From positions 174,788 through 234,697 of the forward strand of contig NZ_FNGH01000008.1 of assembly GCF_900102875.1 (NCBI RefSeq): DNA of 59,910 bases, read 5' to 3'. Below are positions 1 to 59,910 of this stretch, piece by piece. Source of the stretch: Franzmannia pantelleriensis. GTDB lineage: Bacteria > Pseudomonadota > Gammaproteobacteria > Pseudomonadales > Halomonadaceae. A model generated the notes under the pieces. The model did not search any database. It was not told the origin of the DNA and saw only the letters and a list, made by a program, of their open reading frames with translations. The translations under genes were made by a program, and so were the position numbers. How positions within the stretch are numbered: the first letter of the stretch is position 1; each line of letters starts with the position of its first letter.

Positions 1-76
1 AGAGGACTTGAACCTCCACGTCCTTACGGACACTAGCACCTGAAGCTAGCGCGTCTACCAATTCCGCCATCTGGGC
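1..76 (-). tRNA. tRNA-Leu (CAG), 3' end beyond window
   Basis: On the minus strand the sequence begins GCCCAGATGGCGGAATTGG, with the D-loop, a CTAGC/GCTAG anticodon stem around loop TTCAGGT (anticodon CAG), a long variable arm (GTCCGTAAGGAC) typical of class II leucine tRNAs, and a T-arm GGTTCAAGTCC. The acceptor 3' strand is cut by the window edge, so CCA encoding cannot be seen. Confidence 0.95.
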
Positions 77-87
77 AAGTGGCGTGC

Positions 88-115
88 ATCATACCGATTT
101 CGTCTCTTATTGCAA
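88..115 (-). promoter_or_regulatory. sigma70 promoter of tRNA-Leu
   Basis: On the minus strand, TTGCAA (115-110), a 16-nt spacer and TATGAT (93-88) lie just ahead of the mature tRNA 5' end at 76. The GC-rich stretch between the -10 box and the tRNA resembles a stringent discriminator. Seen directly; activity is inferred. Confidence 0.65.
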
Positions 116-189
116 GCCCTGAACGGCGGCTTGCCGCGCTTTCAAGACCTTGACCTCCACACCATCAAGGGTTTCGCGCCGGCAATGGG

Positions 190-218
190 TTGGGTGTGGA
201 GAGCGGCGGCGCTATACT
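190..218 (+). promoter_or_regulatory. sigma70-like promoter of rnr
   Basis: TTGGGT (190-195), a 17-nt spacer and TATACT (213-218) would give a leader of about 80 nt ahead of rnr. The -10 box is strong and the -35 box is half-consensus. Confidence 0.55.
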
Positions 219-301
219 GCCGCCATGACATTGACAATTCGACCGAATATTGCCTCCCGCCCGCAGTGCCTCGCGCGCATCTCTTCAAGGACGCCCCTCG
301 C

Positions 302-2689
302 ATGACTCATTGGACGCTCAGCGACGACCCACACGCGGAACGTGAAGCCCACAAGTACGATAACCCCGTCCCCAGCCGCGAATATCTGCTGGCTCGCCTG
401 GAAGACTATGGCAAGCCGATCACCCACGAGAACATGAGCCGCATGCTGGGACTCGAGGATGAGAACCAGCTGGAAGCGGTACGCCGCCGCCTGGCGGCCA
501 TGGAGCGCGACGGCCAGATCCTGCGCGACCGCCGCGGTGCCTATGCGCTGATCAACAAGCTCGACCTCATAAAGGGCAAGGTGCTCGGCCATCGCGATGG
601 CTTTGGTTTCCTGGTCCGCGATGATGGCAAGAAGCCCGACCTGGTAATGCCGCCGCGCCAGATGCGCCGCGTGTTCCACGGTGACCACGTGCTGGTCAGG
701 GTCAGCGGTCGCGATCGCCGCGGCCGCGACGAGGCGACCATCGCCGAGATCATCGCGCGCAATACCCAGACCATTGTCGGCGTCTACCGCCAGAACAACG
801 ACGAGTTCGGGGTGCTGATCCCCGAAAACTCGCGCATCTCCCAGGAAGTGATCATCCCCCACAGCGCCTGCGGCGGTGCCCAGGACGGCCAGGTGGTCTC
901 GGCCAAGATCGTCAAGCAGCCCGAGACTCGGGTGCAGCCGGTGGGCGAAGTGGTCGAGGTGCTCGGCGAGCGTATGGACCCGGGGATGGAGATCGATATC
1001 GCCATCCGCAGTCACGATATCCCCGCCGACTTTCCCCCCGATGTGCTCGATCAGATCGCCAGCATGTCAGCCGAGGTGGCCGAGGACGACAAGGCGCACC
1101 GCATCGACCTGCGTGACGTGCCGCTGGTGACCATCGACGACGAGAGTGCCAAGGACTTCGACGACGCGGTATGCGCGTGGAAGACCAAATCCGGCAGCTG
1201 GAAGCTGCTGGTGGCGATCGCCGATGTCTCTCACTATGTACGCCCCGGCAGCGCGCTGGATCAGGAGGCCCACACCCGCGGCAACTCGGTATATTTCCCG
1301 GGCCAAGTGGTGCCGATGCTGCCGGAGCTGCTCTCCAATGGACTCTGCTCGCTGAACCCGGACGTTGATCGTCTGGCGATGGTCTGTGAGATGAATATCT
1401 CCCAGAGTGGGGCGATCAGCCGCTACCGTTTCTATGAGGCGGTATTCCGCTCCCACGCCCGTCTCACCTACAACAAGGTGGGCAAGATTCTCGAGAGCGA
1501 CGAGAGCCCCGAGCGCAGCGCGCTGCGTGAGGAGTATCGCGAGCTGTTGCCGTCGCTGGAGAATCTCCACGCGCTCTATCACCTGCTGCGTGAGTCGCGC
1601 AGCGAGCGTGGTGCGATCGAGTTCGAGACGACCGAGACGGCGATCCTGTTCAACGAGGAGCGCAAGATCGAGAATATCGTGCCGCGCTCACGCAACGACG
1701 CCCACAAGATCATCGAGGAGTGCATGCTGGCTGCCAACGTGGCCACTGCGCGCTTCCTCGACAAGCACGATCTGCCGGCGCTATACCGCATTCACCAGCC
1801 GCCCTCGCCGGAGCGCCTCGATAAGCTGCGGCTGTTCCTCAACGAGCTCGGCCTGTCGCTAGGCGGCGGTGACGACCCGACGCCCCAGGACTACCGGGCG
1901 CTTTCCGAGGTGATCAAGGATCGTCCCGACGCCGACATCATCCAGACCGTGATGCTGCGCTCGATGAACCGTGCGGTCTACTCGCCGCATAATGAAGGCC
2001 ACTTCGGTCTGGCCTACCCGGCCTACGCCCACTTCACCTCGCCGATCCGCCGCTACCCGGACCTGCTGGTACACCGTGCGATTCGCTCGGTGGTGCGCGG
2101 GCCGCGCCAGACCGCCACCGTACTGCGTGCCGAAGGCGCGCCGGTGGATCCACCGAGCAACTGGTGCCCCTACACCTTCGAGCAGATGATCGAGCTCGGC
2201 GAGCATTGCTCGATGACCGAGCGCCGCGCCGACGATGCTACCCGCGACGTCGAGGACTGGCTCAAGTGCGAGTTCATGTCCGACAAGCTCGGCGAGGTCT
2301 ACGATGGCACCATTGCCTCGGTCACCCAGTTCGGGATCTTCGTGCGCCTCGACGATATCTACGTCGAGGGCCTGGTCCACGTGACCTCGCTGCCATCCGA
2401 CTACTACCACTACGAGGCCGAGAAGCATCGTCTCAAGGGCGAGCGCTCGGGGATTGCCTACCGGCTGGGTGACGGCGTCACCGTGCAGGTGGCGCGCGTG
2501 GACCTCGACGATCGCAAGATCGACTTCGACCTGGTCGACGACAAGCCGCGGCCGCAGCGTCCGCCCAAGCGTCGCAAGCCGTCGGCTGACGCGCCTGCGG
2601 CCAAGGCCAAAGCCGGCAAGGGCGATAAGCCGGCTGGCAAGCCGCGGCGCCGTCGCGGACCGCGTAAGCCCAAGGGCGGCCAACACTGA
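302..2689 (+). CDS. rnr: ribonuclease R
   Basis: 3'-5' exoribonuclease of the RNB family that degrades structured RNA and takes part in rRNA/tmRNA quality control. The 795-residue product has an N-terminal winged-helix region, cold-shock domains (GHRDGFGF near residue 96), the RNB catalytic core with the metal-binding run DDESAKDFDDAV near 280-290, an S1 domain (about 660-740) and a Lys/Arg-rich tail (746-795). The frame is open from position 110, but ATG 302 is chosen because AAGGA lies 10 nt upstream and the protein then starts like family members. The stop overlaps the rlmB start (TGATG), so the two are probably translationally coupled. Confidence 0.95.
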   Translation: MTHWTLSDDPHAEREAHKYDNPVPSREYLLARLEDYGKPITHENMSRMLGLEDENQLEAVRRRLAAMERDGQILRDRRGAYALINKLDLIKGKVLGHRDGFGFLVRDDGKKPDLVMPPRQMRRVFHGDHVLVRVSGRDRRGRDEATIAEIIARNTQTIVGVYRQNNDEFGVLIPENSRISQEVIIPHSACGGAQDGQVVSAKIVKQPETRVQPVGEVVEVLGERMDPGMEIDIAIRSHDIPADFPPDVLDQIASMSAEVAEDDKAHRIDLRDVPLVTIDDESAKDFDDAVCAWKTKSGSWKLLVAIADVSHYVRPGSALDQEAHTRGNSVYFPGQVVPMLPELLSNGLCSLNPDVDRLAMVCEMNISQSGAISRYRFYEAVFRSHARLTYNKVGKILESDESPERSALREEYRELLPSLENLHALYHLLRESRSERGAIEFETTETAILFNEERKIENIVPRSRNDAHKIIEECMLAANVATARFLDKHDLPALYRIHQPPSPERLDKLRLFLNELGLSLGGGDDPTPQDYRALSEVIKDRPDADIIQTVMLRSMNRAVYSPHNEGHFGLAYPAYAHFTSPIRRYPDLLVHRAIRSVVRGPRQTATVLRAEGAPVDPPSNWCPYTFEQMIELGEHCSMTERRADDATRDVEDWLKCEFMSDKLGEVYDGTIASVTQFGIFVRLDDIYVEGLVHVTSLPSDYYHYEAEKHRLKGERSGIAYRLGDGVTVQVARVDLDDRKIDFDLVDDKPRPQRPPKRRKPSADAPAAKAKAGKGDKPAGKPRRRRGPRKPKGGQH

Positions 2690-3525
2690 TGGCGATCCAC
2701 AAGCGTCGCAAGGGGCCGGCAGGGGGCAGGAAATCCCCGGCCCCTGGTGGCCTGGACGCGGTGTACGGCGTGCATGCGGTGCGTGCGCTGCTCGATCGCG
2801 GTGAACGCCCCCGCGAACTGTGGGTGCAGGAGGGCGGCGCCGCGGCGCGTCTCGCCGAGCTGGTCGACACCGCCCAGCAGCGTGGTGCGCGGTTGGTCAG
2901 CCAGCCACGCGACGTGCTCGATGAGTTGGCTCAGGAAGCCTCCCACCAGGGCATCGTTGCCTTCTGCACGCCGCTGGCCGCCGAAGGCGAGGCCTCGCTA
3001 TGGCTGCGCCTCGAGGCTTGGCCCGAGCGGGCAGCCGCGCCGTTGCTGCTGATCCTCGACGGCGTTACCGATGTGCACAACTTCGGGGCCTGCCTGCGTA
3101 GCGCTGATGCAGCCGGGGTCGACGGGGTGATCGTGCCCAAGGACAAGGCCGCGCCGCTCAACGCCACGGTGCGCAAGGTGGCCTGCGGGGCAGCGGAGAG
3201 CGTGCCGGTCTATCAGGTCACCAACCTGGCCCGGGCCATGGCCAAGCTCAAGTCGCTGGGGGTGTGGATCACCGGCACCGCCGGCGAGGCCGATGCCAGC
3301 CTGTTCGAGGCCGACTTCCGCGGCGCCACGGCGCTGGTGATGGGCGCCGAGGGCAAGGGCATGCGGCGCCTGACCCGCGAGGCCTGCGACGGCCTGGTCA
3401 AGCTGCCGATGGCCGGCAGCGTCTCCAGCCTCAATGTCTCGGTGGCCACTGGCGTCTGCCTGTTCGAGGCGGTGCGGCAGCGTCAAGCTAGCGCAGTGCC
3501 TGCTAGCGAGGGACGCCGGCGGTAG
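2689..3525 (+). CDS. rlmB: 23S rRNA (guanosine-2251-2'-O)-methyltransferase
   Basis: SpoU/TrmH-family 2'-O-methyltransferase that modifies G2251 in the 23S rRNA P-loop. Length 278 aa. It shows an N-terminal substrate-binding region (LDAVYGVHAVRALLD) and the three SPOUT knot motifs NFGACLRSADAAG (near 130), MGAEGKGMRRL (near 217) and SVSSLNVSVATG (near 243). It starts in a TGATG overlap with rnr, the usual gammaproteobacterial pair. The last codons and the TAG stop lie inside the left arm of a palindromic element (3516-3691), so the C-terminal residues (EGRRR) are partly element-encoded. Confidence 0.94.
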   Translation: MAIHKRRKGPAGGRKSPAPGGLDAVYGVHAVRALLDRGERPRELWVQEGGAAARLAELVDTAQQRGARLVSQPRDVLDELAQEASHQGIVAFCTPLAAEGEASLWLRLEAWPERAAAPLLLILDGVTDVHNFGACLRSADAAGVDGVIVPKDKAAPLNATVRKVACGAAESVPVYQVTNLARAMAKLKSLGVWITGTAGEADASLFEADFRGATALVMGAEGKGMRRLTREACDGLVKLPMAGSVSSLNVSVATGVCLFEAVRQRQASAVPASEGRRR

Positions 3526-3691
3526 GTCGAAGAGGAGGTTTGCGCCATGGGTGAGGAGGATTCCTCCGAACGGGCTGGCCATGGATGGCCAGCCCCGGTC
3601 CTGCAAGCGGAGCAGGATGCGAGAGCGCAGCAGGGCGCAAGGTAGCGCCCAGGGAAGGGTTTACAGCGCCTCCTCGTAGGCCTACCGGCGG
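3516..3691. repeat. structured palindromic intergenic element (REP/MITE-like)
   Basis: Outer imperfect inverted repeats 3516-3538 and 3669-3691 match at about 19 of 23 positions. Nested inside are TTGCGCC (3540-3546)/GGCGCAA (3634-3640), a GGAGGA-T-TCCTCC hairpin (3555-3567) and a perfect 11-bp hairpin (3572-3582/3585-3595, loop GG). It contains no convincing ORF. It overlaps the rlmB stop codon and could act as terminator, transcript stabiliser or small mobile repeat; only the structure is seen. Confidence 0.7.
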
Positions 3692-3734
3692 ATCAGTCTC
3701 GAGCGGTGCCGCACTGTGTCGCCTTGCCTTTAGC

Positions 3735-3763
3735 TTGCGATGTCGGTGTTTAATCCCTAAAAT
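3735..3763 (+). promoter_or_regulatory. promoter of the rpsF operon
   Basis: TTGCGA (3735-3740), a 17-nt spacer and TAAAAT (3758-3763). Transcription would start near 3770, at the base of a 9-bp hairpin (3770-3778/3784-3792), giving a leader of about 108 nt before rpsF. Confidence 0.7.
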
Positions 3764-3819
3764 ACTGGCGCCCGTACGTCCTTCGTGCGGGCATTAGTAT
3801 TTCTACTATCACCTCCTTG

Positions 3820-3854
3820 CTTCCCCTGGTCATGCCGCGTCAGGCCTCAGGAAG
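3820..3854 (+). promoter_or_regulatory. possible S6:S18 autoregulatory leader structure
   Basis: CTTCC (3820-3824) pairs with GGAAG (3850-3854) and CCTG (3825-3828) with CAGG (3841-3844). This leaves a 12-nt apical loop containing CCG and a 5-nt one-sided bulge, right before the rpsF Shine-Dalgarno. A CCG-containing structure in rpsF leaders is known to bind the S6:S18 complex for feedback repression. Assignment here rests on position and this fold only. Confidence 0.4.
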
Positions 3855-3877
3855 CTGTCAAACCGAAAGGAGCTAGC

Positions 3878-4267
3878 ATGCGCCATTACGAAATCGTGTT
3901 CATGGTCCACCCGGACCAGAGCGAACAGGTTCAGGCGATGGTCGAGCGCTACACCTCTCTCGTCACCGAGGGCGGCGGTACCGTGCATCGTCTGGAAGAT
4001 TGGGGCCGCCGTCATATGGCCTACCCGATCAACAAGATCCACAAGGCTCACTACGTGATGATGAACGTCGAGTGCCGCGGCGAGACCCTCGAGGAAATCG
4101 AGAACATCTTCCGCTTCAACGACGCGATCATCCGTAGCCTGGTCGTGCGCTGCAAGGAAGCCATCACCGAAGCATCACCGATGATGAAGCCGGCGGAAGA
4201 GAAGCGTCCGCGCCGCGAGGACAAGCCCCGCGAGCGTAACGAAGAAGAAACCGCCGAAGCTAACTGA
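3878..4267 (+). CDS. rpsF: 30S ribosomal protein S6
   Basis: Small-subunit protein that pairs with S18 on the 16S rRNA platform. Length 129 aa, starting [17 protein letters not shown], with the S6 core containing [21 protein letters not shown] and an acidic/basic C-terminal tail ([21 protein letters not shown]). The frame is open from 3785, but ATG 3878 has AAAGGA at the right distance and matches family N-termini. First gene of the rpsF-rpsR-membrane protein-rplI operon; priB, found here in enterobacteria, is absent, as in pseudomonads. Confidence 0.97.
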
Positions 4268-4294
4268 TTTCCGCACGTCCATAGGAGACTCGAC

Positions 4295-4522
4295 ATGGCA
4301 CGCTTTTTCCGTCGCCGCAAGTTCTGCCGTTTCACCGCCGAAGGCGTGAAGCAGATCGATTACAAGGATATCGATACGCTCAAGGCCTACGTCACCGAGA
4401 CCGGCAAGATCGTTCCGAGCCGTATCACCGGCACCAAGGCCCGCTACCAGCGTCAGCTGTCCACCGCGATCAAGCGGGCACGCTACCTGGCGCTGCTGCC
4501 GTACACCGATAGCCACCAGTAA
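4295..4522 (+). CDS. rpsR: 30S ribosomal protein S18
   Basis: Basic 75-aa protein [18 protein letters not shown] with the S18 signature [19 protein letters not shown] followed by [28 protein letters not shown]. It binds S6 and helix 22/23 of 16S rRNA. It lies 27 nt after rpsF with a GGAGA ribosome-binding site and is co-transcribed. Length is normal for the family. Confidence 0.98.
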
Positions 4523-4534
4523 GCCATTGGCGTG

Positions 4535-5386
4535 ATGCTGTCCGTCGCCCGCTGGCTGATGCGCGGTACCCCCTACGCGGTGGGTGCCGCGGCACTCGCC
4601 TCCGTCATACCCTGGCTGTTCTGGTTCGGTGCTGCCATCGCTGCGCTGGTGACCCTGCGCCGCGGGTTGGCGCCGGCCACGCCGGTGATCCTCGCCGCTG
4701 CACTGCCCTCCGGCTGGTGGTGGATGCAAGGGGATGCCATCCCGCTGGCCACGGTACTGCTGGTCACCTTGATGGCCAGCGTGCTGCGGGCCCGCATGCG
4801 CTGGAGCGAGGCGTTGATCGTCGGCGCTCTGGCCGCTGCGGCAATGGTTCAGTTGGGACTGTTCGTGCCCCCCGGTGGGGCGGGTCCGTTGCTGGAGCAG
4901 GTGCGGCAGAATTCGGCGGAAGTCGACCGGATGCTCACCGAGTTCGCCAATCAGGGGCTCGATACCGAGCGCCTGGCGGTACTGCTGATCGGCGGGGTGA
5001 CCGGCCTGATCGTGCTGGTGGCTGCGGTGGCTTGCCTGGCGCTGGCGCGCAGCTGGCAGGCCGGGCTCTATAATCCCGGCGGCTTTCGCGAGGAATTCCA
5101 CGCGCTGCGCGTCGCACCCAAGGAGTTGGCGGTGCTGGTGGTGCTGGGGGTGATCGGCATGCTGCTGGGAATCCCGGCGCTGGCGATGCTCAGTTGGGTG
5201 CCGCTACTGGTGGCCGGCGTTGCGCTGGTACATGGTTTTATTGGTGTAAAGGGGATGAACGGGCTGTGGTTGGTGGCCTTCTACGTATTGCTGATAACCA
5301 CCTGGCCCATGATTCTGATTGTGCTGCTTCTGGCCTTCATCGATTCGCTTGCGGATTTCCGTGGGCGACTGGCCCGAAGCGACTGA
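4535..5386 (+). CDS. DUF2232-like polytopic membrane protein
   Basis: A 283-aa hydrophobic protein with about seven or eight predicted membrane segments and a polar stretch in the middle (about residues 118-150). A gene of this kind between rpsR and rplI is typical of Pseudomonas and Halomonas, and I recognise it by position and topology rather than by a catalytic motif. The function is unknown; the DUF2232/YybS label is tentative. The start is either GTG 4532 or the next codon ATG 4535; no strong Shine-Dalgarno precedes either, which suggests coupling to rpsR, 9-12 nt upstream. Confidence 0.75.
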   Translation: MLSVARWLMRGTPYAVGAAALASVIPWLFWFGAAIAALVTLRRGLAPATPVILAAALPSGWWWMQGDAIPLATVLLVTLMASVLRARMRWSEALIVGALAAAAMVQLGLFVPPGGAGPLLEQVRQNSAEVDRMLTEFANQGLDTERLAVLLIGGVTGLIVLVAAVACLALARSWQAGLYNPGGFREEFHALRVAPKELAVLVVLGVIGMLLGIPALAMLSWVPLLVAGVALVHGFIGVKGMNGLWLVAFYVLLITTWPMILIVLLLAFIDSLADFRGRLARSD

Positions 5387-5401
5387 CAAGAGGTTAACGA
5401 G

Positions 5402-5848
5402 ATGGAAGTCATTCTGCTCGACAAGATTGGCAAGCTGGGTGGCCTGGGTGACAAGGTCACCGTCAAGCCCGGTTATGGCCGCAACTACCTGGTGCCCTAC
5501 GGCCTCGCCGTGCCGGCCACCAAGGATAACGTCGCTGCTTTCGACGCGCAGCGCGCCGAGCTTGAAGCGCAAGCCGCTGATCGCAAGGCCGAGGCCGAGG
5601 CACGCGCCGCTCAGCTCAGCGAGATCGAACTGTCGCTGGTCTCCAAGGCCGGTGACGAAGGCAAGCTGTTCGGTTCCATCGGTCCGCGCGACCTGGCCGA
5701 AGCGATCGCCTCTGCCGGCATCGACATCGCCAAGAGCGAAGTGCGCATGCCGGAAGGTCCGATCCGTGCCACCGGTGAGTACGACATCGACCTGCAGCTG
5801 CATGCCGAAGTCGCCACCACCGTGCGCGTCGTCGTCGTCGCCGAGTAA
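5402..5848 (+). CDS. rplI: 50S ribosomal protein L9
   Basis: Large-subunit protein of 148 aa. The N-terminal rRNA-binding domain [30 protein letters not shown] is followed by a long Ala/Glu-rich connecting helix (about 40-75) and the C-terminal domain containing [20 protein letters not shown] lies 8 nt upstream of ATG 5402. Last gene of the ribosomal operon; a terminator hairpin follows at 5903. Confidence 0.98.
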
Positions 5849-5902
5849 GCGATACGCCGCGCGACGGCGCTTGCCGTCGCAGGACGCCAGCGTCCGTGCA
5901 AA

Positions 5903-5933
5903 CAAGCCCCCGTAGCCCTGCTGCGGGGGCTTG
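5903..5933 (+). terminator. terminator after rplI
   Basis: Perfect 10-bp stem (CAAGCCCCCG at 5903-5912, CGGGGGCTTG at 5924-5933) with an 11-nt loop, followed by CTCGTGT. There is no strong U-run, so termination is likely but not certain. Confidence 0.7.
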
Positions 5934-5967
5934 CTCGTGTCTGGCGGGCGCAAGCGCGTGGTGGCGC

Positions 5968-5996
5968 TTGCCAAAATGTCAGACATTTAATAGGCT
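5968..5996 (+). promoter_or_regulatory. promoter of the dgo cassette
   Basis: TTGCCA (5968-5973), a 17-nt spacer and TAGGCT (5991-5996). The -10 box is weak. The spacer is filled by the palindrome at 5974-5988, a layout typical of repressor-controlled promoters. Confidence 0.45.
5974..5988. promoter_or_regulatory. GntR-type operator ahead of the dgo cassette
   Basis: Perfect odd palindrome AAATGTC-A-GACATTT, 36 bp before the regulator ATG. It has the GT(N3)AC core typical of FadR/FCD-subfamily GntR operators. Its position between the -35 and -10 boxes fits autorepression by the adjacent regulator; binding is inferred. Confidence 0.65.
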
Positions 5997-6023
5997 GGTG
6001 CTCCGTTCTTCAGGAGATGCGCC

Positions 6024-6755
6024 ATGCCGCTCGATCAACTGCCTCGCCATCACGGTGGCGCCGATGCCTTGGCGCGCCTGCTGGGCCAAGCGCTGCTGGC
6101 CGGCGAGTGGCAGCCGGGCGAGGCGTTTCCTCGTGAGCTGGACCTCTGCCAGCACTTCGACGTCAGCCGCAATCAGGTGCGCAACGCCCTGGCCAGCCTG
6201 ACTGCCACCGGCTTGATCGAACGCACCGCGGGCCGCGGTACCCGGGTTTGCCCCATCAGCGATTGGCATCTTCTCGACCCGCTGATGAGCGACTGGCTGG
6301 CCGGGCTGAATAACCCCGACCCGCAACTGGTGCGCGAGATCTTTGCCTTCCGCTACTCCGCCGAGCCGGTGGTCGCCGGCCTCGCTGCCAGCGCCGCCGA
6401 GCCGCGCGATATCGCCGAGATCGACCGGGCATTTCAGGGCATGCGCATCACCGCCAATGCCGGGCAAACCGAGCAGCACGTCGAGCACGATCTGGCCTTC
6501 CACGAAGCCATCTACCGTGCCAGTCATAATCTGGTATGGCGGCAGATGGGGCATCTCCTGAGGCCCTCCATCGTGGCGCTGATTCAGCGCTCACAGCACA
6601 GCGTCGCGACCCTTGACGATAGCCTGAGGCGCCACGGCCGCGTGCTCGAGGCAATCCGTACCGGCCGCCCGATGGCCGCCGAACAGGCCGCCCGCGACGT
6701 ACTCAAGCGCACCGCTATCGACCTGGGTATTGTCGCCGAGGCGATCGACGCCTGA
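6024..6755 (+). CDS. dgoR: GntR/FCD-family regulator, DgoR-like
   Basis: 243-aa transcription factor. The N-terminal winged HTH (EAFPRELDLCQHFDVSRNQVRNALASLTATGLIERTAGRGTRV, in segments, about residues 36-75) is of the GntR type. The C-terminal all-helical FCD effector domain (about 100-230) carries the expected Asp/His metal-ligand pattern (DLAFHEAIY, RRHGRVLEAI). AGGAGA precedes ATG 6024. It heads a co-directional set of galactonate genes, so it probably represses them until galactonate or a related acid binds, as E. coli DgoR does. The symbol rests on context. Confidence 0.85.
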   Translation: MPLDQLPRHHGGADALARLLGQALLAGEWQPGEAFPRELDLCQHFDVSRNQVRNALASLTATGLIERTAGRGTRVCPISDWHLLDPLMSDWLAGLNNPDPQLVREIFAFRYSAEPVVAGLAASAAEPRDIAEIDRAFQGMRITANAGQTEQHVEHDLAFHEAIYRASHNLVWRQMGHLLRPSIVALIQRSQHSVATLDDSLRRHGRVLEAIRTGRPMAAEQAARDVLKRTAIDLGIVAEAIDA

Positions 6756-6775
6756 TTCACTCTTAGGAGTCCCAT

Positions 6776-7924
6776 ATGAAGATCACCCGACTCAAGACCT
6801 GGCAGGTGCCGCCGCGCTGGCTGTTCCTCAAGATCGAGACCGACGAGGGCTGCTACGGCTGGGGCGAACCGGTCATCGAGGGGCGTGCCGCCACCGTCGA
6901 GGCGGCCGTGCACGAGCTGTCCGACTACCTGATCGGCGAGGACCCGCACCGCATCGAGCATCTCTGGAACATGCTCTACCGCGCCGGCTTCTATCGCGGC
7001 GGCCCGATCCTGATGAGCGCCATTGCCGGCATCGACCAGGCGCTGTGGGATCTCAAGGGGCGCGACCTGGGCGTCCCGGTGCATCAACTGCTGGGCGGCG
7101 CGGTGCGCGACAAGATGCGCATGTACGCCTGGACCGGCGGCGACCGCCCCAGCGACGTGGGCGCCGGAGCCCGGCGGCTTGCCGAGCAGGGCTTCACCGC
7201 CTTCAAGATGAACGGCACCCCTGAACTGGCGATCGTCGACTCCCACCACAAGATCGACGAGGCGGTGGCAAGGGTCGCCGAGGCGCGCCAGGCGGTGGGG
7301 CCAGCAGTGGGCATCGGCATCGATTTTCACGGCCGCGTGCATCGCCCCATGGCCAAGGCGCTGCTGCGTGAGCTGGAGCCCTTCCATCCGATGTTCGTCG
7401 AGGAGCCGGTAGCCCCCGAACACTTGCCGTGTCTCAAGCAGATCGCAGGTGGGCTCGGCTATCCGCTGGCGACCGGTGAGCGACTGCACACGCGTTTCCA
7501 GTTCCGCGATCTGTTGGCCGACGGCATGATCGATATCGTTCAGCCCGATCTCTCCCACTGTGGCGGCATCAGCGAGGGGCTCAAGATCGCCGCCCTGGCC
7601 TCGGCGCATGACGTGGCCTTGGCGCCGCACTGTCCGCTGGGCCCGCTGACGCTGGCTACCTCGCTGCAGCTGGATGCCGTCTGTCACAACGCTTTCATCC
7701 AGGAGCAGAGCATGGGCATCCACTACAACCGCGACAACGATGTCCTCGATTATCTGGTCGACAAGTCGGTGCTGGCCATCGACGACGGCTTCTGCGGGAT
7801 TCCCCAGGGGCCGGGGCTGGGGGTCGAGATCGACGAGGCATTCGTCGAGGAGCGCGCCAAGGTCGGGCACCGCTGGCGCAATCCGGTGTGGACCCACGAC
7901 GACGGCTCGATCGCCGAATGGTGA
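6776..7924 (+). CDS. dgoD: D-galactonate dehydratase
   Basis: Enolase-superfamily enzyme converting D-galactonate to 2-dehydro-3-deoxy-D-galactonate. The 382-aa length equals that of E. coli DgoD and the residues align one to one: Mg ligands Asp183, Glu209 and Glu235, and catalytic His185 (IDFHGR), His285 (APHCPLGP) and Glu310 ([10 protein letters not shown]). AGGAG is 7 nt before ATG 6776, 20 nt after the regulator stop. All recognised catalytic residues are intact, so the gene should be functional. Confidence 0.96.
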
Positions 7925-7932
7925 GTACCACG

Positions 7933-8889
7933 ATGCCGATTACCGACCACGTCGGCTGGATCGCCGTCGATTGGGGCTCCAGCAACCTGCGCGCCTGGGC
8001 CGTTACCGCCGCCGGCCGCGTGCTGGCTCATGGAGGCAGTGAGCGGGGCATGCTGTCGCTCGCCTCTAGCGACTACGAAACGGCACTGCTCGAGGTGGTG
8101 GGCAACTGGCTGCCCGCCTCCAGGCGAACGCCGGTGCTGGTATGCGGCATGGCGGGGGCCCGCCAGGGCTGGCGTGAGGCTGCCTATCTGCCGCTGCCGG
8201 CGCGGCTGGACGACCTGGCCCGCGGGGCGGTGTGCCCGCCAGTCAACGATGCGCGCCCGGCGGTGCGGCTACTGCCGGGACTCTGCCAGAGCGCTGCGGG
8301 GGCGTTCGATGTGATGCGCGGCGAGGAGACCCAACTGGCCGGCCTGGTAGCCGACGATAGGCGCTTCTCGGGTCTGGTCTGCCTGCCGGGTACCCACGCC
8401 AAGTGGGCGCGACTCGAGCAGGGGGCGGTGACCCGGTTCACCACCTGCCTTACCGGTGAGCTGTATGGCCTGCTGGCCCGCCAGTCGGTGCTCAAGCACT
8501 CCATCGGTGCGGACGACCTCGCCGCCCCCGGCGATCGCGAGGCGTTCGTGTTCGCGGTACGCGACATCCACGCCAATCCGGGGCGCTATACCGCCCGCCT
8601 GTTTGGCCTGCGGGCCAGCGACCTGCTGGATGCCGGGCTGCCCGCCGGCGACGCGCGAAGTGCGCGCCTGGCGGCTCGCCTCTCGGGGCTCTGCGTGGGC
8701 CTGGAGCTGGCTGGAATGGGCGACGAACTGGCGGATAGTGGCCCCATCACCCTGGTGGGTAACGCAGCGCTGTGTACACGCTATGCGCTGGCGCTGGAGG
8801 CGCTCGGCCATGAGAGCCAACGCCTGGACGGCGACGCGGCGGTGCTGGCCGGGCTGGGCCTGGCGTATCAGGCGTTGCCTGCCTTGTGA
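7933..8889 (+). CDS. dgoK: 2-dehydro-3-deoxygalactonokinase
   Basis: ATP-dependent kinase that phosphorylates 2-keto-3-deoxygalactonate at C6, the second step of galactonate breakdown. 318 aa in the ASKHA fold: phosphate-1 motif IAVDWGSSNLRAW at the N-terminus, GEETQLAG and LPGTHAKWARLEQG in the middle, LVGNAALCTRYALALEALG near the end. The frame extends upstream over the dgoD stop with ATG 7918 and GTG 7921 as alternative starts. ATG 7933 is preferred because GGTGAG sits 7 nt ahead and the protein then begins close to the ATP-binding strand. Confidence 0.93.
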   Translation: MPITDHVGWIAVDWGSSNLRAWAVTAAGRVLAHGGSERGMLSLASSDYETALLEVVGNWLPASRRTPVLVCGMAGARQGWREAAYLPLPARLDDLARGAVCPPVNDARPAVRLLPGLCQSAAGAFDVMRGEETQLAGLVADDRRFSGLVCLPGTHAKWARLEQGAVTRFTTCLTGELYGLLARQSVLKHSIGADDLAAPGDREAFVFAVRDIHANPGRYTARLFGLRASDLLDAGLPAGDARSARLAARLSGLCVGLELAGMGDELADSGPITLVGNAALCTRYALALEALGHESQRLDGDAAVLAGLGLAYQALPAL

Positions 8890-8914
8890 TCCCCCTCTCG
8901 CTGGAGACTGTGCT

Positions 8915-9526
8915 ATGACGCTACCCCTGATCGGTATCCTGCGCGGCGTCACTCCCGACGCCGCAGTAGCCATAGGTGAGGCGGTGCTCGCCGCCGGTAT
9001 CACCACCCTCGAGGTGCCGCTCAACTCGCCGCAGCCCCTCGACAGTATCGCCCGGCTGCGTGAGGCGCTTGGCGAGCGCGCACTGGTCGGCGCGGGCACC
9101 GTGCTGAGTGCCGCTCAGGTGCGCGACGTGCATGCTGCCGGCGGCCAATTGGTGGTCTCGCCCAACTGCCGCACGGCGGTGATCGAGGCGACGCGTCGGC
9201 ACGACATGCACAGCTGGCCCGGGGTGGTGACGCCCAGCGAGGCCTTCGAGGCCCTCGACGCCGGCGCCAGCGGCCTCAAGCTGTTTCCCGCGGTGCAGGT
9301 CGGGATTGCCGGTATGCAAGCGCTGCGCGCGGTGCTGCCGGTCGGTACCCGGCTCTATGCGGTGGGCGGCATCGGTGCCGATAACTTCGTTGACTGGCGG
9401 GCCGCCGGCGTCGACGGCGCGGGGCTCGGCAGTGCACTCTACCGGCCCGGGCAAGAGGCGGGCCAGGTGGCCGAGCAGGCCCGCCGCCTGGTGACGGCGT
9501 GGCAGGCGGCGGAGCCAGCCCAATGA
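8915..9526 (+). CDS. dgoA: 2-dehydro-3-deoxy-6-phosphogalactonate aldolase
   Basis: Class I KDPG/KDPGal aldolase, 203 aa, cleaving the phosphorylated keto-acid to pyruvate and glyceraldehyde 3-phosphate. The Schiff-base lysine is Lys122 (GLKLFPA) and the proton-shuttling glutamate is Glu33 (LEVPLNSP, the DgoA form rather than the Eda form). ILRG, GAGTV and GGIGADNF are further family motifs. ATG 8915 has GGAG upstream; the frame is open far upstream only as a shadow of dgoK. The stop overlaps the next start (ATGA). Confidence 0.95.
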   Translation: MTLPLIGILRGVTPDAAVAIGEAVLAAGITTLEVPLNSPQPLDSIARLREALGERALVGAGTVLSAAQVRDVHAAGGQLVVSPNCRTAVIEATRRHDMHSWPGVVTPSEAFEALDAGASGLKLFPAVQVGIAGMQALRAVLPVGTRLYAVGGIGADNFVDWRAAGVDGAGLGSALYRPGQEAGQVAEQARRLVTAWQAAEPAQ

Positions 9527-10434
9527 GCGGGGCCGATGGAGGGCCGCAGGCCAGACTCGCCGTCGATTGTCGCTGCACGCTAGGTGAGGGGCCCCAGTGG
9601 CATGCCGAGGCGCAGCGGCTCTACTGGTGCGACATCCTCAACGGTCGGCTGCACTGGCTGGACCCTGTCAGCGGCGACGCGGGTACGCACGACGTCGGTC
9701 AGCTGCTATCGCTGGCAGCACCGCTGGCGACGGGTGGGCTGCTGTTGGTCGGTGAGCAGGGCTTGAGCCGCTTCGATCCGGCTTCTGGCGACGTCGCACG
9801 CTACTGCGATGTCGAAGCCGACAATCCGCGAACGCGCAGCAACGACGCCCGCGTCGACCGCCACGGCAGCCTGTGGTTCTCGACCATGGGCAAGGCCGCC
9901 GAGCCCGGCGCCGGCAGCCTCTATCGGCTGCATCGAGGGACGCTGTCGCGGCTACGCAGCAACCTGACCATCCCCAATGCGATCTGTTTCTCCCCCGATG
10001 GCGACTGGGCGTGGTTCACCGATACGCCGAGTGGTGTGGTGATGCGCTGGGCCCTCGACGCCGATGGCTGGCCGCTGGGGGAGCCCCAGGCCTGGGCCGA
10101 TTTCACCGGCGTTTCGGGCAATCCGGACGGTGCCGTGGTCGACGTCGAAGGTCATCTATGGCTGGCGCTGTGGGGAGCGGGGCAGGTGGTGCGGATAGCG
10201 CCGGACGGTCGCCTAGTCGCCAGGCTCCAGCTGCCAGTCTCGCAGCCCTCCTGCCCGGTCTTTGCCGGCCGCGATCTGGACACGCTCTACGTGACCACCG
10301 CTCGCGAGGGGCTCGCAGCCGACGCGCTGGCCGATCAGCCGCAGGCGGGAAGCCTGTTTGCGGTTCGCCCGGGGGTCAGGGGGCTCGCTGAGCCCGCGCT
10401 GCGGCTTGGGCAGGGGAGTGTTACCGGTGCCTAG
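9523..10434 (+). CDS. SMP-30/gluconolactonase family lactonase (probable galactonolactonase)
   Basis: 303-aa six-bladed beta-propeller of the SMP-30/gluconolaconase/LRE family. Metal-ligand positions are visible: Glu22 in CTLGEGPQW, Asn in LTIPNAICFSPDG and Asp in SGNPDGAVVD. It starts in an ATGA overlap with dgoA (ATG 9523), so it is the fourth enzyme of the cassette and most likely hydrolyses D-galactono-1,4-lactone to galactonate. Substrate is inferred from context. No galactose dehydrogenase or sugar-acid transporter is in the cassette. Confidence 0.88.
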   Translation: MSGADGGPQARLAVDCRCTLGEGPQWHAEAQRLYWCDILNGRLHWLDPVSGDAGTHDVGQLLSLAAPLATGGLLLVGEQGLSRFDPASGDVARYCDVEADNPRTRSNDARVDRHGSLWFSTMGKAAEPGAGSLYRLHRGTLSRLRSNLTIPNAICFSPDGDWAWFTDTPSGVVMRWALDADGWPLGEPQAWADFTGVSGNPDGAVVDVEGHLWLALWGAGQVVRIAPDGRLVARLQLPVSQPSCPVFAGRDLDTLYVTTAREGLAADALADQPQAGSLFAVRPGVRGLAEPALRLGQGSVTGA

Positions 10435-10594
10435 GCGCTGGTCTCAGCATGACACCTGGCGTTTTGCCGCCATCGCATCGGGGATTTTGGTGTTCGACTC
10501 GGAGTGGCCGCATCGGTTGGGGTAGAATGCGCCTTGGCTCGGCGCCAGCCATTGTCGCCAGCCAACCCGATTTCCCCTCAGGCCGTGAAGCGTC

Positions 10595-11983
10595 ATGAAC
10601 GACATCGTCGAAACCGATCAGGAAACCGCCGCGCTCAAGGTGCCGCCCCACTCGCTGGAAGCCGAACAGTCGGTGCTGGGCGGCTTGATGCTCGACAACC
10701 AGGCCTGGGACACCGTCTCCGAGCAGCTGGTGGGCGGTGACTTTTACCGCTACGAACACCGGCTGGTGTTCAACGCCATGCAGGGGCTGGCCGAAGGCGG
10801 GCACCCGCTGGACGTGGTAACCCTCTCCGAAGCACTCGAGAACCGTGACCAGTTGGAGACCGTCGGCGGGCTGGCCTATCTCGCCGAACTGGCCCGTAAT
10901 ACGCCTTCGGCCAGTAATATTCGCGCCTATGCCGATATCGTGCGCGAACGGGCCACGCTCAGAAAGCTGATCCAGGCCGCCAATCAGGTCGCCGAGAGCG
11001 CCTTCGCCCCCCAGGGGCGGCCCGCCGATGAACTGGTCAACGAGGCTGAGCGGCTGGTGTTCCAGATCAGCGAGGAGCGCCCCAAGAGCGGTGGCCCGAT
11101 CGGCATGAGCGACCTGCTGGCCAAGGCGGTAGATCGCATCGACGAGCTGTTCAACATGCAGGGCGAGATGAGCGGCCTGTCGACCGGCTTTCGCGATCTC
11201 GACGACATGACCTCGGGCCTGCAGCCCTCGGACCTGGTGATCATTGCCGGACGGCCCTCGATGGGCAAGACCACCTTCGCCATGAATCTGGTCGAACACG
11301 CGGTGATCTCCAGCGACAAGCCGGTGGTGGTGTTCTCGATGGAGATGCCCGCCGAATCGCTGATGCTGCGCATGCTGTCGTCGCTGGGGCGTATCGACCA
11401 GACCCGGGTGCGTACCGGCCAGCTCGAGGATGAGGACTGGCCGCGCCTGACCTCGGCGGTCAATCTGCTCAAGGACAAGCAGCTGTTCATCGACGACACT
11501 GCAGCGCTGTCACCCAACGAGATGCGCTCGCGGGTGCGGCGCATCGTCCGCGAGCACGGCAATATCGGCCTGATCATGATCGACTATCTGCAGCTGATGC
11601 AGATCCCTGGCTTCTCCGAGAACCGCACCGGCGAGATCTCCGAGATCTCACGCTCGCTCAAGGGGCTGGCCAAGGAGTTCGGCTGTCCGGTGGTGTCGCT
11701 GTCGCAGCTCAACCGCTCGCTGGAGCAACGCCCCAACAAGCGCCCGGTGATGTCGGACCTGCGTGAGTCGGGGGCCATCGAGCAGGACGCCGATGTGATC
11801 GCCTTCGTCTACCGCGACGAGGTCTATAATCCAGATAATCCCGACAATCAGGGCCTTGCCGAGCTGATCATCGGCAAGCAGCGTAACGGTCCCATCGGCA
11901 CCGTGCATATGGCGTTCATCGGCAAGTACACGCGCTTCGAGGACCTGGCCCCGGACAGCTACGGCCAGCACTTCGGCGAATAG
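10595..11983 (+). CDS. dnaB: replicative DNA helicase DnaB
   Basis: Hexameric 5'-3' helicase at the replication fork, 462 aa. N-terminal primase-interacting domain (PPHSLEAEQSVLGGLMLDNQAWD), linker helix, and RecA-like C-terminal domain with Walker A GRPSMGKTTFAMN (about 219-231), Walker B LIMIDYLQLM and the DnaB motif SQLNRSLEQRPNKRPVMSDLRESGAIEQDAD (in segments). Normally found straight after rplI; here 4.7 kb of galactonate genes intervene. A TAGAAT box at 10523 may be part of its own promoter. No intein is present. Confidence 0.97.
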   Translation: MNDIVETDQETAALKVPPHSLEAEQSVLGGLMLDNQAWDTVSEQLVGGDFYRYEHRLVFNAMQGLAEGGHPLDVVTLSEALENRDQLETVGGLAYLAELARNTPSASNIRAYADIVRERATLRKLIQAANQVAESAFAPQGRPADELVNEAERLVFQISEERPKSGGPIGMSDLLAKAVDRIDELFNMQGEMSGLSTGFRDLDDMTSGLQPSDLVIIAGRPSMGKTTFAMNLVEHAVISSDKPVVVFSMEMPAESLMLRMLSSLGRIDQTRVRTGQLEDEDWPRLTSAVNLLKDKQLFIDDTAALSPNEMRSRVRRIVREHGNIGLIMIDYLQLMQIPGFSENRTGEISEISRSLKGLAKEFGCPVVSLSQLNRSLEQRPNKRPVMSDLRESGAIEQDADVIAFVYRDEVYNPDNPDNQGLAELIIGKQRNGPIGTVHMAFIGKYTRFEDLAPDSYGQHFGE

Positions 11984-11997
11984 CGAGGGTGGCGGCC

Positions 11998-12025
11998 TTG
12001 AGCCACGCCGCCCAGCCCGTATAAT
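11998..12025 (+). promoter_or_regulatory. near-consensus sigma70 promoter
   Basis: TTGAGC (11998-12003), a 16-nt spacer and a perfect TATAAT (12020-12025) immediately after dnaB. It would give a leader of about 28 nt with a CAGGAGG ribosome-binding site, so the small gene at 12060 is probably strongly expressed. Confidence 0.75.
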
Positions 12026-12059
12026 GCCGAGCCCCACGCAACCCGCAACAGGAGGCCTC

Positions 12060-12353
12060 ATGGCAGGCGGATTTCGACGCGGTAACCGCAAGCGCATTCC
12101 CAAACTGGAAGGGCGCGGCGAGCTTCAGGAGCTCGAGCGTGAAGGCCCATTCAAGGAGTGGCTGGGCATGCCCGACCTGTATCGCTACCGGCTGGTGGTC
12201 GACGGCGTAACCTACAGCTACCAGACCGAAGACGCCGAAGTACCGGTTAAGGTCGGCGACCGAGTCGTGTTCCGCTACAAGGAGACCAAGGCGGGCAACT
12301 GGGTCGATCGCAATTCGCTGGGCAAGGCCATCGACCCCTCGGACTATCAATAA
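12060..12353 (+). CDS. small hypothetical protein, 97 aa
   Basis: I do not recognise a named family. The protein is soluble. It has a basic start (MAGGFRRGNRKRIPKLEGRG), a charged helix (ELQELEREGPFKEWL), then alternating strands (YRYRLVVDGVTYSYQTED, VPVKVGDRVVFRYKETKAG) that look like a small beta-barrel or OB-like fold. It has its own strong promoter and CAGGAGG ribosome-binding site. Synonymous-position GC is like its neighbours, so it is a real gene; the function is unknown. Confidence 0.75.
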   Translation: MAGGFRRGNRKRIPKLEGRGELQELEREGPFKEWLGMPDLYRYRLVVDGVTYSYQTEDAEVPVKVGDRVVFRYKETKAGNWVDRNSLGKAIDPSDYQ

Positions 12354-12489
12354 ACGGGCTGCGCCTGGAACTTGACGACTTGGACAGGGTCACAGATCTG
12401 TCGTCGTAGGGACACGACGCTGTCATCTGGGGAAGCCATGCTGACCCTATTTCCCTCACGCTTCGTCGTCTTTTTCAGGAGCAATATCC

Positions 12490-12792
12490 ATGGAGTTCGA
12501 CCATCTCAAGGCGTTCGTCGCCGATCATGACAATTTCGAGATTCGCGTCATCAGTCACGCCGGTAGCCGCTACTACCAGCTCGAGCTGGAGGACGTCGAA
12601 GGTCAGCGGCATATGCTGTGCCGGCGTGGCAAGCCGGTGATGTTCCGAGCCCTCGATGATATCTACCTCGAGCTCAAACGCGCCGGCATCCATCGCGCCT
12701 ACCTGGTGCAGTACGTGGCCCACGACGAGATGATCGGACGTGATGCCCACTACAACGACCCGCTGTCATCGCGCATGCCGCTGGTGTTCTAG
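12490..12792 (+). CDS. DUF6482-like small protein
   Basis: 100-aa soluble protein beginning MEFDHLKAFVADHDNFEIRV, with alternating strands and a helix (LDDIYLELKRAGIHRAYLVQ). It resembles the DUF6482 family that I associate with Halomonas and related gammaproteobacteria; the assignment is from memory. AGGAG is 8 nt before ATG 12490. The 136-nt gap upstream shows no convincing promoter. It ends 13 nt before the end of a convergent gene. Function unknown. Confidence 0.7.
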   Translation: MEFDHLKAFVADHDNFEIRVISHAGSRYYQLELEDVEGQRHMLCRRGKPVMFRALDDIYLELKRAGIHRAYLVQYVAHDEMIGRDAHYNDPLSSRMPLVF

Positions 12793-12805
12793 CGCCGCGG
12801 CGAGC

Positions 12806-13207
12806 TCACTCTGTGCCCCCGCGGCGTGCCAGCCACCAGCGTCCCAGCCGTACCCGGCGACGCGCAAACCAGCGATATACCCCATCCAACCCGCCTGCCA
12901 GTCCCGGTAGGCAGCTGATCCACACCAGCCGGCGGTAGCCGAGCACCGCATACAGCGCGCGGCTGGCGTCCATGCCCACGTACCACTGGCCTGCCGCATC
13001 GCGCAGATGCAGTCGCCCCATCATCGCTTCGAAACTGCTGCCCATCGCCTCGGCGTTGAAATCGTCGGCCTGGATATCCACCAGCTGTACCCGATCGCGA
13101 CGTGGATGCCGTGCCAGCCACGCCACTTCGCGCTGACACAGCGGGCAGTGCCCATCGTGAAACAGCGTCACCGGTGAGCGAGCGGAGAGGGGGCGGTGCC
13201 GTGTCAT
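12806..13207 (-). CDS. DUF393 (DCC family) thiol-disulfide oxidoreductase-like protein
   Basis: 133-aa protein with the N-terminal DGHCPLC motif of the DCC/DUF393 family (Cys21, Cys24), a thioredoxin-like CxxC site, followed by amphipathic and basic segments. ATG 13207 overlaps the stop of the photolyase gene (TGATG), so the two form an operon; a TTG at 13210 is less likely. DUF393 proteins are often near photolyases, but I know of no established function. A redox role for the partner or its Fe-S cluster is only a guess. Confidence 0.85.
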   Translation of the reverse strand: MTRHRPLSARSPVTLFHDGHCPLCQREVAWLARHPRRDRVQLVDIQADDFNAEAMGSSFEAMMGRLHLRDAAGQWYVGMDASRALYAVLGYRRLVWISCLPGLAGGLDGVYRWFARRRVRLGRWWLARRGGTE

Positions 13208-14796
13208 CAAGGTATCTCCTGGTAGTAGCCATCGACATGTGCCTGGCGCTGATTGCCGCTGCCGTAGCCTTCCTCGCCATCGAGACGGGCCAGGAAGGCG
13301 TCGGCCTGCTGGCGAATGGCATCGCGCTTGGCATCATCCATGCGCCTTAGCGAGCCGTAGATCAGCGCCATGCGCGGGTTATCCGACAGGCTGTCGGCGT
13401 GGCGCTCGAGGAAGTGCCAGTAGAGGCTGTTGAGTGGGCAGGCGTGGGTGCCGGTGATCTGCTTGGGATCGTAGCGGCACTGACGGCAGTGGTCAGACAT
13501 GCGATCGATATACTTGCCCGAGGCGCAGTAGGGCTTGGATCCCATCAGACCGCCGTCGGCGTGCAGCACCATGCCCAGGGTATTGGGCAGTTCGACCCAC
13601 TCGCAGGCGTCGGCATAGACCGCCAGGTACCAGTCACATAGCGCCTCCGGCGCGACACCGCAGAGCAGCGCGAAATTGCCGGTCACCATCAGCCGCTGGA
13701 TATGGTGGGCGTAGGCGTTGTCGTGGGTCATTTCGATGGCGCGTTTGAGGCAGCGCAGGTCGGTATCGCCGCTCCAGTAGCTGCTCGGCAGCCCGCGCTG
13801 AGCGCCCAGGTGATTACCTGTCTTGTAGGCGGGCATCTGCGTCCAGTACAGCCCGCGCACATATTCGCGCCAGCCGAGGACCTGGCGGATAAAGCCCTCC
13901 ACGGCGTTGAGCGGGGCGCGCCCCTCGTAGTATTCCCGCTCGGCGCGCTGGCACACCTCCTGCGGCGTCAGCAGGCCGAGATTGAGCGCCGGCGCCAGCC
14001 GCGAGTGGAACAGCCATGGCTCGGCGTCGCTGATGGCGTCCTGAAAGCGGCCGAAGTCGGGCAACGCGTGATCGAGGAAGTGGCGAAGATCGGCCAGCGC
14101 CTGGCGGCGGGTCACCGGCCAGTTGAACCCCTCCAGGCTACCGAAATGGTCGGCAAAGTGCTCGGCCACCAGCGCCAGCACCTCCTGAGTGATGGCGTCG
14201 TGACGATGACGCGGGGGCTCCGGGGGGCTGGCGTTGGCGGCGAGGGGCTGACGATTGTCATGGTCGAAGTTCCACTGGCCGCCGGCCGGCTGGTCGGCTT
14301 CCATCAGCAGGCCGCTGCGGCGACGCTGCTGGCGGTAGAAGTGCTCCATGCGCAGCGTCTTGCGGCCCTCGGCCCAGGCGGCGAAGTCGTCGGGGGTGGT
14401 GAAGAAGCGGGTGTCCTCGTGCAGCTGCCAGGGCAGGGTGGCGTTGCGGCGTGCGCGCATCGCTTGCCATAGTCGCCATTCACCCGGACGCACCGCCTGT
14501 ATGCTATCGCAGTCGTAGCGTTCGGCCAGGCGCTCCGCCTCGGCGAGCAGCGACTGGGCGTTGTCGTCGTCGTCGAGCCGGCTGTAGTGCACCCGGAAGC
14601 CCCGGGCCCTCAGTGCCTCGGCGAAATGACGCATGGCCGCCAGTATCATGGCGATTTTCTGTGGGTGGTGCGGTACGTAGCGGCCCTCGTCCTCGACCTC
14701 GCACATCGCCACAACGGCGTTGGCGGGGGCGTCTTGCAGGATCGCGAGATCGAGGCTGAGCTGGTCGCCGAGCACTAGCAGCAATGGCTTGGACAT
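13207..14796 (-). CDS. Fe-S bacterial cryptochrome/photolyase (FeS-BCP, (6-4) photolyase type)
   Basis: 529-aa member of the deoxyribodipyrimidine photolyase-related family (PhrB of Agrobacterium, CryB of Rhodobacter), which binds FAD, a lumazine antenna and a [4Fe-4S] cluster and repairs (6-4) photoproducts. Cys349, Cys437, Cys440 and Cys453 have exactly the spacing of the known cluster ligands (88, 3 and 13 apart). Other marks are LLLVLGDQLSLD at the start, NAYAHHIQRLMVTGNF and LHADGGLMGSKPYCASGKYI. The start at 14796 has AGG upstream. It overlaps the DUF393 gene. Confidence 0.94.
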   Translation of the reverse strand: MSKPLLLVLGDQLSLDLAILQDAPANAVVAMCEVEDEGRYVPHHPQKIAMILAAMRHFAEALRARGFRVHYSRLDDDDNAQSLLAEAERLAERYDCDSIQAVRPGEWRLWQAMRARRNATLPWQLHEDTRFFTTPDDFAAWAEGRKTLRMEHFYRQQRRRSGLLMEADQPAGGQWNFDHDNRQPLAANASPPEPPRHRHDAITQEVLALVAEHFADHFGSLEGFNWPVTRRQALADLRHFLDHALPDFGRFQDAISDAEPWLFHSRLAPALNLGLLTPQEVCQRAEREYYEGRAPLNAVEGFIRQVLGWREYVRGLYWTQMPAYKTGNHLGAQRGLPSSYWSGDTDLRCLKRAIEMTHDNAYAHHIQRLMVTGNFALLCGVAPEALCDWYLAVYADACEWVELPNTLGMVLHADGGLMGSKPYCASGKYIDRMSDHCRQCRYDPKQITGTHACPLNSLYWHFLERHADSLSDNPRMALIYGSLRRMDDAKRDAIRQQADAFLARLDGEEGYGSGNQRQAHVDGYYQEIP

Positions 14797-14809
14797 AGGT
14801 TGACCTGAA

Positions 14810-14837
14810 GTTATACAAATAATGCTGATAGTATAAC
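14810..14837. promoter_or_regulatory. inverted-repeat operator, LitR-like, at the FeS-BCP promoter
   Basis: Perfect inverted repeat GTTATAC (14810-14816), 14 nt, GTATAAC (14831-14837). Written as TATACA-N12-AGTATA (14812-14835), it matches 11 of 12 fixed positions of the T(G/A)TACA-N12-TGTA(C/T)A motif that I recall for Pseudomonas LitR/PplR light regulators. On the gene strand it overlaps a TATACT -10 box (14835-14830) with only a poor -35 box. Regulator binding is inferred. Confidence 0.6.
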
Positions 14838-14926
14838 GTGATTCTCCCCGGCGACGAGTCGGATGCTAGAATCGCTCTACGACTTCGACCCAACCTAGGC
14901 CTACTGCGGCTGCCGACAAACAAGTC

Positions 14927-15086
14927 CTAGGTTTGTACGAAAAGTCGGCGAGCGATGGCCAGACAAGGCAAAAGACGGCGAAAACGGACCGGGCTCGCGC
15001 GCGAGTTTACGGGGTGTAAATGAGTACTTTGAGCCGAATTTTAACGCCGTATGGGCGAGCGCAGACAGTTTTCGTACAGAGCCTAG
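14927..15086. repeat. MITE-like long palindrome upstream of hemH
   Basis: Ends are inverted repeats: CTAGG-TTT-GTACGAAAA (14927-14943) and TTTTCGTAC-AGAG-CCTAG (15069-15086), with a perfect 9-bp core. The centre is another hairpin, TTTAC-GGGGT-GTAAA (15006-15020), so the 160-bp unit is one long imperfect palindrome without an ORF. CTAG at both tips may be a target duplication. The flanks carry related CCTAG...CTGCGG strings. Interpretation as a non-autonomous mobile element is inferred. Confidence 0.65.
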
Positions 15087-15127
15087 CCTGCGGTAGCGCG
15101 GCGACCCAATTAAAAGGATGCCTCTGC

Positions 15128-16201
15128 ATGTCAGCAAGTGATGTGGAACTCGACCAGCCTGGCCAAGGCCGGCTGGCCCATGCCGGACCCGACCACCCGC
15201 CGGTGACTCGCGCCAAGGTCGGCGTGGTGCTCGCCAATCTGGGCACGCCAGACGCCACCGACTACTGGTCGATGCGCCGCTATCTCAATGAATTTCTCTC
15301 CGACAAGCGGGTCGTCGACTACGCCTCCTGGAAGTGGCAGCCGCTGCTGCAGGGCATCATCCTGACCAAGCGCCCGTTCAGTTCCGGCAAGGCCTATCGC
15401 AGTATCTGGAACGAGGAGAAGGATGAGAGCCCGCTGCTGACCATCACCCGCGACCAGACCGCCAAGTTTGCTGCACGGCTCGAGCGTGAGCTGGGCGACA
15501 AGGTAGTGGTGGACTTCTGCATGCGCTACGGCAACCCCTCCACCGATAGCGTGCTGCGGCGACTGCAGGCCCAAGGCTGCGAGAAGATCCTGTTCTTCCC
15601 GCTCTACCCGCAGTACGCCTCGCCCACCTCGGCGACGGCCAATGATCAGGCCTTTCGTACCCTGATGAAGCTCAAGTGGCAACCGGCGATCCGCACCGTG
15701 CCGGCCTACTTCGAGCACCCGGCCTACCTCGATGCGCTGGCGGCCTCGGTCACCGAGACCTATACGGCCGCCGAGTCGCGGCCGGACATCCTGGTGGCCT
15801 CCTACCATGGCGTGCCGAAGCGCTACCTGATGGAAGGCGACCCCTACCACTGCCAGTGCCAGAAGACCACGCGCCTGCTCAAGGAGCGGCTGGGCTGGGA
15901 CGACAGCCAGATCGTCACCGCCTTCCAGTCGCAGTTCGGGCCAGAGGAGTGGGTGGGGCCGCAGACCGTCGATCACGTCGCCGAGCTGGCACGCCAAGGC
16001 CACAAGCACATCGCGGTGATCTCGCCGGCCTTCGCCTCCGACTGCGTGGAGACCCTCGAGGAGATCAACGAGGAGATTCGTGACAGTTTCCTGCACGCCG
16101 GTGGCGAGCACTTCACCTATGTGCCCTGCCTCAACGATCGCGACGACCATATCGAGGCATTGGTGCAGGTGGCGCTTAACGAGCTGGGCGGTTGGATCTA
16201 A
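15128..16201 (+). CDS. hemH: ferrochelatase
   Basis: Inserts Fe2+ into protoporphyrin IX, the last step of heme synthesis. 357 aa: KVGVVLANLGTPDA near the start, PLYPQYASPTSAT, catalytic His in ASYHGVPKRYL (about residue 226) and the acidic helix AFASDCVETLEEINEE. ATG 15128 has AAGGA 9 nt upstream; the frame runs 108 nt further upstream into the palindromic element, but the homologous region begins near residue 25. The gene is divergent from the FeS-BCP operon; hemH and phr are also close together in Pseudomonas. Confidence 0.95.
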   Translation: MSASDVELDQPGQGRLAHAGPDHPPVTRAKVGVVLANLGTPDATDYWSMRRYLNEFLSDKRVVDYASWKWQPLLQGIILTKRPFSSGKAYRSIWNEEKDESPLLTITRDQTAKFAARLERELGDKVVVDFCMRYGNPSTDSVLRRLQAQGCEKILFFPLYPQYASPTSATANDQAFRTLMKLKWQPAIRTVPAYFEHPAYLDALAASVTETYTAAESRPDILVASYHGVPKRYLMEGDPYHCQCQKTTRLLKERLGWDDSQIVTAFQSQFGPEEWVGPQTVDHVAELARQGHKHIAVISPAFASDCVETLEEINEEIRDSFLHAGGEHFTYVPCLNDRDDHIEALVQVALNELGGWI

Positions 16202-16632
16202 CGCCGCAGGCGCCAGCGGCGCTTCTGCCCCTCGCTGGCAGGGCGCCGCGGCCGCGGCGGACGCTCTACCCGGCCTTGGCCGACGTCCTCATCGCGCAGC
16301 TCGGGGGGCGAGCCGCGGGTGTCACGGGTGTAGCGCAGGTGCATGTGCAGGCCGGTCTTGGCCAGCATATGGCCGGTGACCGGGGCAGTGATGAAAAGAA
16401 ACAGCGTGATCAGCAGCTCCTGCACATGAATCCCCGGCTGCACCACGCTGAAATAGACCATCGACGCCATCAGGATACAGCCAATGCCCAGGGTGGTGCC
16501 TTTGGTCGGCCCGTGCAGGCGCATGAAGAAGTCCTTGAACTGCAGCATGCCCAGCGAGCCGACGAAGGCGAACACGCCGCCGGCGATCAGCAGCAGGCTG
16601 ATCACCCACTCGAGTAATACATAGAACGCCAT
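16198..16632 (-). CDS. mrpG: Mrp antiporter subunit G (locus 1)
   Basis: 144-aa membrane protein with three predicted helices. Family signatures: SLLLIAGGVFAFVGSLGMLQFKDFFMRLHGPTKGTTLGIGCILMAS and FLFITAPVTGHMLAKTGLH (read in segments), typical of PhaG/MnhG. The C-terminal tail is long, polar and Arg/Pro-rich (about 45 residues), longer than usual. Start ATG 16632. Last gene of the leftward A(B)-C-D-E-F-G operon. The 3' end overlaps the hemH stop by 4 bp on opposite strands. Confidence 0.9.
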   Translation of the reverse strand: MAFYVLLEWVISLLLIAGGVFAFVGSLGMLQFKDFFMRLHGPTKGTTLGIGCILMASMVYFSVVQPGIHVQELLITLFLFITAPVTGHMLAKTGLHMHLRYTRDTRGSPPELRDEDVGQGRVERPPRPRRPASEGQKRRWRLRR

Positions 16633-16643
16633 GCCGTGCCCCC

Positions 16644-16913
16644 CTATTCGATGATATCGCCGCGCAGCAGGTAGCGGCAGATCGCCATGGTGCTGACGAA
16701 GCCGAGCATGGCGATCAGGATCGCCGCTTCGAAGTACACCTTGGTGTTGAGCCACAGCCCCAGCAGCACGATCAGGGCGATGGAGTTGACGTAGATGGTG
16801 TCGAGGGCCAGCAGCCGGTCGGGAATGTCGGGCCCGCGTGCCAGGCGTGCCACGTTCATGGCCAGGGCGGCGACGATCAGCGCCAGGCTGATCCACAGTG
16901 CCGTGTCTAGCAT
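16644..16913 (-). CDS. mrpF: Mrp antiporter subunit F (locus 1)
   Basis: 89-aa three-helix protein with the subunit F motif RLARGPDIPDRLLALDTIYVNSIALIVL. Small subunit required for assembly of the Mrp/Pha complex in the inner membrane. It starts 7 nt inside the end of the subunit E gene and is followed 11 nt later by subunit G. Length is normal for MnhF/PhaF. Confidence 0.93.
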   Translation of the reverse strand: MLDTALWISLALIVAALAMNVARLARGPDIPDRLLALDTIYVNSIALIVLLGLWLNTKVYFEAAILIAMLGFVSTMAICRYLLRGDIIE

Positions 16914-17404
16914 TCGAAGATCTCCTTGAGCGGCCGCTCATAGCGGGTGCGAATCGCCTCGACCAACGCCTGCTCGTCGTCGAGGTCGAGCACATGGATC
17001 AGCAGCGTTGAGCGGTCGAGGCGAATGTTGGTCGAGACGGTGCCGGGGGTCAGGGTGATGGTATTGGCCAGCAGGGTAATGGTCAGCGGCTCGCGCACCA
17101 GCAGCGGATACTCGACGAAGCCCGGGCGTGGCGCCCGCCCGGGCTTGAGAATCAAATAGCTGACCTCGAGGTTGGCCTTGAGGATGTCCCACAGCACCCG
17201 GGCGACGAAGCGGCACAGCGTCCAGGGGTGACGCACCCTCGGCAGCGGTTCCCACAGGCGTCGTGTCAGTAGCGGTATGCCCATCGCCAGCAGCACGCCC
17301 AGCAGCAGTTGGCCGGGGGCCAGGCTGCGTACCAGCAGCAGCCAGATGATCAGTAGCACCAGCGATAGAGTAGGGGTCGGCAGTAGGCGGCCCAGCGATG
17401 TCAT
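16907..17404 (-). CDS. mrpE: Mrp antiporter subunit E (locus 1)
   Basis: 165-aa membrane protein: two N-terminal hydrophobic segments, then the cytoplasmic domain with TITLLANTITLTPGTVSTNI, the hallmark of MnhE/PhaE. The start overlaps the subunit D stop by 4 bp (ATGA). Its paralogue at 27102 shares the ANLISLTPGTLS version of this motif. Structural subunit of the antiporter complex. Confidence 0.93.
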   Translation of the reverse strand: MTSLGRLLPTPTLSLVLLIIWLLLVRSLAPGQLLLGVLLAMGIPLLTRRLWEPLPRVRHPWTLCRFVARVLWDILKANLEVSYLILKPGRAPRPGFVEYPLLVREPLTITLLANTITLTPGTVSTNIRLDRSTLLIHVLDLDDEQALVEAIRTRYERPLKEIFEC

Positions 17405-18921
17405 GGTCGGGCTCCTGGGTCGGCGGCCAGCGGCGCGGTCTCGGGTACATCCAGCGTGGCGTCAGTGCGGGCCAACTGCGCAGCGGTGGCCTCGGCGTAG
17501 CCGCTCACCGGCCCGGCGAACAGTGTCAGCAGTGGCAGGCTGGCCAGTAGCCAGAGTACCCCGACGAGCTGCGCGGGATGCGCGCGCTGGGTCCCTGGCT
17601 TGCCCTGGTGGCTGGCCCAGAACAGCACCGACCCGGCTCGCGACAGCGCGATCAGGGCGGCCAGGGTGGCCAGCAGCAGTAGTGCCCACAGCCACAGCCC
17701 CTGTTCGTCATCGGCCGCCTGCAGCAGCCACATCTTGCCCAGCGCGCCGGACAGCGGCGGCAGGCCGACCATGCCGATGGCGGCGATCATGAACAGCCCG
17801 CCGAGCAGGCGCTGCTGGTTCAGACGCCGACCGCACACCAGTCGCGTGCCGGCCTGGCCGCGCTGGCGGTCAATCAGCTCGGCGATCAGGAACAGCGCAG
17901 CGGCGACCAGCGTCGAGTGCAGCAGGTAGTAGAGCAGCGCTGCATCGCTGGCGCGCTGGTCCATGCCAACGGCCGCCAGTAGTGCCCCCACCGAGATTAA
18001 TACCAGGTAGGCCACCAGCATACGCAGGTCGCGGGCGCCCAGTGCACCGATCATGGCCAGCGCCATGGTGGCTAGCCCGGCGACCCATAGCCAGGTCTGG
18101 ATCGGTGCACTGGCGGGGGTATCGGTGAAGACCAGCGACTCGACGCGCAGCAGTGCATAGACGCCGACCTTGGTCATGATCGCGAACAGCGCGGCGACCG
18201 GTGCCGGGGCAGCGGCATAGGTGCGCGGGAGCCAGAAGTAGAGCGGCAATGCGGCGGCCTTGAGGCTGAACACCACCACCAGCAGCAGTGCACCGGTGGT
18301 GGCCAGCGCCGCCTGATCGCCGTCCAGGGCGGCCATGCGTTGGCCCATATCGACCATGTTGAGGGTGCCGGTGGCGCCGTAGAGGACCCCTAGCGCAATC
18401 AGGAACAGCGCCGAGCCGATCAGGTTGAGCACCACGTAGTGCAGCCCGGCGCCCACCCGGGCCTTGCCACCGCCGTGCATCAACAGCGCGTAGGAGGCCA
18501 GCAGCAGGATCTCGAAGAACACGAACAGGTTGAACAGGTCGCCGGTCAGGAAGGCGCCGTTGAGCCCCATCAGCTGCAGCTGAAAGAGGCCGTGGAAATG
18601 GCTGCCCTGGGCGTCTTCGCCGGCGCAGGCGAACGTCACGCAGCCCAGCGCCAGCACTGCGGTGAGAACGACCATCAGGGCCGCCAGGCGGTCGAGGGTC
18701 AAGGCGATGCCGAATGGCGCCTGCCAGTTGCCCAGCGCATAGTGGAGTATCTGGTCGCTGCCGGCCTGGTCCAGCAGCAGTGTGGAGATGCCGACCAGCA
18801 GCAGCGTGGCGGTGATGCTGACCAGACGCTGGCGTGCGTCGTCGAGGCGCAGGCCGAGCAGTACCAGTGCCGCCAGCATCGGCAGCAGGATCGGCAGTAT
18901 CGGCAGATGCTGGGCCATCAT
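17401..18921 (-). CDS. mrpD: Mrp antiporter subunit D (locus 1)
   Basis: 506-aa polytopic protein of the NuoL/M/N proton-translocating antiporter family. The conserved helices show DLFNLFVFFEILLLASYALL (Glu in a membrane helix), SLKAAALPLYFWLPRTYAAAPAPVAALFAIMTKVGVYALLR (in segments) with the broken-helix lysine. Part of the A(B)CDEFG operon; it overlaps C upstream and E downstream by 4 bp each. Confidence 0.94.
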   Translation of the reverse strand: MMAQHLPILPILLPMLAALVLLGLRLDDARQRLVSITATLLLVGISTLLLDQAGSDQILHYALGNWQAPFGIALTLDRLAALMVVLTAVLALGCVTFACAGEDAQGSHFHGLFQLQLMGLNGAFLTGDLFNLFVFFEILLLASYALLMHGGGKARVGAGLHYVVLNLIGSALFLIALGVLYGATGTLNMVDMGQRMAALDGDQAALATTGALLLVVVFSLKAAALPLYFWLPRTYAAAPAPVAALFAIMTKVGVYALLRVESLVFTDTPASAPIQTWLWVAGLATMALAMIGALGARDLRMLVAYLVLISVGALLAAVGMDQRASDAALLYYLLHSTLVAAALFLIAELIDRQRGQAGTRLVCGRRLNQQRLLGGLFMIAAIGMVGLPPLSGALGKMWLLQAADDEQGLWLWALLLLATLAALIALSRAGSVLFWASHQGKPGTQRAHPAQLVGVLWLLASLPLLTLFAGPVSGYAEATAAQLARTDATLDVPETAPLAADPGARP

Positions 18922-19258
18922 CGCGGTGGCTCCTCGTCGCCCTGTTTACCATCGACATGGTCGTTACCCAGCTCGCTGCGTGCGCGAATCGCCAGGATCA
19001 CCACGAAGGCGGTCATGGCAAAGCCGATCACGATAGCGGTCAGTACCAGCGCCTGGGGCAGCGGATCACTGGGTGACAGCGACTCGCCGATCACTGGGGC
19101 GGCGTGGGTGTTGAGCCCGCCCATCGAGAACAGGAACAGGTTGACCGCATAGGAGAGCAGCGTCAGGCCGACGATCACCGGGAAGGTGCGGCCGCGCAGC
19201 ATCAGGAATAGTCCGCAGGCGGTCAGGGTGCCGACCACCCCGGCGAATAGCGCTTCCA

Positions 19259-19259
<1 letters not shown>
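18918..19259 (-). CDS. mrpC: Mrp antiporter subunit C (locus 1)
   Basis: 113-aa NuoK-like protein with three helices: GTLTACGLFLMLRGRTFPVIVGLTLLSYAVNLFLF, then [23 protein letters not shown] (in segments), the latter being the family signature. Start ATG 19259 overlaps the subunit A/B stop (TGATG). A longer open frame upstream to 19541 is only a shadow of the A/B gene. Length is normal. Confidence 0.93.
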
Positions 19260-22051
<2,792 letters not shown>

Positions 22052-22219
22052 CGAAGATGGGTCCCGTCGCAGCGGGGCACGCTTGGGGCGTTGCCGTTGG
22101 GTTATTGTCGTGGCGTGGCGACACTGGGAAACCAGTGCGTCAGGCGATGAATTTCCAGAAAAAACAGGGAGTAAGCTCGGAAAGTGCCGGTCTTTTCCGA
22201 TGCGGCGGACCGCTATTTC

Positions 22220-22316
22220 TTGCCAACTATCACATTGATTCTATAGGCTTTACCTCCACCATTGTAGGCTTGCATGTCGCCCCGCGGTTAATCATTAGGC
22301 GTAGGAAATTTATAAC
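22220..22316 (+). promoter_or_regulatory. candidate promoters of the second Mrp operon
   Basis: The 326-bp gap between the divergent Mrp operons (22052-22377) holds no gene. Two rightward candidates are TTGCCA (22220-22225)-N16-TATAGG (22242-22247) and TTAATC (22288-22293)-N17-TATAAC (22311-22316). AT content is locally raised, fitting a regulatory region. I see no clear leftward promoter or palindromic operator. Confidence 0.5.
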
Positions 22317-22377
22317 ATTGCGCCATCCACCGCCCTGCGTGCGCGGGTGACGACGACGACAAGGAGAGACCCGCGTT

Positions 22378-24720
22378 ATGCAACTTGCCGTGCTTTCAGG
22401 CTTCGTGCTGGCCGCCTTCGCTCCGCTGCTGCAGCGTTGGTGCGCCGCACGTACCAGCCTGGTATTGGCGCTCTATCCCGCCGCGCTGGCGCTGTGGCTG
22501 TTGACCCAGCTGCCGGCCGTGATGGGCGGTGAGGTGCTGGTGTTCAGCCTGGAGTGGGTGCCGTCGCTGGGCATGAGCCTGACCTTCGTGCTCGACGGCC
22601 TGTCGATGCTGTTCGCGCTGCTGATCACGGTGATCGGCACCTTCGTGCTGATCTATGCCGGCGGCTACCTCAAGGGTCACCCCGATCTGGTGCGCTTCCA
22701 CGTGGTAATCGTCGCCTTCATGGTGTCGATGCTGGGGCTGGTGCTGGCCGACGGTCTGATGACGCTGTTCGTGTTCTGGGAGCTGACCAGCATCACCTCC
22801 TACCTGCTGATCGGCTTCAACCACACCGATCTCGAGGCGCGCAAGTCGGCCCGCCAGGGGCTGTTCGTCACCGTCGGCGGCGGCCTGGCGCTGATGGCGG
22901 GCCTGGTGATGTTGGCCATCGCCGGCGATAGCTGGTCGCTGCAGGAGCTGCTGAGCAGTGGCGATGTGCTGCGTGATCACGCGCTCTATCTGCCGATGCT
23001 GCTGTGCCTGCTGGGCGGCGCTTTTACCAAGTCGGCGCAGTTCCCCTTCCATTTCTGGCTGCCCAACGCCATGGCCGCACCGACCCCGGTATCGGCCTAT
23101 CTGCACTCGGCGACCATGGTCAAGGCCGGTATTTACCTGCTGGCGCGTCTGCACCCGGGGCTCGGCGGTACCGAGGCCTGGATCGGCATCCTCTCGGTGG
23201 TCGGTGCCCTGACCATGTTCACAGGTGCTTTCCTGGCGCTGCGCCACACCAACATCAAGAAGCTGCTCGCTTACTCGACGATCATGGCGCTGGGTACCCT
23301 GACCATGCTGCTCGGCATCGGCACCGAGGGGGCGCTGATCGCGTTCGTCACCTTCCTGCTGGCCCACTCGCTGTACAAGGGCGCGCTGTTCATGATTGCC
23401 GGTATTCTCGACCATGAGACCGGCACCAAGGATGTCACCGCCATGGGCGGGCTGCGCCGGCTGATGCCGGTGACCGCGCTAGTGGCGTGTATCGCAGCGC
23501 TGTCGCTGGCCGGGGTGCCACCGCTGTTCGGCTTCATCGGCAAGGAGCTGATGTTCGAGTCGGTGCTCGAGGCCGGCAGTTTCCGTGCCATCATCTTCCT
23601 GCTCAGTTTCTCCGCGGCGATCTTCACCATCGCCGTGGCCGCCATCGTGGTGCTGCGGCCGTTCTTCGGCGAGCGCCGCGAGACGCCCAAGGCCGCCCAC
23701 GAGGCACCCAGTGCCATGCTGGCAGGACCGGTGGGGCTGGCCATCCTGTCGCTGCTATTCGGCCTGGTGCCGGTGCTGGCCGGCACCGGCCTGCTCACCG
23801 CGGCGGCGTCGGCGGTGGCCGGTGAGTCGCTGTCGGTGTCGCTGTCGCTGTGGCATGGCATCAATCTGCCGCTGATCATGTCGCTGATCAGCCTGGCGCT
23901 CGGCTACCTACTGTTCCGCCACTGGGATCGCGTGCGTGGCAACCTGTCGCGGCTCGACCCGCTGTTCGCCCACGGCCCGGAGGCCGGCTACGAGAACCTG
24001 ATGGATGGCATCGTGCGGATCTCCGAGTGGCAGACCCGTGTGCTGCAGAACGGCTATATGCGCAACTACATCATGGTCATGGTAGTGGTATTGATCGCGC
24101 TGGTGGGCAATTCGCTGCTGCTGCGTCATGCGCCCGCCTTTGCCATCAGCTTCGACGTGCAGTTCCACGAGGCGGTGGTGACCGGCTTGATGGTGGCCGG
24201 CGCGCTGTTTGCCTGCATCTCTCGCTCGCGGCTCGGTGCGGTGGCCTCGGTGGGCATCATGGGGTTCTGTATCGCCCTGACCTTCATTCTGTTCAGTGCG
24301 CCTGATCTGGGTATCACCCAGCTGCTGGTCGAGACGCTGACCGTGATCCTGCTGATTTTGGTCCTGTTCCGGCTGCCGCGTTTCGCCAGCCTCTCGACGC
24401 CACTCGAGCGCGTGCGGGACCTGGTGGTGGCCGGCTCCATGGGGGTGCTGATCATGTTGTTGATCCTCACCGTGGTGGCCAGCAACCAATTCGTGCCGGT
24501 GTCCGGTTACATGATCGAGAACAGCGTTCCGCTGGCTCATGGTCGCAATATCGTCAACGTCATCCTGGTCGACTACCGCGCACTGGATACGCTGGGCGAG
24601 ATCTTCGTGCTGGCACTGGCGGCGATCGGCGTGATCGCGATGCTCAAGCTACGCGCGCCCAAGCCGGAGGCCAAGGGCGCCGGCAAGGGCCAGGGAGCCA
24701 AGGAGTCTGCCGATGGTTAA
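22378..24720 (+). CDS. mrpA: Mrp antiporter subunit A (locus 2)
   Basis: 780-aa NuoL-like core subunit of a seven-gene Na+(or K+)/H+ antiporter. Motifs: [18 protein letters not shown] with the membrane Glu, [48 protein letters not shown], and the A-type C-terminus ([43 protein letters not shown]). It stops before the B domain, unlike the paralogue at 19259. AAGGAGA precedes ATG 22378. It overlaps subunit B by 8 bp. Confidence 0.95.
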
Positions 24721-25144
24721 GTCGGGTACCATCATTCTGAATACGGCGGCGCGGCTGCTGATGCCGCTGCAGCTGCTGTTCTCGGTGTTTCTGCTGCTGC
24801 GCGGCCACGATGAGCCGGGTGGTGGGTTCATCGCCGGCCTCGTCGCGGCGGGGGCCTTCATTCTGTACCTGTTTGCCTTCGGGGTGACGGCGACCAAGGA
24901 AGTGCTGCGCATGGTCGATCCCCGCGACCTGATCGGCATGGGGTTGCTGCTGGGCACCCTGTCGATTCTGCCGGCCTGGTTCGTTGGCGAGCCGTTCTTT
25001 ACCGCACAGTGGTGGGAGATTCCCGGCATCGACTTCAAGGCCTCGACGCCGCTGATCTTCGATATCGGTGTCTACCTGGCGGTGCTGGGTACCCTGCTGG
25101 CAGTGATCATGACGCTGATGGAGGTGGACAAGGATGAGCCCTGA
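24713..25144 (+). CDS. mrpB: Mrp antiporter subunit B (locus 2)
   Basis: 143-aa four-helix protein with the MnhB motif [22 protein letters not shown] and the acidic end LMEVDKDEP. It corresponds to the C-terminal part of the fused protein of locus 1. It overlaps the end of subunit A by 8 bp and is translated from the same message. Length is normal for a stand-alone B. Confidence 0.94.
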
Positions 25145-25198
25145 CCACGTGACCCAGGCGCAAGATGTGATGCCTACGCCCATGATTCAGGAGGTGCC

Positions 25199-25546
25199 AT
25201 GGAACCGCTGATGGCGCTCGCCATAGGCCTGCTCTACGCCACCGCGATCTACATGATGCTGCGGCGTTCCATCGTCAAGCTGGTGATCGGCTTGATGCTG
25301 CTGTCCAATGCCGCCAACTTGCTGATCTTCACCTCGGCGGGGATGACCCGCGGCGCACCGCCGCTGATCCCCGAAGGGGCCCTGGCGCCGGCCGGTCAGG
25401 TCGCAGACCCTTTGCCTCAAGCGCTGGTGCTGACGGCGATCGTGATCGCCTTCGGCGTGCTGGCCTTCGCCGTGGTACTGATTCGACGCGCCTATGAAAT
25501 CGTCAAGGCCGATGATCTGGACAAGATGAAGGATACCGACACGTGA
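25199..25546 (+). CDS. mrpC: Mrp antiporter subunit C (locus 2)
   Basis: 115-aa NuoK-like subunit with [23 protein letters not shown] and [25 protein letters not shown] as signatures. A very strong ribosome-binding site (CAGGAGGTG) lies just ahead of ATG 25199, after a 54-nt gap that is the only sizeable gap in the operon. The stop overlaps the GTG start of subunit D. Confidence 0.94.
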
Positions 25547-27105
25547 GGCCCGAAGTCGCACTCCCCGTTATCATTCCGCTGCTCTGTGGCGCCGTATCGC
25601 TGCTGTTCTGGCGTTCGCGGCCCATGCAGCGCTTCATCGCCGTGGCGGGCACTCTGGCGCTGCTGGTGGTGGGGCTATGGCTGATCACCAGCGTGTCACG
25701 CGAGGGCTATGTGGTGATCCACATGGGCAGTTGGCAGGCGCCCTACGGGATCAGCCTGGTGGCCGACATGCTCAGCGCGATCATGATCCTGCTGACCGGT
25801 ATCATCGGTCTCGGGCTGGCAATCTACTCACTGGCCTCGACCAGTACCCAGCATGAGAAGTTTGGCTTTTATCCGCTGATGCATCTGCTGCTGGCGGGGG
25901 TTGCCGGCGCCTTCCTCACCGGCGATATCTTCAACCTCTATGTGTGGTTCGAGGTGATGCTGGTGGCCTCCTTCGCACTGCTGATCCTCGGCGGGGAGAA
26001 GGCGCAGATGGAGGGGGCGATCAAGTATGTGACGCTCAACCTGCTGGCCTCGGTGATCTTCCTCACCGCTATCGGCCTGGTCTATGGGATGGTGGGCACG
26101 CTCAATATGGCCGATATTGGCCAGCGCCTGGCCGAGGCCGAGAACCAGGGGATGGTCGAGGTGCTGGCGATCATGTTCATGATCGCTTTCGGCATCAAGG
26201 CCGCTGCCTTTCCACTGTTCTTCTGGCTGCCGGCTTCCTACCACACGCCAGCGGTGGCGGTGTCGGCGCTGTTTGCCGGTCTGCTGACCAAGGTCGGTGT
26301 CTACTCGCTGTTCCGGGTGTTCACCTTGATGTTCGACCAGACCATGCCTTACGTGCAGGACATCCTGCTGTGGGGGGCGGCCTTCACCATGGTCACCGGG
26401 GTGCTGGGCGCGGCGGCGCAATATGAGTTCCGGCGTATCCTGTCGTTCCATATCGTCAGCCAGATCGGCTACATGATCCTGGGTCTCGCTCTGTTCACGC
26501 CGCTGGCACTGGCCGGCGGGATCTTTGCGGTGATGCACAACATCATCGTCAAGACCAATCTGTTCCTGATCAGCGGCATTACCAACCGGCTGCAGGGCAC
26601 CTACCAGCTCAAGAAGATGGGCGGGCTGTTCAAGGAGCGTCCGTGGCTGTCGGTGGCGTTCTTTCTGTCGGCCTTCTCGCTGGCCGGGATACCGCCGCTG
26701 TCGGGGTTCTTCGCCAAGTTCGTGATCGTCCGTGCGGGCATCGAGGCCGAGGCCTACGTGGTCACTGCGGTGGCGCTGGCGGTGGGGCTGATGACGCTCT
26801 ATTCGATGGTCAAGATCTGGAACGAAGTGTTCTGGAAGTCGCTGCCAGAGGATAATCTGGTTCCGGAAAGCAGTACCCCCAGCGGTGACGAGGGGCGTCT
26901 GGTCAAGAGCTCGTTGGGGCTGATGTACCTGCCCGTTGCGATCCTGGCGCTGTTCGCAGTACTGATCGGCGTCTTCGCTCAGCCGCTGATGGAGATGATG
27001 CTGATGGCCGGTGAACAGCTGATGGACCCCCAAGGCTACATGGATGCGGTGCTGGGGGAGGAGCGGACGGTACTGCTGCGTGATGCTCTGGAGGTGAGTC
27101 CATGA
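25543..27105 (+). CDS. mrpD: Mrp antiporter subunit D (locus 2)
   Basis: 520-aa NuoL/M/N-family subunit starting with GTG at 25543 (GTGA overlap with subunit C). Motifs: [22 protein letters not shown] with the membrane Glu, [36 protein letters not shown] and [16 protein letters not shown]. It is clearly divergent from the locus 1 paralogue (for example HTP in place of AAAPAP after the broken helix). It overlaps subunit E by 4 bp. Confidence 0.95.
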
Positions 27106-27575
27106 CCGGTGCGATCTGGAACCTGCTGCTGGCGCTGGCCTGGGTGATCCTGGGTGGCGAGTTCACCGGCATCAATCTGGTGGTGGGCTTGATCTTCGGC
27201 TACGTGACCCTGGTGCTGATCGAGCCGCAGGTGCCTGCGCTCAAAGGCTACCCGGGGCGAATTCCGAGGATCCTGATGTTCATCGGCTTCTTCATCAAGG
27301 AACTGATCCTCGCCAACCTGCGCGTTGCCTTCGATATACTCACTCCCCCTTGGCACATGCAGCCGGGGGTGATCGCGATGCCGCTCAAGGCCGAAACCGA
27401 GCTCGAGATCACCATGGTGGCCAACCTGATTTCGCTGACCCCGGGCACCCTGAGCCTGGATGTCTCCGACGACAAGCGGGTGCTCTACATTCACGCGATG
27501 TTCCTCGACAACGAAGAGGAGCTGCGCCAAAGCCTGCAAGAGATGGAGAGTCGCGCATTGGCGCTGTTCCGCTGA
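27102..27575 (+). CDS. mrpE: Mrp antiporter subunit E (locus 2)
   Basis: 157-aa protein with two or three N-terminal hydrophobic helices and the cytoplasmic PhaE/MnhE domain TMVANLISLTPGTLSLDVSDD. Starts in an ATGA overlap with subunit D. A second, diverged copy of the subunit at 16907. Length is normal. Confidence 0.94.
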   Translation: MTGAIWNLLLALAWVILGGEFTGINLVVGLIFGYVTLVLIEPQVPALKGYPGRIPRILMFIGFFIKELILANLRVAFDILTPPWHMQPGVIAMPLKAETELEITMVANLISLTPGTLSLDVSDDKRVLYIHAMFLDNEEELRQSLQEMESRALALFR

Positions 27576-27602
27576 CCGCTCGACACCCTGTGAGGAGTGA
27601 CC

Positions 27603-27872
27603 TTGGATACCGTGATCCTGATAAGCCAGGTATTGATGGGCCTGGCGATGATTCTCGCCTTCGTGCGCCTGGTGCGTGGCCCCAGTCTGCCCGACCGGGT
27701 GGTGGCGTTGGAACTGTTTGCCAGCATCATCGTCGGGCTGGTTGGGGTGCATGCGATCAGTTCCGACCTGTCGAGTTTTCTCGATGCCGCAATCGTGATT
27801 GCGCTGATGGCGTTCCTGTCCGCTATCGGTTTCGCTCGTTTTCTGGAACGTGGAGGGCCTCGCGATGATTGA
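27603..27872 (+). CDS. mrpF: Mrp antiporter subunit F (locus 2), TTG start
   Basis: 89-aa three-helix subunit with FVRLVRGPSLPDRVVALELFASIIVGL. GTG 27597 is possible as a start, but the only Shine-Dalgarno (TGAGGAG, 27591-27597) overlaps it. TTG 27603 has correct spacing and gives the family-typical N-terminus MDTVILISQ. It overlaps subunit G by 8 bp. Confidence 0.9.
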   Translation: MDTVILISQVLMGLAMILAFVRLVRGPSLPDRVVALELFASIIVGLVGVHAISSDLSSFLDAAIVIALMAFLSAIGFARFLERGGPRDD

Positions 27873-28269
27873 GGTGATCAAGGGCACACTGATCATCGTC
27901 GGTGCGCTGTTCATGCTGCTGGCGTCGCTGGGCATCCTGCGTCTTCCGGATCTGCTGACGCGCATGCACGCCACCACCAAGGCGGCGGCCCTGGGGGTGA
28001 TCCTGGTCATGCTGGCGGTGGCCATGCATTTCGCCGAGGTGGGCGTGGTGGCGCGAGCCTTCGCGATCATCACTTTCATTCTGATGACCGCCCCGGTGGC
28101 TGCGCATGTGATTGGTCGCGCCGGTTACTTCGTCGGCTCCAAGCTGTGGAGTGGTACGGTCAAGGATGAACTCAAGCCTAACTATGATCCGCTGACCCAT
28201 GAGCTGAAAAGCGGCCTGGAAACCGAGGCCAATGCTGCGCGTCAGCCCAAGCACACCGACAAACCCTGA
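27865..28269 (+). CDS. mrpG: Mrp antiporter subunit G (locus 2)
   Basis: 134-aa three-helix subunit: GALFMLLASLGILRLPDLLTRMHATTKAAALGV and FILMTAPVAAHVIGRAGYF (in segments) are PhaG/MnhG signatures. ATG 27865 has TGGAGGG 7 nt ahead; an in-frame GTG at 27850 is rejected for lack of one. The polar tail (about 40 residues) is also seen in the locus 1 copy. Last gene; a strong terminator follows. Confidence 0.93.
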   Translation: MIEVIKGTLIIVGALFMLLASLGILRLPDLLTRMHATTKAAALGVILVMLAVAMHFAEVGVVARAFAIITFILMTAPVAAHVIGRAGYFVGSKLWSGTVKDELKPNYDPLTHELKSGLETEANAARQPKHTDKP

Positions 28270-28294
28270 CGGCAGGTCGAACATGCGGCGATGA

Positions 28295-28321
28295 CAGGGC
28301 CACCCCAGCGGGGTGGCCCTG
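28295..28321 (+). terminator. terminator of the second Mrp operon
   Basis: Perfect 12-bp stem CAGGGCCACCCC/GGGGTGGCCCTG with a 3-nt loop (AGC), 25 nt after the subunit G stop, followed by TTGCGTTGG. Very stable; it separates the antiporter operon from the cryptochrome cluster. Confidence 0.85.
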
Positions 28322-28360
28322 TTGCGTTGGTGGCTACGGCACGATGAGGCTGTTCTTTCG

Positions 28361-28396
28361 TGTACATAGGGTGTAGATTGATATCATTATTGTATA
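28361..28396 (+). promoter_or_regulatory. AT-rich promoter/operator region of the Cry-DASH operon
   Basis: The region contains TGTACA (28361-28366), TGTAGA (28372-28377), a TATCAT -10-like box (28382-28387) and TGTATA (28391-28396). CATTATTGTATA (28385-28396) is nearly identical to CATTATTTGTATA on the gene strand at the FeS-BCP promoter. No good -35 box is present, as at that promoter. Shared light control is inferred. Confidence 0.5.
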
Positions 28397-28462
28397 GGTA
28401 TTGAGGCCCGTCTGATTCAGGCGGCCAGTCCTTGGGCACCCTGGGTGCAAGTGAGAGTGAGC

Positions 28463-28615
28463 ATGCGTCGTACCGGCGATCTGCCTATCAAGCAGTGTGA
28501 GCAGTGCCAGCGGCCTTATCGCTGGCGACGCAAGTGGGCGCGCTGCTGGAATGAGGTGCGCTACTGCAGTGAACGCTGTCGCCGTAATGCGCGACTCGCC
28601 AGGAGGCGGGCATGA
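28463..28615 (+). CDS. DUF2256 zinc-ribbon-like micro-protein
   Basis: 50-aa basic protein with the DUF2256 pattern: KQCEQCQRPYRWRRKWA, then WNEVRYCSERCRRNARLARRR. Cys12, Cys15, Cys35 and Cys39 could bind zinc. The stop overlaps the Cry-DASH start (ATGA), so it is the first gene of that operon. DUF2256 is known as a neighbour or fused domain of DASH cryptochromes, but I know of no established function. The upstream ribosome-binding site is weak (GAGAGTGAG). Confidence 0.9.
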   Translation: MRRTGDLPIKQCEQCQRPYRWRRKWARCWNEVRYCSERCRRNARLARRRA

Positions 28616-30036
28616 GCACCACGATTGTGTGGCTGCGTCACGATCTACGGGTGTCTGACAATCCGTTGTTCAGTTCACTGGAGGGCACCGCGGCCTTGGC
28701 CTGTGTCTATGTGCTGGATGCCCGTGAGCTGCGTCAATGGGCGCCTGAGCAGAGCGCTAGCCGCTGCGGTCCGGCGCGACTGCGCTTCCTGTGGCAGAGT
28801 TTGATGGCGCTACGAGGAGAATTGCTCAAGCGTGGCAGCGACCTGCTGGTGCGCATCGGTGACCCCGTCGACATCATCGCCGAGCTGGCCCTGCGGCTGC
28901 AGGCCGATCACGTTCTGGTGCGTGAAGAGCCTGGCCCTGAAGAGCGTGCTCAGCTCGAGCGCCTGACGCACTCGTTGGATCAGCGCTGCCGGCTGCAGCC
29001 GGTAGAATCGGGCATGCTGTTTGAGCGAGGACAGCTCCCCTTTGCGCTGGACGAGTTACCGTCGTCGTTTTCGGCCTTTCGACGCCGGTTGGAACACGAC
29101 TGGCAGGTAACGGATCCTCGGCCTGCCCCACTGACCCTGCCGCTGTGGCCGGATGGCGCCCCACGCGGCCTGCCTCCTCTGGATCAGGTCTGTCCGCGTG
29201 CTGCGGCATGGCGGCCGAGCGATGCCACCAGCCTAGACATGCAAGGGGGTGAAGAAGCGGCTCGTGCCAGGCTTGATCACTACCTCTGGGACAGCAACGC
29301 GGTGGCCACCTACAAGACCACCCGCAACGGCCTGCTGGGAGCTGACTTTTCGACGCGCTTCTCTCCGTGGCTCGCCCACGGCTGCTTGTCAGCGCGTCAG
29401 GTTCACGCGGAAGTGCGCGCCTGGGAGGCGGAGCACGGTGCCAATGCGTCAAGCTACTGGGTCATCTTCGAGCTGCTATGGCGTGACTACTTTTACTGGG
29501 CCGCCTGGCAGGAGGGGGCCGCACTGTTCGGTGCCGAAACGCTGCCGGCGCCCGATGCAAACCTGGTGGCATGGTGCGAGGGCAGCACCGGCGTGCCCTT
29601 CATTGACGCCGCCATGCGTGAGCTCGGCACCAGCGGCTGGCTTTCCAATCGTGCTAGACAGAACGTGGCCAGTTTTCTGGTCAAGGACCTTGGCGGCGAT
29701 TGGCGGCTAGGCGCCGCCTGGTTCGAGCACTGCCTGATCGACTACGATGCCTCCAGCAACTGGGGCAACTGGCGCTACGTGGCCGGGATTGGCCGCGATC
29801 CACGCCAGCACCGCTACTTCAATGTGCTCAAGCAGGCGCGCCACTATGATCCTCAAGGGGACTATGTGGCGCACTGGCTGCCGGCACTCCAGACGCTGCC
29901 CCAAGGGGCGTCCCGCCACCAGCCCTGGCAGGCGGCTCCCGCGCGCTTCGCGGCGCCGCTTGTCGAGCCACCGGCATGGCGTGAATGGCGCATCCCAGCG
30001 TTAGGCGGTGTCGAACCGGTAGGGCCGGATGAGTAA
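28612..30036 (+). CDS. DASH-family cryptochrome
   Basis: 474-aa FAD protein of the photolyase/cryptochrome superfamily. The N-terminal alpha/beta antenna domain begins TTIVWLRHDLRVSDNPLF. The FAD domain has the DASH-type run GWLSNRARQNVASFLVKDL, then DWRLGAAWFEHCLIDYD and SNWGNWRYVAGIGRDPRQHRYFN and YDPQGDYVAHWLP. These match Cry-DASH rather than class I CPD photolyases. Such proteins repair CPDs in single-stranded DNA and may signal. It overlaps the DUF2256 gene upstream (4 bp) and the DUF3429 gene downstream (8 bp). Confidence 0.92.
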   Translation: MSTTIVWLRHDLRVSDNPLFSSLEGTAALACVYVLDARELRQWAPEQSASRCGPARLRFLWQSLMALRGELLKRGSDLLVRIGDPVDIIAELALRLQADHVLVREEPGPEERAQLERLTHSLDQRCRLQPVESGMLFERGQLPFALDELPSSFSAFRRRLEHDWQVTDPRPAPLTLPLWPDGAPRGLPPLDQVCPRAAAWRPSDATSLDMQGGEEAARARLDHYLWDSNAVATYKTTRNGLLGADFSTRFSPWLAHGCLSARQVHAEVRAWEAEHGANASSYWVIFELLWRDYFYWAAWQEGAALFGAETLPAPDANLVAWCEGSTGVPFIDAAMRELGTSGWLSNRARQNVASFLVKDLGGDWRLGAAWFEHCLIDYDASSNWGNWRYVAGIGRDPRQHRYFNVLKQARHYDPQGDYVAHWLPALQTLPQGASRHQPWQAAPARFAAPLVEPPAWREWRIPALGGVEPVGPDE

Positions 30037-30496
30037 GGGGCGTGGGATGCAGTTGCCAACCCGATTGACCACACGGCTGGGTGCCGCCGGCCTGCTACCG
30101 TTCGCCATGACGCTGACGATGGCCTGGGTGGCACCGTCCGATTGGCAAGCCTGGGCGGTCAGTGCGTTTCTCTTCTACAGCGCGGTGATTCTGTCGTTTC
30201 TCGGCGGCGTCCAGTGGGGCGTGGCAATGAGCCTGGATGCGCCAGAGGATGCAGCGTTTGCCGCACGAATGCTGCGCAGCATGCTGCCCAGCCTGATTGC
30301 CTGGCCGGCGCTGCTGCTGTCGGATCTGGCCGCCACGGTAATCCTGCTGGCGGGATATCTGTTGATCCATGCCTATGAAAGTCAGCCTGTCAGCCGGGCG
30401 CGACTGCCAGGATGGTACCGGTCGCTGAGGCGCTCTCTGACGCTGTGCGTCGTCGGCGGACATGGGCTGATGATACTGCGTCTCGTGATGGGCTGA
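30029..30496 (+). CDS. DUF3429 membrane protein
   Basis: 155-aa protein with four or five predicted membrane helices and the DUF3429 features FYSAVILSFLGGVQWGVAM and SMLPSLIAWPALLL. Start ATG 30029 overlaps the Cry-DASH stop by 8 bp; ATG 30047 (MQLPTRL) is an alternative. DUF3429 genes occur next to photolyases in other proteobacteria, but the function is unknown. The overlap argues for co-expression with the cryptochrome. Confidence 0.85.
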   Translation: MSKGRGMQLPTRLTTRLGAAGLLPFAMTLTMAWVAPSDWQAWAVSAFLFYSAVILSFLGGVQWGVAMSLDAPEDAAFAARMLRSMLPSLIAWPALLLSDLAATVILLAGYLLIHAYESQPVSRARLPGWYRSLRRSLTLCVVGGHGLMILRLVMG

Positions 30497-30588
30497 ACGC
30501 TGGCAAACGGGGCTGGCTCCGAAGGCACTTCTGGGCGATGATCCCGGTCACAGACTGACTCATTTCGGAACTGCTGACAGGGATTGCC

Positions 30589-31902
30589 ATGCGTAAGCTT
30601 TTCTTCACTTCGCTCGTATTCACTATGCTTGCCGGCTGCCAGTCGGGTGCCCAGCTGGCACCGCCGGCTGCCGCCGACGAGTCCGATTCCCACGCCAGCG
30701 ATGTTGCAACCGATAGTGCCGTCGAATCCGACACGACTGCCTCGAGTGGCGGCGCTGCCAGCAACGACAATGGTGCCGAGCGACCCGCCAGCTTCATGGC
30801 CTGGGTCGATGACTTCCGCCGTCATGCGCGCAGCGAAGGTATCGCCAGGTCGACCCTCGATGAGGCCTTCAGCAATGTGCGCTATCAGCCACGCATCATC
30901 GAGCTCGACCGCTCGCAGCCGGAGTTCGTGCGACCCATCTGGGAGTATCTCGACACCGCGGTCTCCTCGACGCGGATCAATCAGGGCCGTGACAAGCTCG
31001 CCGAGCATCGTGACACCGCCCGAGAAATGGAGCAGCGCTATGGCGTGCCGGCCGAGATCGTGGTGGCGATCTGGGGCATCGAGAGCAACTACGGCGGCAA
31101 TTTCGGCAGCTTCTCGACCATTGATGCCCTGGCTACCCTGGGCTATGACGGCCGCCGTCAGAGCTTCGCCCGCGGCGAGCTGATGGCAGCGCTGCGTATC
31201 ATCGAGCAGGGCGATATCGCCGCCGAGCGGATGATCGGCTCGTGGGCCGGCGCCATGGGGCACACCCAGTTCATCCCTTCGAGCTTCGAGGCCTACGCCG
31301 AGGATGGCGATGGCGATGGGCGCCGTGATATCTGGGGCAGCATTCCCGACGTCATGGCGTCGACCGCCAACTACCTGGCGCGAGCCGGCTGGCAGCGCGG
31401 GCAGCCGTGGGGTGTCGAAGTCGAACTGGGCAGTGGGTTCGACTACTCCCAGGCCGACGATACCCGCCTGAGCAGCCGCCAGTGGGCCGAGCGCGGGGTG
31501 CGCCCGGTGAACGGCGGCAGCCTGCCGGACTTCAGTGACGCGGCGGTGGTGGTGCCGGCGGGCGCTAACGGGCCGGCGTTCCTGGTCGGCCCCAACTATC
31601 GGGCGATCCTGCGCTACAACAACGCCACCAGCTATGCGCTGGCGGTGGGCACCCTGGCCGATCAGATCGCCGGGCGCAGCGGCGTGGTCCAGGGGTGGCC
31701 GCGTAGCGAGCAGCCGCTGACCCGCAGCCAGGTGCGCGAGCTACAGGAGCGCCTCAACGCCGCCGGCTTCGATACCGGCACGCCGGATGGCGTGTTTGGC
31801 CCCAACACTCGCAGCGGCCTGCGCAGCTATCAGCGCGCCGAGGGGCTGGTACCGGATGGCTTTGCCACCCTCAGCCTGCTGGAGCGCCTACAGCGCCGCT
31901 AG
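30589..31902 (+). CDS. lytic murein transglycosylase, MltB family, with PG-binding domain
   Basis: 437-aa lipoprotein. Signal MRKLFFTSLVFTMLAGC with lipobox LAGC (Cys17), then a low-complexity Ser/Asp/Ala linker (about 20-65). The SLT_2/MltB domain follows, with catalytic Glu165 in IWGIESNYGG and the motif MGHTQFIPSSFEAYA. A peptidoglycan-binding-1 domain (about 368-437, QVRELQERLNAAGFDTGTPDG) ends the protein. It cleaves glycan strands from the outer-membrane side, releasing anhydro-muropeptides, which ties in with the recycling pair amgK/murU below. Confidence 0.93.
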   Translation: MRKLFFTSLVFTMLAGCQSGAQLAPPAAADESDSHASDVATDSAVESDTTASSGGAASNDNGAERPASFMAWVDDFRRHARSEGIARSTLDEAFSNVRYQPRIIELDRSQPEFVRPIWEYLDTAVSSTRINQGRDKLAEHRDTAREMEQRYGVPAEIVVAIWGIESNYGGNFGSFSTIDALATLGYDGRRQSFARGELMAALRIIEQGDIAAERMIGSWAGAMGHTQFIPSSFEAYAEDGDGDGRRDIWGSIPDVMASTANYLARAGWQRGQPWGVEVELGSGFDYSQADDTRLSSRQWAERGVRPVNGGSLPDFSDAAVVVPAGANGPAFLVGPNYRAILRYNNATSYALAVGTLADQIAGRSGVVQGWPRSEQPLTRSQVRELQERLNAAGFDTGTPDGVFGPNTRSGLRSYQRAEGLVPDGFATLSLLERLQRR

Positions 31903-32612
31903 CCAAGCCGGGCCAGTAGTGCCACCACCGCGGTCTCGACGCGCAGGATGCGCGGGCCGAGATGGATGCCCTCGCAGCCGGCCGCCAGCAGCTGTTCGAC
32001 CTCGTAGGGAATGAAGCCGCCCTCGGGGCCGACCAGCAGGGTGGCGGGTCCTTCAATGCCTCGCGGGCAGGCCGCCGGCATGCCGGGATGCGCAAGCAGC
32101 GCCCGACGCCCGGCGATCTCGTCTGCCAGACTATCTTCGACGAAGGGTTTGAAGCGTGTGGCCAGGCGCACCTCGGGAAGCACGGTGTCACGAGCCTGCT
32201 CGAGGCCCAGCACCAGATGCTGATGGATCTTGTCGGCAGCCAGCTCCGGTGACTGCCAGTAGCTCTTCTCGACGCGGCGGGTGTGCAGCAGGGTGATGCG
32301 CTTCACGCCCAGCGCGGTGACGTGCTCCAGGCTGCGCGCCAGCATGCGCGGGCGCGGCAGGGCCAGGATCAACTCGATGTCCAGTGCGGGGGGAGGCGAT
32401 TGATCGAGGGCATCACACTCGAAGCGGGCGCCCTGGTCGTCGAGTCGCGTCAAGCGGCCGCGACCGATGCCGCCGCCCAACCGCCCCAGGGTCAGTTCGT
32501 CGCCGGGGCTGGCGCGGTGCACCTCGCGCAGGTGGCGCAGGCGCCGTGGATCGTCGACATGGGCCTGGCCGTCGGACCGCCATTCGTCTTCTGCGAGCAG
32601 TATCAGGTTCAT
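31899..32612 (-). CDS. rsmE: 16S rRNA (uracil-1498-N3)-methyltransferase
   Basis: 237-aa SPOUT methyltransferase. N-terminal PUA-like domain (RRLRHLREVHRASPGDELTLG), then the knot with LLVGPEGGFIPYEVEQLLAAG and LGPRILRVETAVVALLA, signatures of RsmE. Convergent with the murein transglycosylase: the two stop codons share the palindrome CTAG (31899-31902), a 4-bp antisense overlap with no room for a terminator. Confidence 0.95.
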   Translation of the reverse strand: MNLILLAEDEWRSDGQAHVDDPRRLRHLREVHRASPGDELTLGRLGGGIGRGRLTRLDDQGARFECDALDQSPPPALDIELILALPRPRMLARSLEHVTALGVKRITLLHTRRVEKSYWQSPELAADKIHQHLVLGLEQARDTVLPEVRLATRFKPFVEDSLADEIAGRRALLAHPGMPAACPRGIEGPATLLVGPEGGFIPYEVEQLLAAGCEGIHLGPRILRVETAVVALLARLG

Positions 32613-32732
32613 CGCGTCTCTTCGTTACGGCGGGCGGACAGCCGATAGTCTACCCCAGCGTGGGCGAGTTTCGTTTGCATGGTTGGCCAGCCGGTGCACA
32701 ATACGGGCAACAATGGATAAAGGAGTAGCGCT

Positions 32733-33182
32733 GTGCGCGTGATTCGCAAGTATGCCAACCGTCGTCTCTACGATACCGAACAGAGCCGCTATGTGACCCT
32801 CGAGGACCTACGCGGGCTGATTCTCGACGAAGTGCCGTTTCGCGTCGAGGATGCCAAGAGCGGTGAGGATCTGACGCGTACCATCCTGCTCTCGATCATC
32901 ATCGAGCAGGAGCAGGCCGATGGCGAGTCGGAGGTGTTCTCCAACGACCTGTTGGAGCAGTTGATCCGCGTCTACGCCATGTCTCAGCCGCTGCCGCTGG
33001 CGCGCTATCTGGAGCAGGGCACGCGGCTGATGATGGAGCAGCAACAGCGCATGCAGGATCAATGGCAGCAGGCCATGCGCCACTCGCCGATGGAGCTGAT
33101 GCGCGAGCTGGCCGAGGAGAACATGCGCTTCTGGCAGCAGACCATCAACCAGGGGCAGGAACGCAAGGACGACGAGGAGTAA
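32733..33182 (+). CDS. phaR: polyhydroxyalkanoate synthesis regulator PhaR
   Basis: 149-aa regulator. The N-terminal DNA-binding domain MRVIRKYANRRLYDTEQSRYVTLEDL is the conserved PHB_acc_N module, followed by the accumulation-regulator region (LIRVYAMSQPLPLARYLEQGT) and a Gln/Met-rich coiled tail. It binds PHA granules and represses phasin/PHA genes. GTG start at 32733 with AGGAG 7 nt ahead; TTGCAT-N16-CACAAT (32675-32702) is a likely promoter. No phasin or PHA synthase gene is in this window, so it stands alone. Confidence 0.93.
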   Translation: MRVIRKYANRRLYDTEQSRYVTLEDLRGLILDEVPFRVEDAKSGEDLTRTILLSIIIEQEQADGESEVFSNDLLEQLIRVYAMSQPLPLARYLEQGTRLMMEQQQRMQDQWQQAMRHSPMELMRELAEENMRFWQQTINQGQERKDDEE

Positions 33183-33273
33183 TGGCGGCCGACAGGCGGC
33201 CGGGCTTTCTGGCATACTGTCGACCCGAAATTTTTCCCATCCTGCGTATCAATCTGTCGAGCAAGGTCTCTAG

Positions 33274-34560
33274 ATGAAGGTTCTGATCATCGGCGGCGGT
33301 GGCCGCGAACACGCCCTGGCCTGGAAGGTCGCCCAGTCTGCTGCGGTGGAGGGGGTCTTCGTGGCGCCCGGCAATGCCGGAACGGCCCATGAGCCCAAGC
33401 TCGAGAATGTTCCGGTGGCCGCCGACGACCTGGCCGGGCTCGAGGCCTTTGCCCGCGAGCAGGGCGTCGAGCTGACCATCGTCGGCCCCGAGGCGCCGCT
33501 GGTGGCGGGCGTGGTGGACCGTTTCCAGGCCGCTGGGCTGACCATCTTCGGCCCCACCCGGGCCGCCGCCCAGCTCGAAGGGTCCAAGTCCTTCACCAAG
33601 GACTTTCTGGCGCGTCACGCCATCCCCAGCGCTGATTACGCCACCTTTACCGAGATCGAACCGGCACTGGCCTACCTGGCCGACAAGGGCGCACCGATCG
33701 TGATCAAGGCCGACGGCCTGGCGTCCGGCAAGGGCGTGATCGTGGCCATGAACGAAGCCGAGGCCGAGGCGGCGATCCGCGACATGCTCGAGGCCAACGC
33801 CTTTGGCGATGCCGGGGCACGCGTGGTGATCGAGGAGTTTCTCGACGGCGAGGAGGCCAGTTTCATTGTCATGGTCGACGGCCGGCACGTGCTGCCGATG
33901 GCCACCAGTCAGGACCATAAGCGTGCCTACGACGGTGACACCGGCCCCAACACCGGTGGCATGGGCGCCTATTCGCCGGCCCCGGTGGTGACCCCGGCGG
34001 TTTATCAGCGCATCATGGATCAGGTGATTGTGCCCACCGTCGAGGGCATGGCCGCCGAGGGCCATCCCTATGTCGGCTTTCTGTATGCCGGCTTGATGAT
34101 CGACGCCGAGGGTAACCCCAAGGTGATCGAGTACAACTGCCGCTTCGGCGATCCTGAGACTCAGCCGATCATGCTGCGCCTGCAGTCCGACCTGGCGGCC
34201 CTGTGCCTGGCCGCCACCCGCGGTGAGCTGGACGCAGCGAACTGCGCGTGGGACCCACGCGCCGCGGTTGGCGTGGTGCTGGCGGCCGGCGGCTATCCCG
34301 GCGACTACCGCAAGGGCGATGTCATCGACGGCCTCGAGGATGCCGCGGCCACCGGCTGCAAGGTCTTCCATGCCGGCACGGCCATCAACGCCGAGGGTCG
34401 CGTGGTGACCAGCGGGGGCCGCGTACTCTGCGTCACCGCCCTGGGAGATAGCGTTTCCCAGGCGCGCGATCTGGCTTATTGTGGGGCTGCGGCCATCGAC
34501 TGGCCCGAGGTACTGCTGCGCCGCGATATTGCCCATCGGGCGATTGCCCGGGAGACGTGA
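33274..34560 (+). CDS. purD: phosphoribosylamine-glycine ligase
   Basis: 428-aa ATP-grasp enzyme of purine synthesis (PRA + glycine + ATP to GAR). N-terminal MKVLIIGGGGREHALAWKVAQS, ATP-grasp core with IVIKADGLASGKGV and DHKRAYDGDTGPNTGGMGAYSP (in segments), and a C-terminal ATP-binding loop with AGGYPGDYRKGD. Full length for the family. purH, its common partner in other bacteria, is not adjacent; a CATACT box at 33213 could be a -10 for it. Confidence 0.97.
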   Translation: MKVLIIGGGGREHALAWKVAQSAAVEGVFVAPGNAGTAHEPKLENVPVAADDLAGLEAFAREQGVELTIVGPEAPLVAGVVDRFQAAGLTIFGPTRAAAQLEGSKSFTKDFLARHAIPSADYATFTEIEPALAYLADKGAPIVIKADGLASGKGVIVAMNEAEAEAAIRDMLEANAFGDAGARVVIEEFLDGEEASFIVMVDGRHVLPMATSQDHKRAYDGDTGPNTGGMGAYSPAPVVTPAVYQRIMDQVIVPTVEGMAAEGHPYVGFLYAGLMIDAEGNPKVIEYNCRFGDPETQPIMLRLQSDLAALCLAATRGELDAANCAWDPRAAVGVVLAAGGYPGDYRKGDVIDGLEDAAATGCKVFHAGTAINAEGRVVTSGGRVLCVTALGDSVSQARDLAYCGAAAIDWPEVLLRRDIAHRAIARET

Positions 34561-34630
34561 TTGGCGTCATCCTGACACGGCTGCCTGTCGGTCTTCCCTT
34601 CGCCGCTGACAGCAACAATCGGAGAGACCC

Positions 34631-34687
34631 ATGATGTTAACAGTCATCCGGCGCCATTGCCGTCAGCCCTGCGCGGGGCGCGACTGA
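34631..34687 (+). CDS. 18-codon leader ORF coupled to prkB
   Basis: ATG 34631 follows a good ribosome-binding site (CGGAGAG, 34620-34626) and opens an 18-codon frame (MMLTVIRRHCRQPCAGRD) whose TGA overlaps the prkB ATG as TGATG. prkB itself lacks a clear Shine-Dalgarno at its start. The layout fits a translational-coupling leader peptide. It could equally be a relic of an alternative prkB start. The peptide resembles nothing I recognise. Confidence 0.45.
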   Translation: MMLTVIRRHCRQPCAGRD

Positions 34688-35559
34688 TGTCCCGCGAGTA
34701 TCCGGTGATTGCGGTGACCGGCTCGTCGGGCGCCGGGACCACCACGGTGCGGCGGACATTCGAGCGTATGTTCGCCCGTGAGGACGTGCATGCCGCCTTC
34801 GTTGACGGTGACGCCTTCCACCGCTACACCCGCGACGAGCTGGCACGGATGTTCCGGGAAGAGCCGGAACGCACCGACGAGCTGTCGCACTTCGCCGTCG
34901 AGGCCAATCTGCTTGACCGCCTCGAGGCGCTGCTGCAGGAGTATGGCGAGCAGGGTACCGGCACCTATCGGCACTATATCCACGCCGAAGACAAGCGCAT
35001 GATCGAGGGCGGCCACCAGATCGGCACCTTCACCGATTGGCAGCCGCTACCCTGCGGCACCGACCTGCTGTTTTACGAAGGGCTGCACGGCGGGCTGGTC
35101 ACCGCCGACCTGGATATCGCCCGCCACGTCGACCTGCTGGTCGGCGTGGCGCCGACCATGAACCTCGAGTGGATTCAGAAGATCGACCGTGACACCAAGC
35201 TGCGCGGCTATTCCCAGGAAGCGGTGATCGATACCATTTTGGGACGCATGCATGACTACGTGCGCTACATACAGCCGCAGTTCTCGCGTACCCATATCAA
35301 CTTCCAGCGCGTGCCTACCGTGGACACCTCCAACCCCTTCGAGGTGCAGGACATTCCCACCGACGCCGAGTCGTTCGTGGTGATCCGTTTCCGTGACCCC
35401 TCGGCGGTGGACTTTCCCTATCTGCTGGCGATGATCCAGGATGCTTTCATGAGCCGTCCGCACACCCTGGTCGTGCCCGGCTCGCGGATGCCGCTGGCCA
35501 TGGAGTTGATCCTCGCCCCACTGGTACGCCATCTGCTAGCCCAGCGGCGCTTTCGTTGA
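34687..35559 (+). CDS. prkB: phosphoribulokinase-family protein, PrkB type
   Basis: 290-aa P-loop kinase of the phosphoribulokinase/uridine kinase family: VIAVTGSSGAGTTTVRRTFERMF (Walker A) at the N-terminus, FVDGDAFHRYTR, LLFYEGLHGGLVTADLDIARHVDLLVGVAPTMNLEWIQKI (in segments). This is the proteobacterial class related to E. coli PrkB, found also in heterotrophs. ATG 34687 is chosen over an in-frame TTG at 34657. No RuBisCO or other Calvin-cycle gene is nearby, so a carbon-fixation role is unsupported. Confidence 0.88.
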   Translation: MSREYPVIAVTGSSGAGTTTVRRTFERMFAREDVHAAFVDGDAFHRYTRDELARMFREEPERTDELSHFAVEANLLDRLEALLQEYGEQGTGTYRHYIHAEDKRMIEGGHQIGTFTDWQPLPCGTDLLFYEGLHGGLVTADLDIARHVDLLVGVAPTMNLEWIQKIDRDTKLRGYSQEAVIDTILGRMHDYVRYIQPQFSRTHINFQRVPTVDTSNPFEVQDIPTDAESFVVIRFRDPSAVDFPYLLAMIQDAFMSRPHTLVVPGSRMPLAMELILAPLVRHLLAQRRFR

Positions 35560-35583
35560 CCGCATCACCCGTGAGGAGTCGTC

Positions 35584-35925
35584 ATGTCTACGCTGTTCAG
35601 CAAGATCATCGAGCGGGAAGTCCCGGCCGACATCGTCTATGAAGACGACCAGGTGCTGGCCTTTCACGACATCAATCCCCAGGCCCCGACGCATATCCTG
35701 ATCATCCCCAAGAAACCGATCGCCACGCTCAATGACCTCACCGAGGAAGATCAGGCGCTGGTAGGGCGGTTACCGCTGATCGCGGCCAAGCTGGCCAAGC
35801 AGCTTGGCTTCGCCGATGAGGGCTATCGAGTGGTGATGAACTGCAATGAAAATGGCGGCCAGACCGTCTACCATATACATATGCACCTGATGGGCGGTCG
35901 CCGCTTTACATGGCCGGCTGGCTAG
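35584..35925 (+). CDS. hinT: HIT-family purine nucleoside phosphoramidase
   Basis: 113-aa histidine-triad protein: [27 protein letters not shown] at the start and the catalytic HIHMH (His-x-His-x-His) near residue 98. It hydrolyses AMP-linked phosphoramidates and acyl/aminoacyl-AMPs. GAGGAG precedes ATG 35584, 24 nt after prkB, so it may be co-transcribed. Length is normal. Confidence 0.95.
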
Positions 35926-36008
35926 CTGGCGCTCTGCGAGTTTCGCGCAACCACCAAGTGCTGCGACGCATCGGTGCATACTCTTTCCACTCTAACAGCG
36001 CAGTAACG

Positions 36009-36032
36009 GACGGCCGCCTACGGGCGGCCGTC
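36009..36032 (+). terminator. terminator-like hairpin between hinT and coq7
   Basis: Perfect 10-bp stem GACGGCCGCC/GGCGGCCGTC around loop TACG. No U-run follows (TGCTGCG), so it may be a stabilising hairpin or a factor-assisted terminator. Confidence 0.55.
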
Positions 36033-36074
36033 TGCTGCGTGGCCACGTCGTTACCCGTGCCAGGAGGCGCCGCC

Positions 36075-36716
36075 ATGTCACGCCAACTCTCTTCCAGCGA
36101 TCAGTGGATCGGCCAGTTCGATCGCCTGCTGCGTACGCTGGTGCCGCATGCGGCCCAGGCGTCGCGGCCGTCGCCGGCCGGCGATCTGCCCGAGGCGTCA
36201 CTCAGCGAAGCCGAGCGTGAGCATGCGGTGGGGCTGATGCGCATCAATCATACCGGCGAGGTGTGCGCCCAGGCGCTCTATCAGGGCCAGGGGCTGACCG
36301 CCAAGCTGCCCGATACGCGCGGGCAGATGGAGCGTGCCGCGCAGGAGGAGATCGACCATCTGGCCTGGTGCGATGCTCGGCTGCAGGAGCTGGACGGCCG
36401 CACTAGCCTGCTCAATCCGCTGTTCTATGCGGCGTCGTTAGGGCTGGGTGCGCTAGCCGGTGGGGTGGGCGATCGGATCAGCCTGGGGTTCGTGGCGGCT
36501 ACCGAGGAGCAGGTCGGCAAGCACCTTGACCTCCATCTGCAAGCGCTGCCTGCGGCGGATCAGCGTTCGCGGGCGGTGCTCGAGCAGATGCGCGAGGATG
36601 AAGCGCATCACGAACGCTGGGCGCTGGAAGCCGGTGGAGCGCGGTTTCCGCTACCGGTCAAGCTGGGCATGCGCCTGGTCTCCAAGGTGATGACCCAAAG
36701 CGTCTACCGGCTGTAG
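36075..36716 (+). CDS. coq7: 2-polyprenyl-3-methyl-6-methoxy-1,4-benzoquinone monooxygenase
   Basis: 213-aa di-iron carboxylate hydroxylase of ubiquinone synthesis (C6 hydroxylation), the Coq7 form rather than UbiF. Iron-ligand helices: [41 protein letters not shown] and [13 protein letters not shown], giving the expected Glu and ExxH ligands. AGGAGG is upstream of ATG 36075; the frame is open further upstream through the hairpin, which is not coding. Convergent with the OsmC-like gene. Confidence 0.95.
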
Positions 36717-36717
36717 C

Positions 36718-36746
36718 GCCAAGCTGCAAGCGCCTAGCAGCTTGGC
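36718..36746. terminator. bidirectional terminator hairpin
   Basis: Perfect 10-bp stem GCCAAGCTGC/GCAGCTTGGC with a 9-nt loop, 2 nt after the coq7 stop and 21 nt from the end of the convergent osmC-like gene. No U-tract on either side. Confidence 0.6.
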
Positions 36747-36767
36747 ACCACCCTGTGGCGCTCGGCG

Positions 36768-37187
36768 CTACTCCTCGACGATGGTATAGGAGTGGCTGAT
36801 CTCCACTCCGCCCTGGGCCAACATGATCGAGGCGCTGCAGTACTTCTCGGCGGACAGCGATACTGCGCGCTCTACCTGTTTATCCTTGAGCCCATGGCCG
36901 CTGACGGTGAAGTGCACGTGGATCTTGGTAAAGACACTGGGCACGCTGTCTGCTCGTTCGGCCTCGATGCTGGCCACGCAGTCACTGACCGGCGCGCGGG
37001 ACTTTTCGAGGATCTCCAGCACGTCGAAGGAAGTACAGGCGCCGAGCCCCATCAGCAGCATTTCCATCGGGCGTGGGCCGGTGTTGCGGCCGCCGTGGTC
37101 GGGCGGACCGTCGATCACCACGCTGTGGCCGCTGCCGGCTTCGGCAACGAACTGACGACCATCGGTCCATTTGACACTGGCTTTCAT
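36768..37187 (-). CDS. OsmC-family protein (YhfA-like)
   Basis: 139-aa OsmC/Ohr-fold protein with both conserved cysteines: one in MGLGACTSFDVLEIL and one in SAEKYCSASIML. The family reduces organic hydroperoxides or reactive sulfur, but YhfA-type members have no defined substrate. Start ATG 37187; a longer frame to 37502 overlaps murU and is not used. It lies 17 nt after murU and is probably read from the amgK-murU transcript. Confidence 0.9.
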   Translation of the reverse strand: MKASVKWTDGRQFVAEAGSGHSVVIDGPPDHGGRNTGPRPMEMLLMGLGACTSFDVLEILEKSRAPVSDCVASIEAERADSVPSVFTKIHVHFTVSGHGLKDKQVERAVSLSAEKYCSASIMLAQGGVEISHSYTIVEE

Positions 37188-37204
37188 ATTGCGGTCCTTG
37201 TGGT

Positions 37205-37882
37205 TCATTGAGCGGAGGCTGAGCGCCGCAAGTGGGCGTCGAGTGTATACAGACGCTGCGGAGTGCCAACGTCGACCCAGGCACCACGATGGTGGTGCCC
37301 GCGCACCTGGCGAGCATCCATGGCACGCTTGAGCAGCGGTGCCAAGGCAAAGGCACCTGGCGGCTGGTCGCTGACCAGCGCCGGGTCGAGCAGGCTGAGG
37401 CCGGCAAAGGTCAGGCGCGGCGAGCCCTCGACGTGAACCGTGCCGGCATCGTCGAGGTGGAAGTCGCCGGCCGGGTGATGGTCGGGGTTGTCGACCAGCC
37501 ACAGGTGCGCCAGGGCGCCCTCCAGCGTCGGCAGCGCGCTGAGCTCGGCATCACACCAGATATCGCCGTTGATCAGCAGGAAGGGCGCGTCGCCGAGCAG
37601 CGGCAGGGCTTGGCGAATGCCTCCGCCGGTCTCCAGCGGCGCCTCCTCCCGACTCCAGGTAATGTGTACGCCGTAGTCACGGCCATCACCGAGCGCCTGG
37701 ATGATCTGCTCGCCGCGATAGCTGACGTTGATCACGATATCATCGATGCCCGCCGCTGCCAGCCGCGTCAGATGGTGGCCGATCAGCGGCTTGCCGGCCA
37801 CCGGTAGCAGTGGCTTGGGGCAGTGGTCGGTGAGCGGACGCATGCGGGTGCCGAACCCGGCGGCCAGGATCATCGCCTTCAT
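37205..37882 (-). CDS. murU: N-acetylmuramate alpha-1-phosphate uridylyltransferase
   Basis: 225-aa nucleotidyltransferase of the peptidoglycan recycling route found in pseudomonads. It converts MurNAc-1-P + UTP to UDP-MurNAc. Signature LAAGFGTRMRPLT (nucleotide loop), PKPLLPVAGKPLI, and the metal Asp in LLINGDIWCD. The start overlaps the amgK stop by 4 bp (ATGA), which supports MurU over a generic sugar-1-P transferase. Confidence 0.92.
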   Translation of the reverse strand: MKAMILAAGFGTRMRPLTDHCPKPLLPVAGKPLIGHHLTRLAAAGIDDIVINVSYRGEQIIQALGDGRDYGVHITWSREEAPLETGGGIRQALPLLGDAPFLLINGDIWCDAELSALPTLEGALAHLWLVDNPDHHPAGDFHLDDAGTVHVEGSPRLTFAGLSLLDPALVSDQPPGAFALAPLLKRAMDARQVRGHHHRGAWVDVGTPQRLYTLDAHLRRSASAQ

Positions 37883-38892
37883 GGCGCGGTGACCTCGACG
37901 TCACGTGCCTGCAGGGCGCGGGACAGCGCCGGCGCGAACTGCGCCTGCAGCCAGTCGCCGAGGCCGGCGAACTCGGCGTGTGGCGCCAGGCTATCCTCGA
38001 GATGGGCGAGAAAGTGCGGCAGGCGCGCCAGGTAGCCGCGCTTGCCGTCGCGCAGCGTGAGCCGGCAGAAGATGCCTAGCACCTTGAGGCTGCGTTGGGC
38101 CGCCATGGCATCGACCTGGAGGCGAAACGCCTCGGTCCCGGTATCCGCCGGCAGGCGCCCATCGGCGACGGCGCGCTGGCGAAAGGCCTCGCAGCGCCGG
38201 CCAAAATCAGCCAGATCGAAGCGCCGGTAACGACCGCGCAGCAGTGAGATCAAGTCGTAGCTGAGCGGTCCGGCCACGGCGTCCTGAAAGTCGATCACAT
38301 ACAGCTGGTCGCGATGGAGCATGAGGTTCATGGCGTCAAAATCGCGATGCACCGCGACCCGTGTCTGGGCCAGCGCCATGTCGATCAGCCGCTGGCGCCA
38401 GGTCGCCCACCGGGGCGGCGGTGCGAGGTCGACCATCCGTGCCAGACACCAGTCGGGGAACAGGTCGAGTTCGCGACCCAGCAGGGCAGCATCGTAGGCC
38501 GGGAGATCATCCAGCGGCGCGTCACTCTGGAGCTGGTCGAGCAGTGCTTCGGCAGCGTCGTAGGCGGCGTCGCTCAGGCGCTCGCTGAGCGGGGTATCGC
38601 CAAGGTCCTCGAGCTCCAGAAAGCCCTGTTCGAGATCGGCAGCGTGAATGACGGGTACCGGTAGGCCGGCTCGCTGCCACTGTTCGGCGATGCGCACGAA
38701 GGGCGCGCTGTCCTCCTGCTCGGGAGGGGCGTCCATCAGTATGCGCGTATCACCGTGGGGCAGGGTCAGACGGTAGTAGCGACGAAAACTTGCGTCGCCT
38801 GCTGCCAGCCGCAGGTCGACGCTGCCGGCTGCAAGGCCGTGGCGGGCGGCGCTCCACTGGGTCAAGGCGGCGAGGCGCGGCGTAGGGGGCAT
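37879..38892 (-). CDS. amgK: N-acetylmuramate/N-acetylglucosamine kinase
   Basis: 337-aa kinase of the aminoglycoside-phosphotransferase fold that phosphorylates the anomeric OH of MurNAc. Catalytic loop VHRDFDAMNLML and Mg-binding VIDFQDAVAGPLSYDLISLL. Start ATG 38892 has GGAG ahead; 21 further in-frame codons upstream are excluded. With murU it bypasses MurA/MurB and is linked in Pseudomonas to intrinsic fosfomycin tolerance. Divergent from lptD, the same arrangement as in Pseudomonas. Confidence 0.92.
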   Translation of the reverse strand: MPPTPRLAALTQWSAARHGLAAGSVDLRLAAGDASFRRYYRLTLPHGDTRILMDAPPEQEDSAPFVRIAEQWQRAGLPVPVIHAADLEQGFLELEDLGDTPLSERLSDAAYDAAEALLDQLQSDAPLDDLPAYDAALLGRELDLFPDWCLARMVDLAPPPRWATWRQRLIDMALAQTRVAVHRDFDAMNLMLHRDQLYVIDFQDAVAGPLSYDLISLLRGRYRRFDLADFGRRCEAFRQRAVADGRLPADTGTEAFRLQVDAMAAQRSLKVLGIFCRLTLRDGKRGYLARLPHFLAHLEDSLAPHAEFAGLGDWLQAQFAPALSRALQARDVEVTAP

Positions 38893-39017
38893 GTAGACTC
38901 CTGGTCGAGAGGCTGTGGGGCGCCAGCGGTTGACGGACCGTGGGCACCGCCGCATGCTGAGCCAGACGCTACCGGCGACGAGCGCCAGTCGCGGGACGAC
39001 AGCCGTAGTGCGCTCTG

Positions 39018-39023
39018 TATAAT
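39018..39023 (+). promoter_or_regulatory. -10 box of the lptD-surA operon
   Basis: Perfect TATAAT 33 nt before the lptD ATG. No good -35 box is found 16-18 nt upstream (GACGAC region), and I see no sigma-E consensus. Confidence 0.45.
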
Positions 39024-39055
39024 ACCGATTTCACTCGCCAAGGACATCGAGAAAC

Positions 39056-41485
39056 ATGGGCAAGCGACTCTACTGGACTGCCCTGGCCGGGCTCGCCAGT
39101 GGCTCCGGCCTGTGGGTCATGACGGCCCACGCCGCACCGCCACCGCTGCCGGCCGAACGGCTCGACTGGCAGCCATGGGGGGAGCAGGCCCCGGCCGATG
39201 CGCTGTGTCGCGGGCGCTATGTGATGCCAGACTATCGTATCCAGGCAGCCCCCACCCCCGAGCAGGTACGCTCGGAGTCGGACGACGCCAGCTACGGCGA
39301 AGATGGCGAGACGATTCTCGGCGGCGAGGTGGTGCTGCGCCGCGGAGAGAGTCAGCTCGAATCACCGCGGGTACGGGTCAACGCCGAGCGTGACCGCGCC
39401 TTTGCTTCGGGGCCGGTGACGCTGCGCGATCGAGGCTTGCTGCTGCGTGGCGACGCCGCCGAGTTATCATTGGTGGATGACCAGGCGCAGGTCGATACTG
39501 CCCACTACGTGCTGCATGACCAGCATCTGCGCGGCGGGGCGCAGCGCCTCGAACGCCTCGAAGACGGTCGCTACCAGATGACCGAGGCCAGCTTTACCAC
39601 CTGTGACCCGGGCGACAACCTCTGGCAGCTGGTGGGCAACGACGTGGTGCTCGACGAAGAGAGCGGCTTCGGCACGGCGCGTCATGCGCGGCTCGAGGTC
39701 GCCGATGTGCCGGTGTTCTACTGGCCCTGGGTGCGTTTTCCCATCGATGATCGCCGTCAGAGCGGCTTTCTATGGCCGACCTTGGGCATCTCCAGCGACT
39801 CGCTGGACTACTCACAGCCCTACTACTTCAATCTCGCCCCCAACTACGATGCGACCCTGACGCCGCGCTGGATTACCGATCGTGGCCTGCTGCTCGGCGG
39901 GGAGTTTCGCTACCTGTTCGATAGCGACGAGGGCCAGATCGAAGGCGCTTATCTGGCCGATGATCAGGGCGGCTCGGCGCGCAACCCCGAGGACGCCAGC
40001 CGACGCTTCGAAGGCCACGACCGCTGGTATATCGACTATCAGCACCAAGGGCGCTTTTCTCCCGAGCTGCGCTATCAACTGCGCTATGGTGGCGCCAGCG
40101 ATGGTCGCTATTTCGAGGACTTTGGCGGCGATTTCGGCGAGCAGGAAACCGAGAACATGCCACGCCTGGCACGGCTCGACTACCGCGGCAGCCTATGGCG
40201 GCTCGAGGCGCGTGCCCAGGGTTTCCAGAAGCTGGAGGACCCGCTACGCGACCGCGACAAGCCCTTCTACAGGCTCCCCAGCCTGACCGCCAATGCCACC
40301 TGGCGGCAGGATAATGGCTTCTACCAGCAGTGGCGTTCCAATGCGACCTACTTCTGGCGTGATGTCGATGAAACCATCGTGCCGCTGCGTGAGTCGGCGA
40401 CTGGCGGACGTGTACATCTTGCGCCGGCACTCGGCTGGCGTGGCGAGCCCAGTTGGGGCTTTCTCGAACCGCGGGTGGAGATGCTGCATACCGCCTACGA
40501 GGTCGACTACGGCGATCGTCAGACCGACCGTGATACCCGTCTGACACGCACCGTGCCGGTCACCTCCGTGGACGCCGGACTGATCTTCGAGCGCGAGCTG
40601 GAGGTGCGCGGCAACGGTTATCGCCAGACCCTTGAGCCGCGGCTCAACTATGCTTACGTACCGGCGCGAGATCAGAGCGACTTCCCCGAATTCGACACCA
40701 ATGAGCGGGCGTTTTCGTGGAATCAGCTGTGGTCGCCGCACCGCTTCTCCGGGGCGGATCGGGTCGGCGATCTCAATCGCCTGTCGTACGGCCTCAGCAC
40801 TCGCTTCCTGGCCGATGACAGTGGCCGCGAGCGCTTGTCGCTGGGTGTCGGGCAGGCGACCTACTTCGACGACCGCACCATCGATATGAATGGCGATCCG
40901 GATACTCTACCCTCCGAGCGGAACTTCGAGCGGCGATACAATGCCATTCGTGATCGCTCGCCGGTTGTCACACGGCTGGACTGGCAGGTGACAGATCGCT
41001 GGAGTGCCGGCTATGAGCTGCTTTACGATGAGCAGCGTCGCTTGACCGAGCGCAACTCGGTGGATCTGCGCTACCGTGATCCGCGTGGCCATGTGTTGAA
41101 CCTTGGCTATCGCTGGGAACTCGAAGGGTTCGATCCGTCGCAGGACGAAGAGGATCGGCTCGACTATAACCGCGAGGAGTACGATATCTCCGGTGCCTAT
41201 CGCATCAGCCCGCGGGTGGACATGATCGGACGCTTCACCTATGACCACACCAATAGCCGAGCGCTGGAACAGCTGGCCGGCGTGCAGTGGAACGACTGCT
41301 GCTATGGGCTGCAACTGGTGTGGCGGGAGTGGGTCGACGATAACGATACGGCCAGAATCGACGATGATTTCACCGACCGCGGCATTTTCCTGCGCTTTGT
41401 GTTCAAGGGCTTGGGTGGCGTAGGGCGCGATGCAGATAGCTACTTCGAGGAAGCGATCCCCGGCTATCGTGCAACCCAATTTTAG
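39056..41485 (+). CDS. lptD: LPS-assembly protein LptD
   Basis: 809-aa outer-membrane beta-barrel that, with LptE, inserts LPS into the outer leaflet. Signal peptide to about residue 26 (THA-AP), periplasmic LptA-like beta-jellyroll (about 60-220) and a barrel rich in Tyr/Arg/Asp strands ending in RATQF with a terminal Phe. The four disulfide cysteines are present: Cys51, Cys183 and the pair Cys748-Cys749, matching the E. coli 31/173/724/725 pattern. Acidic surface composition suits a halophile. Confidence 0.95.
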   Translation: MGKRLYWTALAGLASGSGLWVMTAHAAPPPLPAERLDWQPWGEQAPADALCRGRYVMPDYRIQAAPTPEQVRSESDDASYGEDGETILGGEVVLRRGESQLESPRVRVNAERDRAFASGPVTLRDRGLLLRGDAAELSLVDDQAQVDTAHYVLHDQHLRGGAQRLERLEDGRYQMTEASFTTCDPGDNLWQLVGNDVVLDEESGFGTARHARLEVADVPVFYWPWVRFPIDDRRQSGFLWPTLGISSDSLDYSQPYYFNLAPNYDATLTPRWITDRGLLLGGEFRYLFDSDEGQIEGAYLADDQGGSARNPEDASRRFEGHDRWYIDYQHQGRFSPELRYQLRYGGASDGRYFEDFGGDFGEQETENMPRLARLDYRGSLWRLEARAQGFQKLEDPLRDRDKPFYRLPSLTANATWRQDNGFYQQWRSNATYFWRDVDETIVPLRESATGGRVHLAPALGWRGEPSWGFLEPRVEMLHTAYEVDYGDRQTDRDTRLTRTVPVTSVDAGLIFERELEVRGNGYRQTLEPRLNYAYVPARDQSDFPEFDTNERAFSWNQLWSPHRFSGADRVGDLNRLSYGLSTRFLADDSGRERLSLGVGQATYFDDRTIDMNGDPDTLPSERNFERRYNAIRDRSPVVTRLDWQVTDRWSAGYELLYDEQRRLTERNSVDLRYRDPRGHVLNLGYRWELEGFDPSQDEEDRLDYNREEYDISGAYRISPRVDMIGRFTYDHTNSRALEQLAGVQWNDCCYGLQLVWREWVDDNDTARIDDDFTDRGIFLRFVFKGLGGVGRDADSYFEEAIPGYRATQF

Positions 41486-41586
41486 TGATGCGGCCGTTGT
41501 CGGGACAATGGCGCCAAACACATCGTGTTCCGCCCCTGGGTGGTACACCGATCAGAGAGTCAATGATGAGAGCAGATGAGGTAGCT

Positions 41587-42573
41587 ATGCGCAGTCGATC
41601 CCCCTCCCTACGGTTCGCGATGGCGAGCTGGCTGGTGCTGGCCATCGGCCTGCTGCTGGCGCCAGCCGCCTGGGCGCAGTCGATTCAGCCACTTGATCGT
41701 ATCGTCGCGGTGGTCAATCAGGGGGCGATCATGGCCAGCGAGCTCGAGCAGCGGGTAGAGCAGGCGCGCAGCCAGCTCACCGGCCGGGGCATCGACTCGC
41801 CCCCGGATCAGACGCTGCGTCGTCAGGTACTGGAGCAGATGATCAATGAAGAGATTCAGCTTCAAATGGCGCGCAGTGCCAACCTCAGCGTCGACGACAC
41901 CGAGCTCAACCGTGCGGTACGTTCGATCGCCGAAAGCAACAACATGACCCTCGACCAGTTTGCCGATGCCGTAGAGGCAGATGGCCTGACGCTGGCATCG
42001 GTGCGCGAGGAAGTGCGTCGCGAATTGATCATGCGTGAAGTGCAGCAGCGCCAGGTGGGCAGCCGGGTCAACGTCAGTGAGCGTGAGGTCGATCGCTACC
42101 TTGAGCAGCAGGGGGCGACCCAGGGCGTACGCTACCGCCTGGCACATATTCTGGTGGCACTGCCGCAGTCGCCGACCAGCGATCAGGTCAACGAGGCCCA
42201 GCAGAAGATCCAGCGTCTGCTCGGTGAGCTACAGCAGGGCGCCGACTTCGCCCAGCTGGCCGCCGCCGAGTCCGATGGCGGACAGGCCCTGGATGGCGGC
42301 GAGATCGGCTGGCGTGAGGCAGGTGAGGTACCCAGCGTATTCGCCGAGACGGTGCCACAGCTGGACGTGGGTGAATTCAGCCAGCCGCTGCGCAGCCCCA
42401 GTGGCTTCCATATCGTCAAGCTGCTTGACCGTGAGCAGAGTGGGCAATCGGCCAGTGGTCAGGATCAGCGTGCCCAGGCGCGGCAGGCGCTTTTCCAGCG
42501 CAAGGCCAATGATGAACTCGACATCTGGCTGCAGGAGATTCGCGCCGACGCCTTCGTTGAGGTGCGGCTGTAA
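41587..42573 (+). CDS. surA: periplasmic chaperone SurA (single parvulin domain)
   Basis: 328-aa protein with signal peptide (cleavage near AWA-Q) and the SurA N-terminal chaperone domain starting PLDRIVAVVNQGAIMASELEQRV. Only one parvulin domain is visible (about 183-280, RLAHILVALPQ to SGFHIVKLLD), followed by a short C-terminal helix. E. coli SurA (428 aa) has two. ATG 41587 is chosen because GAGG lies 6 nt upstream; ATGs at 41563/41566 would lengthen the signal peptide. It escorts LptD and other barrels through the periplasm. Confidence 0.92.
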   Translation: MRSRSPSLRFAMASWLVLAIGLLLAPAAWAQSIQPLDRIVAVVNQGAIMASELEQRVEQARSQLTGRGIDSPPDQTLRRQVLEQMINEEIQLQMARSANLSVDDTELNRAVRSIAESNNMTLDQFADAVEADGLTLASVREEVRRELIMREVQQRQVGSRVNVSEREVDRYLEQQGATQGVRYRLAHILVALPQSPTSDQVNEAQQKIQRLLGELQQGADFAQLAAAESDGGQALDGGEIGWREAGEVPSVFAETVPQLDVGEFSQPLRSPSGFHIVKLLDREQSGQSASGQDQRAQARQALFQRKANDELDIWLQEIRADAFVEVRL

Positions 42574-42575
42574 GC

Positions 42576-43613
42576 ATGTCTCCCTTGGTGATCACCGCCG
42601 GTGAGCCCGCTGGCATTGGCCCCGATCTGATCCTCCAGCTGGCGGCCGAGGGCCACGAGGTGGCCCGGCCCTGGCTGGCAGTCGGCGATCCTGCGTTGTT
42701 TCGCCAGCGCGCTGCACGGCTAGGCCTCGCGGTCGAGGTTGTCAGCCTGGCTGATGGCGAGACGCCGGTGATGGCCCCGGGCAGGCTATCGGTGTGGCCG
42801 GTCGCGCTGAGGTCGGCCTGTCAGCCGGGGAGGTTGGCGACCGCCAATGCCGACTATGTGCTCGAGAGCCTGGACTTGGCCATCGCTGCCTGCCGCGAGG
42901 GGCGCGCGTCGGCCATGGTTACCGCACCGCTGCACAAGGGGGTCATCATCGAGGCGGGACACGCCGGTTTCACCGGCCACACCGAGTACCTGCGTGACGC
43001 CTGCGGTGTCGACGACGTGGTGATGATGCTGGCTACCGACGACGCGCTGCATGCCCGCTCACCGAGCTGGCAAGGCAGCCCGGGGCTGCGCGTGGCCCTG
43101 GCCACGACGCATCTGCCGCTGCGCGAGGTGGCCGATGCCATTACTCCGGCGTCATTGGGCCGGGTGCTGCGGATTCTCGACCACGACCTGAGGCACGATT
43201 TTGGCATTGCCCGACCGCGTATTGCGGTGTGCGGGCTCAACCCCCACGCCGGCGAGGATGGTCACCTGGGGCGCGAAGAGCTCGAGGTGATCGCCCCGAC
43301 CCTCGACGCGCTGCGCGGCGAGGGGCTGATTCTGGATGGCCCGCTACCCGCCGATACCCTGTTCACTCCGCGCCATCTGGCCGACGTCGATGCGGTGCTG
43401 GCGATGTATCATGACCAGGGGCTGGCGGTGCTCAAGTACGCCGGCTTCGGTCGCGGTGCCAATCTTACCCTGGGCCTGCCGATCGTGCGCACCTCGGTGG
43501 ACCATGGCACTGCCCTCGATCTCGCCGCCAGCGGGCGCGCCGATGCCGGCAGTCTCGCGGTGGCACTCAATCTGGCTGCCGAGATGGCCGCCGCGCGGGC
43601 CGCTAGCGCCTGA
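42576..43613 (+). CDS. pdxA: 4-hydroxythreonine-4-phosphate dehydrogenase
   Basis: 345-aa NAD-dependent enzyme of pyridoxal phosphate synthesis. Signature motifs: VITAGEPAGIGPDL at the N-terminus, TAPLHKGVI, GFTGHTEYL (substrate and metal-binding His), GLNPHAGEDGHLG and AMYHDQGLAVLKY. It starts 2 nt after the surA stop, with GAGGTG inside surA as ribosome-binding site. The surA-pdxA-rsmA-apaG-apaH order is conserved in enterobacteria and pseudomonads. Confidence 0.96.
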   Translation: MSPLVITAGEPAGIGPDLILQLAAEGHEVARPWLAVGDPALFRQRAARLGLAVEVVSLADGETPVMAPGRLSVWPVALRSACQPGRLATANADYVLESLDLAIAACREGRASAMVTAPLHKGVIIEAGHAGFTGHTEYLRDACGVDDVVMMLATDDALHARSPSWQGSPGLRVALATTHLPLREVADAITPASLGRVLRILDHDLRHDFGIARPRIAVCGLNPHAGEDGHLGREELEVIAPTLDALRGEGLILDGPLPADTLFTPRHLADVDAVLAMYHDQGLAVLKYAGFGRGANLTLGLPIVRTSVDHGTALDLAASGRADAGSLAVALNLAAEMAAARAASA

Positions 43614-43653
43614 TCCATGATTTTCGCCTGACCCATAGAGGACGCCAACCCGC

Positions 43654-44460
43654 ATGTCATCTCGCCCTCCCGTACACCGGGCCCGCAAGCGCTTCGGCCA
43701 GAACTTTCTGCGCGACCCCGGCATCATCTCGCGCATCGTGCGCGCCATCGGCCCCCGTGATGGCGAGCGCCTGGTCGAGATCGGCCCCGGTCAGGGTGCG
43801 CTTACCGAGCCGCTGCTGGACGCCGCTGGCGGGCATCTCGAGGTCATCGAGCTCGATCGCGACCTGATCCCCGGGCTACGCGTGCAGTTCTTCAACTACC
43901 CGCACTTCACGATCCACGAAGGCGACGCACTGAAATTCGACTTCGCCGCGCTCAGGGCCGAGGGCCCGCTGCTGCGGGTGGTGGGCAATCTGCCCTATAA
44001 CATCTCCACGCCGCTGATCGTGCACCTGCTCGAGCAGCGCGAGGCGATCGCCGATATGCACTTCATGTTGCAGAAGGAAGTGGTTGAGCGCCTGGCCGCG
44101 ACGCCTGGTGGTCCCGACTGGGGGCGCCTGGCGGTGATGGCCCAGTACCGCTGTCGGGTCGACTCGCTGTTCGTGGTGCCGCCGGAAGCGTTCGTGCCTC
44201 GTCCCAAGGTCGATTCGGCGATCGTGCGCCTGACGCCACATGCCGAACTGCCGCACCCGGCGCGCGATGAGCGTCTGCTGTTCGAGATTGTCCGCGAGGC
44301 CTTCGGGCAGCGTCGCAAGACGCTGCGTAACAACCTCAAGGGCCGCATTGCCGCCGAAACGCTGACGCAGCTGGAAATCGATCCGGCGCGCCGGCCGCAG
44401 ACGCTGCATATCGAGGAGTTCGTGCGTATCGCCAACCATCTGGCCGAGGTGAACTCATGA
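43654..44460 (+). CDS. rsmA: 16S rRNA (adenine-1518/1519-N6)-dimethyltransferase
   Basis: 268-aa KsgA-family enzyme that dimethylates the two adenines of the helix 45 loop. [14 protein letters not shown] at the start, SAM motif [16 protein letters not shown] (about 45-58), catalytic NLPYNIS (about 112) and the C-terminal RRKTLRNNL. The stop overlaps the apaG start (ATGA). Loss of this gene gives kasugamycin resistance in E. coli. Confidence 0.97.
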
Positions 44461-44846
44461 GCCGCCAGCCGCTGCCTGAGGGCGTGCATGTCGACGTCGA
44501 GCCGCTGTACCGCGAGGATGAGTCCTCCCCCGAGGAGCGGCGCTTCGTGTTCAGCTACACCATCACCGTGCACAATCACTCGCCAACCAGCGTGCAGCTG
44601 CTGGCGCGCTACTGGAAGATCACCCAGGGCAGCGGCAAGGTGCAGGAGGTGCGCGGCAAGGGCGTGGTCGGCAAGCAGCCGATGATCGGCCCGGGCCAGA
44701 CCTTCCGCTATACCAGCCGGGCGATTCTCGATGGCCCGGTGGGGGTCATGGAGGGGGCTTACACCTGCGTCGATACCAATGCGCAGCGCGCCTTCGACGT
44801 GGCCATCGCGCCCTTCCGCCTGGCCGGACCCAATCAGGTACACTGA
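44457..44846 (+). CDS. apaG: ApaG protein (Co2+/Mg2+ efflux-associated)
   Basis: 129-aa single-domain protein with a fibronectin-type/immunoglobulin-like beta-sandwich: [27 protein letters not shown], then [23 protein letters not shown]. Linked genetically to cobalt/magnesium tolerance; the biochemical role is not settled. It begins in an ATGA overlap with rsmA and sits ahead of apaH as usual. Confidence 0.95.
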
Positions 44847-44906
44847 ACGCCGAGTGCCGCCGCTGGCCGGCAGCGCCAAACCCGATAGCAAAGCAAGGAG
44901 AGCACC

Positions 44907-45716
44907 ATGGCGCACTACGCCGTTGGCGACCTGCAGGGCTGCCACCGCGAATTCGTCACACTGCTCGACCGGCTGGCGTTCGACCCGGCTGTCGATCGGC
45001 TGTGGCTGGCCGGCGACCTGGTCAACCGTGGCCCGGGCTCCCTCGACTGCCTGCGCGAAGTTCATGCCTTGGGTGACGCGGCGCGGCTGGTGCTGGGCAA
45101 TCACGATCTGCATCTGCTGGCGGTCGCGCGGGGCGGTGCGCGGCTCAAGCCCAGCGACACCCTGGACGCCATCCTTGCCGCTGCCGATCGCGAACCACTG
45201 CTCGACTGGCTTCAGCAGCAGCCCCTGGCGGTGGCCGAGGGCGAGCTCGTGATGGTGCACGCGGGGCTGCTGCCGCAGTGGTCCTGCCCGCAGGCGCTAG
45301 CCCTGGCCGCCGAGGTAGAGGCGCGCCTTGCCGGTCAGGGCGCAGGCGCCTTTCTCGAGCAGATGTATGGCAACTGGCCGGCCTGCTGGCGCGACGATCT
45401 CGATGGCATCGAGCGGCTGCGGGTGATCGTCAACGCTTTTACCCGCATGCGCTTCATCGACGTCGACGGCTGCCTGGACTTTGCGGCCAAGGAGGGGCTC
45501 GACTCGGCGCCAGCAGGTTTTGCCCCCTGGTTCCGCTATCCGCGTCGCGACGACCCGCATATCATTTTTGGGCATTGGGCGGCGCTAGAAGGCTGCACCC
45601 CAGACGCCCAGGTGCGCGCCGAGGCGCTGGATACCGGCTGCGTGTGGGGTGGCCGGCTGACCGCCATGAACCTCGACAGCGGTGAACGCATCAGTGTGCC
45701 CAGCCAGCGGCGCTGA
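44907..45716 (+). CDS. apaH: symmetrical bis(5'-nucleosyl)-tetraphosphatase
   Basis: 269-aa metallophosphoesterase that hydrolyses Ap4A to two ADP and removes NpnN RNA caps. Metal motifs [23 protein letters not shown] and [10 protein letters not shown], then [10 protein letters not shown] and [12 protein letters not shown] ribosome-binding site (AAGGAGAG) precedes ATG 44907, 60 nt after apaG. Full length. Confidence 0.96.
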
Positions 45717-45750
45717 GCTGCCGTGCTTGCCAACGCCACAGGAGATACCG

Positions 45751-46080
45751 ATGAGCGATACCGCCTTCGACCACCTCGACCCCGCGACGCTTGCCGACTG
45801 GCTGGATGCCGAGGCCTCGTTGCAGCTGGTCGATATCCGCGACCCGATGAGCTTCGCCCAGGGGCATATTCCGGGCAGTCGCCACCTCGACAATGCCAGC
45901 GCCGGCGCGCTGCTCGACGAAACCCCCTATGATCGACCGCTGGTCGTCGTGTGCTACCACGGGCACTCCAGTCAGCAGGCCGCCGCCTGGCTGGCCGGGC
46001 AAGGCTATCGGCACGTCTACAGCCTCGACGGCGGTTTCAGCGACTGGGCGCATCGCCACCCGACCCGGGTCGCGCACTGA
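45751..46080 (+). CDS. glpE: thiosulfate sulfurtransferase GlpE
   Basis: 109-aa single-domain rhodanese with active-site Cys68 in [13 protein letters not shown], the GlpE loop type, and the N-terminal [18 protein letters not shown]. Transfers sulfane sulfur from thiosulfate to cyanide or thioredoxin. CAGGAGA precedes ATG 45751. It lies between apaH and cca and is not linked to glycerol genes, as also in other gammaproteobacteria outside the enterics. Confidence 0.93.
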
Positions 46081-46081
46081 A

Positions 46082-47224
46082 ATGGCCCCCGCCGCCGATC
46101 GCTATACGGCCGGGCTCAATGTCTATCGGGTAGGCGGCGCGGTGCGCGATGCACGGCTGGGTTGGCCGGTATATGACAACGACTGGGTAGTGGTCGGCGC
46201 CACACCGGAGGAGATGCGACGGCGCGGCTTCAAGCCGGTAGGGCGCGACTTCCCGGTCTTCCTGCATCCCCATAGCCACGAGGAGTACGCCCTGGCGCGC
46301 ACCGAGCGCAAGGCCGGTCACGGATATACCGGCTTCGTAGTGCATGCCAGCCCCGAGGTGACCCTCGACGAGGACCTGGCGCGGCGCGATCTGACCATCA
46401 ACGCCATGGCCGAAGACGCCAATGGACGGCTGGTCGACCCCTTCCACGGCAGCGATGACCTGGCCGTTGGCCTGCTGCGCCACGTCTCGCCAGCGTTTGC
46501 CGAAGATCCGCTACGGGTGCTACGCACGGCGCGCTTCCTGGCCCGCTATCAGGGGCTCGGCTTTTGCATCGCCGACACCACGCTCGAGCTGATGAGCGAG
46601 TTGGCGGCTAGCGGCGAACTGGCCCACCTGGCTGCCGAGCGCGTCTGGGGAGAAACCGAAAAAGCCCTCGCCGAGCCGCATCCTGAGGCCTATTTTGCGA
46701 CTCTCGATCGCTGTGGTGCGCTGGCGCGGCTGATGCCCGAGCTCAAGGGTGAACCGGCAGCGTTCACCGAGGCGCTGGCGCGTCTCGAACGGGTGCCGGA
46801 AGAGCCGCTTGACGATCTTGTCGGAGCGCTGCCGCGCTGGCGCTGGGCGCGGTTGGTCGAGCATCTCGACGACGCCGAACGCGAGGCCCTGGCCAAGCGT
46901 TTGCGCCTGCCCAACGCCTACGTCGATCTGGCACGGCAGGTGGCGCTGAGCCGCGCGCTATGGCGCCAGGCGCATCCGGACGCGGCGGCTATCCTGGCCT
47001 GGTTGGACGCCATCGACGCCTGGCGGCGCAGCGTTCGCGTGGTGCCGTTGATCTCGCTGGTCAGCCTCGAGCGGCCGGCGCTGGCCGACGATCTGGCGCT
47101 GGCCTGGCGGTTGGCCCAGCAGGTGGTCCCGCGGCTGCTGCTCGAAGAGGGCTATCGCGGCAAGGCGTTGGGCGAGGAAGTGCGTCGGCGGCGCTATCAG
47201 GTGATCGCCGACGCCTTGATATAA
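46082..47224 (+). CDS. cca: CCA-adding tRNA nucleotidyltransferase (no HD domain)
   Basis: 380-aa class II nucleotidyltransferase that repairs or adds the 3' [17 protein letters not shown], catalytic DxD as [11 protein letters not shown], then [10 protein letters not shown] and [16 protein letters not shown]. The C-terminal third lacks the HD phosphohydrolase motif of E. coli Cca and instead has helical sequence. ATG 46082 follows 1 nt after the glpE stop, so translation is probably coupled. Convergent with folK, 15 nt away. Confidence 0.94.
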
Positions 47225-47239
47225 GGCGTGTCGGACACG

Positions 47240-47770
47240 TCAGCGGGCGCGTGAAATGGGGGTGCCCCGCCAGCAAAAGTCCACCGGCCATAGCGGCTGC
47301 CGGCGGGCCGGCTCGCTCTCGGCGAAGCGTGCCCAGAGGGTCGTGTAGCGCTGGCCGTTGCACGGGTGGCGGTGGTCGGGCAGCAGCTCGGCCAGCGGCC
47401 GTAGCACGAAGGCGTGCTTGTCGATCTCGTCACGCGGCAGGGCCACTCCGTCGACCACTCCGCAGGCATCGCCCACCGTGAGCAGGTCGATGTCCAGCGT
47501 GCGCGGACTGAACTTGGGGCTGTCCTGGCGCCGTCCGTTGGCGTACTCCAGGGTCTTGCACCAGCGCTGGAGCTCGCCCACGCCCAGCTCGGTCTCGAAG
47601 GCCGCCACCAGGTTGTAGAAGTTACGCCCGTCCTCGAACCCCACCGGCTCGCTCTCGAAGACGCGTGATATGCGCAGCGCAGTGAAATGCTCGGCGAGCG
47701 CGTCGAGGCATGCCCGCACGTGATGGTCGCGCTGGATATTGCTGCCGATGCTGACCGTCACCAGGGCCAT
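47240..47770 (-). CDS. folK: 2-amino-4-hydroxy-6-hydroxymethyldihydropteridine diphosphokinase
   Basis: 176-aa HPPK of folate synthesis: VTVSIGSNIQRDHHVRACLDAL at the start, FYNLVAAFET, and the signature PRTLDIDLL. ATG 47770 overlaps the folB stop (TGATG). The C-terminus has about 15 extra residues compared with short HPPKs. The short frame beyond 47770 is not coding. Confidence 0.93.
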   Translation of the reverse strand: MALVTVSIGSNIQRDHHVRACLDALAEHFTALRISRVFESEPVGFEDGRNFYNLVAAFETELGVGELQRWCKTLEYANGRRQDSPKFSPRTLDIDLLTVGDACGVVDGVALPRDEIDKHAFVLRPLAELLPDHRHPCNGQRYTTLWARFAESEPARRQPLWPVDFCWRGTPISRAR

Positions 47771-48129
47771 CACGACCACTCCCGCTCGATGCGTACGCCC
47801 ACCGCGGCGGCGGCGGCGACGGCACCGGGCTTGCGCACCGTCAGCCGCAGCCAAGCGATGGCGAACTCCTCATGCAGCAGGGTGGCCAGCCGCTCGGCGA
47901 AGGTTTCGACCAGTGCAAAAGCCTGCTCGTCGGCGAAATGCGCAATACGCTGACTGATGGCAGCATAGTCAAGCGTCAGGGAGATATCGTCGTCGGCGGC
48001 GGCGGCACGGATATCCGTGGCCAGCTCGAGATCGAGCAGCAGGCGCTGCTGGATATCACGCTCCCAGTCATAGACGCCGATCACGGTCTCCACCGCCAGC
48101 GCTTCGATGATCACTCGATCACTGTGCAT
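47770..48129 (-). CDS. folB: dihydroneopterin aldolase
   Basis: 119-aa tunnelling-fold enzyme of folate synthesis making 6-hydroxymethyl-dihydropterin. MHSDRVIIEALAVETVIGVYDWERDIQQ at the start, DYAAISQRI in the middle, LVETFAERLA with the catalytic Glu, LTVRKPGAV near the end. Start ATG 48129; earlier in-frame codons to 48183 are not needed. It is directly upstream of folK and divergent from plsY. Confidence 0.94.
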   Translation of the reverse strand: MHSDRVIIEALAVETVIGVYDWERDIQQRLLLDLELATDIRAAAADDDISLTLDYAAISQRIAHFADEQAFALVETFAERLATLLHEEFAIAWLRLTVRKPGAVAAAAAVGVRIEREWS

Positions 48130-48267
48130 CCCTGTCCCCCATACCGCTGGCTCATGACGAAGCGGCGATTGTACTGTAGCCATGCTGCCAACGATAGGAA
48201 GGCGCGGCTACCGCTGGGACCGCAAGGCTGGCAGAATCGAGGCATCCTTCGCCGCGGTGCGCTTGCC

Positions 48268-48891
48268 ATGTCGTCAGTCGAACTGCTGCTCGTGACTCTG
48301 CTGTTGATGGCGCTGGCCTACGCCTGCGGCGGCTGGCTGGGGGCGCTCAGCGTGTGCCGCTGGGCCGGCGTGCGCGACCCGCGCCTGGCCGGATCGCGCA
48401 ACCCGGGCTTCTCCAACGTGCTGCGGCTGTATGGCAGCCGCCTGGCGCTGGCCACGCTACTACTGGATGCTGCCAAGGGCATGCCGGCGCTGTTGCTGTC
48501 CAAGGGGGTGGGGTTGCCGGCCTGGGCGCAAGGGTTGGTCGGGTTGGGGGTGCTGCTGGGCCACAGCTATCCGCTGTGGCACCGCTTTCGCGGTGGTAAG
48601 GCAGTGGCCAGTGCCTTCGGCGTGCTATTGGTGCTGACGCCCTGGGTGGCGCTGCTTTGCGCGCTGCTATGGGCGCTGCTGGCGTGGCGGGTGCGCACCG
48701 CGGCGGTGGCCTCGTTGGCCACCGCCTGCCTGGCGCCGATGGCCAGCTGGTGGCTGGCGCCGGACTTCGTATGGGTGGTCAGCGCCTTTGCGCTGTTGGT
48801 GGTGGCCCGGCATGTCTGGAGCATCCGCCGTCTGGGCGGTGGGGGAGAGCTGCGATTTCGGCGGCGCGGCGTCAGGCCGCCGGAGGAGTGA
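48268..48891 (+). CDS. plsY: acyl-phosphate:glycerol-3-phosphate acyltransferase
   Basis: 207-aa membrane enzyme with about five helices that makes lysophosphatidic acid from acyl-phosphate. Family motifs are [16 protein letters not shown] (variant of GSGNxGxTN), [13 protein letters not shown] and [18 protein letters not shown]. No Shine-Dalgarno is obvious; ATG 48268 is the first fitting start (a longer frame upstream is a folB shadow). The last 20 bp overlap the tsaD 3' end on the other strand. Confidence 0.93.
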
Positions 48892-49903
48892 GGTGGTCGA
48901 GTGGCCAGCGCGGCACCGCGAGCATGCTGGCGGCATCGCGCTCACCGGCTAGCAGGCGCTGGGCTCCCGCATACGCAATCATCGCGCCGTTGTCGGTGCA
49001 GAAGCGCCCGCGCGGGTAGTAGGCGCGGGCGCCGCGCTTGGCGCACTCGTGCTCGAGGCGCTCACGCAGGCGTCGATTGGCGCTGACGCCGCCGGCCACC
49101 ACCAGACGTGTCTGACCGCTGGCGTCAAGCGCGCGGCGACACTTGATCACCAGGGTATCCACCACCGCTTCTTCGAAGGCGCGGGCCACGTCGGCGCGGG
49201 CCTGGTCGTCGAGCGCACCGGTCGCCTCGAGTTGGCGAATCGCGGTCAGGGTGTGGGTCTTGAGCCCCGAGAAGCTGAAGTCGAGCCCCGGGCGGTCGGT
49301 CATCGGGCGCGGAAAGCGCAGCCGCTTGGGGTCGCCACGCTCTGCCAGGCGGGCGATATGCGGGCCGCCGGGATAGTCGAGGCCGAGCATCTTGGCGGCC
49401 TTGTCGAAGGCTTCGCCAGCGGCATCGTCCACCGACTCGCCGAGCAGCCGGTAGCGCCCGAGCCCGAGCACTTCGACCAACTGGGTGTGGCCGCCTGAGA
49501 CCAGCAGCGCCACGAACGGAAAGTCGGGGGCCTCGTCCTCGAGCATCGGCGCCAGCAGATGCCCTTCCATATGATGCACGCCGAGCACCGGGATCCCGAG
49601 GGCGCGGGCCATGCCGTGAGCCGTGGCAGCACCGACCATCAGTGCGCCAACCAGGCCGGGGCCAGCGGTATAGGCGATGCCGTCGAGGTCGCGGCGGCCC
49701 AGGCCTGCCTCACCGAGCACCTCGTCGATCAGCGGCAGCAGACGCCGGGTATGGTCGCGGGATGCCAGTTCCGGCACCACGCCCCCAAAGTCGGCATGCA
49801 TCGCCACCTGGCTGTAGAGGGCGTCGGCGAGCAGGCCGCGCTGGCTGTCGAACAAGGCGACACCGGTCTCGTCGCAGGAGGTTTCGATCCCCAGTACGCG
49901 CAT
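48872..49903 (-). CDS. tsaD: tRNA N6-threonylcarbamoyladenosine transferase subunit TsaD
   Basis: 343-aa ASKHA protein that transfers threonylcarbamoyl to A37 of ANN-decoding tRNAs. [19 protein letters not shown] at the N-terminus, [12 protein letters not shown], and the metal-binding HHMEGH (about 111-116), [11 protein letters not shown] and [16 protein letters not shown] 49903 is chosen because it starts the family core; 29 upstream in-frame codons are excluded. It is divergent from rpsU, as in most gammaproteobacteria. Confidence 0.96.
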
Positions 49904-49984
49904 CTTGGCGGGCTTCCATGGTCGCTGTGGGGCGCTCATTCTACGTGCTTTACGAGGTCGGGGGCAGGGTCCTGGCCGGGAAAT

Positions 49985-50013
49985 TTGCAAACCGCGGAGA
50001 CGACGACTAGACT
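49985..50013 (+). promoter_or_regulatory. promoter of the rpsU-dnaG-rpoD operon
   Basis: TTGCAA (49985-49990), a 17-nt spacer and TAGACT (50008-50013) in the tsaD-rpsU gap. The leader to rpsU would be about 170 nt. I see no obvious LexA box in it. Confidence 0.6.
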
Positions 50014-50190
50014 ACTGTGCGCTGTAAGACTGGGTCGTGCGCCCGGGATGCACTTTTTCTTTCGCTTCTCCCTTTCGCTGACACGCCTGTTCTCACGGCG
50101 ACGTCAGCCAGTGACGAAACGCGTAAGGGACGTGGTTCCCTAGGCGTGCGTTCAAACCGAACTCATGATTCCAAGGTAGGTGAGTGCTTA

Positions 50191-50406
50191 ATGCCTTCTG
50201 TCAAAGTACGTGATAACGAGCCGTTCGACGTTGCTCTGCGTCGCTTCAAGCGTTCCTGTGAAAAAGCCGGTGTTCTCTCCGAAGTGCGTCGTCGCGAGCA
50301 CTATGAGAAGCCGACTGCCGAGCGTAAGCGCAAGGCCGCAGCCGCTGTCAAGCGTCACGCCAAGAAGCTGCAGCGTGAGCGCAAGCGTTTCGAACGGTTG
50401 TATTGA
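50191..50406 (+). CDS. rpsU: 30S ribosomal protein S21
   Basis: 71-aa very basic protein: [29 protein letters not shown] followed by the Lys/Arg-rich helix ending [21 protein letters not shown] precedes ATG 50191. First gene of the macromolecular-synthesis operon; a strong terminator between it and dnaG explains how S21 can be made in excess over primase. Confidence 0.97.
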
Positions 50407-50460
50407 TCCGTACTGGGAGCGGTCGCCGTCGCGTTGACTGACCGTTCCAAGAGGGACGCC

Positions 50461-50493
50461 AAGCGGCCGCCAATTCGGTGGCCGCTTGTTTTT
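50461..50493 (+). terminator. terminator between rpsU and dnaG
   Basis: An 11-bp stem (50461-50471 with 50477-50487, one G-U pair), 5-nt loop AATTC, then GTTTTT. Textbook intrinsic terminator; partial readthrough would supply dnaG. Confidence 0.9.
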
Positions 50494-50552
50494 CACGCGC
50501 CGCTAATGCTCATGCGAGCCTTGGTGGGTGCGTTTCAGGATCGCTGAGGTTC

Positions 50553-52352
50553 ATGGCCGGGCAAATTCCGCAACGCTTCATCGATGATCTGCTGGCTCGC
50601 GTCGACGTGGTCGAGGTGGTGGGTGAGCGCGTGCAGCTCAAGAAGAGCGGCCGTAATCACTCGGGCCTGTGTCCATTTCATCAGGAAAAGTCGCCTTCCT
50701 TCACCGTCAGTCATGACAAGCAGTTCTATCACTGCTTCGGCTGCGGGGCACACGGCAATGCGCTGCGTTTCCTGATGGAGTACGACAATCTACGTTTTCC
50801 TGAGGCGGTCGAGCAGTTGGCTGCCCGGCAGGGCATGGAAGTCCCCCGGGAAGGTGCCGACGACCCCCATGCCCAGGCGCGGGAGAAGAAGCGCAAGCAG
50901 GGCGTCAACCTGCTCGAGCTGGCGGCGCGCTTCTTCCGCGAGCGAATGAAGATGGCCGAGGGGCAAGCGGCACGCGGTTACCTCGAGCGCCGCGGCTTGT
51001 CGCCCCAGGTAGTCGAGGAGTACGGGATTGGCTTTGCGCCCAACGACTGGGAGGCGCTCAAGCGCCACCTGGGCGAGCAGGGCATCAGCGAGGCGGTGCA
51101 GGTCGAGTACGGGTTGCTGATACACCGCGAGGATAGCGGCCGTACCTACGATCGCTTCCGTGACCGGGTGATGTTTCCGATCCGCGACGTCAAGGGCAAC
51201 ACCATCGCGTTCGGTGGGCGGGTGCTCGGTGACGCCAAGCCCAAGTACTTGAACTCGCCGGAAACGCCGGTGTTTCACAAGGGGCGTGAGCTGTATGGGT
51301 TGTACGAGGCGCGTCAGGCCCATCGCCAGCTGGAGCGGGTGCTGATCGTCGAGGGCTACATGGACGTGGTGGCGCTGGCCCAGTTCGGCATCCGCAATGC
51401 AGTGGCGACCCTGGGCACCTCGACCAGCGAGGACCACCTGACGCGGCTGTTCCGGATGGTCGACGAGGTGGTGTTCTGCTTCGACGGCGACCGCGCCGGG
51501 CGGCAGGCTGCGACCCGAGCGCTGGAAACGGTGCTGCCGCTGATGATCGATGGTCGCCAGGCGCGCTTTCTGTTCCTGCCCGAGGGCGAGGATCCGGATA
51601 CCCTGGTACGCAGCGAAGGGACGGAGGCCTTCCAGGACCGCGTGACCTGCGCCAGCCCGCTGTCGGAGTTCCTGTTCGATCAGGCGGCAGCGGGGCGCGA
51701 CCTGGCACGCATCGAGGAGCGCGAACGCTACGCCAGTCAGGTGCTCAAGGCGCTGGCTCGGCTGCCGGAGGGGGTGCTCAAGTCGCTGCTGCTCAGTGAG
51801 TTGGCCAAGCGCACCGGCGTCGAGCAGGCCCGCTTCGAGTCGCTACTGGCCGTGCCGGATCCCGTGGCAGCGCCGGTGGCCGAGGCGGCTGCCGAGGCAC
51901 CGCGTGGCGAGCGCCCCGCTGCATCGCATGGCGCTCTGAGTCTGGCGGCGCGAGCGCTGCAGCTGCTGGTGCACGAGCCGGGCCTGGTAACAAGGCTGCC
52001 GGAGCACGACGACTGGTGTCCCGAAGGTGACCCGGATGGGGCACTGTGCCGCGAGGTGATCGCACTGATTCGCGCCGGTGGCTACCGCAGTGCCCAGGTG
52101 CTGCTGGCACACTTTCACGGCACCCAGGACGGTGAGCGACTGGCGGCGCTGGCGCGCCGTGAGCTGCTGATTCCCCGCGCTAATCGCGGTGCCGAGCTGG
52201 ATGGGCTGGTGAGTTACTTCATGCGCAATCGCCAGCAGCCCACTCGCCAGCAGGAGATCGACACATTGTTGGAAAGAAAGCGTCAGGGAGAGACGTTGAC
52301 GGCCGAGGAGCGGCAGCGCCTCATGAGCTTGTTGTCAGAGGCAGAAAAATGA
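50553..52352 (+). CDS. dnaG: DNA primase
   Basis: 599-aa primase making RNA primers at the fork. N-terminal zinc finger with Cys40, His43, Cys61 and Cys64 (CPFH, HCFGC), catalytic core with TOPRIM motifs (RVLIVEGYMDVVAL near 262, CFDGDRAGRQAA near 309) and a C-terminal DnaB-interacting helical domain (from about 450). ATG 50553 has GAGGT very close and AGGA further up. Conserved rpsU-dnaG-rpoD order. Confidence 0.97.
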   Translation: MAGQIPQRFIDDLLARVDVVEVVGERVQLKKSGRNHSGLCPFHQEKSPSFTVSHDKQFYHCFGCGAHGNALRFLMEYDNLRFPEAVEQLAARQGMEVPREGADDPHAQAREKKRKQGVNLLELAARFFRERMKMAEGQAARGYLERRGLSPQVVEEYGIGFAPNDWEALKRHLGEQGISEAVQVEYGLLIHREDSGRTYDRFRDRVMFPIRDVKGNTIAFGGRVLGDAKPKYLNSPETPVFHKGRELYGLYEARQAHRQLERVLIVEGYMDVVALAQFGIRNAVATLGTSTSEDHLTRLFRMVDEVVFCFDGDRAGRQAATRALETVLPLMIDGRQARFLFLPEGEDPDTLVRSEGTEAFQDRVTCASPLSEFLFDQAAAGRDLARIEERERYASQVLKALARLPEGVLKSLLLSELAKRTGVEQARFESLLAVPDPVAAPVAEAAAEAPRGERPAASHGALSLAARALQLLVHEPGLVTRLPEHDDWCPEGDPDGALCREVIALIRAGGYRSAQVLLAHFHGTQDGERLAALARRELLIPRANRGAELDGLVSYFMRNRQQPTRQQEIDTLLERKRQGETLTAEERQRLMSLLSEAEK

Positions 52353-52585
52353 TCGGTTGAGGCCTTTATTGGCGTCAGGGTTGAATTGTTGCCCAGCATC
52401 ACCATCTAAGGGGGAGCAAAGCCACCGCTGGCGTGAGCCTAACCGAATAAACTAACACACCTGAACGTCGGCGCAAACGCATCACTGGCGGACCCCTATG
52501 GCGAGCAGCTATACTGGTCGGCTTCACGATTTTCTTCGCCTACCCGTTTGGGTGCTTCATTCTTCTTCGTCGAGATAGGGTTTCT
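52353..52585 (+). promoter_or_regulatory. dnaG-rpoD intergenic region
   Basis: 233 bp without a gene. A TATACT box (52510-52515) could be a -10 for an internal rpoD promoter, but no matching -35 is visible. No clear heat-shock consensus was found. A pyrimidine-rich stretch lies close to the rpoD ATG. Confidence 0.3.
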
Positions 52586-54421
<1,836 letters not shown>

Positions 54422-54442
54422 CGCCACCCGCGGTCCAGACCA

Positions 54443-54472
54443 GACGCCCGCCGCCGAAAGGTTGCGGGCGTC
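54443..54472 (+). terminator. terminator after rpoD
   Basis: 9-bp stem GACGCCCGC (54443-54451)/GCGGGCGTC (54464-54472), 12-nt loop, followed by TTGCGTT. It lies 20 bp from the end of the convergent lysR gene and may serve both directions. Confidence 0.7.
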
Positions 54473-54492
54473 TTGCGTTATGTCGTGCAGGG

Positions 54493-55422
54493 TCATGCCT
54501 CTGTCGGCACGCTGCGTCGGGCTTCTTCCACCAGCCAGTCGTGCACCGCAAGGACGCGGCGATCGTCGAGGGCGCCCGGGGCGTGCACGATGCCGTAGCG
54601 CTTGCCAGTCGCCACGCGCTGGGGGAATGGCGCGATCAGGGCGCCGCTCTTGAGCTCGCCGGTGATCAGCGTCTGGCGGGCGATGGCCACGCCCATGCCG
54701 GCAATCGCTGCCTCCATGGTCAGCTGGTTGCGATTGAAGGTGTAGCCACGGCGCACGTTGACATGCGGAGCGTCGATGGCATTCAGGTAGTGCTCCCACT
54801 CGGCATGGTCGTGGCTGCCGCGCCAGGCGGTGACGTCGTGCAGCAGTGGGTACCAGGCCAGGTCTTCCGGGGTAGATAGCGATGGCTTGCCGCGTAGCAA
54901 TGAGGGGGCGCAGACCGGGAAGATCACCTCATCCATCAGCGGCGTGATGGCGAGGCCCGGGTAGTGGCCGTCATTGAGGTCCAGGGCAAGGTCATAGTCG
55001 CCGTCACGCAGCGAGATGTTGCTGTCCTCGGCGACTACCTGCAGTTCGATGTCGGGGAAGCGCGCCTGCAGCCGCGGCAGGCGCGGCATCAGCCATTTGG
55101 CCAGAAACGATGGCACGCTGCGCAGGCGTAGAATGCCGCTCATCACGCCGCTGCGCAGGCGCCTGACCTCGAGGCCCACCGACTGGTAGGCGTCGTCGAC
55201 CACTGCTGCCAGTCGGCGGCCTTCGTCGGTTAGCTCGAGCTGCCGCGGCCGGCGCCGGAACAGCTTGAAGCCGAGGCGCTCTTCGAGCTGCTTGATCTGC
55301 TGGCTGACGGCGCCGGTGGTGACGTGCAGCTCCTCGGCGGCGCGGGTGAAAGAGAGGTGTCGGGCGCTGACCGCGAAAACTTTAAGCCAGGCGTGTGTCT
55401 GGGCGTTAAGTGAACGGCTCAT
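54493..55422 (-). CDS. LysR-family regulator divergent from L-serine dehydratase
   Basis: 309-aa regulator of the GcvA/AmpR-like LysR branch. HTH at the N-terminus (LSFTRAAEELHVTTGAVSQQIKQLEERLG), effector domain from about residue 95 with PSFLAKWLMPRLPRLQARFPDIELQ. It is divergent from sdaA, so it most likely controls serine catabolism. The 178-bp gap contains a TTTAGTTTAAGTAAA-like AT-rich stretch next to its start. Ligand unknown. Confidence 0.9.
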   Translation of the reverse strand: MSRSLNAQTHAWLKVFAVSARHLSFTRAAEELHVTTGAVSQQIKQLEERLGFKLFRRRPRQLELTDEGRRLAAVVDDAYQSVGLEVRRLRSGVMSGILRLRSVPSFLAKWLMPRLPRLQARFPDIELQVVAEDSNISLRDGDYDLALDLNDGHYPGLAITPLMDEVIFPVCAPSLLRGKPSLSTPEDLAWYPLLHDVTAWRGSHDHAEWEHYLNAIDAPHVNVRRGYTFNRNQLTMEAAIAGMGVAIARQTLITGELKSGALIAPFPQRVATGKRYGIVHAPGALDDRRVLAVHDWLVEEARRSVPTEA

Positions 55423-55509
55423 GGTTTAGTTTAAGTAAATCCAAAGCAAGATATTCTCGATTGTCGCCTATCTCATCCTGATTGAACATGGTTCCAACCC
55501 ATGAGCTAT

Positions 55510-55539
55510 CCTTGTTTTGGCGACGAACGCTGAACAAGG
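55510..55539. promoter_or_regulatory. inverted repeat upstream of sdaA
   Basis: CCTTGTT (55510-55516), 16 nt, AACAAGG (55533-55539): a perfect 7-bp inverted repeat in the lysR-sdaA gap. It is a candidate regulator-binding site or leader hairpin. No experimental link is known to me. Confidence 0.4.
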
Positions 55540-55600
55540 TTTAGTCAAACTGATTCAACGGCGCTGGGTGATGCCTAGTGGCCAAACCGGGAGCCGGATG

Positions 55601-56980
55601 ATGTCCATCAGCGTGTTCGACCTGTTCAAGATCGGCGTTGGGCCGTCGAGTTCACATACCGTAGGGCCGATGCGTGCCGCCTGCGACTTCGTCGCCGACC
55701 TGCGTGAGCGTGAGCTGCTCGAGCGGGTAGCGCGCATCGAGGTGCACCTCTACGGTTCGTTGTCGGCCACGGGCGAGGGCCATGGCACCGACCGCGCGGT
55801 GATAATGGGGCTGATGGGCGAGCAGCCGGATCGCATCGACCCCAGTGTCATCGCGCCCTGTATCGAAGAACTGCTCGAGTCGCATACCCTGATGCTCGAC
55901 AATCGCCTGGCGATTCCCTTCCTGTGGGCCCGCGATCTGCAGTGGCACGACGAGTGTCTGCCACACCACCCCAACGCCATGCGACTGGTGGCGCACGGCC
56001 ACAGCGAGACGCTGTACCGCAACACCTACTACTCGGTGGGCGGTGGCTTCGTCATCGATGAGCGCCAGGCGCAAGCCGGTGAGCTCGACAGCGATACCAC
56101 CGCACTGCCCTATGATTTCAACTCGGCGGCGGAGCTGATGGCACTGTGCCGCCTGCACGATATGCGTATCAGCGAGCTGATGCTCGAGAACGAGAAGGCG
56201 TGGCGCAGCGAGCAGGAGATCCGCGACGGCCTGTGGACGATCTGGCAGGCGATGTGTGACTGCATCGATACGGGCTTTTCCCACGAGGGCGTGCTGCCCG
56301 GCGGGCTCAACGTCAAGCGCCGCGCCGCTGCTCTGCATCGCCGCCTGGTGGCCATGGAGGGCAGCCACAGCCTGATCGCCTCGACTTTCTCCGCCATGGA
56401 TTGGGTCAATGTCTTCGCCCTGGCGGTCAACGAGGAGAACGCCGCCGGTGGGCGCATGGTCACCGCGCCCACCAACGGCGCCGCGGGTATCATCCCGGCG
56501 GTGCTTAGCTACTACATGAAGTTCCAGCCCGAGGCCAGCGAGCGCGATGTGGTCGACTTCCTGCTGGCTGCCGGGGCGGTGGGCATTCTGTGCAAGAAGA
56601 ACGCCTCGATCTCGGGGGCCGAGGTGGGGTGCCAGGGCGAGGTCGGCTCGGCCTGTGCGATGGCCGCCGCTGGGCTCGCCGAGGTGATGGGCGGCAGCGT
56701 CGGGCAGGTGGAGAACGCCGCTGAGATTGGCTTGGAGCATAACCTGGGGCTGACCTGTGACCCGGTGGGCGGGCTGGTGCAGGTGCCCTGCATCGAGCGT
56801 AACGCCATCGCCTCGGTGAAGGCGATCAATGCCGCGCAGATGGCGCTGCGCGGTGACGGTGAGCACTTCATCTCGCTGGACAAGGCCATTCGCACCATGC
56901 GCGACACCGGTGCCGATATGCAGGACAAGTACAAGGAGACCTCCCGTGGCGGGCTGGCGGTGAACGCCATCGAGTGTTGA
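55601..56980 (+). CDS. sdaA: L-serine ammonia-lyase (iron-sulfur dependent)
   Basis: 459-aa single-chain serine dehydratase that deaminates L-serine to pyruvate. The beta domain begins [24 protein letters not shown]. The alpha domain shows [30 protein letters not shown] and [18 protein letters not shown], whose cysteines hold the [4Fe-4S] cluster. ATG 55601 (or 55598) is chosen for GGGAG spacing; upstream codons from 55517 lie within the regulatory region. Confidence 0.95.
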
Positions 56981-57285
56981 TCGGGGGCGCTGCGTGGCGC
57001 CTTTCGGCATCCTCCTGACGTCGCTTGCGTCGACGTCCTGTAGGCTTGCCCGTGCATTGGTTCACAACGCCGCTTGACGCTGTCCTGTCCAACAGGCGGG
57101 ATAGCAGTCGGCGACATGTAAGCATTAGGGTATAGTGGTTAGGATGCTAGCGCTGGCGTTAGCAGATTACGACTACCTAAGGCTCAAGCATCAATGTCAC
57201 TGGCAGAGCGCCCGTCAGCCACCCCGGTCACCATCAGCTGTGCCGACTGCAGTGCTCGATAGCGTCATCAAAGGGAGAGGCGTTC
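56981..57285 (+). promoter_or_regulatory. sdaA-crp/fnr intergenic region
   Basis: 305 bp without a gene. It holds a small GC-rich hairpin followed by TTTC after sdaA (weak terminator), a TATAGT -10-like box (57131-57136), and an imperfect inverted repeat GCTAGCG (57146-57152)/CGTTAGC (57157-57163) that could be an operator for the downstream regulator. The assignments are tentative. Confidence 0.35.
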
Positions 57286-58029
57286 GTGGACTATAAAGAC
57301 AGCTGTATCATTCGGCACTTCAATCACTACTGTGCACTGTCCGAGGATGATAAGCAGCTGCTCCATGAGCTGGAGCAGAGTCCGACGGAGGTCAAGGCCG
57401 GTGCCTCGCTCTGGGAAGAGGGGGATCGCGCCAACGAGTTCTGCACGCTGCGTACCGGCTGGGCCTACTCCTATCGGCATCTCGAGAACGGCAACCGTCA
57501 GATCCTCGAGGTCTATCTGCCGGGGGACATCATCGGCCTGCGCGAGTTTGCGTTTTCTCAGCGCCTGGCTGGCGTACAGATGATCGAAGACGGTGTCGTC
57601 TGCCACTTCCCCCATGCTCGGATGCTCGAGCTGTTTCGCCAGTCGACGACCCTGACGTCGGTGCTGTTCGCGATCTCCAGCCGTCAGCAGGCGCTGTTGA
57701 CCGAGCGGCTGGTCAATCTGGCACGGCGCAGCGCACGCCAAAAGATGGCGCATTTCCTGCTGGAGATGTACGTGCGGCTGCGCCAGACCGAGCCAGACGG
57801 TGGCGCGGCGTTCCGATTACCGCTGTCCCAGGAGCAGTTGGCTGACATCCTCGGCCTCAGCCCGGTGCATGTCAGCCGCACCTTCAGCGCCTTGGGTGAA
57901 GACGATCTGGTCCACCGCGACCGTCATCAACTGTTGATTCCGGATATGGAAGAACTGGCGCTCGAGGGTGAGTTCGACCAGTGCTACCTGACCGACAACG
58001 TGCGCCCCCTGTTCGACGAGGCGGGCTAG
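57286..58029 (+). CDS. Crp/Fnr-family transcriptional regulator without Fe-S ligands
   Basis: 247-aa regulator. Cyclic-nucleotide-binding-type beta barrel (about 30-120, NGNRQILEVYLPGDIIGLREF), dimer helix (about 125-155) and C-terminal HTH with LPLSQEQLADILGLSPVHVSRTFSALGEDDLV. The N-terminal CxxC-type cluster of FNR/ANR is absent: only Cys7 and Cys16 occur there. It should therefore sense something other than oxygen through a [4Fe-4S] centre. GTG start 57286 with GGGAGAGG ahead. It overlaps the convergent lysR 3' end by 4 bp. Confidence 0.88.
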   Translation: MDYKDSCIIRHFNHYCALSEDDKQLLHELEQSPTEVKAGASLWEEGDRANEFCTLRTGWAYSYRHLENGNRQILEVYLPGDIIGLREFAFSQRLAGVQMIEDGVVCHFPHARMLELFRQSTTLTSVLFAISSRQQALLTERLVNLARRSARQKMAHFLLEMYVRLRQTEPDGGAAFRLPLSQEQLADILGLSPVHVSRTFSALGEDDLVHRDRHQLLIPDMEELALEGEFDQCYLTDNVRPLFDEAG

Positions 58030-58955
58030 GCGCGCCCCGGTGGCTGGAAGCCGACCCCGGGGTGGTCATGGCAGTGCTGGATACGTTCACCGATATTGGC
58101 GACCAGATGGTCGACCAGCAGTCTGACCTTGGGTGAGAGATGGCGGTGGCGCGGGTAGACGGCCCATACGGCGGTATCGGTATGCTGAAAGGCATCGAGC
58201 ACCGAAATCAGCTCACCGGACTGCAGGTAAGGCTCCACGTAGTAGTCCGGCAGCTGCGCCAGCCCCAAGCCCTTGAGGGCGGCGTCGAGCAGCGCCGGTC
58301 CAGAGTTGGCCTGCCAGCGCCCCTGAACCCTCACCTCGCGGCGTGAACCGCGCACATCGAACAGCCAGAAATCCCGTGATCCCAGCAGGCAGCGATGGCT
58401 GGCCAGCTCCGCCAGTGAGTGAGGGCGGGCGTTTTGCTCGAAATAGTCCCGGGACCCTACGACGTACTCGCGGCGTTCGCACAGGCGCCGTGCGATCAGC
58501 GTCGAATCCTTGAGCACGCCCATGCGGATGGCGATATCGTAGCCCTCGTCGATCAGCTCCACCTGGCGATTGGTGAAGTGCATATAAACCTCCAGCTGCG
58601 GGTAGAGACACTGGAAGTCATTGACCAGCGGCGCCACGAAGCGCTCACCGAAGGTCGTCGCCGAGGTCAGCTTGAGAATGCCCTTGGGGCGTCGCTGGAG
58701 GTCGTCGATGGCTGCTTCAGCCTCGCGGAAACCGTCGAACAGATGGTGGCAATGTTCGTAGTAGAGCGCGCCGGCATCGGTCAGGCGAATCTGTCGGGTG
58801 GTGCGATAGAGCAGCTGCGTGCCTAGCTGGTTCTCCAACTGTCCGACCAGGCGGCTGACGTGTGAATTGGACACCTTGAGGTGGCGCGCGGCGGCAGAGA
58901 AGGTGCCTAGCCGGACGACCTCGATAAACGCCTCGATGCGATCCCAGCGTTGCAT
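58026..58955 (-). CDS. LysR-family regulator (CrgA-like), divergent from formaldehyde dehydrogenase
   Basis: 309-aa regulator. HTH GTFSAAARHLKVSNSHVSRLVGQLENQLGTQLLYRTTRQIRLTDAG (about 17-62, in segments) and a type 2 periplasmic-binding effector domain. It is divergent from the glutathione-dependent formaldehyde dehydrogenase with a near-perfect 24-bp inverted repeat between them, so it probably regulates formaldehyde detoxification. Inducer unknown. Confidence 0.92.
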   Translation of the reverse strand: MQRWDRIEAFIEVVRLGTFSAAARHLKVSNSHVSRLVGQLENQLGTQLLYRTTRQIRLTDAGALYYEHCHHLFDGFREAEAAIDDLQRRPKGILKLTSATTFGERFVAPLVNDFQCLYPQLEVYMHFTNRQVELIDEGYDIAIRMGVLKDSTLIARRLCERREYVVGSRDYFEQNARPHSLAELASHRCLLGSRDFWLFDVRGSRREVRVQGRWQANSGPALLDAALKGLGLAQLPDYYVEPYLQSGELISVLDAFQHTDTAVWAVYPRHRHLSPKVRLLVDHLVANIGERIQHCHDHPGVGFQPPGRA

Positions 58956-58974
58956 AGCGGTGGTTTCCCCGTCG

Positions 58975-58998
58975 GATTATTGCTTAGTGACAATAATC
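58975..58998. promoter_or_regulatory. LysR-type operator between lysR and adhC
   Basis: Perfect inverted repeat GATTATTG (58975-58982), 8 nt, CAATAATC (58991-58998), containing a T-N11-A core. It begins 20 bp upstream of the lysR start and ends 119 bp before the adhC start. Strong candidate binding site of the adjacent regulator. Confidence 0.7.
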
Positions 58999-59114
58999 TT
59001 ATGAGCCTAGCCCAGTTTATCCAATGCGGACGCCTGACCTAGACTGACAAGACATTGGTGTAGCGCTCGGCGGTTGCCGACGCACGCCTCGACGCATGGG
59101 TCTACAGGAGTTAG

Positions 59115-59910
<796 letters not shown>

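Follow-up and report, generated by a model that had tools for sequence, protein, structure and literature searches.

A DUF2256-Cry-DASH gene pair in Franzmannia pantelleriensis as a candidate light-induced photorepair cassette within a Mrp antiporter, DUF3429 and mltB neighbourhood

The window, a 59,910-nucleotide stretch of contig NZ_FNGH01000008.1 from Franzmannia pantelleriensis (genome of 4.4 Mb), carries three overlapping genes that encode a DUF2256 protein, a DASH-type cryptochrome (Cry-DASH) and a DUF3429 membrane protein (Table 1). The three genes and their positions were confirmed as originally predicted, as were the 50-aa, four-cysteine DUF2256 product and the overlaps of 4 bp between DUF2256 and Cry-DASH and of 8 bp between Cry-DASH and DUF3429. 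All three proteins exceeded the curated cut-offs of their profiles (25 bits for PF10013, 317 bits for TIGR02765 and 39.1 bits for PF11911). The Cry-DASH protein covered positions 2-430 of the 431-position TIGR02765 model in the profile search, and three of its five best PDB matches were entries named Cryptochrome DASH. A hydropathy scan of the DUF3429 protein detected six hydrophobic windows, which group into about four clusters.

Table 1. Features of the window in and around the three-gene locus.
Feature	Coordinates	Strand	Evidence and details
DCC1-like thiol-disulphide oxidoreductase	12806..13210	-	PF04134, 88.5 bits; 4-bp overlap with FeS-BCP gene
FeS-BCP/CryB-type gene (prokaryotic 6-4 photolyase family)	13207..14796	-	PF04244, 276.7 bits
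Ferrochelatase, divergent from FeS-BCP gene	15020..16201	+	PF00762, 358 bits
Mrp (Mnh) Na+/H+ antiporter operon, upstream of cassette	22378..28269	+	mnhG PF03334; mnhF family found in relative L166
Strong hairpin between mnhG and cassette	28288..28327	+	MFE -32.7 kcal/mol (28288-28335), z -5.1
Putative light operator, TGTA repeats 11 bp apart (TGTACATAGGGTGTAGA)	28361..28377	+	Repeat comparison
DUF2256 protein	28463..28615	+	50 aa, CxxC...CxxxC; PF10013, 66.9 bits
DASH-type cryptochrome (Cry-DASH)	28612..30036	+	474 aa; TIGR02765, 480 bits
DUF3429 membrane protein	30029..30496	+	155 aa; PF11911, 102.3 bits
MltB-type lytic transglycosylase, right border of slot	30589..31902	+	TIGR02283, 372.7 bits; syntenic in relatives

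The overlaps were compared across loci by taking the start nearest to the preceding stop. The 4-bp overlap of DUF2256 with Cry-DASH was readable in 12 of the 19 loci with a side-by-side pair, the window included, and a 13th locus (L315) allows it with one of its two possible starts. The 8-bp overlap of Cry-DASH with DUF3429 was given by the nearest start in 3 of the 14 loci that carry both genes (the window, L304 and L309) and by an alternative start in L305. The tight overlaps are conserved in part of the loci.

A survey of 101 genomes of the window's own family detected Cry-DASH over cut-off in 40 genomes, DUF2256 in 66 and DUF3429 in 40. DUF3429 lay directly downstream of Cry-DASH in 22 of the 40 Cry-DASH genomes and the full triple was present in 19 of the 101, an arrangement beyond chance. 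DUF2256 had been described as known near or fused to Cry-DASH. Proximity was borne out, with DUF2256 within 100 bp of Cry-DASH in 31 of the 40 Cry-DASH genomes (29 upstream, 2 downstream); fusion was not, as none of six long DUF2256 frames read by eye (219-583 aa) contained a photolyase. Incomplete sets were also present: 10 family genomes carried the DUF2256-Cry-DASH pair without any DUF3429 match, and three carried Cry-DASH with DUF3429 without a PF10013 match (G062, G091 and G097). Despite the missing match, tblastn detected a stretch resembling DUF2256 in G062, about 2.5 kb downstream. Since 30 of the 66 DUF2256 genomes had no Cry-DASH over cut-off, DUF2256 is not tied to Cry-DASH. DUF2256, Cry-DASH and DUF3429 are not one evolutionary unit.

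The gene order of the window is the Mrp operon, DUF2256, Cry-DASH, DUF3429, mltB and three more genes. The mnhG and mltB genes in this order were tested by profile; the remaining mnh letters are presumed from position in the operon, and the genes after mltB we take to be rsmE, phaR and purD. Cry-DASH adjoins DUF2256 or DUF3429 in 33 other genomes; 20 of them were read at length, and mnhG was found directly upstream in 14 of these and mltB downstream in 18. Longer stretches were examined for every one of the 18 family genomes in which DUF3429 lacks an adjacent Cry-DASH. In half of these, DUF3429 immediately followed mnhG in the same orientation (G015, G036, G050, G061, G071, G081, G096, G051 and G054), and in G015 the two genes overlap by 4 bp if a TTG start is used. 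G051 displays the slot without the cassette, in the order mnhG, DUF3429, mltB, rsmE, phaR, purD. Mrp-like genes adjoined DUF3429 in the opposite direction in six genomes (G002, G009, G022, G026, G072 and G089, the evidence in G089 being an mnhD-like match only), and no Mrp-like gene was found near DUF3429 in the other three (G024, G044 and G077). On a tree of 24 mnhD proteins with weak deep forks, from which 9 of 33 candidates had been dropped for a short or weak mnhD, cassette-only loci and cassette-plus-DUF3429 loci were interleaved, and DUF3429 has therefore probably been gained or lost several times. Thus, the slot comparison indicates that the cassette and DUF3429 evolve separately. DUF3429 more likely sits in a slot older than the cassette, formed with the Mrp antiporter and mltB, and the adjacency of Cry-DASH and DUF3429 in 22 genomes largely represents one shared place rather than 22 independent events. 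By this comparison, overlapping genes of one operon need not be partners.

The hairpin between mnhG and the cassette is a probable terminator of the Mrp operon; it was conserved in four congeners, the window counted, and has no clear T run. Beyond it, about 50 bp around the TGTA repeat were well conserved among four congeners, again with the window counted. Of 21 upstream regions (19 preceding DUF2256 and two preceding Cry-DASH, four of them from the congeners), 17 contained TGTA followed 11 bp on by TGTA or TATA, and no other spacing between 6 and 24 gave more than eight; the pattern was defined after these regions had been seen. Letter shuffles gave an expectation of 0.26 in 21. At a spacing of 10 or 11, the repeat was found in none of 85 regions upstream of six other genes at the same loci, some of these regions being coding, and in none of the 18 DUF3429-only loci. 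Four of the 21 regions lacked it. A strict form of the pattern occurred at three places in the whole genome, including 28361-28377, and inspection of the other two revealed no known light gene.

CarH-type repressors are described in PMC9304148 as binding tandem 11-bp repeats of the form nnnnTnnACAn. The window's repeat is like these operators in its 11-bp period and in the TnnACA core, which is exact in the first unit only; unlike them, the second unit reads TGTAGA or TGTACT in most loci. A candidate regulator is encoded in the same genome by a MerR-family gene at L329:7012-8019, beside a photolyase gene (PF00875/PF03441). Its product has MerR HTH matches only and, unlike CarH, no B12-binding Pfam match; the genome's only PF02607 match lies in a 1240-aa frame on another contig. 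Reading by eye found two copies of TGTACA at a distance of 22 bp, ahead of the MerR gene's likely ATG and inside its called 5' end. The region also holds SnoaL, SDR, FAD oxidoreductase, DUF1365 and Cfa genes, and in having phr, SDR, FAD oxidoreductase and Cfa next to a MerR regulator it resembles the light-induced pmlR1/phrB region of Pseudomonas mendocina as described in PMC9758184.

The same source reports that class II LitR binds TGTACA-N12-TGTACA and that cryB and PME7070 of P. mendocina form a light-inducible two-gene unit (PMC9758184). The Pseudomonas LitR/CarH photolyase units described there are like the present locus in the co-transcription of a photolyase-family gene with another gene. 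These units are light-inducible and have TGTACA half-sites at their light promoters, whereas light control of the present cassette is what we infer from the repeat; they also differ in containing CryB in place of Cry-DASH and TGTACA-N12-TGTACA in place of the 11-bp spacing (PMC9758184). Blue light is reported to up-regulate the operons that contain both Cry-DASH genes of Vibrio cholerae (PMC5241685).

Surveying the gene neighbourhoods of DUF2256 had been proposed as a check of its link with cryptochromes, and an association with cryptochrome/photolyase genes was found well beyond the locus of the window. A sample of 249 genomes from the phylum contained 53 DUF2256 places in 52 genomes, and 49 of these loci were read with their flanks (the places in sample genomes G000, G010 and G015 and the second place of G334 were left out). 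With the class of each neighbour taken from its best tblastn query, a photolyase-family gene lay within 300 bp of DUF2256 in 22 of the 49 loci (13 FeS-BCP, 7 of a third class and 2 DASH), within 2.5 kb in 4 and within 6 kb in 2; none was found within 6 kb in 21. Among named loci, which are the best 80 of 580 confirmed and not a random sample, DUF2256 adjoined a photolyase-family gene in 41 (20 FeS-BCP, 16 third class and 5 DASH), had one within 2.5 kb in 5 and had none within 6 kb in 34. Three loci (L107, L109 and L146) had appeared as photolyase neighbours by ORF clustering and were rejected when tblastn found no photolyase there. DUF2256 is the general part of the locus and adjoins cryptochrome/photolyase genes of three classes.

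The FeS-BCP neighbours were identified by PF04244 matches and by PDB entries for CryB/PhrB. The third class matched PF00875 and PF03441, and three examples reached no NCBIfam cut-off. Identity of this class with the bifunctional CPD/6-4 photolyase PhrSph98 was set aside by description, without sequence comparison, because the PhrSph98 group has been related to class II photolyases (PMC9649867), whereas the third class matches PF00875/PF03441. At loci without a photolyase, the commonest neighbours of DUF2256 were malate synthase G (9) and asparaginase (4) among 101 scanned of 109 listed proteins. DUF2256 had no tblastn match in 50,697 phage records and matched 128 of 72,556 plasmid records, mainly from Pantoea. 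Among the control genomes, Caulobacter vibrioides gave matches for DUF2256, DUF3429 and FeS-BCP alike.

FeS-BCP is the family whose presence best matches that of DUF2256. Each was present in 52 of the 249 genomes and both in 45, which span 19 family codes (odds ratio 175, p 1.7e-34, ignoring relatedness), and presence or absence of the two agreed in 235 of 249. All 52 DUF2256 genomes matched the cryptochrome/photolyase profile TIGR02765 at E <=0.001. The MnhG control gave an odds ratio of 6.0 with DUF2256 over all 249 genomes (p 6.5e-8), which reveals a habitat bias. Among the 116 photolyase-positive genomes, the odds ratios for DUF2256 were 52 with FeS-BCP, 6.1 with Cry-DASH and 2.0 with the MnhG control (p 0.09). 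With FeS-BCP gene ends estimated from an assumed length of 1530 bp, the distance between DUF2256 and FeS-BCP in the 45 genomes was at most 300 bp in 15, all on the same strand, at most 2 kb in 20 and at most 15 kb in 26. The FeS-BCP/CryB/PhrB prokaryotic (6-4) photolyases, the phyletic companion of DUF2256, are also represented in the window, at a distance of 13.7 kb. The arrangement differs here, however, in that DUF2256 adjoins Cry-DASH in the window's family, whereas the FeS-BCP gene of the window adjoins the DCC1-like gene.

DUF2256 is a basic protein, with 17 Lys and Arg versus 4 Asp and Glu residues, and its cysteines 12, 15, 35 and 39, which would form a putative zinc site, were invariant in 45 aligned sequences. 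The original prediction of a zinc micro-protein agrees with the AlphaFold model, in which a predicted hairpin is followed by a C-terminal helix (mean pLDDT 86.7). This modelled order is the one expected of a treble clef with four invariant cysteines, and a zinc-finger-like fold is predicted. Foldseek searches with the model gave weak matches, the best being YacG bound to gyrase (4tma, E 0.88, prob 0.60, not significant), together with an FCS zinc finger (2w0t, E 1.3). The sequence search against the PDB returned nothing below E 0.1, and profile matches at E <=10, with HMMER filters that drop weak matches, comprised PF10013, zf-MYND and DUF2116 only and no YacG profile. DUF2256 has been placed in the TRASH metal-binding clan (PMC4047054). 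It is like YacG and the FCS/TRASH fingers in being a small four-cysteine protein with a CS..C motif before the C-terminal helix; unlike them, it has invariant LP and WR.KW motifs of its own. DUF2256 is also one of the Pfam domains reported to be common in bacterial proteins of <=50 aa (PMC11796252).

We consider these data best explained by a light-induced photorepair cassette, with DUF2256 as a treble-clef-like accessory of photolyase-family enzymes and DUF3429 as a neighbour, and we assign this reading a probability of roughly 0.55. DUF2256 and Cry-DASH would form a cassette with its own promoter, set inside the older Mrp antiporter, DUF3429 and mltB neighbourhood. A CarH/LitR-like MerR repressor would probably occupy the 11-bp-spaced TGTA repeats in the dark; light would free the repressor, and DUF2256 and Cry-DASH would then be made by coupled translation. 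DUF3429 would be transcribed along because it lies next door to the cassette. As a small, basic, presumably zinc-binding protein of treble-clef-like build, DUF2256 would most likely act as a nucleic-acid-binding or partner adaptor, serving cryptochrome/photolyase-family enzymes in general, above all those of the FeS-BCP (6-4) type, and not Cry-DASH alone. Counting against this reading are the loci with no photolyase-family gene within 6 kb of DUF2256 (21 of 49 and 34 of 80), the 30 DUF2256 genomes of the family that lack Cry-DASH over cut-off, the departures of the repeat from the CarH form and the co-occurrence of DUF2256 with the MnhG control over all 249 genomes. Of 5.39 million papers, two use the word DUF2256 and two the word DUF3429; the passages on DUF2256 yielded no photorepair role for it, and the linkage to photolyases gives this protein of unknown function a testable job.

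A more specific form of the accessory role is conceivable and is put forward tentatively. DUF2256 may be the first dedicated bacterial photolyase accessory, a zinc finger of 45-50 aa that docks on FeS-BCP, Cry-DASH and the third class and is needed to reach or process lesions in the cell. Such a role would explain the agreement of DUF2256 with FeS-BCP in 235 of 249 genomes. If DUF2256 is a photolyase helper, in-vitro studies of bacterial photolyases may have missed a natural partner.

Alternatively, DUF2256 could be a regulon-mate only, belonging to a light or photo-oxidative-stress regulon and sharing the promoters of photolyases, with its action elsewhere. An example would be a protein resembling YacG that holds back gyrase or replication as long as the DNA carries damage. 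This we think rather unlikely. The light-operator-like repeats and the many DUF2256 genes that are not beside photolyases are consistent with it, and so is gyrase-bound YacG as the best Foldseek match, although the E-values are not significant and DUF2256 had no Pfam match to YacG within the limits of the profile search. The presence of DUF2256, moreover, tracks FeS-BCP far more than MnhG, and its close same-strand spacing with genes of three enzyme classes argues against action elsewhere.

For DUF3429, the photorepair reading leaves a place beside the cassette, and its product probably resides in the inner membrane, is related to energy or redox processes and lies outside the Cry-DASH machine. 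Instead, it could accompany the Mrp antiporter, or membrane energetics in a wider sense, and be light-regulated here via read-through only, a proposal that we regard as doubtful. Its position directly behind mnhG in nine genomes, with the 4-bp overlap in G015 from the TTG start, is in keeping with such a companion, as is a Botrytis DUF3429 protein described as mitochondrial, whose deletion raises reactive oxygen species (PMC4767927). However, Mrp subunits were not among the 25 commonest families of the scanned DUF3429 neighbours outside the family. RNase H (8) and LytB (6) were the commonest neighbours in the phylum sample among the 100 proteins scanned of 160 listed. Among photolyase-positive genomes, the odds ratio of DUF3429 was 2.1 with MnhG (p 0.09), whereas the association with FeS-BCP was significant (odds ratio 14.7; 38 shared genomes of the 249).

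The original prediction of a three-part Cry-DASH complex, with DUF2256 as adaptor and DUF3429 as membrane anchor or output, is now very improbable: despite the triple in 19 of 101 family genomes, the overlaps in the window's genus and DUF3429 within 6 kb of DUF2256 outside the family (G107, G188 and G223 of the phylum sample, and loci L090 and L139), DUF3429 stands behind mnhG with no Cry-DASH beside it in 9 of 18 genomes, is absent from 10 genomes that retain the DUF2256-Cry-DASH pair, and adjoins Cry-DASH in none of the 15 genomes beyond the family in which both occur. The phylum sample contained 16 genomes with DUF3429 and Cry-DASH, and the two were adjacent in the window's genome only; linkage beyond one syntenic slot did not hold.

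DUF3429 shared 37 of the 249 genomes with DUF2256, and the two lay within 6 kb of each other in four genomes of this sample (G000, G107, G188 and G223) and in three of the 80 named loci (L090, L091 and L139). This linkage, together with the co-occurrence of DUF3429 with FeS-BCP, suggests that the label of mere neighbour may be too strong. L091 is from a Halomonas and is likely the same genome as G095 of the family survey. Genes for a DCC1-like protein and a short-chain dehydrogenase are found repeatedly with DUF3429, namely in G107, G188, G239 and G255.

By its predicted gene content, a second stretch of the window is a further photorepair spot. In this stretch, the gene for a DCC1-like thiol-disulphide oxidoreductase overlaps by 4 bp the gene for an FeS-BCP photolyase, of the prokaryotic (6-4) family, and a ferrochelatase gene is divergent from this pair. 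The region that separates the two photorepair spots holds two operons for Mrp-type antiporters, on opposite strands. In two surveyed genomes, FeS-BCP and the Mrp subunit MnhG are likewise located no more than about 15 kb away, from DUF2256 in G010 and from DUF3429 in G015.

Coordinates of the features described
Feature	Location
Second photorepair spot	window 12806-16201
Mrp-type antiporter operons	window 16198-28269
MerR-photolyase locus (L329)	G000:C23:44000-57000
Partial DUF2256 match	G060:C1:394875-394952

Elsewhere in the window's genome (G000), a photolyase gene adjoins a MerR-family regulator gene, at a locus that also carries SnoaL, SDR, FAD oxidoreductase, DUF1365 and Cfa genes. Upstream of the probable ATG start codon of this regulator gene, TGTACA is present in two copies, 22 bp apart.

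Profile searches of G060, a genome of the window's genus, detected a partial DUF2256 match, spanning model positions 3-28; no sequence there scored above the cut-off for Cry-DASH. The partial match is possibly a decaying remnant.

At Rhodobacteraceae-type loci (L107, L109, L142, L146 and others), DUF2256 was adjoined by malate synthase G, which was matched by 9 of the 101 scanned proteins neighbouring DUF2256. DUF2256 matches were also present in 128 plasmid records, 57 of them from Pantoea.
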